Part shown: positions 1 through 64,000 of the stretch, one piece after another
Layout of the letters: the number at the start of each line of letters is the position of its first letter
How positions within the stretch are numbered: the stretch's first letter is position 1
Assembly (NCBI RefSeq): GCF_026151205.1
Contig: NC_087080.1
Span: forward strand, 3,017,096 to 3,081,095
Length of the DNA: 64,000 nt
DNA from: Bolinopsis microptera
Lineage: Eukaryota; Ctenophora; Tentaculata; Lobata; Bolinopsidae
Direction: 5' to 3'
The notes under the pieces: generated by a model
What the model was told of the DNA's origin: nothing
Seen by the model: only the letters and a program-made list of their open reading frames with translations
Databases searched by the model: none
Made by a program: the position numbers and the translations under genes

Positions 1-380
1 GCAAGGAATTCTACAGTTCAAAGGAGCATACAAAACCCCTCTTCAACACTCATGAAATCATGAATGTGCATAATCTGTACTTCTACCATTGTATTAATGA
101 CATCTTCAAGGTCTTGAAATATAGAACTCCTATATCACTATACTCCCTCTTTGAAACATCTGGCAGACTTGGCAAAGAGACACTCATTCTCACACCTAAA
201 CCATCAGACAGCTACATATACAGAGCAGGGACAATATGGAATACAGTATGACAAAATCTCATGCTAACTACATTCACCTGTTATAAGCCCAATCACCTCA
301 AATCATCCATAAGAATCACCATCACTCACACTCAAAAGGAAGGAGAACCAAATGACTGGAACTTAGCCTTAAACTGCGTT
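1..380 (+). pseudogene. LINE reverse-transcriptase C-terminal fragment
   Basis: The frame starting at base 3 reads KEHTKPLFN, then NLYFYHCINDIFKVLKYRTP, and later a WN-ending block. It matches the minus-strand fragment at 3313-3963 (KEHTKPIFN, NLYKYHCISEIFRIMKFRTP) residue for residue in many places. This region lies after the polymerase core in jockey/CR1-like LINEs. An in-frame TGA at 249-251 interrupts it, and similarity resumes weakly in the same frame to about 380. The window edge cuts the left end. It is a dead fragment; the exact family is not determined. Confidence 0.7.
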
Positions 381-422
381 CGACAAAATTCAAAAACTTT
401 AAAATTGACCTTGCCTAGATTA

Positions 423-1158
423 CTTAAGGGGGCCGGGGGGGTCTTCATCAAAATTCTCTCGAAATTGACTTTATAGTTGTTTCTGGTAGAAGGGAGTGAT
501 ATCTACCAGCTGCTTTTGGTCCCATGGAAAAATATTGTTCCTAGCCGAAATTATTGCCGGTCTAAGGTCAGCGCTCATGTGTATTTGTATTGCGCGAGCG
601 ATTTTCAATCGCAAATTCTGAAAATCGAGTCTAAAAATCTATCTTCTCCTACATTTTTTGAGCAATCACCCTGAAACTTTCAGGATATGTTCTAGGGACC
701 ATTTAGAAGATTTGATGGAGCCAAAATTTTGAGATAGGCCTTTAAAAATTTTTTATTCAATTTTGAAAATCTTGGACCTGAAAAAATCGTAAAAAAACGA
801 GGTCCAAGATTTTCAAAATTGAATAAAAAAATTTTAAAGGCCTATCTCAAAATTTTGGCTCGATGAAATCTTCTAAATGGTCCCTAGAACATATCCTGAA
901 AGTTTCAGGGTGATTGCTCAAAAAATGTAGGAGAAGATAGATTTTTAGACTCGATTTTCAGAATTTGCGATTGAAAATCGCTCGCGCAATACAATTACAC
1001 ATAAGCGCTGACCTTAGACCAGCGATAATTTCGGCTAGGAACAATATTTTTCCATGGGACCAAAAGCAGCTGGTATATATCACTCCCCTCTACCAGAAAC
1101 AACTATAAAGTCAATTTCGAGAGAATTTTGATGAAGACCCCCCCCCGGCCCCCTTAAG
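423..1158. repeat. 736-bp long inverted repeat (foldback element)
   Basis: Arms 423-778 and 801-1158 are near-perfect reverse complements (about 356 and 358 bp) around a 22-bp spacer. Both outer ends carry CTTAAG followed or preceded by a G/C run (GGGGGCCGGGGGG on the left, its complement on the right). The inner ends are TTGGACC and GGTCCAA. Only scattered substitutions and one small change of C-run length separate the arms. A transcript would fold into one long dsRNA. The small ORFs inside are mirror images of one another and are not credible genes. TTAA at both tips recalls piggyBac-type targets, but the terminal bases do not fit the usual piggyBac ends. Confidence 0.9.
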
Positions 1159-1675
1159 CTTGAAAAAGCGGTAATATCTTAGCAAAATATAACTTGCAGC
1201 AGCCCCATACCTTGTCATGAACATAATATCGAAACTACCTCTGTAACCACATCTTTCTCTGGGTGCAAAATGAATATATAAATTTATAGGTTTATTAGTT
1301 TTATAGAAATTTAAAAGTTCTATAGAATTTTATTATAGAAGGATTATTAACATTTTTTTTGTGTGTTTTGTGTAATGCATTAAGAAACAACTATAAAGTC
1401 AATTTCGAGAGAATTTTGATGAAGACCCCCCCCCCCCCCGGCCCCCTTAAGCTTGAAAAAGCGGTAATATCTTAGCAAAATATAACTTGCAGCAGCCCCA
1501 TACCTTGTCATGAACATAATATCGAAACTACCTCTGTAACCACATCTTTCTCTGGGTGCAAAATGAATATATAAATTTATAGGTTTATTAGTTTTATAGA
1601 AATTTAAAAGTTCTATAGAATTTTATTATAGAAGGATTATTAACATTTTTTTTTGTGTGTTTTGTGTAATGCATT
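1095..1675 (+). repeat. Tandem duplication of about 288 bp
   Basis: The block at 1095-1382, starting AGAAACAACTATAAAGTC, is repeated almost identically at 1383-1675. The main difference is a longer C run in the second copy. The unit contains the outer tip of the hairpin's right arm plus about 220 bp of flank, so the duplication arose after, or together with, hairpin formation. Confidence 0.88.
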
Positions 1676-3312
1676 TTTATGTACCTATTTTAGAAGAGAT
1701 TTTTATAGAATGTTAGAAGTGCAGCAGGGTCAGTTTCAGACAAATTAAGCATTTAAATGACATCATTGCCATGTCTGAAGTGGTTTGTAAATGGGCCATT
1801 GTTAGCCCCAAGCGTTTTGGTCCGTCATTCCTGCCACTCAGCATTGCCTACTGTAAAGTAGAAATTTTTCTGAGACAATAGAGAAACTGACCTTGTCTCA
1901 CTAAATTCAACCACTTTCCATAATAAAAATACTAACAAATAAAGTTTTTTTAAATAATTATATACAACCACTAAAGAATATTTCCTCAAGTTTACTTCTA
2001 GTTAACTAATTCGTGGTTTAAGCTCTTATTTTATTTATGAAAGGAATGTAAAATAAAACTTATTGTTTCATTGAAAACTTATTGTTTCATTGACAGGCGA
2101 CTGAAGGACTAAATAATTGTTAACTATGGATAAAGTGCAAGTGTAATCAAAATAGTCAAAATAAGAAGCTAAAACATTTACTACATAATGTGCTAGTACT
2201 CAATTGATTGAAAATATCTAAATTTGAGCAGGCAATGATTCTAAAATCATTCGTCATCACTATTGCGAACTTTCTATTTGCAGTATATACATTATACAAT
2301 TAAGTGCACACCTCACCCTCTGTGGTTGTTTGTAATACATTTTAGGACACAGATTGTGCCACAATGATAGATTTATAAATTATTTTGATAATGGCTATGA
2401 ATAAATTGATTTTTAATATGTTACTTCGTATTTTGCAAAAAATTTTGTTTACGTAACATAGCATAGCTCTTTGTCATGAAGAACAACATGATGCCCGTTT
2501 GTGCGATCAACATTACAATTCTATTTATACAATTCTATTTGGGCTATACTAGTACTTTCTAACAAGTTTATTATCGGATGTTTACTTGTTTTTAATATGA
2601 TATAATTATTCATTGTAATAGCAATAAAATTTAAATTTTGTTTTCCTTATTGTGCAATTTGGTGAGTACTTGTTATAGGTTTAGTTAGTATCATTTGACG
2701 GTAGGTACTAGTCATTAGTTTAATATTTGAAGTCTGGCAGAGAGGGGTAAGGAATAGAAAAATTATTACTTGACATAAGACCAACTCAAGAAAACAACAA
2801 TTTTTCAAGAAAACAACAATTTTTTATTTAAATCAATTGTAGCAACAATTTGAAAAACTTTAAAGTTCTTCTACTCTTCTATTACCATGGAATATACACG
2901 GGTATGGTGACTTGGGCTATTGAGTTGTTAAGTAGATTAAGATTAGTAAACACTGCACTTGCATTGTATTTATAAAAACTAGAAATTAGGCTTCACGGTA
3001 AAATGGAGAAGCAGGCTGATCTTGGAGAGAGCAGACCGTAAAGTTTACGCACCCACCAGGGCTACCTACCTACCCCAGTTGTTCTTTTTGGTTTATCAGC
3101 TTGTATTGTTATATTTATGGACCCCAAGTCACCACACTAAGAAGGAGTATGTATTAAAAAAAATAAGTTAAGTTAATATCATCATATCAGTTTAAAACAG
3201 TAAATGTTAAGTTGAGGATTGAATTTCCTAGTTAATTTAATGGTTCAAACGTTTGGGAATATAATAATGTTGGTATTTGTATCTGCTGCAGCAATATCGA
3301 TATGTCATTTGT
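1676..3312. other. Non-coding, no recognised feature
   Basis: AT-rich sequence with no convincing ORF on either strand. The only structure seen is a short repeat, CAAGAAAACAACAATTTTT, near 2788-2823. The same motif recurs near 4128, between other repeats. The part from about 3100 to 3312 may be the 3' tail of the minus-strand LINE fragment that follows. Confidence 0.5.
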
Positions 3313-3963
3313 CTAGAAAATTTTCGCCACTTCAATAGATATTGGGTCGCTAATTTGGTGAGTGAGTGATGAACTGGTTTGGTCTGTGACTGAGTGAGGG
3401 GCGATGTGAAAGTTGTGGTAAGTCCAGGTGTTATTATTGTTGATGGATTGGGATCCCAGGATGATACTTTTACAGCGTAATTTAACCAAAGATACAGAAG
3501 TAGTGAGGATTTCCCCATTCTCATTTAGAATCCGTTTATGTATGCTATTCCACAATTTGGAGGCTATATAAAGAAACGTGTTGGTTTTTCTTGGGAGGAT
3601 TATGACATTACTTGTATCACGTTTTGATGTGTCTATAATACAGTACAACGAGTATGGAGTGCGAAATTTCATAATTCGAAATATCTCAGATATACAGTGG
3701 TATTTGTACAAGTTTTGAACAGTAAGCAATTTTAGTCGATTAAAAATGGGCTTGGTGTGCTCCTTTTCGAAAAAAGCAGCTCCTAACCTCTGTTTTGTAT
3801 AAGGTCTGGCTCGTGCACAAGTGGCATGTTTGTCAAGGTATGCATTTAGGTCTCCAAAAAGGATTCTAATACAACGTTTCTGAGTTATGAACAGCTTATC
3901 GTTTGGTTGGTCTTTGAGGGCTGAGCCCCAAACACTTATTCCGTAAGCAAGATGTGATTCCAA
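3313..3963 (-). pseudogene. 5'-truncated LINE, RT C-terminal part
   Basis: An open frame of 216 codons begins abruptly with YGISVWGSALKDQ and then QKRCIRILFG. This is the typical block just after the polymerase thumb in jockey/CR1-like LINEs. It continues with the KEHTKP and FRTPYSLY blocks shared with bases 1-380. Upstream of 3963 the similarity stops, as expected for a 5'-truncated copy. The frame is intact to its stop, so the insertion is not very old. Subfamily unresolved. Confidence 0.75.
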
Positions 3964-4284
3964 CTATTTTCAGATTTATAGTTTTAAATGAGTGAAGATA
4001 GATGATGGCACTGAACTCTGTGCGATTCCTTCACTAGAGATTAATTAGACTACTCAATCTAGTTTCACATCTGGTAGGTGGCAAATTAAATAGGAATAGC
4101 TGGAGAATAGAGCGGATATTGAACACTCAAGAAAACAACAATTTGCACTACAATCTTTTCTGTGGCACACAACAGAAAAACAGGTCAAGAACCATGATGA
4201 AGCAGATGATGAGCGAAATGATAATGTGCCATATTTAGAGACAAGACAGGTGAACAATGATGATGGGTGAGGCACATGGGTAAA

Positions 4285-4317
<33 letters not shown>

Positions 4318-4396
4318 TAAAATTATTCAAACAATATACACATAATATAGCAATGACCCTATATAAAATCAAACCTTTAAGAATATACAAAATTCC

Positions 4397-5765
4397 CTAA
4401 GCACTCAAAAATTTCCCTTGGCCTTGTGGCTCCAAGTTAAGATCTAGACTGTTTATATTAACAATGTTTTTTCTCGCACCTCTGTCTCCACGGAGAGAAA
4501 TCACTGTTGTTCTTAGGATTTCAAAGCGAAGGCGCTTTCTGATGTAACCTACAGCATCCGAGTACCTCTGGCCAGTGTGGTACTCCATCTTACTGGCCAG
4601 CTTTTTTACCAGTCTTTCAGCTTCACTACCCATTCCACCAGAAGTCGAGAACACTAAAGGTGTGAAGCTTCCTTTCTCCACTTCAAGAACCCTTGCGTTG
4701 TAACATCGCTTTTTCTCATTTTCATGGGACTGGTACATTGCTGGGATCGATTTGCTTGCATTGGAGGGGGCTGGGGCATGAAATACCCTTACATTAAAAT
4801 ATGCCCTCTCTGAAGCATTCCAAATCGATCTTGCAGAAATGTCCAGCCTAGCTTGGTCTCCAAGTACTGTTCCCTTAGGCAACTTCAGACCATCAACTGG
4901 AAGAAGAACTGGCTCAGTCTGCACATCCTTGCATTTCACAGTTCTCATTAGTTCAGCAAAGGTGTCTCTCAGCGAGTTGTGCCGCAGTGACACATATCCA
5001 CCGAGTTTGCAGATAAGCGCATGGTTTGCTGAGAACTTTTGGGCTTTGGCCACACGTACATGTCTTAGGGCTGTCCTTTAAGTTCAGGTTGTACCTGAGA
5101 GCTAATGCGTCTGAGAACTGTTGTTTGTTCATCAGATATCCGTACTCTTTTAAAGGTAGTGCTGTTAACCAAGCACTTGCCCCTTTCTCAGCAGCTAGTT
5201 GGAACATCAACTTTGCCAGTGGTGTTGACTCGAGCTCCTGGCGTATTTCCGCTTGTTTTTGTCGATAGAAGAGATTTCTTTCAGTTGTTATCTCAGTTTT
5301 CACTCCTTTGCTTACTCTCCAGTCCTCTGTGTAGTTGTCTACCTGCTTGAGAATAGCTTCTTTAAGGGGTTTTGTGGCTCTACATGAGAATTTGTACTCT
5401 CGGTCTGCCATGTCCATCATAACTGGTATACCCAATCCTCCATATCTTGGTGGTAGAGCCATTATGTTCCTTAGTTCATCAGTGCAGCTAAACAGCCTGT
5501 TGATGATAGCTGGGATAAACTCATCGCGTGTTACTTGTTCCAGAGGAGTGAGCCTATCTGCAACTCCTGGGGTAGTTCTGCACACATAGTTCCATCTTTT
5601 ACTAAGCCCATACATGTATGCACTGTATGCTATTTGAGGTTCTCTTGATGCTATATCACTTAATTGTTTAAGATCACGACACCATTCTTGAACTTTTTCC
5701 TCGATGAAAGCCCCTTTTCCTTCATCAGTTCCGATAAAGCTGCCCAGATATCGTCGACCAATACT
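4397..5765 (-). pseudogene. LINE C-terminal region, zinc cluster and nuclease-like domain
   Basis: After the nested insertion the frame resumes with GRRYLGSFIG and runs through LPPRYGGLGIPV to CTCGQSPK at about 5050. There a frameshift leads into FSANHALICKLGGYVSLRHN. Together these give a CxCG...HALxC...RHN zinc-binding pattern. The final 200 residues (EPVLLP, ARLDISARSIWN, FNVRVFHAP, PLVFSTSGGMG) resemble the PD-(D/E)XK-like domain of early-branching LINEs. The homologous tail at 8838-8960 shows the same closing motif, LRTT-I-LRG-RG. Confidence 0.72.
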
Positions 5766-6135
5766 CAGTTAAACAAAAATTTCAATTTTATGCCATTTAT
5801 TACAGATTAAACAAGTTTACAATAAATCAATTTGATATTTAACGGAATTCTAATTCAATGTGCAGTATGGTTGTCACTCTTTAAATAGATTAGATATAGG
5901 TTGACGGGGCAAAGGAGTGTGCGTGCTGTTCGCTATTGCTCACACCAAACGGCAACCTAGTAAATGTTTTGTATGAACACCGGTCTCCATCACGACACAA
6001 AATTAGGATTGTAGAATTTATTGTATAACTATTAGTGCAGTGGAGGTAGCGGTGTGGTGCATTAATAGAGTGACAGCCTACTGATTTAGAGTTTTTTTTA
6101 AGTGAGCATAATGGGTGTATTTTTGGATCTAATGG
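5766..6135. mobile_element. 370-bp insertion nested in the PHD/RT LINE
   Basis: The segment is bracketed by CAATACT at 5759-5765 and 6136-6142. Removing it plus one 7-bp copy restores the LINE frame (VTS-I-GRRYLGS on the minus strand). Its ends (CAGTTAAAC and, complemented, CCATTAGATCC) are at best weakly inverted. No ORF is credible inside. This is a non-autonomous element younger than its host LINE; class uncertain. Confidence 0.75.
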
Positions 6136-6221
6136 CAATACTTGTCACATTGACATCTGGGAACAAGTTTCTTGCCTTCTCTTCGTGCTCAGGCTTGACT
6201 ATCACCCATGTCTTGGAAGAT

Positions 6222-7454
6222 TTAGGGTTGTAACCAAAAAGTGGTCCAGAGGTTATCCCACCATTTCCTCATTTCTTCCAGTTTTCCCCCAGCAGCAGAG
6301 TCATCAGCATACCAGATCTGAGTCACTTTTCTCTCAATGTTTCCTGCATCAATCAATGGTATTGTACCACATGCATAAAATCCCATAGCAGGTGGATCAC
6401 CTTGTGTTGTCCCTTCTTCACTAAAAAGATGTTCATCTTCTCCTGCAATAAACAGTCTAGCAGGCATTCTGTAGGTGTTCATAATGTAGGTAGCAACTTC
6501 TGGACATACAATATACATGTTGTTAAGAGCTGCCTCTCGGTTCAGCAAGTTGAATGCATTCTCTGCATCCACTAAGATGATGGCTTCAGTTTCAGGATCT
6601 TCAAAGCAGTCCCTCGCAGCATGAACAGCTGCTTCCACTCCTCCCTGAAGACCAGCACACACTTGAATAGGAGCAGTGGCACCAACCAGATCCTTCTGTA
6701 GGAGGGTCATCACTGTCTTCCCTATTATCCTTCGTAAGACTTCACCAATGCCAACAGGCCTGACGCCAGGCTTTTTATCCAGAGGAACAAGTCGACATGC
6801 TGTCAATGAGGTCAACATCGTTGGATCCAGATTCCTGACACATAGTTTCCTTGCTATCCCTGCTATAGCATTGCATAGATCCTCACACTTCTTACCAAAC
6901 TGTTTAGAACACAGTAGTCTCTTCCACGCATCCGCATCCATTCCTGAAGGCCCTGCAGCACCCTGTACTCTCTTTGCTGCTTGTCTTATCGATTCCCCGT
7001 CAATACTGTCAAAGATAACCGGCTCTACTCTCCTCACTGGTCCACTCAGACAGCTTCCCTTTGATGCAGGTGATGCCTTGGGATGCTTCTCTTTCAGTAC
7101 TTTTATCACATCTGGAGTGGGTTCAAGAATCCCAGTGGCATTTTCGCCAATCCACCTCATTGCTGCACTGACTTTACCTTTCATCATAAGTCGAGTGAAG
7201 ACTCTCTCAACATGGCCATGTTCATGTTTCCCCTTTCCCATTCTTCTCTGAATCTCCTGTCCTTCTCGCAGCAACTCTTCTAACTTACCTGCCTGCCACA
7301 AAACAAGCCTTCTCTTCAACACTTCAGTGTGTTCCTTTGCTTTGGATCTCTTTGAGGGTTTCTGCAACAGTAGTGATGGCATTATCATCAAAAGGGTCAT
7401 GGTCACTGATTCCATAGTACTGCCTGCTGAAAAATTGTTGGCCACTTTAGTCAT
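6222..7454 (-). pseudogene. LINE reverse transcriptase domain
   Basis: About 410 codons. Polymerase motifs are visible: GPSGMDADAWK near residue 165, PLDKKPGVRPVGIGEVLRRI, VDAENAFN (motif A, catalytic Asp), EGTTQGDPPAM (motif B) and WYADDSAAGG (motif C, catalytic Asp pair). All key acidic residues are kept. The frame breaks near 6260 after WWDNLWTTF. The expected continuation (GYNPKSSKTWVIVKPE) is in another frame to about 6136, where a nested insertion begins. Confidence 0.85.
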
Positions 7455-7457
7455 TTC

Positions 7458-8045
7458 CTAGATGAATGCTTTTCCTGCAGCCCGTGAGGGAAGCAGAAAT
7501 ATGTTTCTTCTCCATTTGACTACAACACCATATATTCCCTCACATTGTGTTAGAACTTCCCAACTATTCCATGATCCTAATTTCAATTGAGATGGATCCC
7601 TTACATTTTCATAACCTGGGAAACAGCACTCCTTTCCCTCTTCTTCCACAATATGAGGGTCCTTTGATATTGGAGTAGATGGTTGTACACTTTCTTCGAC
7701 CTGTCTCCTCAACTTTCGGATAGCTTCAGTTATGGGGTTTTCGTCTTCGTTGCTCTTCTCCTCCTTGCCACATCTTTGACATGACCACTCAGAATCCTCA
7801 TTTTCTGCTAGGTCTTTAAACTGCAACTCCGACAGTCCACTACATGCCGCATGGAACCATCGTCCACATTTTCCTTCACATTGAATACAATCACATATTA
7901 CCTCCTTTGAACAAAATCCACAGATATCAGCTTTCTTTCCAGTTTGCTTTCCTACTTTGGACCTAGTGTCCATTTTTCTTGTGTCAGGCATTCCAACCCA
8001 AAAATGGGAACCACTACTGTTGCCGAGTCGGTTACCAGCAGACAC
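7458..8045 (-). pseudogene. LINE N-terminal PHD-finger region
   Basis: 196 codons. Residues about 40-95 carry a Cys/His pattern: CGFCSKEVICDCIQC, then CGRWFHAACSG, ending WSCQRC. This is a PHD-type zinc finger, known at the N-termini of several LINE families and thought to help nucleic-acid or chromatin binding. The frame ends at a TAG (7460-7458). The next codons are in the same frame and lead straight into the RT region, so the TAG is either a mutation or a readthrough point. Confidence 0.7.
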
Positions 8046-8308
8046 TGAAGCTTACCGCTGTCAGCCCCTACTGGATACGAGTCTCCTTAACAGTAGTGGA
8101 CCCAAATTTGGGATCTGATGGAGTAGTCTTAACACCAGAGGATTTTACAGCTCAAGCAAAAAAAAAACATGTATTATTTTACCAATGTTGTTTTTATTCA
8201 CGGTTAATATTTGATAAATTATTACTTTTAAATTTGATTGTTGATAGAGAAAAAGTTAGTTTTCCATGTAGTGCGATGATCAATGGGTAAATTTCATGGG
8301 TAAATTTT

Positions 8309-8544
8309 GGAAACTACGAAAAAAAACACCCTAAGTCTTTTAACAGGGCCTCTCCTCATATCATGTAACCCTAAATCAAAGATTTTCCGATCATTCAGCT
8401 GAGTCAGCTGGGGGGGGGGGTTGTATGGAAGTCGTTAGCACATCCTCAGGTATTGATGGTACAAGTGGGTCTCGAATCAGTTAACTTCCGGTTACGAGTT
8501 CACTGCAATACCGAGGCCCCTCTGTCACCTAGTATATGGTAGGT
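8309..8544. other. Short spacer, no feature
   Basis: Lies between the right target duplication of the PHD/RT LINE and the first recognisable codons of the next LINE. It includes a run of ten or more G at about 8411. Nothing coding is seen. Confidence 0.4.
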
Positions 8545-8837
8545 GCATCTTATCTTGTACACATCTCAACACTCTCGAATCCTACTGCCTTGAGTGGGGC
8601 TTGTCAGTTAACATATCTAAAACAGCTATCATGGTTTTCAACCGTGCTGGGAGGATACTAAAAGAAAGCAAAAACTTCACTTACGGCCAAATATCCATCT
8701 CCTCTGTCCGAGAATATACCTACCTCAGCATAACATTTACTCTTACTGGAAGTCTGAAGCTAGCACAAGTGAAATTGAAGCAGAAAGCTATCAGAAGCTA
8801 CTTCTCACTCAAAAGTATGATTGACCTACAGTCAATT

Positions 8838-9110
8838 GCAATGTTGAGAACAACTCTTATTGCTCTACGAGGGTACCGAGGAAAGAAGGTGGACACCAAA
8901 CGTGAGATTCAGCTATCAGAAGTTTCATACAACCTCATCCCTGCCCCTATAATGGAGTAGATCAAGTGTTTTGTTAAAATGTTTTTTTAAAAAAATTATT
9001 GGTAGCAATGAATTGTGCTCTGCCAATTGCAACACTTAAAATTTGATTGTGCTCTGCCAATTGCATCACTTGATTTAATTGAATGTATATATACTGTTTG
9101 ACACACTTTT
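8838..9110 (+). mobile_element. 5'-truncated tail of a PHD/RT-type LINE
   Basis: The insertion is flanked by ACCTACAGTCAATT at 8824-8837 and 9111-9124. It encodes MLRTTLIALRGYRGKK and about 25 more residues to a stop at 8960. This matches the last 40 residues of the LINE at 4289-8294 (ILRTTVISLRGDRGARK). About 150 bases of 3' UTR follow. This is a classic short, 5'-truncated retrotransposition. Confidence 0.88.
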
Positions 9111-9690
9111 ACCTACAGTCAATTAAGAAAACTGTGATATTTAAGCTTTTCGACGCCTTAGTTCTCCCTATCGCCTCTTACGGTTGTCAGATATGGTTAC
9201 CCCAGACCAAATTCACGACGGCATTCTCTTCCCGGAACAAGTTCCCTCAACTCAAGGAAATTGCCGAAGATCAGATCGAGAAAGTTCACCTCTCCTTCCT
9301 AAAGTGGACTATAAGCGTCGGCAAAAGAACCTCCAATGCAGGAGTGTGGGGCGATACGGGTCGATACCCTCTTGCTATTGAGGCCAGTCCCCAAGTATTT
9401 AACTATGTTCGAAGACTAGAAAGCATGGAAACTTCCGGATCGGACGCCCTTGTTCGACATGCTTTCACAGAACAAAAGAAAACTGGGCCTATCATGGTAC
9501 TCCGGCATTACGTCGATGAATCAATTTCTGGCAGAAACGAACGAAAGGCAACTATCACCCATTCAGAAACGAGATGTTCTCCGTTCTTGCTTTAGAACGC
9601 AATGGGATGAAGAGAGACAGCTCAACAGAAAACTTGGATTTTACAATTCGATTAAATCAAGTTTTGGTTGTGAAAAATACCTCTCTCTCA

Positions 9691-10686
9691 TCTTCCATAG
9701 GATACAAGGATACAAGGATACAAGGATACAAGGATACAAAAGTGATAATTATTTTATTGAATTCACAATAGTTATAATTCTGAAATAATTTAAGGTTACA
9801 CAATTCTAGTTATTTACAAATGTGTAGGGACAAAATAGAAATGTTTTATAATACTATTTTTGAGGTCCTATAGCATTATGCATTGGCCAGTATTTGAGTG
9901 GAAATCTGGGCTCTTATAGTAGGCTGTAAAATTTTCGTTCACAGAGAGAATTGAATGTATTGCTCTTGCTGTGGCAGTAAATTTTGTAGGGTCTAGTGTT
10001 TTATCGGATAGCAAACCGGCTAGGTCAGTAATATTTTTGGGATGGAAGTTAAATTTTTCTCTAACTGAGGAGTAGAGTAAACAGTCAGTTAGAACATGAA
10101 TTTCGTCCTCAATAGGCTTAAGCCCCTTGCTGAAAAAGCAAAAGGTGCACCATCGATGTTCTCTTGGTACTAGGGGGGTTTCGTAACGGCCCCTCTCAAT
10201 GTAAGGATTGTGGCAGCTAATACGAAACCTTGTTAAGCTTTTCCGAGCATCGGGGATCTTAACCACTCCTAAGTATGTTTCTGGTTCAAAATCATGTTTA
10301 ATTTGATTGTAGAATTCTAATTTAGGTGAGGATGCCTTGGCAGATTTCCAGGTATCCACAAATTCTTCCCTCATGTTGTGACTGATTTGGGTAGAGAGCT
10401 TGGATTTTGAAGAGGATGAGTGGGGGAAGTTATATTTGGTGAGAAGATTAGAGATGTTGGTGTACCAAGGAAGGCCCAGCATAATCTGCTCGTGAAATGC
10501 AGCGGAGAGAAGTTCATTTTCAGTGCTTTCAAGACGACTATAGAGATCTATTGCAAGTTTGCAGGCTTCAAAGAAGAGGGGGTGGCGCCCACTTTCACCC
10601 CAGCAGCCTATATTTGATGCTTTTGAATGGACAGACAAGGACCACTTGATAAACTTAAGGTGGAATCTTTCATAGTGGTCTTGTGA
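9691..10686 (-). mobile_element. Antisense 5'-truncated LINE with microsatellite tail
   Basis: The minus-strand frame begins near 10,684 (HYERFHLKFIKW), continues SVHSKASNIGCWGESGRHPL and runs open to a stop at 9868. It contains RFRISCHNPYIERGRYE and CTFCF...HVLTDCLLY, the same C-terminal domain as in the LINE it interrupts. The element therefore inserted into a relative, in the opposite orientation. Its 3' end, read on the minus strand, is a short TTGTATCC repeat at about 9700-9740. That repeat is the likely tail. Confidence 0.75.
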
Positions 10687-11073
10687 GATGTACCTGAGAG
10701 TATGCTGGGGGTTGGCTTTGCTATCTATAACCAGTCAAAAAGACTAGCCCAAATAAGGACTAGCTCTCACCGCCTAAATATTGAAACGGGACGCCATGGA
10801 CAAGTCAGAAGAAACAACATCCTAAATCGTATCTGTCCTACATGTTCCACTAAGGACAAGAACACTCTGGAGTACATGGCAGAGTTACCCTTCTTTGATC
10901 CCATAATTGAAGATGAGGCTCATGTGCTTAGAACCTGCCCCCTCTACCAAGACAACAGGGACCGCCTTAGCCCTGAAGCTAAAACCAACCTCTTCGAGGG
11001 AATGGATCTCATATTCACTCAACCAAAGCTTTTAAAAGAGATTGCTAAATTCTTAGTTAACATTAACGGGTGA

Positions 11074-11733
11074 TACTCGTAAAATATCTGTTCCATATAT
11101 TGGAACAGGACCGTCGACGAGTCCAACTCGGCGCGCGTCCTGGTAGGTTGTAAACCTACAAAGTTAACATAGATGCACTTCGTTTCCCGAGAGACTTAGC
11201 TTAAATTATGATATTTGTTTCTTCACGGTTTTCGTATCTGATTTCTAGGTTATGATTTCATTCTTGTATTGTCAAGCCAGGAGTGTTAGGGCTTCTCTTG
11301 ACCAATTAACGTTTAATCCGTTTAATCCGTTTAATCCATCTTGTACATTGAAGGTAAGACTTATAATCGTTGGAAATTGGATACAAGCGTATATGTATGT
11401 ACGAAGATAAATCTAATAGCACCCCTTCGAACTAGTCTCCGCGTTAGCTGATCGAACAAATACAATATTAAGAAAAATAAAAATTACTCAAACAATATAC
11501 ACAAAGCGCCAAAAAAGCGCCATAAAGTGTCAGAAAAGCGTCAAAAAGCGCTAAAAAAGCGCCAAAAAGCGTCAAAAAAAGCTCAAAAAGCGCCCAAAAA
11601 GCGTCTTTAAAAGGTGAACGCTGAACGCGCGCGGCATCTTATCGGCAGCTGCCTAACTTCACATAGCCATGTGTATACGCGTACTGCGTGACGCACTTGT
11701 TTCACAAGTTGAATATATTTTTGCCGCCTACAC
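11074..11733. other. Probable LINE 3' UTR and short repeats
   Basis: Non-coding sequence after the LINE stop codon. It has three copies of GTTTAATCC at 11,309-11,340. At about 11,478-11,502 it carries ATTACTCAAACAATATACAC, close to the 3' end of the LINE at 4311-4340. From 11,503 to 11,612 there is a degenerate array of roughly ten-base AAAAAGCGCC units. Confidence 0.55.
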
Positions 11734-12885
11734 TGCCGTTTTCTCAGAAAAGGCAGTAAGTCCAATTTTTCGAAATATGACAATATTGGTATCAAAATTT
11801 TCAGTAGAAAATTCTCTACAACATGAGCTATATATTAATGTATAGAAACATTGTTGTGTGCAATTTCTAAGGAAGTAAGTCCCAGTTGAGAAACATTATG
11901 TTCGGTTTTGGCCAATTATTTTCTGAGAGAAGGACGTAAGTCCGGACTTACTGCCTTTTCTGAGAAAATCTTGAAAATCTTCTGAGATAAGGAAGTAATT
12001 CCGTGGACTTACTGCCTTTTCTGAGATAAACTATCTGTGATAGGAAGAAGTAACTGGACTTACTTCCTATAAAAGCATGCTAAAAGCGGAATTTTAGAAA
12101 GCGATTTCCCAAAAAGAACATAACTTTACTGCCGATTGATATTTTCGCTTGAAATTTTCAGAATCGATGTATAATTACATTTCAACTTTACTTAAGTGAT
12201 CAAAATTTTCATTTAGGCCTCAACAAAAATTTGGTGGCCGATTTTCAAAAACGCCAGATGTATTTTATTCGCAAAACATAAACATTGGAGCAGTTATTGA
12301 GCTGTTATAATCGCAGAGAATGTTTAGTTTAGGTATATCTTTTAGATCAAGTTCATTTTCATCAAAATATCGATAAGATATCATTGAATGCACTGAAATC
12401 TTTCAAAATTGGCGAGTTTGCCTAAATAAGGGCATACTATTATTCAAAAACATTTATTATATATGATATGGAGCAATTTAGATTTACCTAACTGTTTATA
12501 TTTTAAAATATAATCCAAAATACATAGATCCAAACCTAAAAAATTTAGTAAAAAGCTTGGACTTACTTCCTTCTCAGAAAAATATTGAACAGAGATTTTT
12601 CTCAGAAAAGGAAGTAAGTCCAAGTTTTCTCAGAAAAGGCAGTAAGTCCATCCAGTATGAAAAATAAGCTCGATTATTTGGCATAAAAATGGTTATATCT
12701 AAGCTTATGGACGGCTCAAAGCTTTAATTTTTTTGACAAATTAAAATTTGACTAATTATTGATAACTCAACGTGTTTACTTTTGATCTTACGCAAAAAGT
12801 AAGCGGAGAAAAAACCATAAACGCAAAAGTCGCAATATCTCGAAATGGCAAATATGGACTTACTGCCTTTTCTGAGAAAACGGCA
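11734..12885. mobile_element. 1152-bp TIR element with internal copies of its end motif
   Basis: The left end TGCCGTTTTCTCAGAAAAGG, continuing CAGTAAGTCC, is the exact reverse complement of the right end over at least 30 bp. Full or partial copies of the same motif (TTTTCTCAGAAAAGGCAGT or its complement, ending GTAAGTCC) recur inside at about 11,866, 11,935-12,070, 12,555-12,650 and the right tip. No transposase frame is present, so it is non-autonomous. No clear target duplication is visible. The first 17 bases resemble the ends of the transposon at 30,866-33,344 (TGCCGTTTTCTGACAAAAG), suggesting a common or related family. Confidence 0.82.
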
Positions 12886-14181
12886 GTACGGTGGTCGCGC
12901 GCTACTGCAAGCGAGAGGGCTTTGGTTAGAGCAACTGCCTAACTTGTAGCCGCTATGCGCTGCGCTTACAACAAAGCTGCCGCGCGCGCCAAGTCCATTC
13001 TCATTGACAATTAAACGTGGTCAAAGATATTTATATATAATTCCTATATTAAATCAATGCAATAATTATGTAGATATGAGTATTCAACACTACTCGACAA
13101 CGAATATTTGTAGAAGCTTGGGGTCCTATGTTACCTGGGGACCTCAGGCTATTATACCATGTTCATTAACGTGCCGAATAGAGATTAGGTTGTAGCGCGA
13201 TGCACTACTGGATCGCGCCGCGCATCAAATAATTCTTCTCGCAAGATCGGCAAAATGCACCACTGTGCCTCACCGAGCTGCGAAGGATTGACATCGTGAA
13301 TCAAAGATTAGGCGGAATGACAGGCTGAGCGCGGCCCAGTAAGGTCCCATGTAAATTTAAGCTCGGGGTCTTATGTAAATTTATGAATAGAGATAATATT
13401 TTAAAACAATATTAATCCGATGAGCGCCGCGCAATGACAATGACTTTTTATTGTACTTAAATAGAATCGAGCGCTATCAAATGTTTTCCTGCGATGCCGA
13501 AAGTATAAGTGTCTTACTATATGATGCCTTAAACCCTCTTGAGGTTGGACTAACCGTATACATTTGGGCTTTATTTTAAAGAATCTTTTTTATTTCGGTT
13601 AACAAAGTCTGATGAAATAAAAATGTAAAACCATTGTTTTACTACTAATTCATAATAACAGCCACATGTCCTTACATATTATAGTGGCAGTGAAACAAAA
13701 CTAGTCGTGTATCATGTTTCGACCAATCTTTCAATTAATGAGCAAAAGGTAATGGATATAGTTTTGTCGTGTACTTACTATTTGTCTTATTTTTTTTTAC
13801 TTTGACCATTTAAATTGAAAGATTCCGTAAAGTAATCGTTTAGGAAGCAAATTCTGCTGGTTGTTCTTACTGAAACCTTAGTAGATGCTTTGATGTGTCT
13901 ATAATTACGTCCATTAGTTTGGTAAGCCTTCTCATTCGCAAATGATCACTGGTATCACTACTACATAATTATTCCTACTACATAATCAATAATACATAGT
14001 TGCTTTAATAGTGTGGGCAGAGTTTGATATTTTTCATGATTCATAATAAATTGAGTTTTTGCGATTCAGATCCATTACTACTTATGCTCTACTTATTTGG
14101 TGTTTGTTTGTGTTCTTCACACTACCCTATTGTATAGTTGAACTTAGAAAGATCATATTTATCCAATGGTCTCCTGCTTTC
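12886..14181. other. Non-coding, no recognised feature
   Basis: A GC-richer patch near 12,890-13,000 (GCGCGC stretches) is followed by AT-rich sequence. No ORF above chance and no long repeat were seen on either strand. Confidence 0.5.
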
Positions 14182-17100
14182 TAAACTAATTACAACACTA
14201 CAAATCTATTACATTTATTGAGTTCAGGGATGAATGGTAATGACAGGCAAACGGGGCACATTGATAGTGTCCCAGCCAGTTCTGAAAATGATAAGACGAA
14301 CGACATGAGCGCAGACAAGTGTCACGGATGTGGAGTTGAGGAGAGTGAGACGATGAGAGGAAAGGGAGTAGATGTGTGGATAGGCTGTTCATCATGTGAA
14401 ATGTGGTGGCACGTGAGTTGCGCTGGGATGCAAGGACTAACAACAAAGACAGTCAAGGAACTGACCCAGTGGAATTGTCACTTTTGTTTCGAGGTGCCAG
14501 TGAGACTGAAGGAGACTCAAGTGTCTATGGAAGTTGGTCAAACAGTTGCACGAGAGATCCAGATGGGTCTAGCTTCTGTGACAGAGGCAGTGAGTAGTTG
14601 TGTCCAGAAGTCATTGCAGGACTCCCTTGTTGGTACGCTGGTTGGTGCAGCTAATGCAGAGATTACGAGGAGTTGGGCTAGAATAGCCAGTGGAGATCAA
14701 ACCAAGTTGATAACTGAGGTAGTCCAGGTAGCATCAGGCCCTGCTTTGTCAACAATCACTCAACAGATTGATGCAAACATGCAGCAACGTTTGAAGAGAG
14801 TCAAACACATAGTTGTGTCTAATCTGCCGGATTCAGGAAAGGAAACAGAGAGCCAGGCTGAGCTGAAGGACATCATTTGCCAGCATGCAACTGACCTTAC
14901 AACAAGTGATATTCAGTCGGCAAAAAGAGTTGGAGATTTTTCACGTATTAATCGTAACAAGTTCAGAGGCAGGATGGTTATAGCTGTTCTAAAGAGTGAA
15001 GAGAGAGCAAGCTATATGCACAATAATGGACGTGGCTTTGTATACAGAGGTAGCAAGCAAGGAGATGACGTGTGGATAAACCCTGACATGATCAAAGCAG
15101 ACAGAGATGTTCAATGGAATACTCGAGAGAAGAGAAAGGCCGAGGCTGATCTCAAGAAGAAGGGAAAGCCAGTAGCTGCGCCTAAACCAGTGATAAAGAA
15201 TGAACTCAAAACTGATGTGGCTCCTGTAACAAATGAAGAGCATGTGGATAATAAAGAAGATGTTGTCCAGAATGCTGTGAAGTCAAAAAAACGAGTAGCG
15301 AGTTGCGTGAAGGAATCACAGGGTATCAAGATGCTGTACACTAATGCTAATTCCCTGTACAATAAGATGACGGAACTCATGGTTTTGTCAGAGACTCACG
15401 ATGTTCAGATCATTTGTGTGACAGAGTCCTGGCTAAATTCAGATATTGTTGACGCTGAAGTGTCTATTCCTAATTTCAACCTCTTTCGTGCAGACAGACC
15501 TAATGATACACGTTTTGGGGGATCTGCTATCTTTGTCCACAAAGCATTGAGGGTAGAACGATTGGATTGGTTTACTGGTCTTGAATCACTTGCAGTAAAT
15601 ATTGTTATCGACTCTGTTAGGTTCAATGTTGTTTGTCTGTATCGGTCTACTTCACTTGTTGATATGAAGGACAATGCTGGCCTGTTAGGTGCTCTTGAAC
15701 GTTTACCAGTTAATGCGGATGAAGAGTTGGTGATAGTTGGTGATGTGAACCTACCTCATGTTAACTGGGACAAAAGTATAGTCGAGCGCCCACCAAACTC
15801 ATGTGACAGAAGGTTGCTGATGGAATCAGAATTCTTGAATGTCTTTACCAGGAAAGGTTTGAAGTGGTATGTCACTGGGTCTTCAACACGCGTCAGGAAG
15901 GTTGGTGATACTACTCAATGCTCCTTGCTTGATCAGGTCTTCTGCAATAATGATTGTTTTGTAAACAATGTTGATATCCTTGCTCCTCTGGGTAAAAGCG
16001 ATCATGTATCACTACTGGTTGAGCTGAAAGTTAAAAACAATGTCGAGTTCCTTACATCTAAGAAGAAAAGCTGGTATAAGGTGGATCAGGACTTCGTTAA
16101 CACACAGTCATCAGACATCAGCTGGGGGTACTCAAGAGAAGATCTTCAGGTCGAAGAGATGTGGGAAGAATTACACCAAAAACTTAGTGTCATTTCAGAT
16201 CGTGTCCCAACCACCCACCTTAAAACAACTAAAGGTGGGGAGATCTTACAGAGGTTACCCTGGGATTGCTCTAGTCTGGTTAGGAAAAGAAAGTGCAAGG
16301 ACCTGGCATGGAAGGATTTTGACGAGAATCCTACGATGGTGATGTTTAACACAGCCGAGTACGAGCAGCGGATGTACCAGAACGCTGAGATTAAGGCAAA
16401 GATTAAATATGAGAATAAAGTGACTAAATTGTTTAAGTTAAATTGTAAACCTCTTTTTAATTACCTTAAATCTAAAAGTGTTTTAAGAAAATCTGTAGAA
16501 AGACTCAAAACAGATGATGGTTCTGAGACCAAGTCTCCCTCTGAGACTGCAGAAGTGTTAGCTGATTTTTTCCAGTCAGTTTTCAAACCTGAACCTTCTG
16601 GCCCTCTGCCTCAAGATTGTTACACAGAATGTAATAATGATTACTTCTGGAGTAAATTTATGGTGCACCCTGAAAGTGTTGCCAAGATTTTGGGATCACT
16701 AGATATTAGTAAAGCTATGGGTCCTGATGGTGTTCATCCTAGACTCCTGAGGTATTTAAGTGAGAACAGTTCCTTTGTGGATGCGGTTGTGTTGCTGTTT
16801 AGTGCCTGTGCTTCTGAGCAGTATATCCCTGAGGTATGGAAAACTGCCACTGTTGTGGCCTTGCACAAGAAGGGGTCAGTACATAGTCCTAATAATTACA
16901 GGCCTGTGTCACTGACTTGTATACTATGCAAAGCCTATGAGAAGCTTCTTAGGGAGTATATTCTCGACGGTGTTGAACAGGTGCTTAGTAGCACACAGCA
17001 CGGCTTCATGAAGGGTCGGTCATGCTTATCTAACCTATTGGAGTCTATTGACGCTGTCAATGACTTGCTGGCTGAAGGTGGCTGTGCTGATATATTATAC

Positions 17101-18445
17101 TTAAATGATTTCTCTAAGGCCTTTGATAGCGTACCACACCACCGTTTATTAGTTAAATTAAGAAATGTTGGTGTTCCTGAGGAGATTATTGGTATTTTAG
17201 AAAACTTTTTAGTAGGGAGGTCTATGAAAGTTAAAGTAGGAGATGCATTTTCTGAGATTAAATATATACTTTCAGGAGTGCCCCAAGGCAGTGTTTTGGG
17301 ACCATTGCTCTTTCTTTTATTTGTAAATGATCTTCCAGAAGGGATCAAAGCTATCATCAAACTTTTTGCTGATGATGTTAAAATGATTGTTAATCCTTTT
17401 ATTAATCTAACAGCTGATTTGAAGTTGCTAGAACTTTGGGAGTCTCGTTGGTGTTTAAATTTTAATGTAGATAAGTGTATGGTCATGCAAATTGGTTCTT
17501 GTAATCCTAAGAATCAGTACTTGTTTGGTGGTTTGCCTTTGAGATGTGTTGAAAGCGAGAAGGACCTTGGAGTGGTCTTTAACACCAGTTTCAACTTTGA
17601 GGATCATGTGAGAAAGTGCATTGCTAAAGCTAATGGTACCATTGCCTGGCTTACAAGAAATATTATATCGAGGGAAACAAGCGTTATGCTGGGCTTGTAT
17701 AAGTCTTTAGTAAAGCCTCATATAGAGTATTGTTCACAGGCATGGGCTCCGATGGCTAGGCATGGAAACTGGTCACTGATTCTTGAATTGGAAGGTGTCC
17801 AGAGATCGTTCACCCGTATGATTGATGGATTGGGACTCATGACTTACAGAGAGAGACTGGATAAGCTGAACCTCACCACCCTGCTTGAACGCAGGGTTCG
17901 TGGAGATCTCATTGAGATGTTCAAGATCCAGGAAGGCTTTGTGGGTTATGGTTCCGATTTATTTGGTCGTTCTGGTAGGACTGTTGCTGCTAGATCAAAG
18001 ACTCATAGATTCACCACAAATGAGACTGATTTCTTTGCCCAAAGGGTCTTGCGCTATTGGAACAGTCTACCACCACTTGTGAAAGCTAGTGAGTCGGTTA
18101 CTGGTTTCAAGAGGGGATTAGATGCCTTTCGGCTTCATGGATATCGAGCTAATAAGCTTGGTCATCACTGGGAACTTTCATATGATATATTTGATAGAAT
18201 TGATGTTACTGTAGCTCACAGGAGTAATTATGTAAATTATATGAAAGATAATCCAATAATAGCTAAGAGGAAGAAGGTCAATTTAAAAGGCCTTACTTAG
18301 GCACTTATCAGCCAAGTTTTCAGTTAACTTCTTTTAATTTTTATATTTTAATATAATAATTAAACGTAAATTGTACAGTTTTGAAGTAATTATATTTGTA
18401 TATGAGATGCCCAGAGAGGCATAAATTTAAATCTTATCTTATCTT
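14182..18445 (+). mobile_element. CR1-like LINE, near full length
   Basis: One uninterrupted ORF (14,218-18,300) is followed by about 145 bp of AT-rich 3' UTR ending in a short ATCTT-type repeat (about 18,430-18,445), a usual kind of tail for CR1/L2 elements. The 5' boundary is uncertain. The 41 bases at 14,182-14,222 also occur in the MITE of RUNDC3 intron 5, so they may belong to the element or to its target. Confidence 0.85.
14218..18300 (+). CDS. CR1-like LINE polyprotein: PHD, endonuclease, reverse transcriptase
   Basis: 1360 codons with no break. Residues about 39-85 form a PHD finger (CHGCGVEE, WIGCSSCEMWWHVSCAG, WNCHFC). Residues about 190-320 are basic and contain an RRM-like stretch typical of LINE ORF1-like parts (HIVVSNLPDSGKE). 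Residues about 370-610 are the apurinic-type endonuclease (LYTNANSLYNKM, VTESWL, VGDVNLPHVNW, SDHVSLL). Residues about 760-1030 are the reverse transcriptase with motif A YLNDFSKAFD, motif B SGVPQGSVLGP and motif C LFADDVKMIV. The C-terminus has RMIDGLGLMTYRERLDKLNL, a block typical of CR1. The first methionine is at 14,227; the frame is open from 14,218. The intact frame implies recent insertion. Motif A has one extra residue (N) before the catalytic D compared with the usual YLDFSKAFD. Confidence 0.92.
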   Translation: MSSGMNGNDRQTGHIDSVPASSENDKTNDMSADKCHGCGVEESETMRGKGVDVWIGCSSCEMWWHVSCAGMQGLTTKTVKELTQWNCHFCFEVPVRLKETQVSMEVGQTVAREIQMGLASVTEAVSSCVQKSLQDSLVGTLVGAANAEITRSWARIASGDQTKLITEVVQVASGPALSTITQQIDANMQQRLKRVKHIVVSNLPDSGKETESQAELKDIICQHATDLTTSDIQSAKRVGDFSRINRNKFRGRMVIAVLKSEERASYMHNNGRGFVYRGSKQGDDVWINPDMIKADRDVQWNTREKRKAEADLKKKGKPVAAPKPVIKNELKTDVAPVTNEEHVDNKEDVVQNAVKSKKRVASCVKESQGIKMLYTNANSLYNKMTELMVLSETHDVQIICVTESWLNSDIVDAEVSIPNFNLFRADRPNDTRFGGSAIFVHKALRVERLDWFTGLESLAVNIVIDSVRFNVVCLYRSTSLVDMKDNAGLLGALERLPVNADEELVIVGDVNLPHVNWDKSIVERPPNSCDRRLLMESEFLNVFTRKGLKWYVTGSSTRVRKVGDTTQCSLLDQVFCNNDCFVNNVDILAPLGKSDHVSLLVELKVKNNVEFLTSKKKSWYKVDQDFVNTQSSDISWGYSREDLQVEEMWEELHQKLSVISDRVPTTHLKTTKGGEILQRLPWDCSSLVRKRKCKDLAWKDFDENPTMVMFNTAEYEQRMYQNAEIKAKIKYENKVTKLFKLNCKPLFNYLKSKSVLRKSVERLKTDDGSETKSPSETAEVLADFFQSVFKPEPSGPLPQDCYTECNNDYFWSKFMVHPESVAKILGSLDISKAMGPDGVHPRLLRYLSENSSFVDAVVLLFSACASEQYIPEVWKTATVVALHKKGSVHSPNNYRPVSLTCILCKAYEKLLREYILDGVEQVLSSTQHGFMKGRSCLSNLLESIDAVNDLLAEGGCADILYLNDFSKAFDSVPHHRLLVKLRNVGVPEEIIGILENFLVGRSMKVKVGDAFSEIKYILSGVPQGSVLGPLLFLLFVNDLPEGIKAIIKLFADDVKMIVNPFINLTADLKLLELWESRWCLNFNVDKCMVMQIGSCNPKNQYLFGGLPLRCVESEKDLGVVFNTSFNFEDHVRKCIAKANGTIAWLTRNIISRETSVMLGLYKSLVKPHIEYCSQAWAPMARHGNWSLILELEGVQRSFTRMIDGLGLMTYRERLDKLNLTTLLERRVRGDLIEMFKIQEGFVGYGSDLFGRSGRTVAARSKTHRFTTNETDFFAQRVLRYWNSLPPLVKASESVTGFKRGLDAFRLHGYRANKLGHHWELSYDIFDRIDVTVAHRSNYVNYMKDNPIIAKRKKVNLKGLT

Positions 18446-18760
18446 TCTTCAACAGATTAAAAACTATAGATGTGCTACTTAATCTAATCTTTATTATTTG
18501 AATGTCTCACTATCTATCATCTCTGCTTGGTACACAGGCCACTTATCCAATAACATGAAAACATCTGCAACACCCAAGTAAAATCGTCGTCAGTTTCTGT
18601 AATCGCCCCCACTTCCACTTTTCAGATATTTGTTCATTGTTCTTTCATTAAACATTTATTCGAATAGTTCTATAAAACATAATTATTTGATCTTTATTTA
18701 TCTTAAGCTACAATTATGTAGGAGGGGTAATGCAATGACTAGATTTTGTGTTGTGAACTC
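18446..18760. other. Putative RUNDC3 upstream region
   Basis: AT-rich sequence between the CR1-like tail and the RUNDC3 start codon. It should hold the 5' UTR and promoter, but no TATA box or other element can be assigned with confidence. The LINE ends only about 315 bp upstream of the start codon. Confidence 0.4.
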
Positions 18761-21700
18761 ATGTCTAATGCTTTAAAAGACTCTTTGTCAAGACAGAATG
18801 CAACTGACCGTAAAAACTTCCTCGCTGTTTGCAGGTAAAATTTCTCATTCCTTTTGCCATCTTAAAGATAATTCACACATTATGTAATCAATCTGACCAT
18901 CTCATAACCCTTGAGCAGAATAAAAAGTTAGAGAGTAAGCATTTCCTAACCCCTCGGCCTCGGATATTATGAAATATGTGAACAATTCCTTGAAGTGATA
19001 AAATTTGAAATTGATAATCCTTCTATCAGAATCATTTCAAAATTATTGAACGCTTTCCTTTATAAATTGAGATCAAACAATTGTTTGATACACCAGTCCT
19101 ATTGTTGTCAATAGCCCTTTTGTTCACTCTTACTCTGTTCCCAGACAACCACATTCCTCAGGTTGAGCATACAAACACTATGTGACGAGGCAGGCACAAG
19201 TGGGGTAATCGACGATAACAGCGATTATCTCCTTAATTTCTGTAACATAATAGAAAACTTGTTATGTCACCGTTATCATGGTAAGCAGTTTGTTTTGTTA
19301 TTGAATTCAGCTGTTAAATCATGCTTGACTTGAAATTGCTAGATACAATAACTATAGTATAATTTAATTAGCTGTCTGATCGTAATTAAGCTATGCTTTC
19401 TTAATCAAATGCACTCCTTATCAGACAAAGCTATCGAAATTTTACTGTATGTAAAAAGCTTTTTTTTTTTTCAGTTCAAAACAAGAAACAGGTTGGAACT
19501 GCAGACGGCATTGTGTTTTGGGAGTTTCTCAAGCTTGCTTGCAAGTCGGTCCCTTACAACTGCATTCAGAAGATAAATCTGATGGATAATGTGAAAACCA
19601 CACGAGGCAAGGTAATACACATTATATTATGTAGATATAATTGTTTACAGTAGAATTAATGTATCAATTATCACGTGAAATTGAAATACTCAAACCGTTG
19701 GTGGAGTAGTAAAACTAGTAAAATAAGATTACATACTACAAGCCTAATCTGTGATTATGATCTAAAACATCTTATCTAAAGTACACGTATAATCTCCAGG
19801 GAAGAGCCTGGATACGAATGGCACTGATGGAGAAGAGACTGTCAGAGTATTTCTCAGTTGCTCTTATGGAGGACACTGTTTTGAAGAGATTTTACGATCA
19901 CGGGAGTTTTATGCTGAACGAGGAGGCCCACATAGTGGCTAACGTTATGACTGCTCTTAACTCTGTGGATTTCAGGTAAATCACATTTCTATTTGATCCT
20001 GTTTATATTTCAATGATGTTATTATGTTCCTTAATTTCATTTAGTAATTGCGTATTATCATTGCCTTGTTGTAACGATCAGATCTTATATCAGTCTGTTA
20101 TGAAGCTATTATATCAGTCTGTAATGAAGCTATTAAATTTAAGCACTAGATATTAACCTTCTTACAGTTTGTGTTTGAGGAGCCACACCTTCGATCTTCC
20201 AGTTGTTTACTCAGTTGACTACACTCCCTTTCTCAAATACCCAATAAGGTATGTTATATATTTTGTGATACAGTGAAAATGTAAACCCATTTTATATTCT
20301 GTGTATATATCATGTTGATAAAGCTTTCGCTGACGTTAAGGAAAGTAGAGATTGTCCAGCAAGGGTGTTAATTAGCCGCAATCCTCCCAAGATAAAATAC
20401 GTTAGGATCTTAAGATTTTTTAGATATCATTGAGCATAAGCAGTTTTAAGCATAGTTTTAAACTAATTACAACACTACAAATCTATTACATTTATTGAGA
20501 TGAGTCATCGATCCTGTTGATGGCGGTAAGCCGAAACTAGTCGAGACTCTGCGGATCATCCCGAGATACGTTGTATCACTGCTTATGCTCAATGATATCT
20601 AAAAAATCGTATATATATCATATCACCCCTCAGTGCTTTTCATAAAAGATCGTTAGGGCCGATCATATCATGATAGAATGAAACAAATGTGCGACTAATC
20701 TATAATGTGTGTACTTGTATTTGGCTGTAATCGATTTGGCTGTCTTGGTTGTATCGGTGTTTTGGCTTGAACTCATGTGTGTAAACATGTCGTGTACAAT
20801 TAATTTGATTAAAAAACATGCTGGACTGTGGACAATACATAAATACTTTATTGAGAACTGACAAGTAGATAACATGTTATATGGAGAGACAAATTTGGCT
20901 TAAAAGCCATCAGTATTAAAGTTCAAAGTTTTCGCAAATGAGGGAAAAGTTCACAATGTGTTCATAAAGAAATTCAGCACTTAGAAGATTGACCCTATTT
21001 CTAAGGAAAGATATATGGGGATATATGAAACGTTTATTCCAGAAATGGTGAGTATCGCTGAATCAATTAACAAGAATCTAGCTCAGATAATCTGGTTGCG
21101 TTATATTAAGTAACACAGCAGCACTGGTAGATACTATATATCACAGTCATCAAAGAAGTTGAGCAAGCACAAGTTGCATTTTTTTTTCAAGTAGAAAAAT
21201 GTTGAAAGGTTTGAATTAACGAAACGAGAGTTGTATTTGCAATGAGGCAAGTTTCAGTTGAAATGACTGTATCTGCATGCTCCATAAATGCAGAATTTAG
21301 ATTCAAAAATCGAATCCACATAGAAATACAATATACTAAATTATCATAATATAATGCAAATATAGTACAATCTTGACATGATGTCATTTCCTAATCTTCA
21401 CTATACAACTGTACTTCTCTACCGCACTAAGTGCAATCTACTCTTAGGTTATCATTAAAACACTCAAACCATAAACTGAACAAGGAAGTGCTCTGCAGGT
21501 ACATGACACAATACACAAGTACACATATTACACACGAATATTTGTAGCCGTATTAACTTACAAGTGCCACTGTACATTACACTCGACACGCCTGCCTAAT
21601 GTGGCATTACAAAGCTGTCTAACAATGTGTTTAACTTTACTATTACTAACTTTCTGCTACTATTTATCTTCTCAGATGTTCCTAATCAAGACTTACAAGA

Positions 21701-24700
21701 ACTTGGTAGTAACAAGAGTACGATTTGTAGCTCAGAGAAAATGTAACCAATTTAATTAATCAGTTCAGCAAATATTTCTGAACTCATACAAATGACAAAT
21801 TCCAGAGTGTATTACACATGCATTCCAACATAGTTTGGACAGGTTAACTATCAATACGGCCAGCTCAATATCACGCACTAGCTTGTTAACAAAACGTCTG
21901 TACAAAACTAAAATATTCGCTACAATATAACACTGTAATAATCCTGTTAATTGTTAAAAGTTACCTACAGTTACTTAAATAAGTTACCTAAAGTTACATA
22001 AAGAAGTTACTTATGGTAACTTAAAATAAGTTACCTAAAGTTTATATTTCAGTGACAAGCAACTAGATTTGGAAGAAGCTCTAATAAGACTGGAGAGAAA
22101 CAGAGTACAGAACGATGCTTCCTCCACCTGTAGTGGGCACACTAGGTAAGTTAACTAACTAACCAATTACTGATTGGTTTAAAGCCTGAGGTGGGCAATC
22201 TAATGTTGCTGTTTGTGGTCGAGAGTCCGACTATTATATATGAGGACTAATATCTAGACTAGATAAGGACTAATATCTAGACTAGATAAGGACTAATATC
22301 TAGACTAGATAAGGACTAATATCTAGACTAGATGAGGACTAATATCTAGACTAGATGAGGACTAATATCTTAATATCTAGACTAGATGAGGACTAATATC
22401 TAGACTAGATGAGGACTAATATCTAGACTAGATGAGGACTAATATCTTAATATCTAGACTAGATGAGGACTAATATCTAGACTAGATGAGGACTAATATC
22501 TAGACTAGATGAGGACTAATTATAATATCTAGACTAGATGAGGACTAATATCTAGACTAGATAAAGACTAATATCTAGACTAGATGAGGACTAATATCTA
22601 GACTAGATGAGGACTAATATCTAGACTAGATGAGGACTAATATCTAGACTAGATGAGGACTAATATCTAGACTAGATGAGGACTAATATCAAGACTAGAT
22701 GAGGACTAATATGGACATCTTTAACAAGACGTTGTCTCACGTTTTGACTGCCACATGCTCGAATTTTGACTGCCAAACCATGTGATAGTTATTACTCGGC
22801 CAATTTTAAACCAATTACCACAAAAATTTGTAGTTTGGTCAACAAGGATACAATAATCACTCATTCATCAACATGAAACAGCTAAATTTGTTATTTGTAC
22901 ACTTTATGATAAGAATATCACAGGGAAACTTGTTTATGGCTGTGTAAAATCGAATTTACATGATTTCAGTGAGTTATCATGATAGATGTGACCATCAAAC
23001 CTTTCTGAAGCATGTGGGTGTTATATGTACCGCGATTAATGATTAAATATACGAAATATGGTACGATTATCACACATCACTTAGGGTAGGCTATAATGAC
23101 AACCAGTGAGGACTATTTTGATGTTTTGAATGCTATTCAAGGTGCTTTAGGCTGTAAAATTATGTTGTAATGATTGACAATCAATAAATGACCTGTAAAA
23201 GATACAAATATCACATTAAATTCAATATTTTTCACGAATCAATGTCAATAATGTGTGAATGTTGTTTTTGAAGATCAATTCATCCAATATTATTAAACAT
23301 AGTCAATAAGTAATAGGCATTTCATTAAATAAGCACTTTTCAGATACAAATATCACTAGATTAAAAAAAATTTAAAAAAATTAAAAATTATTTAAATTGA
23401 AATTGTGATATTCGTATCCTATTTTGGTTCCTAGATGTGCTGTGTAAGATGTTCAGGGAGTAATAATGTTTATTGTACATGTATCAAAAAGAATCTCGTT
23501 CTATAGACCCATATTGATACATTTATCACGAATGTTACACTTGTAAAATTTGGTTCACAAAAAATGTGATATTTGTATCCTTCAAGTGGTTGGAACAATT
23601 TTTCATCCTTGTATCCATACGGAGTTACCATTTTTGTAGGTGTGAATGAAGTTTCATCTTTATTAATGAATTATGTACCCTTCAAACAGCCACCCAGAGA
23701 ACTGGACCCGAAAAATAGCTATATTTCGTTGTTTTAAAATACAATGTGATAATTGTAGTACATCTAACGGGAGGTTGATTTTTGTATCATACTTTTCACT
23801 AATTCTGTTTGGAATTGCCTCTGGTACAGTTTGAGTTCAAAGAAACAGAAAAAAGAGGTCAAGGGGATTCAATAATCACATCATAAAACGGACAATTTTG
23901 AAACGAAAATGTGTGATATTTGTATCATAATGAGCCTAAATAACGATTTCCTTTTGTACACTGCTTCCTTAGGAGACAGGCATCATGTTACGAAATTTTC
24001 ATAAAAAATTGATAACATTCAGTCTCTCCAGACCCATTTGTATCATTATCACATCTCAGAAAATGTGATATTTGTATCATTGGACTTTAACGTGGTCTAG
24101 CTCTGTCAATTTATGTGATAGCATGATTTTGATTTCATAGTCATAAAGCTATGAAGATTCTGCAACCAATCAATCGAGTCTATCATAGCCAATAGACTAT
24201 ATAAGACTCTAAAAATCAATTTAGAAAAAGTCAAAACGTGAGACAACGTCTTGTTGAAGGTGTCCATATCTAGACTAGATGAGGACTAATATCTAGACTA
24301 GATGAGGACTAATATCTAGACTAGATGAGGACTAATATCTAGACTAGATAAGGACTAATATCTAGACTAGATGAGGACTAATATCTAGTCTTCCAAACGG
24401 ACAACTTATCTTGTGCCTCTATAATATTGGGACTACACTGTAGCTGATAACCAAACTGCCCTGATATCCAGATTACCCGTGCAGTGTGCACCTCCAGCTA
24501 AACCATATTGTTGGTACAGACAGCCAGACAGATCTATAAATAGATCTGATATATCAATTTCAGGAAAACAAATCCTGAGATTTGCAAAGTTAGGATTGAA
24601 GATATTTTACCGAGAAACTTACTTCGCGCTTACCTGAAAACGTAACACATAACGGCTGTTTAATGTTCAGGGTTTTAGGGAAATATTTCTTAACTCACAT

Positions 24701-27700
24701 AAATTAGAAAAGTCACAGTCACAAGCAAATATTATTATTCTAAAGAATATATGTATTCTTTAGAATATATTTTCAGTCTAAAGAATACAATATGTTATAT
24801 ATTATAAAATACATACGCTGGCTGGGAAATCTATTGTTCATGGAATGATACTTACTGCTAAGTACATATACTTAATTAAGTATATTATATACTAAATAAT
24901 ACTAAGTAGATGTTTTAAATAAGTTGTTTGATGGTGATAATTTCTGCAGTCTCCGGGCGAGATCTGTGTGTACATTCTCGTAAGTTTGAGTTGGTTTTGA
25001 ACTTGTACCTTTAAACCCCTCCTCTCGCGATAAAACACTTCTTGATTAGTTCTATATCCTATAAGACTTGTTCTAAAATTTGAGCAATTACCATTGACAC
25101 TAAAATGCTAACCTTTTTAATTCTGATATCCTTTCTTCTAATTGAAATTAATAGCTATGAAGAAGGAAGAGAAATACAATTTTTCAGAACTCAACAGTCA
25201 CCGTTCAATGATTTACAAATTGCATTATATCCATTCTTAAGAAGGTGCAAAGTTTTATTTATAGGTGTTCTTTCAGTACCATATCAGAACGAGAATTGTC
25301 AGCTGAAGAGGAACTGATAAAACTGAAGAGACAAATGAAAATAGTGGTCGACCAAAAGGTAGGATTTGTCAATTACTCAATTACTCAATTACTGTAATTG
25401 AGATCTTGTTAACTGTAGTCGTGATCATGTTGCTGAATATGTCAGCTTGGTATATGTTACGATATTTTAACCAATTACCCAATTAGTTCCAGGATGAAAT
25501 CTAAAATATTAGATATTTAAGTTCTGTTTTTCCTTGCAAAATTATACGGCAATTTAACATGAAATAGGGACTCCTAACCCTACAGAAATTTAAAGTTGAA
25601 CTTGACTAGATTCGTTACATGCGGCAATAAAACCATATAAGCTTATAACACCACGGTCGCTGAAATTCACTGTTTGTCAAAACTTTTACATAATTAACTG
25701 GAGCTTGATTGTGTAATAAAACTTTATTGACAGTCAACTGAACTGAGTAGCGAATCCCACACAATATATTTACATTAAAACTTAAGTTGCATCATGTGCT
25801 TGTTTCTCTTCAACCATTGAATAATGAATATTAATTGTGTTTCAAATTATATACTCCAGTACAGACTACAGCTCTTAATTCTTTTCAAATCACTTTTCTC
25901 TTCCTCCCTGTATATGTTTCGTCCTAAATGTCGAGGCCTTTAAAATTCTTTACATCACAAGTAAGATTTATTAAACAAAGTTTGTGTATTTTTCTGCCCA
26001 CGGAGTTGCCATTACATAATGGTTTTGTCTGTAACTGAAGCATAACATTAAACTGTCTATAAGCTGTACCCTACACTGACTAATACTGGAATCTCCAGAG
26101 ATAACAATTGTTTAAGTTTAAGTGAGATTAAGTTACCAGAATATACTGCCACAAAAAAGTGCAGTACAACATCTTCTATTTATTAGTGGTTAAACAGCTT
26201 TACAGTGAACAAGGTCTAGTACCTGTACAATGTACATTGTGCCTGCAATAGACACTAACTGTGTACAATGTCCACCTTGGACACTGTACACAGTACAGTG
26301 TACAATGTCGACACTGTAGAGAATATAGAGAGACAATAAGGTGTCTAGAGTTTAGTTTCAAGAGAACACTTTACGGTGTCTAAAGAGTCCAGAGTACAGT
26401 GTTGTGTGTTTCAGGCGTATCTGGAGGAGATCCTGCACCTAAGGGAAGTGAAATGCACAGAACTAACACAGCAGCTGTTACTAGGTGTTACTAGGTGTTA
26501 CTAGGTGTTACTAGGTGTTACTAGGTGTGTGTTTCAGGCGTATCTGGAGGAGATCCTGCACCTAAGGGAAGTGAAATGCACAGAACTAACACAGCATCTG
26601 TTACTAAGTGTTACTAGGTGTTACTAGGTGTTACTAAGTGTTACTAGGTGTGTGTTTCAGGCGTATCTGGAGGAGATCCTGTACCTAAGGGAAGTGAAAT
26701 GCACAGAACTAACACAGCAGCTGTTACTAGGTGTTACTAGGTGTTACTAGGTGTTACTAGGTGTTACTAGGTGTGTGTTTCAGGCGTATCTGGAGGAGAT
26801 CCTGTACCTAAGGGAAGTGAAATGCACGGAACTAACACAGCATCTGTTACTAAGTGTTACTAGGTGTTACTAGGTGTTACTAAGTGTTACTAAGTGTTAC
26901 TAGGTGTTACTAGGTGTGCGTTTCAGGCGTACCTGGAGGAGATCATGCACCTAAGGGAAGTGAAATGCACGGAACTAACACAGCAGCTGTTACTAAGTGT
27001 TACTAAGTGTTACTAGGTGTTACTAGGTGTGTGTTTCAGGCGTATCTGGAGGAGATCCTACACCTAAGGGAAGTGAAATGCACGGAACTAACACAGCAGC
27101 TGTTACAGTGGGACGAACAGGCGGAGAAGGAGAAAGCCCTGTCAGACAGCATCATAGTGGAGCTACAGGGCCAGCTAGCTGAGCAGCAGTTCAGAAACAG
27201 GATGTTACAGGAACAGATGGACAGGAGTACGAGTAATGGGTTCCAGGAGATGGAACCTGTTCTTGCTAGGTAGGGGCGTTTAGTGTTACTAGGTGTTACT
27301 AGGTGTTAGTAGGTGTTACTAGGTGTTACTAGGTGTTACTAGGTGTTACTAGGTGTTATTAGGAGATGGAACCTGTTCTTGCTAGGTAGGGGAGTTTAGT
27401 GTTACTAGGTGTTACTAGGTGTTACTAGGTGTTAGTAGGTGTAACTAGGTGTTACTAGGAGATGGAACCTGTTCTAGCTAGGTAGGGGAGTTTAGTGTTA
27501 CTAGGTGTTAGTAGGTGTTACTAGGTGTTACTAGGAGATGGAACTTGTTCTTGCTAGGTAGGGGAGTTTAGTGTTACTAGGTGTTATCAGGTGTTACTAG
27601 GTGTTACTAGGAGATGGAACTTGTTCTTGCTAGGTAGGGGAGTTTAGTGTTACTAGGTGTTATTAGGTGTTACTAGGTGTTACTAGGAGATGGAACTTGT

Positions 27701-30339
27701 TCTTGCTAGGTAGGGGAGTTTAGTGTTACTAGGTGTTATCAGGTGTTACTAGGTGTTACTAGGAGATGGAACTTGTTCTTGCTAGGTAGGGGAGTTTAGT
27801 GTTACTAGGTGTTACTAGGTGCTATTAGGTGTTACTAGGTGTTACTAGGTGTTACTAGGTGTTACTAGGAGATGGAACTTGTTCTAGCTAGGTAGGGGAG
27901 TTTAGTGTTACTAGGTGTTACTAGGTGCTATTAGGTGTTACTAGGTGTTACTAGGTGTTACTAGGTGTTACTAGGTGTTACTAGGAGATGGAACCTGTTC
28001 TTGCTAGGTAGGGGAGTTTAGTGTTACTAAGTGTTACTAGGTGTTAGTAGGTGTTACTAGGTGTTACTAGGTGTTACTAGGTGTTACTAGGTGTTATTAG
28101 GAGATGGAACCTGTTCTTGCTAGGTAGGGGAGTTTAGTGTTACTAGGTGTTAGTAGGTGTTAGTAGGTGTTACTAGGTGTTAGTAGGTGTTACTAGGTGT
28201 CACTAGGTGTTACTAGGTGTTATTAGGTGTTAGTAGGTGGTACTAGGTGGTACTAGGTGTTACTAGGTGTTACTAGGTGTTACTAGGTGTTATTAGGAGA
28301 TGGAACCTGGTCTTGCTAGGTAGGGGAGTTTAGTGTTACTATGTGTTACTAGGTGTTTAGGTGTTCAGGTGTCGCTGGGTTGCACAATTGAGTTTAGTGT
28401 TACCCTAGGTGTTACTAGGTGTTAGTAGGTATAACTAGGTGTCAGTAGGTGGTACTAGGTGTTATTAGGTGTTACTAGGTGTTACTAAATACTAGGTGTT
28501 ACTAGTTGTTACTAGGTGGTACTAGGTGTTACTAGGAGATGGAACCTGGTCTTGCTAGGTAGGGGGAGTTTAGTGTTACTATGTGTTACTAGGTGTTACT
28601 AGGTCTTTAGGTGTTCAGGTGTCGCTGGGTTGCATAATTGTGATGAAAAATTAAGAATACATGCAATGATTGTCAGTTAGTCTTGCTTAAACTTGGATTT
28701 AAAGGATTCAATGATTATTGATTTATTCTATATATTTGATTCAATCTGGACTGATAACATTATCATGTAATCAATAAACTAATCAATTAACTAATTAATT
28801 AACTAATTAATTAACCAGGAACAGGAACAGTGTGTCCCTCCACAGATCAACAGAGGATCCCAATAAAGCTGTAGATGTTATAGCTCATATGGACCGTAAC
28901 GGGTTCTGTTCCAGGAGGTTAGTGTATTACACTAATACACAGTGTATAATGTATAATGTATATTACACTGTGTATTACATGCTGTTACTTAGTCTGATTA
29001 TTAACTATTGTAACTAAGTATTTTTAAGTCAAATTGTTACACTTATATGTATTATGTATTCGGATATTCGTGACCCCTATAATACTTACGGCTTGTCGTC
29101 ACCTGTCATACACTGGTGAGTGCCGGTCAACTGCAAACTCTTGATACATTTTCGCAAATTGTTATATTCTAACCATGGTAACATTAGCCATACATGTAAC
29201 CATGGTAACATTACATGTAACCATGGTAACATTACATGTAACCATGGTAACATTAGCATTCTTCTTCAGTTCCTCAGACCAGTCAGTGAAGCTGAGTGCG
29301 TCTGACCAGTCAGTGAGACGCAGCACAGAGACTGTCATTACCAGAACCAGCTCTACCTCCGGCTCTACCTCCAGACCTAGAGCTAAATCTGGGTACTCTA
29401 AACAGGTAGCTAGTCTCCTCCTTCTTTTCTAAACAGCTACTGAGTAGTGAGATTTAGGTTTTGTTACATTGGAAGTTATAGTAAAATCAACAAAATAGGA
29501 GAGTGAAATCAATACGGTGAGATACCCAACACCGTGGTGGGAGGTGAATTTCATTCTCCTTTTTATTTGACTTCACTATACCTACCGATATGTAAATTGT
29601 TCTATATTGGGTAAAATGGGGAGATGGATAAACTTGTAGAGTTTAGGTTTAAAGATTTGGTAATCTAAAGCTATACTATACTGAGGTCGTTGAGTAAATC
29701 AGCATTCACGGTGATAACAATACAATTTAATACATCAAAGAATACCCTGATCTTGATAAATGAATCATTGCTGTTTATTATTGCTTTAGAAAGGTCGACC
29801 ACCCTCGATGAGAGAATGAAAGTTGGAATATTGCCAATGTTGGGTAAAATATACAATCTATTCAGTAGCTTGTAGTTTTAGTTTTCTTTCTTCTTCACTC
29901 ATTCAAATGCATACCTTTTTTAAATTTTGCGATGTCTTTAGTTGCGTCCGCTTCCCGAATTCTGCTAAATCTTTGTGCCAATTTAGCAATTTTTCGTGCA
30001 CTGCATGGGATTTATTGTGTGATTGTGAGAATGGCTGATAATTGGCCGTTTTAATTAATAAGTGAAGATTTATATCCTTTATGATAGGCTTCTTCGTTAA
30101 TAATGCACTTAAAAATGAAATTTGATTCCTTGCACCAAGCTAATACTTAATCAGTTATCACATCACAGCATACACCGTTATCATAAAGTAACAAGCTTAA
30201 TTAAATTAAATCACTTTTACAGAAAATAGCTGTAGCCGTGGAAGATATCCTGCCCTCTGAAAAAGAAAGGCTCATGTTCAACGTCCACAAGAAACTGCAA
30301 ACTGAAACTTTTATCTCCTTCGGCGACCCAGACGGTTAA
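18761..30339 (+). CDS. RUNDC3: RUN domain-containing protein 3 (11 exons, 447 aa)
   Basis: Exons: 18761-18834, 19162-19280, 19475-19611, 19800-19975, 20168-20248, 22053-22145, 25277-25358, 27040-27269, 28819-28917, 29270-29405, 30223-30339. All junctions are GT-AG and every phase agrees. Residues 18-195 form the RUN domain: RKNFLAVCR, IDDNSDYLLNFCNIIENLL, GRAWIRMALMEKRLSEYFS, RFYDHGSFMLNEEAHIVA, VDYTPFLKYP. Residues about 230-320 form a coiled coil (AYLEEILHLREVK, SIIVELQGQLAEQ). A Ser/Thr-rich tail follows. Length and order match vertebrate RUNDC3A (446 aa), a Rap2-interacting protein of neuronal and endocrine cells. The start ATG precedes the conserved RKN-L-VCR block by 17 residues, as in vertebrates. 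An extra 5' non-coding exon cannot be excluded. Exon 8 is flanked by arrays copying its own splice sites. Confidence 0.93.
20414..20608. mobile_element. 195-bp MITE with 30-bp perfect TIRs (RUNDC3 intron 5)
   Basis: Bases 20,414-20,443 are the exact complement of 20,579-20,608 (GATTTTTTAGATATCATTGA, continuing GCATAAGCAG). The inside holds TAAGCCGAAACTAGTCGAG. It also holds a 41-bp segment (20,459-20,499) identical to the 5' edge of the CR1-like LINE at 14,182. No ORF. Target duplication not evident. Confidence 0.8.
22240..22711. repeat. 23-bp satellite, left part
   Basis: About 20 copies of a 23-bp unit containing ATATCTAGACTAGAT and GAGGACTA. Some are partial copies, for example at 22,361-22,373 and 22,440-22,455. 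The array lies in RUNDC3 intron 6 and resumes after the TIR element at 24,267. Confidence 0.93.
22712..24266. mobile_element. 1.55-kb TIR element inserted in the satellite
   Basis: The ends are TGGACATCTTTAACAAGACG and the complement of GTCAAAACGTGAGACAACGT..TGTCCA. The TIR is about 38 bp with two mismatches. Insertion is inside the 23-bp array with a TA duplication (ATAT if the ends are set one base inward). No transposase frame exists. The interior has at least a dozen scattered forms of GATACAAATATCACA on both strands, for example near 23,200, 23,343, 23,403, 23,566, 23,909 and 24,066. TA target choice is compatible with the Tc1/mariner-like superfamilies but the ends do not identify one. 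Confidence 0.85.
24267..24393. repeat. 23-bp satellite, right part
   Basis: Five more copies of the same unit continue directly after the TIR element and end at CTAATATCTAG near 24,390. The phase at the junction fits a simple insertion into one array. Confidence 0.92.
24394..25276. other. RUNDC3 intron 6 remainder
   Basis: AT-rich intron sequence with short inverted stretches (TTCTAAAGAATATATGTATTC near 24,737). The 70-codon open frame at 25,105 overlaps the exon 7 acceptor and has no recognisable content. Confidence 0.5.
25359..26410. other. RUNDC3 intron 7, unique part
   Basis: Nothing recognisable apart from a TACAATGTACA-type repetitive patch at 26,225-26,320. The splice-site array begins at its right end. 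Confidence 0.5.
26411..27039 (+). repeat. Array of five decoy exon-8 acceptors
   Basis: Five tandem modules precede the true exon 8. Each has the acceptor TTTCAG and about 70 bases of exon 8 (GCGTATCTGGAGGAGATC to CAGCAGCTGTTAC), then several TTACTAGGTG decamers. The exon copies begin at 26415, 26538, 26661, 26784 and 26927; the true exon begins at 27040. Module length is 123, 123, 123, 143 and 113 bp, so it varies by whole decamers. Exon copies differ by only a few bases (CAC/TAC, ACA/ACG, CAG/CAT). The copies read open for about 23 codons and then stop in the decamers. Confidence 0.95.
27270..28640 (+). repeat. Array of about eleven decoy exon-8 donors
   Basis: After the true donor (GCTAG|GTAGG at 27,269), the last 25 or so bases of exon 8 plus the donor (GGAGATGGAACCTGTTCTTG, then CTAGGTAGGGG) recur near 27363, 27461, 27534, 27611, 27687, 27762, 27867, 27984, 28101, 28295 and 28535. 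They are separated by TTACTAGGTG decamers. Each copy keeps the AG|GTAGGGG donor. The decamers are the same as those on the acceptor side, so both arrays share one expansion process. Confidence 0.93.
29160..29260 (+). repeat. 21-bp repeat abutting the exon 10 acceptor
   Basis: Four copies of ACCATGGTAACATTACATGT-type units end about 10 bp before the pyrimidine tract and AG of RUNDC3 exon 10 (29,270). Confidence 0.85.
29406..30222. other. RUNDC3 intron 10
   Basis: About 820 bp with no array and no coding signal. The small open frames around 29,690-30,038 show no recognisable content. Confidence 0.55.
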
Positions 30340-31471
30340 TCTTCATTCTTTCTGCTTTCCAAATTGTTAAATGAAATTCTTGATTTTTGTATAAACTATG
30401 TTTTGTAAATTTTTGAACCATTTTATCGCTGCTGTTATTCAGATAAGCTGTGATTAACTTGAGAGAGATTTATTACGGTTTTATAACGAAAAATCAATGC
30501 AAGCGGACAGATTTTAAACTAGTATAGATTGTATCTCTAGGCTAGGGATAATATTTACGGGAATATTTTCTGATATGTGATCAGATGTATCAGAAATCTG
30601 TTTTGTAGGTATCCAGTAATATATAATATCATAAAGGGGAGTTTGAAATTGCCGAATATTTTCCGTTTTGGCATCAGATAACATAACTAGGCGGATAAGT
30701 CTAACATTTTATTGGTAGCTATCCTTATCGATAGTAATTAGATTTAATAAGTGTTACAGATTATATATTAGCTTGTCTCGTATTTGTTGTGTGTAATTAA
30801 TACCTTCTTCTTCACACGACGCCGTTCCTATGTAATGATCTGATGTGTGTATGCCATGTGTGATCTGCCGTTTTCTGACAAAAGTGCTTAAGTAACATTT
30901 TGGAAATTTCGGGTTTTTTGGTCTAACTTTTGTTTTTGGGTCGAGAACTATCCCTGAGGACCATTGGATAGATTCGCCGACTTCCCGAAACCCCCTTTTT
31001 GGAACCCCCTAAAATGCAAAATATGGTCATTTTTCTGAGAAAAGTGCTTAAGTAACATTTTGGAAAACTGGTGCCGTTTATCTCAAAAACGGTGCCATTT
31101 CGGGAACTGAAAACGGTGGCATTGTTATTTACGCCCAAAACTGGCCTAGTGACGGTAATTTGGTGATCGTGGGTCTTTTGGCATGGGAGAAAACAATTTA
31201 TGTCACTTAAGCACTTTTGTGAAAACGGGCTCGTTTTCTCACAAAAGTGCTTAAGTGCCATTATACGTTTAATTAAATGTTGATACTGCCAACTGAAACT
31301 ATATAATCGGTACTAACAAATCTAAATTTTCACGGCGGATCGATTGGTGATGGTCATAAACTTCAGAAACGCTAGCTTCGCCGTCAAAATTGCCGATTTG
31401 TCAATGCAGAACGTTTCAAAATATACGTCATAATTTGCTCTAAAATTTTTTATTCTCTTATAAGTTGAGAC

Positions 31472-32034
31472 TGGCGGGATTATCGACAGGCAAGGGAACA
31501 TTACCAAAGAGATAGAAGCGATTTGCTTCACTGCTCCTTCTCTGTTGATATGGAGAAAGTTCTTTTACTACCACACATGCCGGAGTACAAGGAGGCGATT
31601 TTTACAAGACGCCTTGTCACATTTAACGAGACCTTCGCGAGGCTGGGGTCAGACGGAGCTCCTTTAGCGATTCTTTGGAATGAGTCAATCGCAGCCCGCA
31701 GGAAGGAAAGATGAGAATGTGTCCTCGACTTGGATAAGGGCAATAAAACATTTTGCCAGTTGGCAAGATTGGTGGTAGCAGGGAGATCATTTTTTGGGCA
31801 GACAATTGTTCTGCTCAAAACAAGTGTTGGACTTTATTTACTGCCCTATGTTCAATTATCAACAGCCCAGATGTTGACCTGGACAAGATAACGGTCAAGT
31901 ATCTAGAGCCAGTGCACACCTTTATGAGTGCAGACTCATTCCACCATAAAGTGGAGTTGTCCATTAAACAATCCGGTCAACTTCATGATTATAAGGACTT
32001 TGTTCAGGCAGTTGAACAGGTGGGTACTGCATGA
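31472..32034 (+). pseudogene. Transposase remnant (WADNCSAQNK type)
   Basis: The frame at 31,472-31,714 reads WRDYRQAREHYQRDRSD, FSVDMEKVLLLP and AIFTRRLVTFNETFA. After a frameshift, the frame from about 31,753 reads FWADNCSAQNKCW, then KYLEPVHTFMSADSFHHKVE. This string of motifs belongs to a transposase-like family frequent in cnidarian and other invertebrate genomes. The Asp residues in WADNCSAQNK and near MSADSFHH are likely active-site or metal ligands, by inference. The frame stops at 32,034. The N-terminal half is missing or decayed, so the gene is dead. Confidence 0.7.
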
Positions 32035-32745
32035 ACTGCACAGACTTTGAAACGTGGCCAAGGTCCTACGGAACAAGCAACTAAAAAACTAAAGATGTTA
32101 AAGTTGTAAGTTTCCAGCGTGGGTCTGTAGGAATGGAATGGAAAACAAATCATGACGAGGTTTCCTTTCATTTCACTCCATTTCTCAGACAAAAAGACGA
32201 GAGACTCATTTCCATAGGTTGAAAAATAGCTTTCGCCCAGGAAGAGACCCGGGTGATAGCTACTCCCAAAAAACAAGACATTATTATATACGTAAACTGT
32301 GCAGGCTTATGGCCCCGAGTAGTAGGGTATTCTGGATGAACTTGCCTGATAGTACAGATATAACAGATCTTAATCGAGTGTTTGACTAAAAATCATCTAT
32401 TTCTTGTATTATTCACCATTTATTTATGTACAACAATTATGTTACATTTGTATACGCTTGTTTTTCTTTGCCTCGCGTTACAATATCAATAATTCGCAAA
32501 TCATTGGTCTTAATGAAGAAAGCCTCATCTGAGTGCTTAATTTAATTTCTAAAGAAAGAAAATTATTTATTATTATCCCGTACTTTCACCAATCAACTCT
32601 TCGTTGAAATGCTGGTAGAATTCCGACTATTTTTTAATCCGCTGGGGAGAAAGGAGTATTTTCGTGTTCTTAAACCACCACCAATCAATTTGTCGTAAAA
32701 TTTTAGGTCAGAATGATCGCAGATAAAGTTCCCACTAATGTGGCT

Positions 32746-33103
32746 GTACTTAAGCACTTTTCTCAGAAAACGAAATTTTCAAATTTTCTATTTCAGCGTG
32801 TCCCCTATTTACAACCAATGTTTCATCACAACAGTTTTAGGCTAATTTTTCGTTTTACTTTCGATGACCAATGGTTTGAACGGGTCATTTTCATCAGAAC
32901 ATGTAGTATCTGCCGATGTGACTGTACTTACGCACTTTTCTCAGAAAACGAAATTTCAAATTTTCTATTTCAGTGTGTCCCCTATTTACAACCAATGTTT
33001 CATCACAACAGTTTTAGGCTAATTTTTCGTTTTACTTTCGATGACCAATGGTTTGAACGGGTCATTTTCATCAGAACATGTAGTATTTGCCGATGTGACT
33101 GTA
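32746..33103. repeat. Two 178-bp tandem copies inside the transposon
   Basis: 32,746-32,923 and 32,924-33,100 are nearly identical. Each starts with GTACTTAAGCACTTTTCTCA, the transposon end motif, and a third motif copy starts at 33,101. The 131-codon open frame across them repeats itself for this reason and is not a gene. Confidence 0.88.
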
Positions 33104-33344
33104 CTTAAGCACTTTTCTAAGAAATCCAAACTATAATTTGTGATTTTGAGGCACTTTCCGAGAAGTTAGGATGATGAAACCTTGTCAGAAGTCTCAAAAG
33201 TCGACAAAGTACCTTAGAAACATAGTGGGTGCAGTTTAAATTGTACAGTAGCTAGCCCAGAGCAATTACAGAATTGAAATCTTTAACCTCAATTTGCACA
33301 AAATGAACCTTGTGTTACTTAAGCACTTTTGTCAGAAAACGGCA

Positions 33345-35373
33345 GTGATCACTGTGCTAATTTATAAGCTACGGCTGAGTGTAAGATTGATGTAGATTGC
33401 TGCCATGTCGTTTGGAAATGTTATGTTTGTCTGGATTTCGTTTGTGATAAATTGAAATTTTATAGCAAAATGCACCTTTAAAGAGATTTTTGTTTTATTT
33501 GTCTCTTGTACAAGGGTGAGTCTAAAGGAATGGAAATTCTGCCACGCGGAAAATGATAACCCGATATGACCACAACCCGAGAAAAAGGCTACCGTTTGCA
33601 TCGGAAACTCTACTTCGACAGAGACGCGCCCACCTCAACAACAACAAAGCTGGTAACAATTTCATACCCAAATTACGTGTTTGTAACGCGCTTAAACATT
33701 GAGCTATGAGAAATTTTCGCTAAAACTAATTTCTTAGATCACATGACGCGCGCGCGCATTCTGGTCTATGCGAATGAATAAAAAATTAATTCGTCGGATG
33801 AAAATACTTTACGATCCGTTTAGTTGATCGATTGTCTTCGACAGTACAATCGTCCCCGCACTAATCATGTCGAAAGAGTGAACGTATTCATCTGTGCGCG
33901 CTGTGTAGGCCACTACACAGATGAATACGTTCACTCTTTCGACACGTGCGCGCACTCCACGGATGAAAGGAGACATTGGACATACGTATTACGTTCCACT
34001 AAAAACGTTAAACTATAAACGCATTTTCCTCTTTATTTTGCCGGCTGGAATAAGAAAGGATATGCAAATTGCAACGTGTAGTATATCAACGACCATGTAG
34101 TCAACACTGTCTCACCGGGACCTAATTTTACTTTGAGCATGAGGCATGATCTGTCGCTGTACTTGATTTGGTTTGAATATTTTCCACTTTCACTGGTAAC
34201 CGATTTTCTTTATATTTCGAATCTGATTTCAGGTCACTTACTGTATGTAGCAGGTAGAAAGAGGGCCTGGCATTGCTGCATAGCTGATATTTCCTGACAC
34301 GCGAAAAGGGAATTATGCAAATTGCAACGTTTGACATGACCTAACCTGGCAGCATGGGGCGAACTTACAAACGCTCAGAGCCCCTCTCGTCTAGCCTGTA
34401 CAAATTTAAAATTCTTGGAGAGTGTCGAGTGATTTAATTTAGTGGGACCGTACTATGAAATGTTAGGTCTCGTGATGCGAGACAAAATAAAAGCATATGC
34501 ATCATTATATCAGCTGTGATCTATTTATCCGTCATTTTTAGTACTATTAGTATTTTACAATTGGGAATCTCATTTGCTAGGCACTGTCGATTTAGTTAAC
34601 TGGAGAACAATGGAAAGGAATAAAACACGGTATATTTGACAAATTTACATTGCATTTTCCAAGTAACTCGAAGTACAGTGTATAATTGTAACCGAAAAAC
34701 GTCAGAAAACAGCACTGCTAATAATATCACTATCAGTCGGAACTCTTATAATTTACAGTTTCACGCGCGACTTGGCACGTCACTTCTATTGTAACTTACA
34801 TCTTGGAGTTTCATTTCATTAAAAATCTGAATCTTAAAACTTAAATGATAAATCATAATCATTAATCTTTAACTGGTCGTATCAAGCCACACTAATTCCT
34901 CCTCAAATTGTCAGCTGATCATCTTCAATCATGAGGATCAAACTTAAAATAAAGACGTCTTGTAAATAAGATAATTGATCACGTTGTAGTAAGCTGTATG
35001 TTTAACATGCATAATAACTTTAAATTGTTCTGAATAAACCCCATCACCAACCAACGTCCACCTTAAAACTAAAACCATTCAAAAAGAAAATTTTGATCTG
35101 ATACATAAATTTGTAAGTAAGCAGGGGCTTTTTAAAATAGTCAAAATATTATAAAAATATTAAAACAGCTATTTGAAAGCAGTAATCTGAACCGAAAAAG
35201 GCTGTATAGCAATCTACATGACAAGAAATTCACATTCATTGCGCATAACAAAATGACTAGAACTAAATGTGGGAAAAAAGCGGTGCAACAAACGTAAACA
35301 GAGAATGATAACATATTATCCTGGAGATGTCCGAATGTCCGGAGTCCTATGCTGGGAGTCCTGGGTCCGGAGT
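33345..35373. other. Intergenic region between convergent 3' ends
   Basis: Should include the tomosyn 3' UTR (just below 35,374 on the minus strand) and, further left, the RUNDC3 3' UTR. No credible ORF. No AATAAA signal could be assigned to either gene with confidence. A perfect hairpin lies at 33,869-33,943. Confidence 0.5.
33869..33943. repeat. Perfect 28-bp inverted repeat
   Basis: Arms 33,869-33,896 and 33,916-33,943 (GTCGAAAGAGTGAACGTATT and on) are exact complements around a 19-bp loop. GC-rich CGCGCG flanks occur on both sides. Function unknown; a small foldback element is possible. Confidence 0.9.
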
Positions 35374-35499
35374 CTAGTGTCCGGCAGCAGCTTGTTCTCT
35401 GAGACGTTTAGCATTAGCGCCGAATGACCGGGCGCCCTCCATAAGTGTGGTAGATTTGTTCTCCAGTGTTTCCAACTTCTCACCTCTCTCCTCAGTAGC
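35374..35499 (-). CDS. STXBP5: Tomosyn last exon, R-SNARE motif
   Basis: The exon encodes 41 residues, starting ATEERGEKLETLENK and ending KRLREQAAAGH before TAG (35,376-35,374). The Arg of ERG aligns with the zero-layer Arg of VAMP (LERDQKL). Hydrophobic heptads follow (L, L, L, M, F, A, L). Known tomosyns end with an aromatic KDKKWYQF-like tail; here the tail is short and Ala-rich. The motif lets tomosyn enter a SNARE bundle in place of synaptobrevin. No transmembrane segment follows. Confidence 0.88.
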   Translation of the reverse strand, partial: ATEERGEKLETLENKSTTLMEGARSFGANAKRLREQAAAGH

Positions 35500-38400
35500 C
35501 TAGCAGGGGGTTTGTTAGCAAATACTAGTGTGTTGTAACCCTGGATACTCAAGTAAAGGCACCAGTTTTTAATATGGGCCAGTGATTCAGCTAAATAAAA
35601 ACTTAACGATATACATTTTATTTGAATTCAGTGTTTGAAGGTGTTATAACTAATAAACAAGGTTAAATAACAGGAGTGCATTTAAAAATTAAGTTAAGAT
35701 GGAAGAGCACAATAACTGAGAGGATAGGTTGATACACAAAACATAATTAAAACTGGCTTGGTTGATGTTCCAAAGAGATGTTGGGGATCATCAATTGAGC
35801 ATGCTCGAAAAGGTATATCGGAAAAGTACGATCCTTGCATAAACAAGACACACCAAGTGCACAAATTAGAGAGAAAAAACGCGAAATTGTTGTAAATTCG
35901 TGAAAATAATATTATATGAACCAGGGTAAATAAAGAAGAGCGAAAAAAGGATCAGAAATTTCATGAAACAAATTATATCATGCAGGATTTACAATCTAAA
36001 TGATCACGATGGATATTTATTGGTATTGGTATTGGTAGAAGCAAAAGACATTACTACTATTATAATTTTGATGTAATGATTGGTTATTAAAAGAGTACAT
36101 TTCCTTATCTCATAACCTAGATAAGACACCAAGTCTACAGATTTCTTGTTTCACATGCTTTATATATACAGATTACAGACACTGTTGATGCACTCTTTAT
36201 TTACCCATATTGCAAGGTTTATACACCTTGGAAGGATAGGTTTTGGTGTCGGTTCTTGTTACCCCTATTGCTTGAATACGCAAATTGCTGGAAGATTTTC
36301 TGGTTTTAGGGATTTAATGATAATTATTAAATGGTATTATTGTTATTGCTCGATTTAACTCGAGGGCTCCTTAGACCAGCGAGTGTTCGAGTAATGAGAT
36401 AAACTGCTTAAACAAACCCAATATCACTCAGAGTCAATACCTGTACAGCTAGAGTGAATCTTAACTCCGTAACTCAGCGCCAGTATACTTACTAGACACT
36501 ATATTCAGAAACAATACCAACGCCCGGTAGAAAGGACACATTAAGTAACACACCAAGACTCAGAAAATACCGTTATTTAAAGTAAAACCAGCCCTAGTTA
36601 TACTTAGAAGATACCAAACTAAAACCTGGTAAACTCCGGTTACATACAGACTAGATACTTGACAATGATATTGCGCACTACACCTATGTACAGTACATCT
36701 ATTACTCGCGGCTTATACCCCGGCTTCTCCAACTTCTCCTACAAGTGGTTTAATAACCGTGTCGTTATAATCTCAGTTAGATTAGTTAAGTTTATAAGTT
36801 AACTAAATCTTATTTATCCTTAATCATTCATAATGAGCTTAATTTCGATCAGGATATTTTGAATGACCCCAAGGTCTCGTGGTCCCCAATGTTTCAGGTA
36901 GTAGAGATTAAATTACCTTGTTGGTGCGATCTAAACTGTTGACAGTAAGTTTAGGTTGGTTGTTGTGATTAGAGTTGCTGACTGGAGGTGGTTTGGGGGG
37001 CTGTTCAGCACTCTCCTCAGTCGCTGGTAGATCGTTTATACTGTTCTTACTTCCGGACTTAAAGAACCCTGTGGGAGGTAGGGACTGTGTTGGGGTACTC
37101 AGTTGGTTTGTTATTAGGGGTCGTTTATAAATTATGTAATCGCTGAGTGTTAGGGTATTCAGTTGGTTTGTTATTAGGGGTCGTTTATAAATTATGTAAT
37201 CGCTGAGTGTTAGGGTATTCAGTTGGTTTGTTATTAGGGGTCGTTTATAAATTATGTTATCGCTGAGTGTTAGGGTATTCAGTTGGTTTGTTATTATGGG
37301 TCGTTTATAAATTATGTAATCGCTGAGTGTTGGGGTATTCAGTTGGTTTGTTATTAGGGGTCGTTTATAAATTATGTTATCGCTGAGTGTTAGGGTATTC
37401 AGTTGGTTTGTTATTAGGGGTCGTTTATAAATTATGTTATCGCTGAGTGTTAGGGTATTCAGTTGGTTTGTTATTATGGGTCGTTTATAAATTATGTTAT
37501 CGCTGAGTGTTAGGGTATTCAGTTGGTTTGTTATTAGGGGTCGTTTATAAATTATGTTATCGCTGAGTGTTAGGGTATTCAGTTGGTTTGTTATTAGGGG
37601 TCGTTTATAAATTATGTTATCGCTGAGTGTTAGGGTATTCAGTTGGTTTGTTATTAGGGGTCATTTATAAATTATGTTATCGCTGAGTGTTAGGGTATTC
37701 AGTTGGTTTGTTATTAGGGGTCGTTTATAAATTATGTTATCGCTGAGTGTTAGGGTATTCAGTTGGTTTGTTATTAGGGGTCGTTTATAAATTATGTTAT
37801 CGCTGAGTGTTGGGGTATTCAGTTGGTTTGTTATTAGGGGTCGTTTATAAATTATGTTATCGCTGAGTGTTAGGGTATTCAGTTGGTTTGTTATTATGGG
37901 TCGTTTATAAATTATGTTATCGCTGAGTGTTGGGGTATTCAGTTGGTTTGTTATTAGGGGTCGTTTATAAATTATGTTATCGCTGAGTGTTAGGGTATTC
38001 AGTTGGTTTGTTATTATGGGTCGTTTATAAATTATGTTATCGCTGAGTGTTGGGGTATTCAGTTGGTTTGTTATTAGGGGTCGTTCATAAATTATGTTAT
38101 CGCTGAGTGTTAGGGTATTCAGTTGGTTTGTTATTATGGGTCGTTTATAAATTATGTTATCGCTGAGTGTTGGGGTATTCAGTTGGTTTGTTATTAGGGG
38201 TCGTTTATAAATTATGTTATCGCTGAGTGTTAGGGTATTCAGTTGGTTTGTTATTAGGGGTCGTTTATAAATTATGTAATCGCTGAGCGTTGGGGTATTC
38301 AGTTGGTTTGTTATTAGGGGTCGTTTATAAATCATGTAATCGCTGAGCGTTGGGGTATTCAGTTGGTTTGTTATTAGGGGTCGTTTATAAATTATGTTAT

Positions 38401-41400
38401 CGCTGAGTGTTGGGGTATTCAGTTGGTTTGTTATTATGGGTCGTTTATAAATTATGTAATCGCTGAGTGTTGGGGTATTCAGTTGGTTTGTTATTAGGGG
38501 TCGTTTATAAATTATGTAATCGCTGAGTGTTGGGGTATTCAGTTGGTTTGTTATTAGGGGTCGTTTATAAATTATGTTATCGCTGAGTGTTAGGGTATTC
38601 AGTTGGTTTGTTATTATGGGTCGTTTATAAATTATGTTATCGCTGAGTGTTGGGGTATTCAGTTGGTTTGTTATTAGGGGTCGTTCATAAATTATGTTAT
38701 CGCTGAGTGTTAGGGTATTCAGTTGGTTTGTTATTATGGGTCGTTTATAAATTATGTTATCGCTGAGTGTTGGGGTATTCAGTTGGTTTGTTATTAGGGG
38801 TCGTTTATAAATTATGTTATCGCTGAGTGTTAGGGTATTCAGTTGGTTTGTTATTATGGGTCGTTTATAAATTATGTTATCGCTGAGTGTTGGGGTATTC
38901 AGTTGGTTTGTTATTAGGGGTCGTTTATAAATTATGTTATCGCTGAGTGTTAGGGTATTCAGTTGGTTTGTTATTATGGGTCGTTTATAAATTATGTTAT
39001 CGCTGAGTGTTGGGGTATTCAGTTGGTTTGTTATTAGGGGTCGTTCATAAATTATGTTATCGCTGAGTGTTAGGGTATTCAGTTGGTTTGTTATTATGGG
39101 TCGTTTATAAATTATGTTATCGCTGAGTGTTGGGGTATTCAGTTGGTTTGTTATTAGGGGTCGTTTATAAATTATGTTATCGCTGAGTGTTAGGGTATTC
39201 AGTTGGTTTGTTATTAGGGGTCGTTTATAAATTATGTAATCGCTGAGCGTTGGGGTATTCAGTTGGTTTGTTATTAGGGGTCGTTTATAAATCATGTAAT
39301 CGCTGAGCGTTGGGGTATTCAGTTGGTTTGTTATTAGGGGTCGTTTATAAATTATGTTATCGCTGAGTGTTGAGGTATTCAGTTGGTTTGTTATTATGGG
39401 TCGTTTATAAATTATGTAATCGCTGAGTGTTGGGGTATTCAGTTGGTTTGTTATTAGGGGTCGTTTATAAATTATGTAATCGCTGAGTGTTGGGGTATTC
39501 AGTTGGTTTGTTATTAGGGGTCGTTTATAAATTATGTTATCGCTGAGTGTTGGGGTATTCAGTTGGTTTGTTATTATGGGTCGTTTATAAATTATGTAAT
39601 CGCTGAGTGTTGGGGTATTCAGTTGGTTTGTTATTAGGGGTCGTTTATAAATTATGTAATCGCTGAGTGTTGGGGTATTCAGTTGGTTTGTTATTAGGGG
39701 TCGTTTATAAATCATGTAATCGCTGAGGGGGAGGAGGGGGTTTCTGAATATGATTACGCTAGTGTAATGTTTGCACAATATGTAAAACTGATTACGGAGG
39801 GGGGAGGATTGCAAATTGATCATCAACAAGTAATTGCGTAATATGTGAACGACCCTAATATAACAGCACAATAAAATTACTGAGTCAAGTAAAAATATGC
39901 TGTGATTAATTTTTGATTTATATGAAATTTAATCGTGATTTACAGAACCATTGAGAAATAACCAACCTAGGCCGGCGTTCTTGACACCCTCAAAAGCTTC
40001 AACTAGCGAACTGCGGCGTCGACCACTACGAGATCCTGACTCACTCTAAATATAATGTATCGTTAATATATTCAGTTATGCTACAAGTTAATAAAACCTG
40101 AGATTGAGTAGCATAAAAAGTTATATCTATATCGGAGTGACGTAGTTGAAAATTTTGAACAAACCAATATATGGATTTCTATTTTTAATCGCATAAAATT
40201 CTGATGAGAATAATTTCGAATCTACTGAAAGATTTTGCCGTTTGGTTAAAGCTCATGACATGGCAAGTCTGGCTCCAAAAGTTCAGGAAGCTGGTAAAAC
40301 AAATTCCTGCCAGAACATACCAACATGCCAACATACCAACATGCCAACATACCAACATACCCACATACCAACATACTAACATACCAACATACCCACATAC
40401 CAACATACCAACATACCAACATACCAACATGCCAACATACCAACATACCAACATACCAACATACCAACATACCAACATACCAACACACCAACATACCAAC
40501 ATACCAACATACCAACATACCAACATACCAACACACCAACATACCAACATACCAACATACCAACATACCAACATACCAATATACCAACATACCCACATAC
40601 CAACATACCAACATACCAACACACCAACATACCAACATACCAACATACCAACATGCCAACATACCAACATACCAATTATCTAATAAACCTACCTGTTTGT
40701 CTAAGTCACTATCCATGCTGCCCTCAGGACTAAACAACTCTGGAGATGCGGGATAGTCTGCGTCTGATCTGTCAGCTAGAGCTGTAAAATTAGAGGTTAC
40801 AAGGTTGCAGGTTTGTAAAATTATAGGTTACAAGGTTGCAGGTTTGTAAAATTAGAGGTTGCAAGGTTGCAGGTTTGTAAAATTACAGGTTACAAGGTTG
40901 CAGTTTTGTAAAGATATAGGTTACAAGGTTGCAGGTTTGTAAAATTACAGGTTACAAGGTTGCAGGTTTGTAAAATTACAGGTTACAAGGTTGCAGGTTT
41001 GTAAAATTATAGGTTACGAGGTTGCAGGTTTGTAATATTATAGGTTACAAGGTTGCAGGTTTGTAAAATTATAGGTTACAAAGTTGCAGGTTTGTTAAAT
41101 TATAGGTTACAAGGTTGCAGGTTTGTAAAATTACAGGTTACAAGGTTGCAGGTTTGTAAAATTACAGGTTACAAGGTTGCAGGTTTGTAAAATTATAGGT
41201 TACGAGGTTGCAGGTTTGTAATATTATAGGTTACAAGGTTGCAGGTTTGTAAAATTATAGGTTACAAGGTTGCAGGTTTGTTAAATTATAGGTTACAAGG
41301 TTGCAGGTTTGTAAAATTACAGGTTACAAGGTTGCAGGTTTGTAAAATACAGGTCACAAGGTTGCAGGTTTGTAAAATTATAGGTTACGAGGTTGCAGGT

Positions 41401-44400
41401 TTGTAATATTATAGGTTACAAGGTTGCAGGTTTGTAAAATTATAGGTTACAAGGTTGCAGGTTTGTAAAATTACAGGTTATTAAGTTGCAGATTTGATTG
41501 TATCTTAGTTAGTTAGAAATAAGATATTCTTTGTAGAATAGCTCAAGGAAGTCTAAACGTGTGGTGAAACGTGATTGGAAAAAGAGGGGTTAAATATGGA
41601 ATAAATAAATCTTTTCATAGACTCGACTACAACTGAGCCGAGGAAGCAAGCGACTTAGCTCGTATCAACGATAAGCCCCTGCTACGAACTAATTTAGGAA
41701 CAGAACACAACCAGAATACAACCAGCTTGCAACTGAACTAAAGAATCCCATACGGTTTAAATAAGCTTGATATGTGGTAAAGTAGTATCAATTCCAAGTA
41801 GTTTCACTGCTCGGTATTTATTTCAGGCTGAGTAATGCAGTGAAATGTTAATCTAACTCAAAAATCAATTTAATGCCCTACCACTGTCGGTAGCTCAAAT
41901 ACTAGATCAGCTCCCAAAGAGAAATTTGACATTATTAAGAAAAATAAAACTTAATATTTCAGGAGCAGAACTCAATGTTGCAAATTGGGACAACTTTTAA
42001 AGTCCGAGGAGTGTTAAACGCGAGGGTATTAGACTAAACAAAAAAGAGTAATCAAAATACGCCGTTTAACAAACTCGTGAAAAATCAAATGTTACCCAGA
42101 CCAGAAGTGACTGCAAATTGTAAAATAACAGACAATGCAAAAGATATATTTAGATATCATGTCCTGACTACACGGGAGTAGCACTGACTGGGAGCCGGTT
42201 CAAAACAATGTTTTGAGTAGAAGCTGTGACGTCACGATGCGCTTCCAATCATATTACGAGTATTAGCACGTGCTCCCAGCGCCGCTACCAAGAAACATGT
42301 TGAATTGGAGCACTTTAGCACGTGCTTCGTGTGGACAGAAAGGGAGGGAGCACGGATGACGGTCGAGACAACTCTCGTTACTACTTCAAACTTTATTAAT
42401 GCTTATTATAAAACTAAGTATAGTTTTGAGCATTATATCTGACTGCCTCCATGACATCAGCTCTATAAACTTTAAAAGAACAAAACCAAAAAACATTTAG
42501 ATGGTGCGTTCTGGCCATTTATCATCTAATAAAATATATAAACTAATGAAAGATATAACTCCGGCCAAGGGGTTCATGATTGGTTGACCATGATCACGTG
42601 ACGATTTTCACTTCATTAAATGAATGGTGGAATGAAGCACCTCAGAGATTGCATCGAGACAGGTTCATTTCACATGAACGGTAGAGCTGGAGGGTTACTA
42701 ATTGGAGGGAGGGGACACACCTGTTCTCATATTCAGAATATTACAGTTTGAGTTGTGCACAGGACAATAGGCTAATAGCTATGAGAAGACCTAAACTAAG
42801 GACTGACAAGACAAGGGACAATAGTGGGGTAACTGAGGGTACACTTCAAAATGAAACACAACTCGGTCCTCAATAATCAAGCTTACTGAGCTTGATTATT
42901 GAGGAGGAATAAAGCTCTGGCAGCTAAGTTTCCGGTAAGTTTGGTCGAGTGAAGGCACGCCCCAACCTGAAGTATCACACACACATGATAATGGTTTTAA
43001 GCTAATATGGGGCCTGAGCAGCAGCTGGCAGGGGTGCGACCTGTACAATTACTTGCTATATGTAGCACACTTTAGTAAAGCTTCACTACTCTTGGGGTAT
43101 GATTAAAGAATCTTTTGTTAAAAATACAGTCGAAATATGCTGGATTCAGGTATAAGACTAAGGAGGTAAGTTCTTAAAATAGTGGTGTAACAAAACTACC
43201 CTGCCCCAAGGATCCGCCCGACACCGACATTTTCTCTCAAATGGTATACATAATGAGAGCAAAGACACTGTAATCTCAAGACAAACCAGCCGCCATCTGC
43301 ACCTAATGATTCTGAAATTAAGTCACGTGGTCATGCCTCAACGAGATCATCACGTGACTTTTATTTTTGTGATAGGCAGCTAATGGTAATATGGTTCCCG
43401 TGATTGGCTGAAAATGCGCACGTGATTCTCTTAAAATTCGTTAATTGTTACAGGCAGGTAAACGTTCTTGAATCTCGAGTCGGTCAAACAAAATCGGTTT
43501 TTATCATGAAAGGGAATACCTTTTGGTGCCCATCCAGGGAAATGACCGAGCAACCTGTCACAATGGAAATACTTGGCACTCAGCCAGGAAATCATAATCA
43601 AGACTCACATAGTGGGGATCAAATAAGTTGTTATAACACACGCACAAAAAATGTTTTTACAGAAGTGGACCAGAGAAGAAGAAGAAGAAGAAGACGGCAT
43701 ATTTGCTACTTCTACCACCGCTACAGGCAAGCTGTCAAACAAGTACTGCGAGGTGAGCATGATCGGTGAAGTTTTGGCGCTGTCATTATAAAACTAATAC
43801 GAACTCTAATAACAGTGTCTGGTGCATTAAATTTTAAATTGGACAGAAAAATAGGACAGGTAGTTTAATACTCCGAGGGATCATAATTGCGAATCATACA
43901 ATATCGCACGAATAAAATCGTTAAAAATACCTGGATTTTATCATTGGTCTATTTTAATAGCTTTCAGTCGACGATCCTTTTAAGAAATTATCAAATCTGC
44001 TTTTAATGCACAACTGCTCAAAACGGCATGATATTATACAATTGATTCTAATATTGATATTCGATACCGAAAACAGATAAATATGATAATATTAGTATGC
44101 ATTACATTTATCATATTATATATTTATCATATTATATTTATCTTAAACTGTTAAAGTCTTTAAGATTGTAACTTACCGAGGTTGGGCTCATTTGTATTCT
44201 GAAATAATAATTATCATTAGTATCCACAAAAATTTCAACAAAACCAGGAAACAATATAAAAACTATTTCTGTAAAGTAGCAAGTGTTTAGTGAGCTTAAT
44301 GCCTGATGAAATGAGTAATTTCAAAAATTGTAGACTTTTCAATCATGAAGAGCTGTTGAAAGTATAAGGAATCCCAGAAGCAAAACATGGGAAACAGACA

Positions 44401-47400
44401 AGAAAATAAACACAAATTCCTATCTAGCGTATTTTAAGAAGTATGTAATTCTGTGGAAAGAACCCCGGCACCACAAATTGTAATTTGTATCGGTACTGAC
44501 ACTGGTAACCGTTGGTAACCGCTGGTAACAGACGCTGGTAACCGTTGGTAACCGCTGGTAACAGACGCTGGTAACAGACGCTGGTAACCGTTGGTAACCG
44601 CTGGTAACAGACGCTGGTAACAGACGCTGGTAACTGCTGGTAACAGACGCTGGTAACCGTTGGTAACCGTTGGTAACCGCTGGTAACAGACGCTGGTAAC
44701 AGACGCTGGTAACTGCTGGTAACAGACGCTGGTAACCGTTGGTAACCGCTGGTAACAGACGCTGGTAACAGACGCTGGTAACAGACGCTGGTAACCGTTG
44801 GTAACCGCTGGTAACAGACGCTGGTAACAGACGCTGGCAACTGCTGGTAACCGTTGGTAACCGCTGGTAACAGACGCTGGTAACCGTTGGTAACAGACGC
44901 TGGTAACCGCTGGTAACAGACGCTGGTAACCGTTGGTAACAGACGCTGGTAACCGTTGGTAACCGCTGGTAACAGACGCTGGTAACCGCTGGTAACAGGC
45001 GCTGGTAACCGTTGGTAACCGACGCTGGTAACCGTTGGTAACAGCTGGTAACAGACGCTGGTAACCGTTGGTGACAGACGCTGGTGCCTGGTAACCGTTG
45101 GTAACAGACGCTGGTAACCGTTGGTAACAGCTGGTAACAGACGCTGGTAACCGTTGGTGACAGACGCTGGTGCCTGGTAACCGTTGGTAACAGACGCTGG
45201 TAACCGTTGGTAACAGCTGGTAACAGACGCTGGTAACCGCTGGTAACCGCTGGTAACCGCTGGTAACAGACGCTGGTAACCGTTGGCAACAGACGCTGGT
45301 AACCGTTTGTAACAGACGCTGGTAACCGCTGGTAACCGCTGGTAACATACGCTGGTAACCGTTGGTAACCGCTGGTAACAGATGCTGGTAACAGACGCTG
45401 GTAACTGCTGGTAACAGACGCTGGTAACCGTTGGTAACCGTTGGTAACCGCTGGTAACAGACGCTGGTAACAGACGCTGGTAACTGCTGGTAACAGACGC
45501 TGGTAACCGTTGGTAACCGCTGGTAACAGACGCTGGTAACAGACGCTGGTAACCGTTGGTAACCGCTGGTAACAGACGCTGGTAACAGACGCTGGCAACT
45601 GCTGGTAACCGTTGGTAACCGCTGGTAACAGACGCTGGTAACCGTTGGTAACAGACGCTGGTAACCGCTGGTAACAGACGCTGGTAACCGTTGGTAACAG
45701 ACGCTGGTAACCGTTGGTAACCGCTGGTAACAGACGCTGGTAACCGCTGGTAACAGGCGCTGGTAACCGTTGGTAACCGACGCTGGTAACCGTTGGTAAC
45801 AGCTGGTAACAGACGCTGGTAACCGTTGGTAACAGACGCTGGTAACCGTTGGTAACAGACGCTGGTAACCGTTGGTAACAGCTGGTAACAGACGCTGGTA
45901 ACCGCTGGTAACCGCTGGTAACCGCTGGTAACAGACGCTGGTAACCGTTGGCAACAGACGCTGGTAACCGTTTGTAACAGACGCTGGTAACCGCTGGTAA
46001 CCGCTGGTAACATACGCTGGTAACCGTTGGTAACAGGCGCTGGTAACCGCTGGTAACCGCTCAAAGTAAAATAAAACAAAGGAGGGGTGTGCCGTAATAG
46101 TAGAGAGTTTTGGAGGTTACAGTGCAATTAGATCTCATACTGTAGGAGCTGTATTTGTATATAATCAATATTAATCTAACATGTCGCCAATTAACTTGCA
46201 AGCAATATTACTTTGTTGACTGGAGCGGGGATTATTAGTTTATTAAAGCACCTCCAAGTAGTACAGCTGCACGTATTACTGTACGTGTTACTGTACTGTT
46301 ACTGTACTGTTACTGTACGTGCCTTGGTGACACTACTTACTTACTTATGTTACTGACTACACAGTGCAAAAAAAATTGCGTTAGCATTGACACAGTTTTG
46401 CGGCTAAATTAAGATTTCATATACATGTGACTATATTTAAACGAGGCAGGCACCGCTGTCCAGTGTCCACTCCATTGCTAAATTCTGCATAAAATAATAA
46501 TACCAAATTGGGCCACGCAAACTAAATTCTACAGAACCCAAACCCATTTCTCGATCTACTTACATTGTTGTTTGGATATTCGATGAGGGTTTCTGTAAAA
46601 CCTTCCGACTTTTCGACCTCCTCTCTTTGTTCAAGTCCAGGTACGGTTCCTTTACCCTTTTCAACTGAAAATTGAAATTCAAGTTTTTGTTCTAAGCAAT
46701 TGCTAGAAATCGTTACACAGGCTATGAATGTTTGGAAGTCAAACGTAGATTAATGGATATAATCCTTTTAAACTTAAAGCGTTATAAGTGTCTTAATTTT
46801 TAAGTTTCCGAGTAATATAAGAATACAAGACAATTTTTTAAATTATTAGAAAAACATTATAAGAAAATAAAAGAAAATACCAGTAATTTAAGAAAACTTA
46901 CACAATTTGTTACGGTCGAATTTAATCTTTTTCCTGTGAACCGGATCAGCGAAAGGTATTGACCAGGAATCAGGAGGCCTGTAATAATTGATATTATTAT
47001 TATAATATCATGTTATTAGTAGAGCCAGAGGAAATATATATTTTGGCGCGCATTTAATATATATCAGATTTAATGAGATTGCAATTTGTATCACTGTTGA
47101 AAGTGTGTGGCGGTTCCTCCGCCCTGCCGGATGCGCCAAGTGATAGCTTGTTATTATATGATTTACGTCCTTAGTTTTTGCTAGTTGGCCCCTTTTTATG
47201 ATATTATTACCCCCTTTTGCACAGTTCTTCAGGAGTGTTTCCCTTCATGTTTTCTGTTCCTTAGACCAAACAGGGGCGTGAGCTGCCCGCCCTAGCTACG
47301 GTACGAGAAGCAGCGGCAGTGTGTGATCCGGTTATAAAGAGTGTTCTTGGAACAACAGCACTCTGCTTGGCTGCACTGTGACAGTGGGAGAACATTAGTT

Positions 47401-50400
47401 CATGTCACCTAACGCCCGCTTAACCTTGGCAGCCCCAAGGCATCTGGTTACTTACAGTTCAGTTACTTTATTTCACCAGGTCTACCTAAGGATCAATTAT
47501 TCTTTGGTGGGGTTTCACTTCTGGTATTGGCTTCATTCCCGTTCCTTTTCCTTATTCTTTATACTTATTTTTTATATAGTTTAATGAGATAAATATATTT
47601 TTCACATTGAAAATTAGTGCGCCAAATATGAAGTAGTTGTGCGCGAACTTTTCATTGTAAAAAATCCATTGTGTGCGTGTTAGGTTGTGTTATAAGTTGT
47701 GTTATTAGGTTGTGAGTTGCCAAACTTACAAGAAGGCTTCAGCTACGGTTATCCACTGGATTTCTGAAGCGTTAAAGAGATACACAGCGTACCCATTCTT
47801 AGCCATCGTCAAACTCATAATTCCTCTGTAACGGAGAAACATGTGTGAGGGAATGTCTTTTAAGCTGTTAGGTATTCTTATCTTTATTGTAATATTAAAA
47901 CTTCAAAACAGATAATTATAGTAACCACTCGTTAGTATTTTCGCGGAAAAATAGAAGCCTAAAGTTGATTAACATAAATCGTACTTAGCGTCATCGACCG
48001 TCATACATCTAGCGTTCTTAGCCATAACTTTGAGATGAGGTAAGCTGTATATGTTCAAATCTCCGGAAGTTTTCAAGCATACCAGAGCAGCTGCATTCCT
48101 GAAGGTCATCACGAAGGCCTTCCTGAACACTTCACCATCCTGTAGACGATCTTTTCTCACAGTTAAACTTGAGGGCAGCTCAATCACTTTTACCTGGAGT
48201 ATACAATTATTATTTTACATTAGCCAGGCTTTAGAAATGTTTCGTCGTTGCTAAAGTTTAAACGGCAAACGAATAATGATGCGAATCGGCTGTTTCCGTA
48301 ATTTAGACAAATCCAAAGAACTGCAACTCAATGGTCTCCAAATGACAACGTTACCTGGCAAGTTGAAACCACGACAAAGAAATGCGGTTGTTCTCTTGCT
48401 GCTTCTAGTGGTATCTGATTGTGTTCAGGCAGCATCTTACCCTCCTTGTCCACAAATCCCATGAAAATGATCGCATCCGTGTGATGAATCGACATCTGAC
48501 CAACTGAGGAATCCTAATTATCTATCTTATTAGTTATTGGTTGTTTTTGAGAATATTTAATCATGTAAAGAATAAATGTTTAATGCAGCAAGAATGGATA
48601 ATTCGCTTAGATTTGTTCCATTTGCAAAAAGAGATGTCTAAATGATAGTTTTCACAAAGCAGTGGCGAAATTGCGAAAAGCGTAGTCCAGTGATAAGCTG
48701 CTAATAGCATGAGGACTCCAGCCACGGAGAAAGTCTGGCGGTCTCATCATTTGTATACACGAAATCAAGAGTTTTTAACAGTTTGGATCAAATAGAACAC
48801 TGTACGTGGTGTATCACAAGATAAGGGCACTAATTCAACAGTCGACCACGTGACCAGCCAGCCACGTGACACTTAATAATCAGGGTGTGAAATTATCATA
48901 ACTATTTCAAAAGTACTGTAGATGGGGATAATCGAGTGGCTGAAGGATTGTTGATCGACTGTTAAAGTAGCGATGGCAAGATGTGTAGAACAACCCAATG
49001 GCCTGGGAAATTAACCTTGAAATTATATTTTTTCTTCCAAAACAATCATAACAAGCACAATTCTCTGGTTTAATTTGAAAAGACCAGCAAATTTCTCAAC
49101 TGAAGGGCACAAAACCGAGCTTTACCAGAATCGATGTTTTTTGAGAAATGCAACCGCTTAGATACTGAAAGTGAAAGTGAAAGTGTTACCGAAAGTGATA
49201 GCGAAACGTTATCACTTTCGGTAACCTGGGGTTTAGATTTACAAACCACATGGTTCATATTGATTTTATGAATATATGGAGGAAGGACAATAATTGGGAA
49301 GTTCTACTGAGTAGCAGTGGGAAAGGAAGCAAGATCAGCCGCTTGTCATGGCAACTTACTTGGTGTCAAGGTAACGCCGTCGTGTCTGTTCCTCCCGACA
49401 TCAAGTTTGTAACATTGCATCCTGCCACTTCCCAAGCCAGCCCACAGCGTTTTGATAGGTTGTTTAACTGGTATAATTTATCGGTTTAATTATTCAAATT
49501 TATTAGATTAATACAAAAATGTGTTCTATATGCGATTGGTAAATTTATTAACTACAAAGATATGATAATTTATGTCTTACAGCTAGGATCAGGCGGGAAA
49601 GTTTCAGCAAACACAAGTGATATGACTCTGGATTTCTTGTAGATTCCAGACTTGGTGTCATCAGCGTTTTCAACTGCCTGTACGTTGTCGTTCTGACCAA
49701 GATTCCGTCTTGATTGTCCTGTTTTGGAATTATTTTAAGTGATGTGATAAAAGTTACAGACAATAATTTCTACGCTTTTTGTAAAAGGAACTCTAACAAA
49801 GAGCTTCAAACCTAAGGGGATCTCAAAATATTCACTTAAAGGGTCAGGTAGCATACCGCATAAGATAGATTTTTACCTAATCTTGATTTTCTAGTACTAT
49901 TGCCACCAAAGTTGCTCTTTGCAGACCCTCTCTGCGGTTGAACTGGAGGTGATTTTAAGGATTTCATGGATTGTCTGGAAGAAGCGTTGGTGCCCTTTTC
50001 CGACTTTGTCCGTCTCACACTACTTGAGGACCCTGCAGCAGATTATGTTAAAGATTTAAAAACAAAAACTGAGGTTGGGCACCATGTAAATCAAGCAGGT
50101 GAATGCACTGTAGATATGTAAAAAAACCAGTTGATTTGAAACATACCACCGCGTTTGGAAGATCGGCTCTGACGAACACTGAATGTTCTCCGGAGTTTTT
50201 CGCCTCTGGTCATGTTAGAGAAGGGCTGACTTTGTAGGGGATCTGATTTGTCTAGCGTACACGTGGCGAATATTATTTTGTGGGTAGTGATATCTACTAT
50301 AGCTAGCCCGTATAGAGTACCTGAAGAGAACAACAAATAAATAGCAATTAAATAGCAATTAAATAAGTATGTCTAAATATTACGTAAACATGCATACAGA

Positions 50401-53400
50401 CTTGTCAGTGGTTGTTTCACCAATTATAATGCCGTTTTCCTCAAAATACCATACAATTCATAGTATACGTTAACAAGATTATAGTCAAGGAACTTAAGAA
50501 CATAAGTAGAGACATGTTCCATATATTAAACATTTTATTATACTTTTAAAATATTTACCGAGAGCTAATAAGCCAGCACTAGGATTGAGTGCCATGGTTA
50601 GGATGGGGGTGGGTGGGTAAACTTTTATACACAAGTCTGGTTGTAATCCTGCTTCGAAATGTATCACAGCTGAAATTATAGGTGTTGGTTTAGATGATAC
50701 TATCATACCTTGGTCCTTGAGAATAAAATTGTAAATTGTCCGATGAAATGAATCAAAACCAAAACTTTTTTATAAATTATGAATATAAATGAACCTGAGT
50801 GAGTTTTGTCTTCAGTTGGTTTATTAGGTTCAGTAGACGGAGAAAGGTCGATATTACAGATGGGAGTTTCTAGCTTCCTTATGCCAGGGTTAAACTTAAA
50901 CTTGTATATTTCTCCTTTCTTATTGGCCGCACATAAGATCCTGAACAAGATGGTTAGTTGAAATGCCAGACATGAATAAAAAACAAAATAATTCAGTTCC
51001 TCAGCTAATCCACGGTTCCATAAGCACTAGAGGTATTCGTTTGGTTCCAAAATGAGTTTAAAATTATTTTTCTGAACGAACCTATCGAATGGACAAAGTT
51101 CCATCTGACAGATGCTCAGATTAGGGTCGTTCAGATAAGGGTTATATCTCCCTACAGGTTTCATCTCTATTTCGTCCTCATAACCACCCATCATATCCTC
51201 AAGATTACTGATTTTGGGCTCCAATATTCTTTCTGTTTCTTGGCTGTACACCAACTTCATCATCGCTGTAAGAAGTTTGGTGTCAATAATGGTCGATGCA
51301 TGATGAAGATAAACAATAAGTGATCGACTCTACGTTATATCGATCGATCATATCGAAATTAATTGCGCGCGTAAAACGCGCCATGATACTGAGCAATTGA
51401 CTAACTTAGTTTCATCACTAAAATGTCACCGCGCGTTGCGTAAAAGTTTCTGTCTGATCGTGTATTTTAAGTTGCTAAATTTATGCAGCGGAAATAGTCC
51501 AAGTTTTTATGCCTAAAAGCTTAAATCTTGCATAGTTGGTTAGCATAGATAATGGGAAATGTGGTTGTTGTCATTCGTCATTAAAATACCCATTAACCTG
51601 CACAATATTCAATCCTAAACAATATAAAGGTTGAATAAATAACTCACAGGTAGAAACCGTCCAAATATTGATTACTCCATCTTCGTGACCACTGATAACT
51701 AAATCCGTCATTCTGGGCTCTCCATCGATGTCTAGCTGTCCTCCTTGTATTGGCCACGGCTGCGGTTAATGTAACTCTTGATTTCATTAATCAAATTGAA
51801 AAGCATATGTACTACAAAATATTTTGTCTCAAAGTTGTCCCATTTTACATTGTAAGTAACAAGTTTGGGGAAATCTAATCAGGGAAATAAGCCTAATTAA
51901 TCACTTAATTAATTAGTCGGCCCTGAACAGTGTGGGAGTCTGAAGACTATGTATGACTCACACACTGCTTATTACGGTTAAATATACTCATATCTTTACA
52001 TATTATAGCATACAGTATGGTTTGAGGTATCAAGTTACCGTTCAAATACAATCTAATGTTTGCAGCTTGATTCAGACAATACATGTAACATTACCCTGTT
52101 GCAACATTTCTTACTTCTTTAAATGATGTAATTAGGGTGAGGAAACCTTGTTATCTTAACTAGGTTACTTTTCTTACATATACAATTATTCCTCTCGTCG
52201 TCTTGAGCTCTCTCTAGCTCAACAAGTAGAGATTCCATATAATATTATAATTTTTTACATTTCCATAACTAACCATTGATTAATTATCATTATAACAATG
52301 GCCTGCTACAAAGCTTGGGAATACTCAGGCTTCTTTTTGAAATTATAGCAAGGTTTTGTAAGATGGAAACTCACACTTTTAGAATATTTGTCGAGGACAA
52401 CTTTATCGTTATGCTGGGTCAGCAATTCCAGGAATGTGTTAGGACAGTTTGGGAGGTATTTGATGAATTGAACCGGAGAACTGTGTATGGGAGAGAGGTA
52501 CGGCAATCTGAACTCCGGCAAGCTGAAATGTTTTTAAATTAGACACTAGACACATTTGGGTGAGAATCATTTTTAAAAATGGATTCATCGGTATTTCAAG
52601 CGAAAATTTAGTTCGGTCGCGCAATAATTTTTGCATTGTCTATACTACTGTTCATCTACGTCTATGCAATTATTTCAAACAATCAAAATTTTTCAAGTTC
52701 CAATTGGTTCCCATACCAAATATTTTCCGTTTGATTGTTCCAATAATTGCACCACAATAACCTCAAATATTTGTGTCATCTGTACAAGTGGCCAGATTTC
52801 TCTTTGAAAAGAGAAGACGCAACAATAATACTGTGCAACCGTACGATCATACAGTAGAGAATTATCAACAAGCACAGAAAATGTGGCAGTTTACACACGG
52901 ATATTCATTTAGAAGAAATATTGTACGTTGTATTATGAGACGAATAGTTTGTATTGCAGAAAGCAGATCAATATAAGTGGTTACTGATTTAGTATTAGTG
53001 TGCGCTATTTTCATGTAGGCTCGTGTATCGTATGTAAGATGCATCGATAATCGGTTAGAGCAATCTTTAGAGTTATAGCTTACTCGGTAAGCTACAACTC
53101 TAAGCTGCCTTCTGCTTTACTGCAAATCAAAATAGTTTGTCAGTGGCAACACTAAAACTCAAGAATTTTAAACAGAGACAACAATTTCTGTTTTATTTTA
53201 AAACATATATCAACGACCACAGTTACACAATTAATTAATTAATTAACTGAATGTAAGTTGACTGACCTGGGATCCAGAAGGTCAATAGCGATGAGCTCCT
53301 CCTCTGTAAGTATTAACAAGGAAGTGGCGTGAGTTTCGTTCTTCTTCGAAGGCGGAGTCTCTATAACTTGGAAATCAATCACCTGACACAAGAGATGGTT

Positions 53401-56400
53401 ATGCAAGAGAAACTTTAGTTGGGACAAATACATTTTAGGATCCGTGTATATGATTTGATGCCCATTGCCCACATACATGTATATGTAAAGAATGTTATTT
53501 TCTTATGAGTTTAGCGCGTGATGCTATTACAGTATGAAAATTAGCCTACAATGTGGGTGCTTCAAGCCTCAAGGAAGTTGCGATTGAACCAGAAACTTTG
53601 AAATACGCCCCTTATCACCAAGAAGTTTTAACCGTTAGTTTAAGTAATGACTGTTTGATACCTAAAATATGGAGTATTCCTTACAGAATTACATACAGGA
53701 AGTAGCAGTGTGTTGCAAAGAAGGTTTATAAGCAAGTATACTGCTTACTCTTACTCTTACTATTGTACCATTGGTAGACTCCTACCACAATAGACAGCCG
53801 TTTTACCAACGCCTAGTAACGTAACCTACATTGTAACAGCTACATTATAAAGGTAGTACAATGACTTACTACACCCTACATAGAAGTGGTGCACTAAGAA
53901 CATTTCTTGTTGAGCATATAAGACAATGTAATGTGTGTTGTGTAAGGATGTAGCATGATGTTTTGGAATGTGTAAAATTTAAATTTTGAATTTCTAGCTA
54001 ATAGTTTGTAATGTGGCTCATATGAAATGTAAGATAGCAAAATTTTAAATGTTCATAATTAAAGGTTTAACCAGTTAAATTTAGGTATGCTACTGATGAT
54101 AACTTGTTTGAAGTAAACCACAACTCCGTGTTTACAAGCTCCAACCTATTCGGTCTGTTCTTGGGCCAAGAAAACTCAATTGTACAGAGAGATTAAATGA
54201 ATTGTGAGGGTCAGGGGGCTCCAGAAGAGCACCACGTGATGCCCATATAAGGGAAGAGAAGAGCACATCTGGTGCACTATATATCGTGAAGGTGGCTAGC
54301 TCTGAGGGAACACGGCCAGTATTGTACAGACAATTAACATGGTACACTCGCGTGTCTTGGTTCACTGATCGTTAAATGAAATGATAGAGGATAATGGATA
54401 TCTTATAACTTTATAACGACAGAAATATAGACCAGCCTAAAGTATATTTCCCCATATTTCTAACTGTCAAACCAACACAACATCCAAAATATAAGAAAAC
54501 CCTTTCGCACACTATTCATTATATAATCTACATAATTAATTACCTTGTATATAATAATCTACATAATTAATTACCTTGGAATATATAATCTACATAATTA
54601 ATTACCTTGGAAGGACACTCGAGAGTAGTAAGATCGTTCTCCCAGCGGTGTTGAGAAATAGTAACTGTGTTTTTGTCCAGGTAGTCTGTGGCAGGTAATC
54701 CACCACTGAATATAATTATAGGATGTGTCTCATTCACTCTCTTTACTTTCAAAACTTTACCAATGAAGTCACACCTGCCCAGATCTGAAATGGGGAGGAT
54801 GTTTGTTTTATTTTGTACACTTGTTTGCTTTGATCTCTCGTAGATCTCTGATGTGTTTGTCAGTCAAGCTGATCGTAAATATTATCATTATTTTATTATC
54901 ACAGCGTCCCTTCAAGGTGCATGTAACACAGTATACAGTACAATAGCTACACACATTAAACACTATCTACGCTAGATCCCTAGCACTAACACTTAACAGT
55001 TACATTCTGTGTATAAAACAATACAGCCTTCACACAAACCCTATGTAATGAAGGTGCGCAGCTTTCTAAAACATTATTCTGTAATATCATAAAGGTTTCA
55101 GTGAATGTTTATACTGAAGATTAGGTCCCAAGCAAGCCTAAACGCTCATTAGCGAGAGGACGCTGATGACATGGTCTAATAGCAGCATGTCATTAACTGC
55201 CGTTTACATCATGACTCATTAAAAACAATAACGCTATGTGATATAATGTCACGATACACAACACCATATACGGTATGATTGGACGAAGTAAGCTTCAATT
55301 TTCTTTGTATAATCGGAATGTGGGCGAAAGTGACTAGTGTCTGGGAGGGAGTTAACATGGTACACAGGACGAGTGTGTACAGGACGAGTGTGCTACAGGA
55401 CGAGTGTGTACACTGTACACTCTGCAGATGGTATTACAAGAGCTGTGTGTTTGGATACATTGCATGGGGCAATACATTGAGCAATATCACGTGTATACCA
55501 CGTGTATACCACGTGTATACCACGTGTACATGATATCGGCGTGGATAGGTAGAAGTTAAGTAGATTCGTCCGTCATTTGACCTTTTTGAGGCATGATCTG
55601 AAAAATGTAGCCAATTTCTTTGTCAGGGAAAAGTTCTCGGCTTTCGATGAATCTAGAAGTCTCTATGGTCAGCTTCAAAATTATGCGAATGTTTGAATTT
55701 CTGACTGAAGGATCAGCGAGATGTGACAAGTAAATCCAAAACACAAACAGTGGCAGGAACTAGAATACAGAACTAGAATACATGTGGTACTGTAAACGTC
55801 TAAGAAACAGGCGAAACTTCCTGTTTCGAGATTTTGATTTAGAATGGAAATACGGTACAGACCCGGTCTGCAAGCACATGTATACAAGATAAAAACAAAC
55901 TACACAATATTATGTTGAAATCTGAAGGTAAATACCTTCGAAAGGAGTGCAGGACTTGAGGGGAGCATTTCCCTTTTTCTTCTTCTCGTGTTCCCATTCC
56001 GTCAAGCTGCCGTCAATGTGGGAAACTATGAACCTCTTAGTCGTCTCCTTGGTCTCTGTGTGCCAGTATACTGACTTTATAGCCTGTCGGACATTTCATT
56101 CAGAGGTACAAATTTAGAAAGTTTCTGAGTTGAGCAATATGTTTTCTTAATTTATCCTCAATATAACTTTGATGTTATTCTTTTAAAACAACTCATACAT
56201 TTGGGTATCTATAATCTAACTAATACATTTGGGCATATAGAACAACTAATGCTTTTAAAATGTCACAGGGTACATTTTCTAACAACAACATCAACAAAAA
56301 TGGACATACCAAATATTATCATCATAACCATGCAGTTATAAGTGCTGTGTAATTCTATATAATACAGGTGCAGTGTGCATTTGTAATATTAGTGTGTGTA

Positions 56401-59400
56401 GCTGACTTTGTCACACGTTCAAACTCAGCGGGTAACATGATCCACGAGAAACAGAGAGACACATTTCCAATCGTGCAGTATTTAAATCAGCACACTTAAA
56501 CTGCACATCAGTGCAGTGTAGATATGTGTGTGGTTAACATGATGGATATCTGGCACACCGCCAAGTTTAAGTGTACTTGATCAGTGCAGGGACCGGGGGA
56601 GCCCAGGGGGGCTTGTACGATGACTTGACAACATTCAAACAGTCACTTTCAGTTTCAATCCCCCTCGCCCCCAACCCTTCACCTCCCTCAATTCCCTGGG
56701 ACAAATTCCCAGAATCACAGGCGGGCGGCACTACAGTGGGTTACATTGAAGATAAGGTGACTGGCGAGGAACAGCTGGGCACTGCACACCAGAGCAAACA
56801 CTTGTGAGGTATTTGTGAGATACCACCAAGGTCCCACCAGCATACCACCAGGGTTCATGTGGTGTTGAGATAAAGAACCGGCTGGTGGTAGTGCAACTAG
56901 GTTGATAATGTGGAAATACCACACTTACATTTAACACGTATTATTATCATGGGGTGTGTTATAGTTGGAGGATTAGCGTGGGTAAGCTAGGTTGGAGTGC
57001 CGTTACATTTCTACACATTATTCAGAATACAAATTAACTTTATCCCAGGGGATACTAAGGGGACTCTTGGGCTAGGGATTTGGTTTTTAAACCTTTCATA
57101 TTGTCAAATGAAAAGGTTGTACAGATAAGTCTAAAAAATAACAAAATAATATAATATTACTAAATTACAACTAACAAGTGCAGGAATTACTTACAGTTCG
57201 GCTCTGGAACACTTTCTCTGTCTCTTTTTTATTCAGATTCCATATTATCATTAACCCTTTACTGAAAAATGACAATTACAGTCACACTGAAAATTTGTAA
57301 CTTGAGACCTAGTCGAGATTTAATCATAATGTGAACTTTAATCTTCACCAGAACTGAAACTTCTGCAGATAGTAATCACATTATTTCCATCATTTTCCTA
57401 AGAATTCGATCAAAGCACAGCGCGCCAGTAAATCTTGGAGAGCTTCCAAAAATGTAAAATGTCTCCTCACAGACTACAACGTCTACCTCGAGGACGGAGG
57501 ACCTGACCCACTACCAGGCAAATACCAGGCAAATACCAGGCAAATACCAGGCAAATACCAGGCAAATACCAGGCAAATACCAGGCAACTGGAATGTAGAC
57601 CTGCTAAGTGTTGACACATCTCCACCGAGAAGATTTGAGGAGAAGGAGGAATGAGTCTAATGTAACGCCATTAAATAGGAGAGATACGTACTCACTATTC
57701 CCTAGAGACTCTAGCTACTCAACACCAACAATCAGTATATATATAGAGCTGGATACTGGTGGAGAGGTGAAGCTCATTTTGATGACACGTGATTGTGATA
57801 TTAACCAGTCAGCATCCAGTGTTCACCGATAAAAACACAAGATCGCTGTCACGTGACAAAACAAATGTGGATCACCTCCTCACCACCATAGGAATTATTG
57901 TCATTAAAATCAGATAAATTGTGAGATATATCGTTCACGTAGTTAACACCTGTAGTAAACTAGCTTGTTTGACGTATAATGATCTACTAAATTCCTGTCC
58001 AATACTTGTTTCAAACTAATGGACGATTTGAAGCTATTGAATAGAGTATACTCGAATAGAATAGCTTAGAATTAATAGAATAAAGAATTAACACTGAATA
58101 AATAGTTGAACTATATAATTTAGTTAAACTATTTATTCAGTGTTAATTCTATATATAGTCAAAAGTAACGTTTTTTACAAATTAATTTTAATTTTGAATT
58201 ATAATAAACCTGTAAGCGATGAGAAGTCTTGATGGTTCAGCAGGAGGTTCCACAATTCCTACAACCTCGCCAGGATGCGCTGTGTTGTTATCATTGTGAG
58301 CAGATTTCTTAGTGTTGAGCGGTTTAGCTGCGTTGGACCTGGGCAGGGTAAAGGTTGTTAATGTTTAGCTGCGTTGGACCTGGGTGGGGTAAAGGTTGTT
58401 AATGTTTAGCTGCGTTGGACCTGGGCGGGGTAAAGGTTGTTAATTTTTAGCTGCGTTGGACCTGGGCGGGGTAAAGGTTGTTAATGTTTAGTAGCGTTGG
58501 ACCTGGGTGGGGTAAAGGTTGTTAATGGTTAGCTGCGTTGGACCTGGGCGGGGTAAAGGTTGTTAATGGTTAGCTGCGTTGGACCTGGGCGGGGTAAAGG
58601 TTGTTAATGTTTAGCTGCGTTGGACCTGGACGGGGTAAAGGTTGTTAATGTTCAGCTGCGTTGGACCTGGGCGGGGTAAAGGTTGTTAATGTTTAGCTGC
58701 GTTGGACCTGGGCGGGGTAAAGGTTGTTAATGTTTAGCTGCGTTGGACCTGGGCGGGGTAAAGGTTGTTAATGTTTAGCTGCGTTAGACCTGGACGGGGA
58801 AAAGGTTGTTAATGTTTAGCTGCGTTGGACCTGGGCGGGGTAAAGGTTGTTAATGTTTAGCTGCGTTGGACCTGGGCGGGGTAAAGGTTGTTAATGTTTA
58901 GCTGCGTTGGACCTGGACGGGGAAAAGGTTGTTAATGTTTAGCTGCGTTGGACCTGGGAGGGGTAATGGTTGTTAATGTTTAGCTGCGTTGGACCTGGGC
59001 GGGGTATAGGTTGTTAATGTTTAGCTGCGTTGGACCTGGGCGGGGTAAAGGTTGTTAATGGTTAGCTGCGTTGGACCTGGGCGGGGTAAAGGTTGTTAAT
59101 GTTTAGCTGCGTTGGACCTAGGCGGAGTTAAGTTTGTTAATGTTTAGCTGCGTTGGACCTGGGAGGGGTAAAGGTTGTTCACTGTTAAGGTTGCGTAATC
59201 CAGTAATATATGATCAAAGTGAATAATTACTTAACATTTCTAGCGCGTAATCTTATTAAGTATTACGTCCCTCAGCATACTTTCAAATTGCACACCTTAC
59301 ACGATCTAATAACTAAATTTACAATACAGATCGAAATAGCGAATGCCAGCAAACTTTAAGGATCTGTTGTAAAACGTTAATGACTAATGTATAAACTGTG

Positions 59401-62400
59401 TGTAATGTTTGTGTGTAATGTTTGTGTGTAATGTTTGTGTGTAATGTTTGTGTGTAATGTTTGTGTGTAATGTTTGTGCGTAATGTTTGTGTGTAATGTT
59501 TGTGTGTAATGTTTGTGTGTAATGTTTGTGTGTAATGTTTGTGTGTAATGTTTGTGTGTAATGTTTGTGTGTAATGTTTGTGTGTAATGTTTGTGTGTAA
59601 TGTTTGTGTGTAATGTTTATGTGTAATGTTTATGTGTAATGTTTATGTGTAATGTTTGTGTGTAATGTTTGTGTGTAATGTGTATGTGTAATGTTTATGT
59701 GTAATGTTTGTGTGTAATGTTTGTGTGTAATGTGTATGTGTAATGTTTATGTGTAATGTTTGTGTGTAATGTTTGTGTGTAATGTTTGTGTGTAATGTTT
59801 GTTTGTAACGTTTGTGTGTAATGTTTGTGTGTAATGTTTTTGTGTAATGTGTATGTTTGTTTTATCACGATTCAGAAGATTTTAGATGCGGGTAACATTC
59901 CATTGTGCTCAGTGTGCATTACATCACATCATGACATATCAATTCAAACTGTACACCCTCTCAAGATCTGAAGATCTAACTTGACAAAGAATGTCAAACT
60001 TGTGTAAAGAATGTCAAACTTGTGTAACAACATCACACTTTCCACTGCCTACACTCACAACGCCCCCACTTAACAGGGAGAATGATCTAGAATAATTAGA
60101 TTTAGTGCAAGAAGGAAGCTGCCCCGCGTAGCTAGGTAGTAAAAACAGTGTTGGGGTGTGGAATGTGTGTTATGTAAACTGTGTGTACTATGTAACGGGT
60201 GCTTCTCGGCTATAGTGGTATTGAGTGTTTTTCATGCTTTTGTCTCTGTATGATAAAAACCGGATTATTTATTTAAAATTGGAGTCTAAATGATTCACAT
60301 TCCATCTAATTATAAAGTTCTTAGTCTAACATTCCAGACACGATATTCTAGCAATGCACCTTTGACTGTGCACACATCAACGTTTAGTTAGCTGATTAGC
60401 TTTCTATTAAAATGTGATATGAAAACTCTTTTGAAAGAAAACTGTGTTTAGTATTAGAAAACAATTTAGCATCGTCTTCCTAGTGGCAAAACAGAAACCC
60501 GGTAATATACATACTTATTTAGCTCCTACTGTAATCAAATCAAGGACTTCTGAGCTTTTGGCTCCACTGTTGCTTACAATGTTCAATTGGAAGGCCGATT
60601 ACTGTGAGACCTTTGAAGTCTATTATAAATTATTGAAAGACCCTTCCTTAAAACATAGTGATGATTTTTTATCTGATGATAGTGACACTTACAGTTTAGC
60701 AGCTCACCTAATAGACTCACATAACCTTTCCAATAGACCTGATTTTGATGCTTCTTATAATGTTTTTATCCTAAAGAATTCTAGTCCTAGTAATTTAGAA
60801 GTTAACGAACATCTACTTATACAAAAACTCAGAACTTTGAAACCATATGGTATTAATTCATGTGATCCTTTTGGTATGCCACTTTTATTTGAAAATAAAA
60901 CTTTTGATAATGGTCCTTAAATTATTTCACCCTTAATGCAGGGACTAGTATATTTTTTCCGACTAGTTGGGGCCTCACAACCCCCCATACCCGAGTGCTT
61001 CCCATTCCATTTTTGAGAGTTTGGCTTAGTTCAAATTAAAATTTTCTGATATAATTGGAGTATTAACCCTTATCTTTATTAGGTACTGAAGATGTCCGAA
61101 AATGTTTTACCAATGATGTTATAAAGATTTTGTTGGAATTTTTAAACTCATTCGTTGTCTGACTGTGGGAACTATTGATTCTTGACCTTTGAAGTGTTCT
61201 CAAACCATAATTTAAAGAAGTATGAATATTAATAATGTGGACGATAGTGATACCCTTGATCCACAGTAAAGCATGTTGTATCTGTTACCAACATGAAAAT
61301 TGAGAATTGGAAGCAGGTCACGAAACGTACTTCCTTAAATCGTCAGTGTAGGGTCATACATCCGGATCCCGACGGCACTGTCGCGGCACTATGGCGGCAC
61401 TATGGCGGCATAGTGCCAACTTTCGATCATGTTCTTTCATGATTCAAGCTCGCAACCCCATCAAAAGCTCAACTAACAAACTAACAATTACATCTAGGAA
61501 CTAAGCCTCAAATAAGTATGGTATGAAATTCTACAACACTATCAGACTACTCTATAGGCTCTTACCAATAGATGGTGTAGTTTGAAGATTTGCAGGTCTT
61601 AACGTTGACTGTGTAAATGTTTCCAAACGTAGTTCCCAAATAGATCCAGTCGGAATGTATTGGCATATGTCCAAAACAGATCTTCTCTTTTCTGGAATTT
61701 TATTGTTGTTAGGTCATACAATTATTTAGTTATATTATAAAATTATTTAGTTATATTATATAACATCACGCGATATTATAATTATTATAATATCGCGTGA
61801 TGTTATGAAGTGTAAGGATATAATGCAATGTTTCATGCTGTGAACCTTACGTTACCTTTTGTGCTAATCTAATGCATGTGGAGAATGTGCTATCATTATG
61901 TTATTAATATTTAAATATTATGTAACCCATCACACGGTGAATAATGTATATTTTGAAAATGGGGATGAGTTTTTATCGTTTGGTATAATCATAAATCCCC
62001 CTGCCTGGGAAAGTAAACTCGCTGTAAGATCGAGTGTGTGTTCGCTAATTTACAGGATCAATTACCATAGCTCAGACATAGTTAGGACAATACATTATAT
62101 AGATGTATATTTTACAAAGATGTGAACACGGAGCGAGGTTTTTATTGTAAAATATTTGCAGGTAAGTGATGTGAGGGTATCATCATATCATGTCGAGCAG
62201 TGCAGTGTGTAACAACCCTTAATTCAATAACACAGAACAAACTAGAATAAAGGCATTTTCAGTATCATGTTTCCAAAGTAATATATCGTTAGCCTGAGAG
62301 ATTTAGCGCATTTCACTGAATTTACACAGAGTGGCATGCTAGGTCACTTATCTGGCAGGGTATTACACAGGACTTACCCGGCGTGGCAGGGTATTTTACA

Positions 62401-63037
62401 AGACTTCAACAAGAAGGGAAACACGTGACCGGTCTCGTCTACAAGGTTCCATAAGAATACCGTACTTATTGTTCCACAGACGGTCAACAACTGCTTCTAA
62501 AAGATGGAACATGAGTTAGTGTCAGCTGTGTTGTTCAGATAAATGCAGAACACTTGAGGAAGATTGATTAAAAACATTCCACAACATCAGTAACAGTGAA
62601 AGAATTTCTTCAGAATTTTCTTCACAAACCGTGTTGGGAAGGAATATAATCTGGGTGACAGCAACTTGTTGTTCGTGTGCGAACCTCTGCTCCACCCCAG
62701 GTCGCCCGTATAGTGTGATGAAACCATCTTTGGTTCCGATAGCAAGAAGTCTGGAAACTGGATCGAATGCAAAACAACTTGGCTGATTGGGGTATCCGTG
62801 TCGATACGCCTGAGGGGAGAGATTTGTTAGATAATTTACAATTTCTTGTGGAGTTTGAAAGATTTTCAATCACACAGTTATTATTTCTGTAACAAAAATC
62901 TGTCATTCTGATTTAGTTTATACTATAGTACTTACAGATGTTACTCCAAAATCATCTTCCACAAAACGCTCAACAACATCCGGCAAATTCCTTTTTCTGA
63001 TAAACTTTGATGACAACCGCCGAATAAGTTGCGCCAT
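35374..63037 (-). CDS. STXBP5: Tomosyn (syntaxin-binding protein 5 family), 28 exons, 1193 aa
   Basis: Exons in order: 63037-62936, 62809-62630, 62496-62378, 61691-61566, 58338-58210, 57261-57195, 56083-55936, 54784-54606, 53382-53267, 52522-52375, 51759-51648, 51265-51082, 50940-50795, 50708-50559, 50320-50147, 50032-49877, 49718-49581, 49467-49360, 48503-48355, 48193-47985, 47825-47730, 46978-46902, 46664-46564, 44198-44177, 40781-40693, 40045-39967, 37068-36917, 35499-35374. All are GT-AG with consistent phase. The protein has Lgl/tomosyn WD propellers: RHGYPNQPSCFAFDP, GRPGVEQRFAHEQ, IIIFSGGLPATDY, ISGHEDGVINIW, ISLVFAETFPPDPS, KNGYAVYLFNASEIQ. A basic Ser-rich loop follows (LRRTFSVRQSRSSKRGG), then GFFKSGSK and a C-terminal R-SNARE (ERGEKLETLENKSTTLMEGA). 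Known tomosyns bind syntaxin and SNAP-25 and restrain vesicle fusion. Lgl lacks the R-SNARE, so tomosyn is preferred. Start ATG 63,037 opens exon 1. Confidence 0.93.
35500..36916. other. Tomosyn intron 27
   Basis: No array and no ORF of note. There is a short TATTGG repeat at 36,018-36,040. Confidence 0.5.
37081..39727. repeat. 60-bp minisatellite, about 44 copies
   Basis: The unit contains CGCTGAGTGTTAGGGTATTC and TTATTAGGGGTCGTTTATAA. It fills tomosyn intron 26, starting about 12 bp upstream of the exon 27 acceptor. Because 60 is a multiple of three and no frame on the minus strand contains a stop, a 736-codon open frame arises; it is an artefact. Variants (TAGGGT/TGGGGT, AGGGG/ATGGG, GTTAT/GTAAT, TTCATAA) recur with a 960-bp offset. 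Units 37,801-38,580 match 38,761-39,540 almost variant for variant, showing a large internal duplication. Confidence 0.96.
40314..40675. repeat. 10-bp minisatellite (ACCAACATAC)n next to exon 25 donor
   Basis: About 36 decamers lie 17 bp downstream of the tomosyn exon 25 donor. On the sense (minus) strand the unit reads GTATGTTGGT, so every copy carries a donor-like G|GTATGT. Variants include TGCC, CACCC and TACTAAC. Long open frames in it are artefacts. Confidence 0.95.
40785..41492. repeat. 32-bp minisatellite abutting exon 25 acceptor
   Basis: About 22 copies of a unit with GGTTACAAGGTTGCAGGTTT and GTAAAATTATA. The array starts at the exon 25 acceptor itself. The acceptor context AATTTTACAG is the first, diverged edge of the unit, seen as AATTTTACAAAC in the others on the sense strand. 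Runs of three units repeat as a block near 40,980-41,100, 41,165-41,280 and 41,360-41,450. Confidence 0.93.
41493..44176. other. Tomosyn intron 24
   Basis: Mostly unique sequence. It contains a 16-bp perfect hairpin at 42,868-42,904 (CCTCAATAATCAAGCT, 5-base loop) and TGACGTCA, a CRE-like palindrome, near 42,228. The 121-codon plus-strand frame at 43,404 ends in a GAAGAAGAA run and shows no domain. Confidence 0.5.
44177..44198 (-). CDS. STXBP5: Tomosyn 22-nt microexon
   Basis: TTTCAG precedes and GTAAGT follows a 22-base exon coding NTNEPNL plus one base. It is the only piece found that bridges phase 0 at the end of exon 23 to phase 1 at the start of exon 25. It falls in the variable linker between propeller and SNARE, where vertebrate tomosyns are also alternatively spliced. 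The assignment rests on splice sites and phase, not on conservation. Confidence 0.65.
44501..46061. repeat. Mixed 10/13-bp minisatellite in tomosyn intron 23
   Basis: Units TGGTAACCGT, TGGTAACCGC and TGGTAACAGACGC alternate over 1.56 kb. Higher-order blocks recur: GACGCTGGCAACTGC at about 44,827 and 45,590 (offset about 765), and ACATACGCTGG at about 45,347 and 46,010. All three minus-strand frames stay open for hundreds of codons; this is a sequence artefact, not coding. Confidence 0.95.
47080..47579. mobile_element. 500-bp insertion with 11-bp target duplication
   Basis: TTTAATGAGAT occurs at 47,069-47,079 and 47,580-47,590. The segment between is distinctly GC-richer than the intron around it (GTGGCGGTTCCTCCGCCCTG, a TATAAAGAG box, CCCTAGCTACGG) and ends in a T-rich stretch. 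No ORF. It could be a SINE or a non-autonomous LTR piece; neither internal promoter boxes nor LTR ends could be confirmed. It lies in tomosyn intron 21. Confidence 0.55.
54521..54609 (-). repeat. STXBP5: Triplicated exon-8 donor of tomosyn
   Basis: On the minus strand the exon 8 end and donor, CCAAG|GTAATTAATTATGTAG, is followed by two further copies of AAG|GTAATTAATTATGTAG at about 30-bp spacing. The first extra copy keeps CCAAG, the second reads ACAAG. Both would be usable donors. The true one is taken as the first because the exon reading frame is homologous to tomosyn up to it. Confidence 0.85.
57515..57592. repeat. 11-bp minisatellite (CAAATACCAGG)
   Basis: Seven copies in tomosyn intron 5, about 250 bp upstream of exon 6. 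Confidence 0.92.
58084..58150. repeat. 24-bp inverted repeat
   Basis: AGAATTAACACTGAATAAAT, continuing AGTT, at 58,084-58,107 is complementary to 58,127-58,150 with a 19-bp loop. It lies in tomosyn intron 5, close to exon 5. Possible small foldback element. Confidence 0.85.
58321..59185 (-). repeat. STXBP5: 41-bp array copying tomosyn exon-5 acceptor
   Basis: About 21 tandem units. Read on the minus strand each holds GCCCAG|GTCCAACGCAGCTA, that is the acceptor and first 17 or so bases of exon 5, followed by AAC..CTTTACCCC intron sequence. The true exon is the unit nearest the coding sequence (acceptor at 58,339-58,340), because only it continues into the conserved frame. Nearly all upstream copies preserve a usable AG. 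Confidence 0.95.
59393..59860. repeat. 13-bp minisatellite (GTGTGTAATGTTT)n
   Basis: About 36 copies with occasional TATGTG and TTTGTG variants, in tomosyn intron 4. No link to a splice site is seen. Confidence 0.95.
60444..60920 (+). pseudogene. Possible retroelement C-terminal fragment
   Basis: The open frame ends with DFDASYNVFILKNSS, then LEVNEHLLIQKLRTLKPYGI and NSCDPFGMPLLF. The E-x-x-L-I-x-K-L-x-T-L-x-P-x-G-x-N pattern is reminiscent of the closing part of some invertebrate retroelement proteins, GIY-YIG-like. The first 50 residues look random, so the true fragment is about 60,590-60,910. It lies antisense in tomosyn intron 4. Family not identified. Confidence 0.45.
61761..61807. repeat. 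47-bp perfect palindrome
   Basis: ATAACATCACGCGATATTAT, continuing AAT, is mirrored exactly around the single base 61,784. It sits in tomosyn intron 4, about 70 bp upstream of exon 4. Confidence 0.93.
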
Positions 63038-63146
63038 TGTTCATATTCACATAAGTTCTCGACTATATCATCATGCTACAATAGATAGAATTGTAGATAT
63101 TTAAAATTTGCGATATAGGAAACTTTGAATTAATACTTTAAAATCA

Positions 63147-64000
63147 TTTGGTGTTCTTTTGGCTGTTCGGTCTGATCTCGATGCCACTACAACCCGACTA
63201 CCAGTTAGCCTAGGTGCAGAAATGCTTGCCGTTAAAATTGCTTTTCCTAACAAAGAGAGTATTGTAATCTGTACTTGTTATAGAGTAGGAACTCTTGGGT
63301 TACCTAATCATGATGTCATAGTTAGCTATATTCGCAAGCTAGTTTCCAAAAAGAATCCCCCTAAAATCTATGTTATTGGTGATTTTAATCTCCCCCATAC
63401 AGACTGGCTATCTTCATCCAGTACCGTACATATTGAGCAATCCTTCATAGATTCTTTCAGTGATCTTTCTCTCTCCCAGTTGATCACATCACCCACCCAT
63501 AAAAGTGGTAATACATTAGACATTCTTCTCAGTAATTATGATAACACAATCGATAACTTGAATGTCTGTGATCCTCATTCCGTGTGCAAATCTGATCATT
63601 TTCCTGTCACTTTTTCAATTAAAAGCTCCTTTTCCCGCAAGAAAACTCCTAAACGTAAAATCTATAATTATAAGAAAGCAAACTGGGACATGATTAATCG
63701 TGAATTATGCTCAATTAATTGGCAAGTCCTAGAATGCCTAGATCCTGATTCGTCTTGGAAGTTAGTTAAAGACTGCATTATGAATTTAGTTGATATACAT
63801 ATTCCTAAAGTAACTATTAAATCAGAGTTTCAACCCCCGTGGTTCGATAGTGAACTTTTTTCTTCATGCCGTAAAAAAGATAGACTCAGAGCTAAATTTA
63901 AAATTTCTGGTTCTATTTCTGATGAGTTAAAGTTTGTTACTAGCCGTAAAGATTTTAAGAGGCTTTCATCAGCCAAAATAAGAGACAATCTTTTCAATAG
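63147..64000 (+). pseudogene. LINE endonuclease fragment, runs off window
   Basis: One open frame from about 63,147 to the end, starting mid-domain with GVLLAVRSDL. Apurinic-type endonuclease motifs follow: VIGDFNLPHTDW, LDILLSNYD, KSDHFPVTF, then the linker towards the reverse transcriptase (KANWDMINRE, PPWFDSELFSSCRKKDRLR). The start of the endonuclease is missing and there is no start codon, so the copy is 5'-truncated. The frame is intact as far as seen. It differs clearly from the CR1-like ORF at 14,218. It begins 110 bp upstream of the tomosyn ATG, on the opposite strand. Confidence 0.85.

Follow-up and report, generated by a model that had tools for sequence, protein, structure and literature searches.

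Tandem copies of both edges of one exon, linked by a dispersed ten-nucleotide repeat, in a RUN-domain gene of the ctenophore Bolinopsis microptera

The stretch of Bolinopsis microptera DNA analysed here (64,000 nucleotides, hereafter the window) contains a gene for a RUN-domain protein, one exon of which lies between two arrays built from its own edges. Ten exons traced by hand between 19145 and 30339, exon 27040-27269 among them, form a single open frame when joined, its only stop being the terminal one; a further upstream exon is likely and is left out of the ten joined. The product carries a RUN domain (PF02759, E 2e-28) and matches the RUN structures of RPIPx (E 1e-19) and RUFY3 (E 1e-18). 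Upstream of the traced exons, positions 14218-18300 hold an unbroken LINE-like frame of 1360 aa, in which endonuclease and reverse transcriptase domains are recognised. The features of the locus are as follows, with a caret marking a splice border here and below.

19145..30339, + strand: host gene (RUN-domain protein, PF02759), ten exons traced by hand, open frame
26408..27032, + strand: left array, five decoy copies of the acceptor with the first 63 coding nt, and 4-7 decamers after each
26478..28595, + strand: exact decamer TTACTAGGTG, 64 occurrences
27040..27269, + strand: authentic exon, 230 nt, acceptor GTTTCAG^GCG, donor GCTAG^GTAGGGG, in the joined open frame
27247..27269, + strand: 3' end of the exon, template for the right-hand copies
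27284..28640, + strand: right array, decamer blocks plus 11 decoy copies of the exon tail with its donor

Both edges of the exon are copied, the tandem repeat unit spanning the intron-exon boundary at each side. On the left, the unit is composed of TGTG(T/C)GTTTCAG, the copied coding start (67 nt rather than 63 if TTAC, common to exon and decamer, is counted), and a run of decamers (TTACTAGGTG or TTACTAAGTG). Extra copies start at 26408, 26531, 26654, 26777, and 26920, with the real edge at 27033, giving six copies of acceptor and exon start in all; the units measure 113-143 bp, and the copies differ from the real edge at 2-4 positions per 79 nt. On the right, the unit comprises the exon's last 23 bases GAGATGGAACCTGTTCTTGCTAG, GTAGGGG, GTTTAGTG, and decamers, with scattered substitutions. 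Its extra copies start at 27363, 27459, 27535, 27611, 27687, 27763, 27869, 27985, 28101, 28297, and 28536, so that with the real one at 27247 there are 12 copies of exon tail and donor, in units of 76-239 bp; the first ten extra copies (R1-R10) show 1-3 differences from the real edge per 50 nt, and R11 is shifted by one inserted base. GTTTCAG^GCG is present in all five extra acceptors and GCTAG^GTAGGG in all 11 extra donors, and AG or GT is kept in 16 of 16 extra copies.

These counts agree with an initial annotation of the sequence, which had reported about eleven extra copies of exon tail plus donor in 27270..28640 (we count 11 at those coordinates, all retaining GT) and an exon bracketed by decamer-linked copies of its own acceptors and donors (5 and 11 extra copies, respectively). 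The same annotation called the arrays mirrored, a loose description: the two arrays have the same direct orientation and their decamer populations differ. The exact decamer occurs 64 times in the window, always within 26478-28595 (19 in the left array and 45 in the right); shuffled sequence yields 0.22 on average. The left array contains only TTACTAGGTG (19) and TTACTAAGTG (7), and the right array TTACTAGGTG (45), many other variants, and TTACTAAGTG once. The expectation that left and right would share decamer variants is therefore largely disappointed, and because few variants are common to both sides, the two arrays seem, from their sequence, to have one motif in common but to have expanded separately.

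The initial annotation knew of no standard element with this form. The same architecture has nonetheless been described in amphioxus, where mirages, minisatellite-like duplications of intron-exon boundaries affecting both 5' and 3' boundaries, were reported in the Adh3, globin, and troponin C genes, with PGBD5 likened to them; RT-PCR suggests that regular splicing is undisturbed there, and it has been proposed that introns originate from mirages (PMC3087553, PMC3902484). As in those descriptions, the ctenophore arrays are tandem boundary copies with splice signals kept (many copies in amphioxus, 16 of 16 here), and we file the arrays at exon 27040-27269 as a putative mirage-type structure. They depart from the amphioxus mirages, as described, in the ctenophore host and in the copying of both edges of one exon. 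A decamer common to unrelated genes genome-wide (see below) may be a further difference.

Would the extra splice sites matter to the gene? Use of a decoy acceptor with read-through to the real donor brings a stop at codon 30 of the exon (5/5), and use of a decoy donor brings one directly past the true border (AGG TAG, 11/11). Given that the frame runs on through the authentic exon and that an early stop follows from each decoy site tested, we read the copies as probably splice-neutral, with the innermost acceptor and donor in use and everything else intron. One could instead suppose regulated decoy splicing, with the copies buffering or controlling use of the exon: AG or GT survives in every copy, and the early stop from each decoy could feed nonsense-mediated decay. 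However, the copies differ by just 0-5 nt in the aligned 79 or 50 nt (the R11 shift apart), so that the kept signals need no selection, and the work on amphioxus suggests that splicing proceeds undisturbed by mirages (PMC3087553, PMC3902484); we consider such regulation very improbable.

Tandem repeats are plentiful elsewhere in the window, amounting to about 11.3 kb (18%) when summed over most of the repeat entries. A 23-nt minisatellite occupies 22240-22712 and 24266-24388. The insert that separates its two parts has ends of 41 nt that repeat each other in inverted orientation (22709-22749 and 24229-24269, 95%); judging by these ends, it probably represents a DNA-transposon-like element that jumped into the minisatellite. 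Long minisatellites with units between 8 and 79 nt occur at six further places, 37087-39727, 40314-40675, 40783-41496, 44502-46061, 58322-59179, and 59397-59850. By reading, phrases near ACTTAAGCACTTTTCTCAGAAAA and its reverse complement recur across 30880-33340, partly in a 177-nt tandem pair.

The decamer itself is dispersed through the genome. An exact search of the assembly (264.65 Mb, 232 contigs) returned 97 instances of three exact decamers in a row (a 30-mer), against none for the reversed control, and these form 15 groups, the window included, with 10 kb or more between one group and the next. We examined the other 14 groups as 15 regions, together with five further places having two decamers in a row, picked among the matches listed (100 of 185 two-decamer matches). 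Copied flanks were sought in the 15 regions by self-comparison with decamers masked, and in the five further places by reading. (A control for flank sharing based on swapped flanks was rejected: 1164 of 2800 swapped pairs also had at least 8 bases in common, the flanks still holding decamers, and the masked self-comparison took its place.) Copied non-decamer flanks appeared in seven of the 15 regions (L010, L012, L015, L016, L017, L021, L023) and in three of the five further places (L064, L065, L066). Flank-carrying arrays are thus found at 11 of 20 places including the window, L015 and L016 being paralogous, and no copied flank was detected by masked self-comparison or reading at 9 of the 20 decamer places. 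The copied flank measures from 8 to about 85 nt across places. In the paralogous pair, stretches are mostly 80-99% identical (92-100% over the longer decamer-masked ones), but there are four flank copies in L015 and two in L016 within one assembly, which suggests, by this comparison of paralogues, that copy number may change.

The edges of other exons are caught up in the same way. L023 holds a tubulin gene that shows copying at two of its acceptors, the decamers there running antisense to it: CTCAG^GTAGATGAACAG is present in three extra copies, of which the outermost is altered at two positions of its exon part, and GCTCAG^GAGGAAAG in two, the outermost diverged to GCTAAG. The gene is recognised by a Tubulin_C match (E 4e-17) and tubulin matches at C14:133143-133891, which we take to belong to one gene. 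On sequence grounds, exon edges in the copied flank are firm at the window (acceptor and donor) and at this tubulin gene (two acceptors). Copied donors are probable at L010 and L017, where the adjoining open frames have no firm family assignment, and L012, L066, and L015/L016 may carry donor edges too, on thin coding evidence. The decamer would then be a common ingredient, recurring likewise at other genes of the same ctenophore. Further decamer sites lie close to likely splice sites: at L022 (about 3921-4255, reverse strand), the intron of a WD40-like gene, whose WD40 matches fall below Pfam's cut-off, seems to be made up mostly of decamers, which also supply its likely acceptor, TTACTAG; by reading, the decamers of L068 and L013 begin about five bases past likely donors (G^GTAAG and GAG^GTGAG, respectively).

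A strong donor consensus lies within 40 nt of array starts in 1 of 48 cases (1 of 53 antisense; 1.9% of random stretches), which gives no general donor preference in a scan that counts blocks of one array several times and whose pattern misses donors such as GTAGG. Among 40 tubulin and glutamate-receptor loci, no exon-edge copy was counted, in a weak control in which most frames are long and probably from single-exon genes or genes with few introns, three being under 40 aa; two loci were flagged (L025 and L041), where an array reaches into the stop-to-stop frame and ends before the domain match begins. With none of the 40 counted, mirages are apparently not general in this genome, as far as 40 loci of two families with seemingly intron-poor frames can tell. 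Two glutamate-receptor domains of the genome agree with its ctenophore origin: their best match is ML032222a of Mnemiopsis (245 and 188 bits), followed by 4zdm of Pleurobrachia (196 and 146 bits), with other animals scoring 102 and 90 bits or less.

How did the decamer come to lie at so many places? A transposon carrying it was rejected, as flanks are not common between places. Beyond the decamer, no shared element body was found within 400 bp of the arrays, and the flanks are unrelated except in the paralogues L015 and L016. A broader version of the idea makes the decamer array itself a mobile, splice-tolerant, introner-like element that inserts with long target-site duplications and so makes or enlarges introns. 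Such an element would account for the dispersal to at least 15 places, the flank copies on both sides, and the apparent decamer sequence at the 3' end of the intron of the WD40-like gene (its matches below Pfam's cut-off). It would also suit the clustering of sites: among the matches listed (100 of 185), 24 of 35 decamer clusters have a neighbour within 10 kb against a random mean of 0.1, a figure to which fragments of single arrays contribute; separate sites at distances of about 1-9 kb from one another occur on contigs C4, C5, C11, and C14. Yet a body common to the arrays is missing within 400 bp of them, where only the paralogous pair matches, the flank copies vary in length as given above, and the sequences at decamer sites put no fresh intron gain in evidence, so that we regard this account as improbable. 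Most introners proper are consistent with DNA transposition, some families having 3-9 bp target duplications or inverted ends and others lacking them (PMC9860276); like them, the decamer is one sequence recurring beside exons of many genes, but the ctenophore sites have just a 10-nt repeat in common, with no element body found within that distance of the arrays. The initial annotation had held that a related species with no array but with decamers elsewhere as a mobile sequence would imply insertion rather than local growth; in this genome the decamer has indeed proved to be dispersed, but no mobile body common to its places was found within 400 bp of the arrays, and local growth stands.

The structure of the joins bears on how that growth began. 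Wherever both original ends are readable, the unit has the order flank, decamers, flank. Over all 17 joins, with the join strings picked by hand, strict scoring (gaps counted as zero) gives 26 nt of exact overlap between decamer and original, compared with the 11.3 that blunt joining predicts (simulated P 0.001). Joins leading from edge to decamer overlap by 18 nt over seven joins against 4.7 expected (simulated P 0.0001), the seven including one gap, one zero, and L012 with one substitution allowed, and leaving out as undefinable the right side of the window, L021, and L023d. For joins returning from decamer to edge, strict scoring gives no excess (8 nt over ten joins against 6.7 expected, P 0.36), four of the ten being gaps and two zeros; hand-scored leniently, with the departing last decamer, an 11-nt unit, and one substitution admitted, they reach 21 (P 0.0002). 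Microhomology is clear at the joins that leave the edge and weaker at those that return to it. The initial annotation's suggestion that slippage or break repair acted at the borders of the exon is borne out in part, by the local origin of the copied flanks and by the overlap of edge-to-decamer joins beyond blunt joining, but at the return joins it finds agreement only under lenient scoring.

The missing strict excess at the return joins makes a break-repair reading slightly weaker and slightly strengthens an alternative in which the arrays came first: a decamer array would have existed beside each splice site as an ordinary intronic minisatellite, and slippage with microhomology would later have drawn the exon edge into the unit. 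Arrays at 9 of 20 decamer places have no detected copied flank, the donor-side cases fit, the decamers there being intronic, and a window that is about 18% tandem repeat suggests a genome that grows such arrays readily. The acceptor side is where this order of events meets difficulty. In all three acceptor-side cases (the left array of the window and two in tubulin), the decamers abut the exon interior, where a prior array would interrupt coding sequence; they can hardly predate the duplication without cutting the exon, unless themselves spliced out. Their position favours duplication of the edge and insertion of the filler together, and we hold the array-first account to be rather unlikely.

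The reading we prefer, at a probability of roughly 0.55, is a double mirage: two minisatellites with an exon edge in the repeat unit, the decamer filler having been placed during the repair or template switch that duplicated the edge, followed by separate, near-neutral expansion. Repair of a break or of a stalled fork at this edge would have duplicated local sequence (8 to about 85 nt), and a block of TTACTAGGTG, templated from another decamer array via microhomology, would have been set between the copies. To judge from the copy patterns, slippage or unequal exchange may then have enlarged each array on its own. The innermost sites, for which the frame has been demonstrated, would remain in use and everything else would be intron. 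The change would be close to neutral because the exon stays whole between the copies.

Parts of this double-mirage origin have counterparts among repair processes. Break repair duplicates local DNA, splice sites included (PMC2671141), and the ends of breaks give rise to small tandem duplications (PMC8355091); the ctenophore arrays would resemble both in local duplication by break repair, but the duplications of those reports are described without a dispersed motif between copies. In Daphnia, neointrons bear short exon-end repeats that have been attributed to staggered double-strand breaks (PMC4202315), whereas the ctenophore copies run from 8 to about 85 nt and are repeated many times with a recurring filler.

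A more far-reaching possibility concerns the decamer itself, whose TACTA and AG^GTG presumably resemble branch-point and splice-site signals. The 10-nt repeat could be a splice-tolerant invader that spreads from edge to edge, within and between genes, as repair filler, duplicating edges so that the gene survives and building introns from minisatellite. We put this forward as a speculation that is more probably wrong than right by a wide measure.

Among the papers listed, no earlier work on exon-edge minisatellites in ctenophores was found, as judged by titles and, for some, the beginnings of abstracts. The mirage type itself was already known; what is new is the ctenophore host, the copying of both edges of one exon, and one decamer at at least 15 places, at some of which it links local exon-edge copies. 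In the amphioxus descriptions, exon-edge minisatellites were proposed as raw material for new introns. A ctenophore case with one repeat at the exon edges of unrelated genes would make mirages independent of the amphioxus lineage. It would also provide a set of apparently young cases that show whether duplication, filler, or expansion came first, so that comparisons among individuals and sister species could put a break-repair model of intron growth to a direct test.
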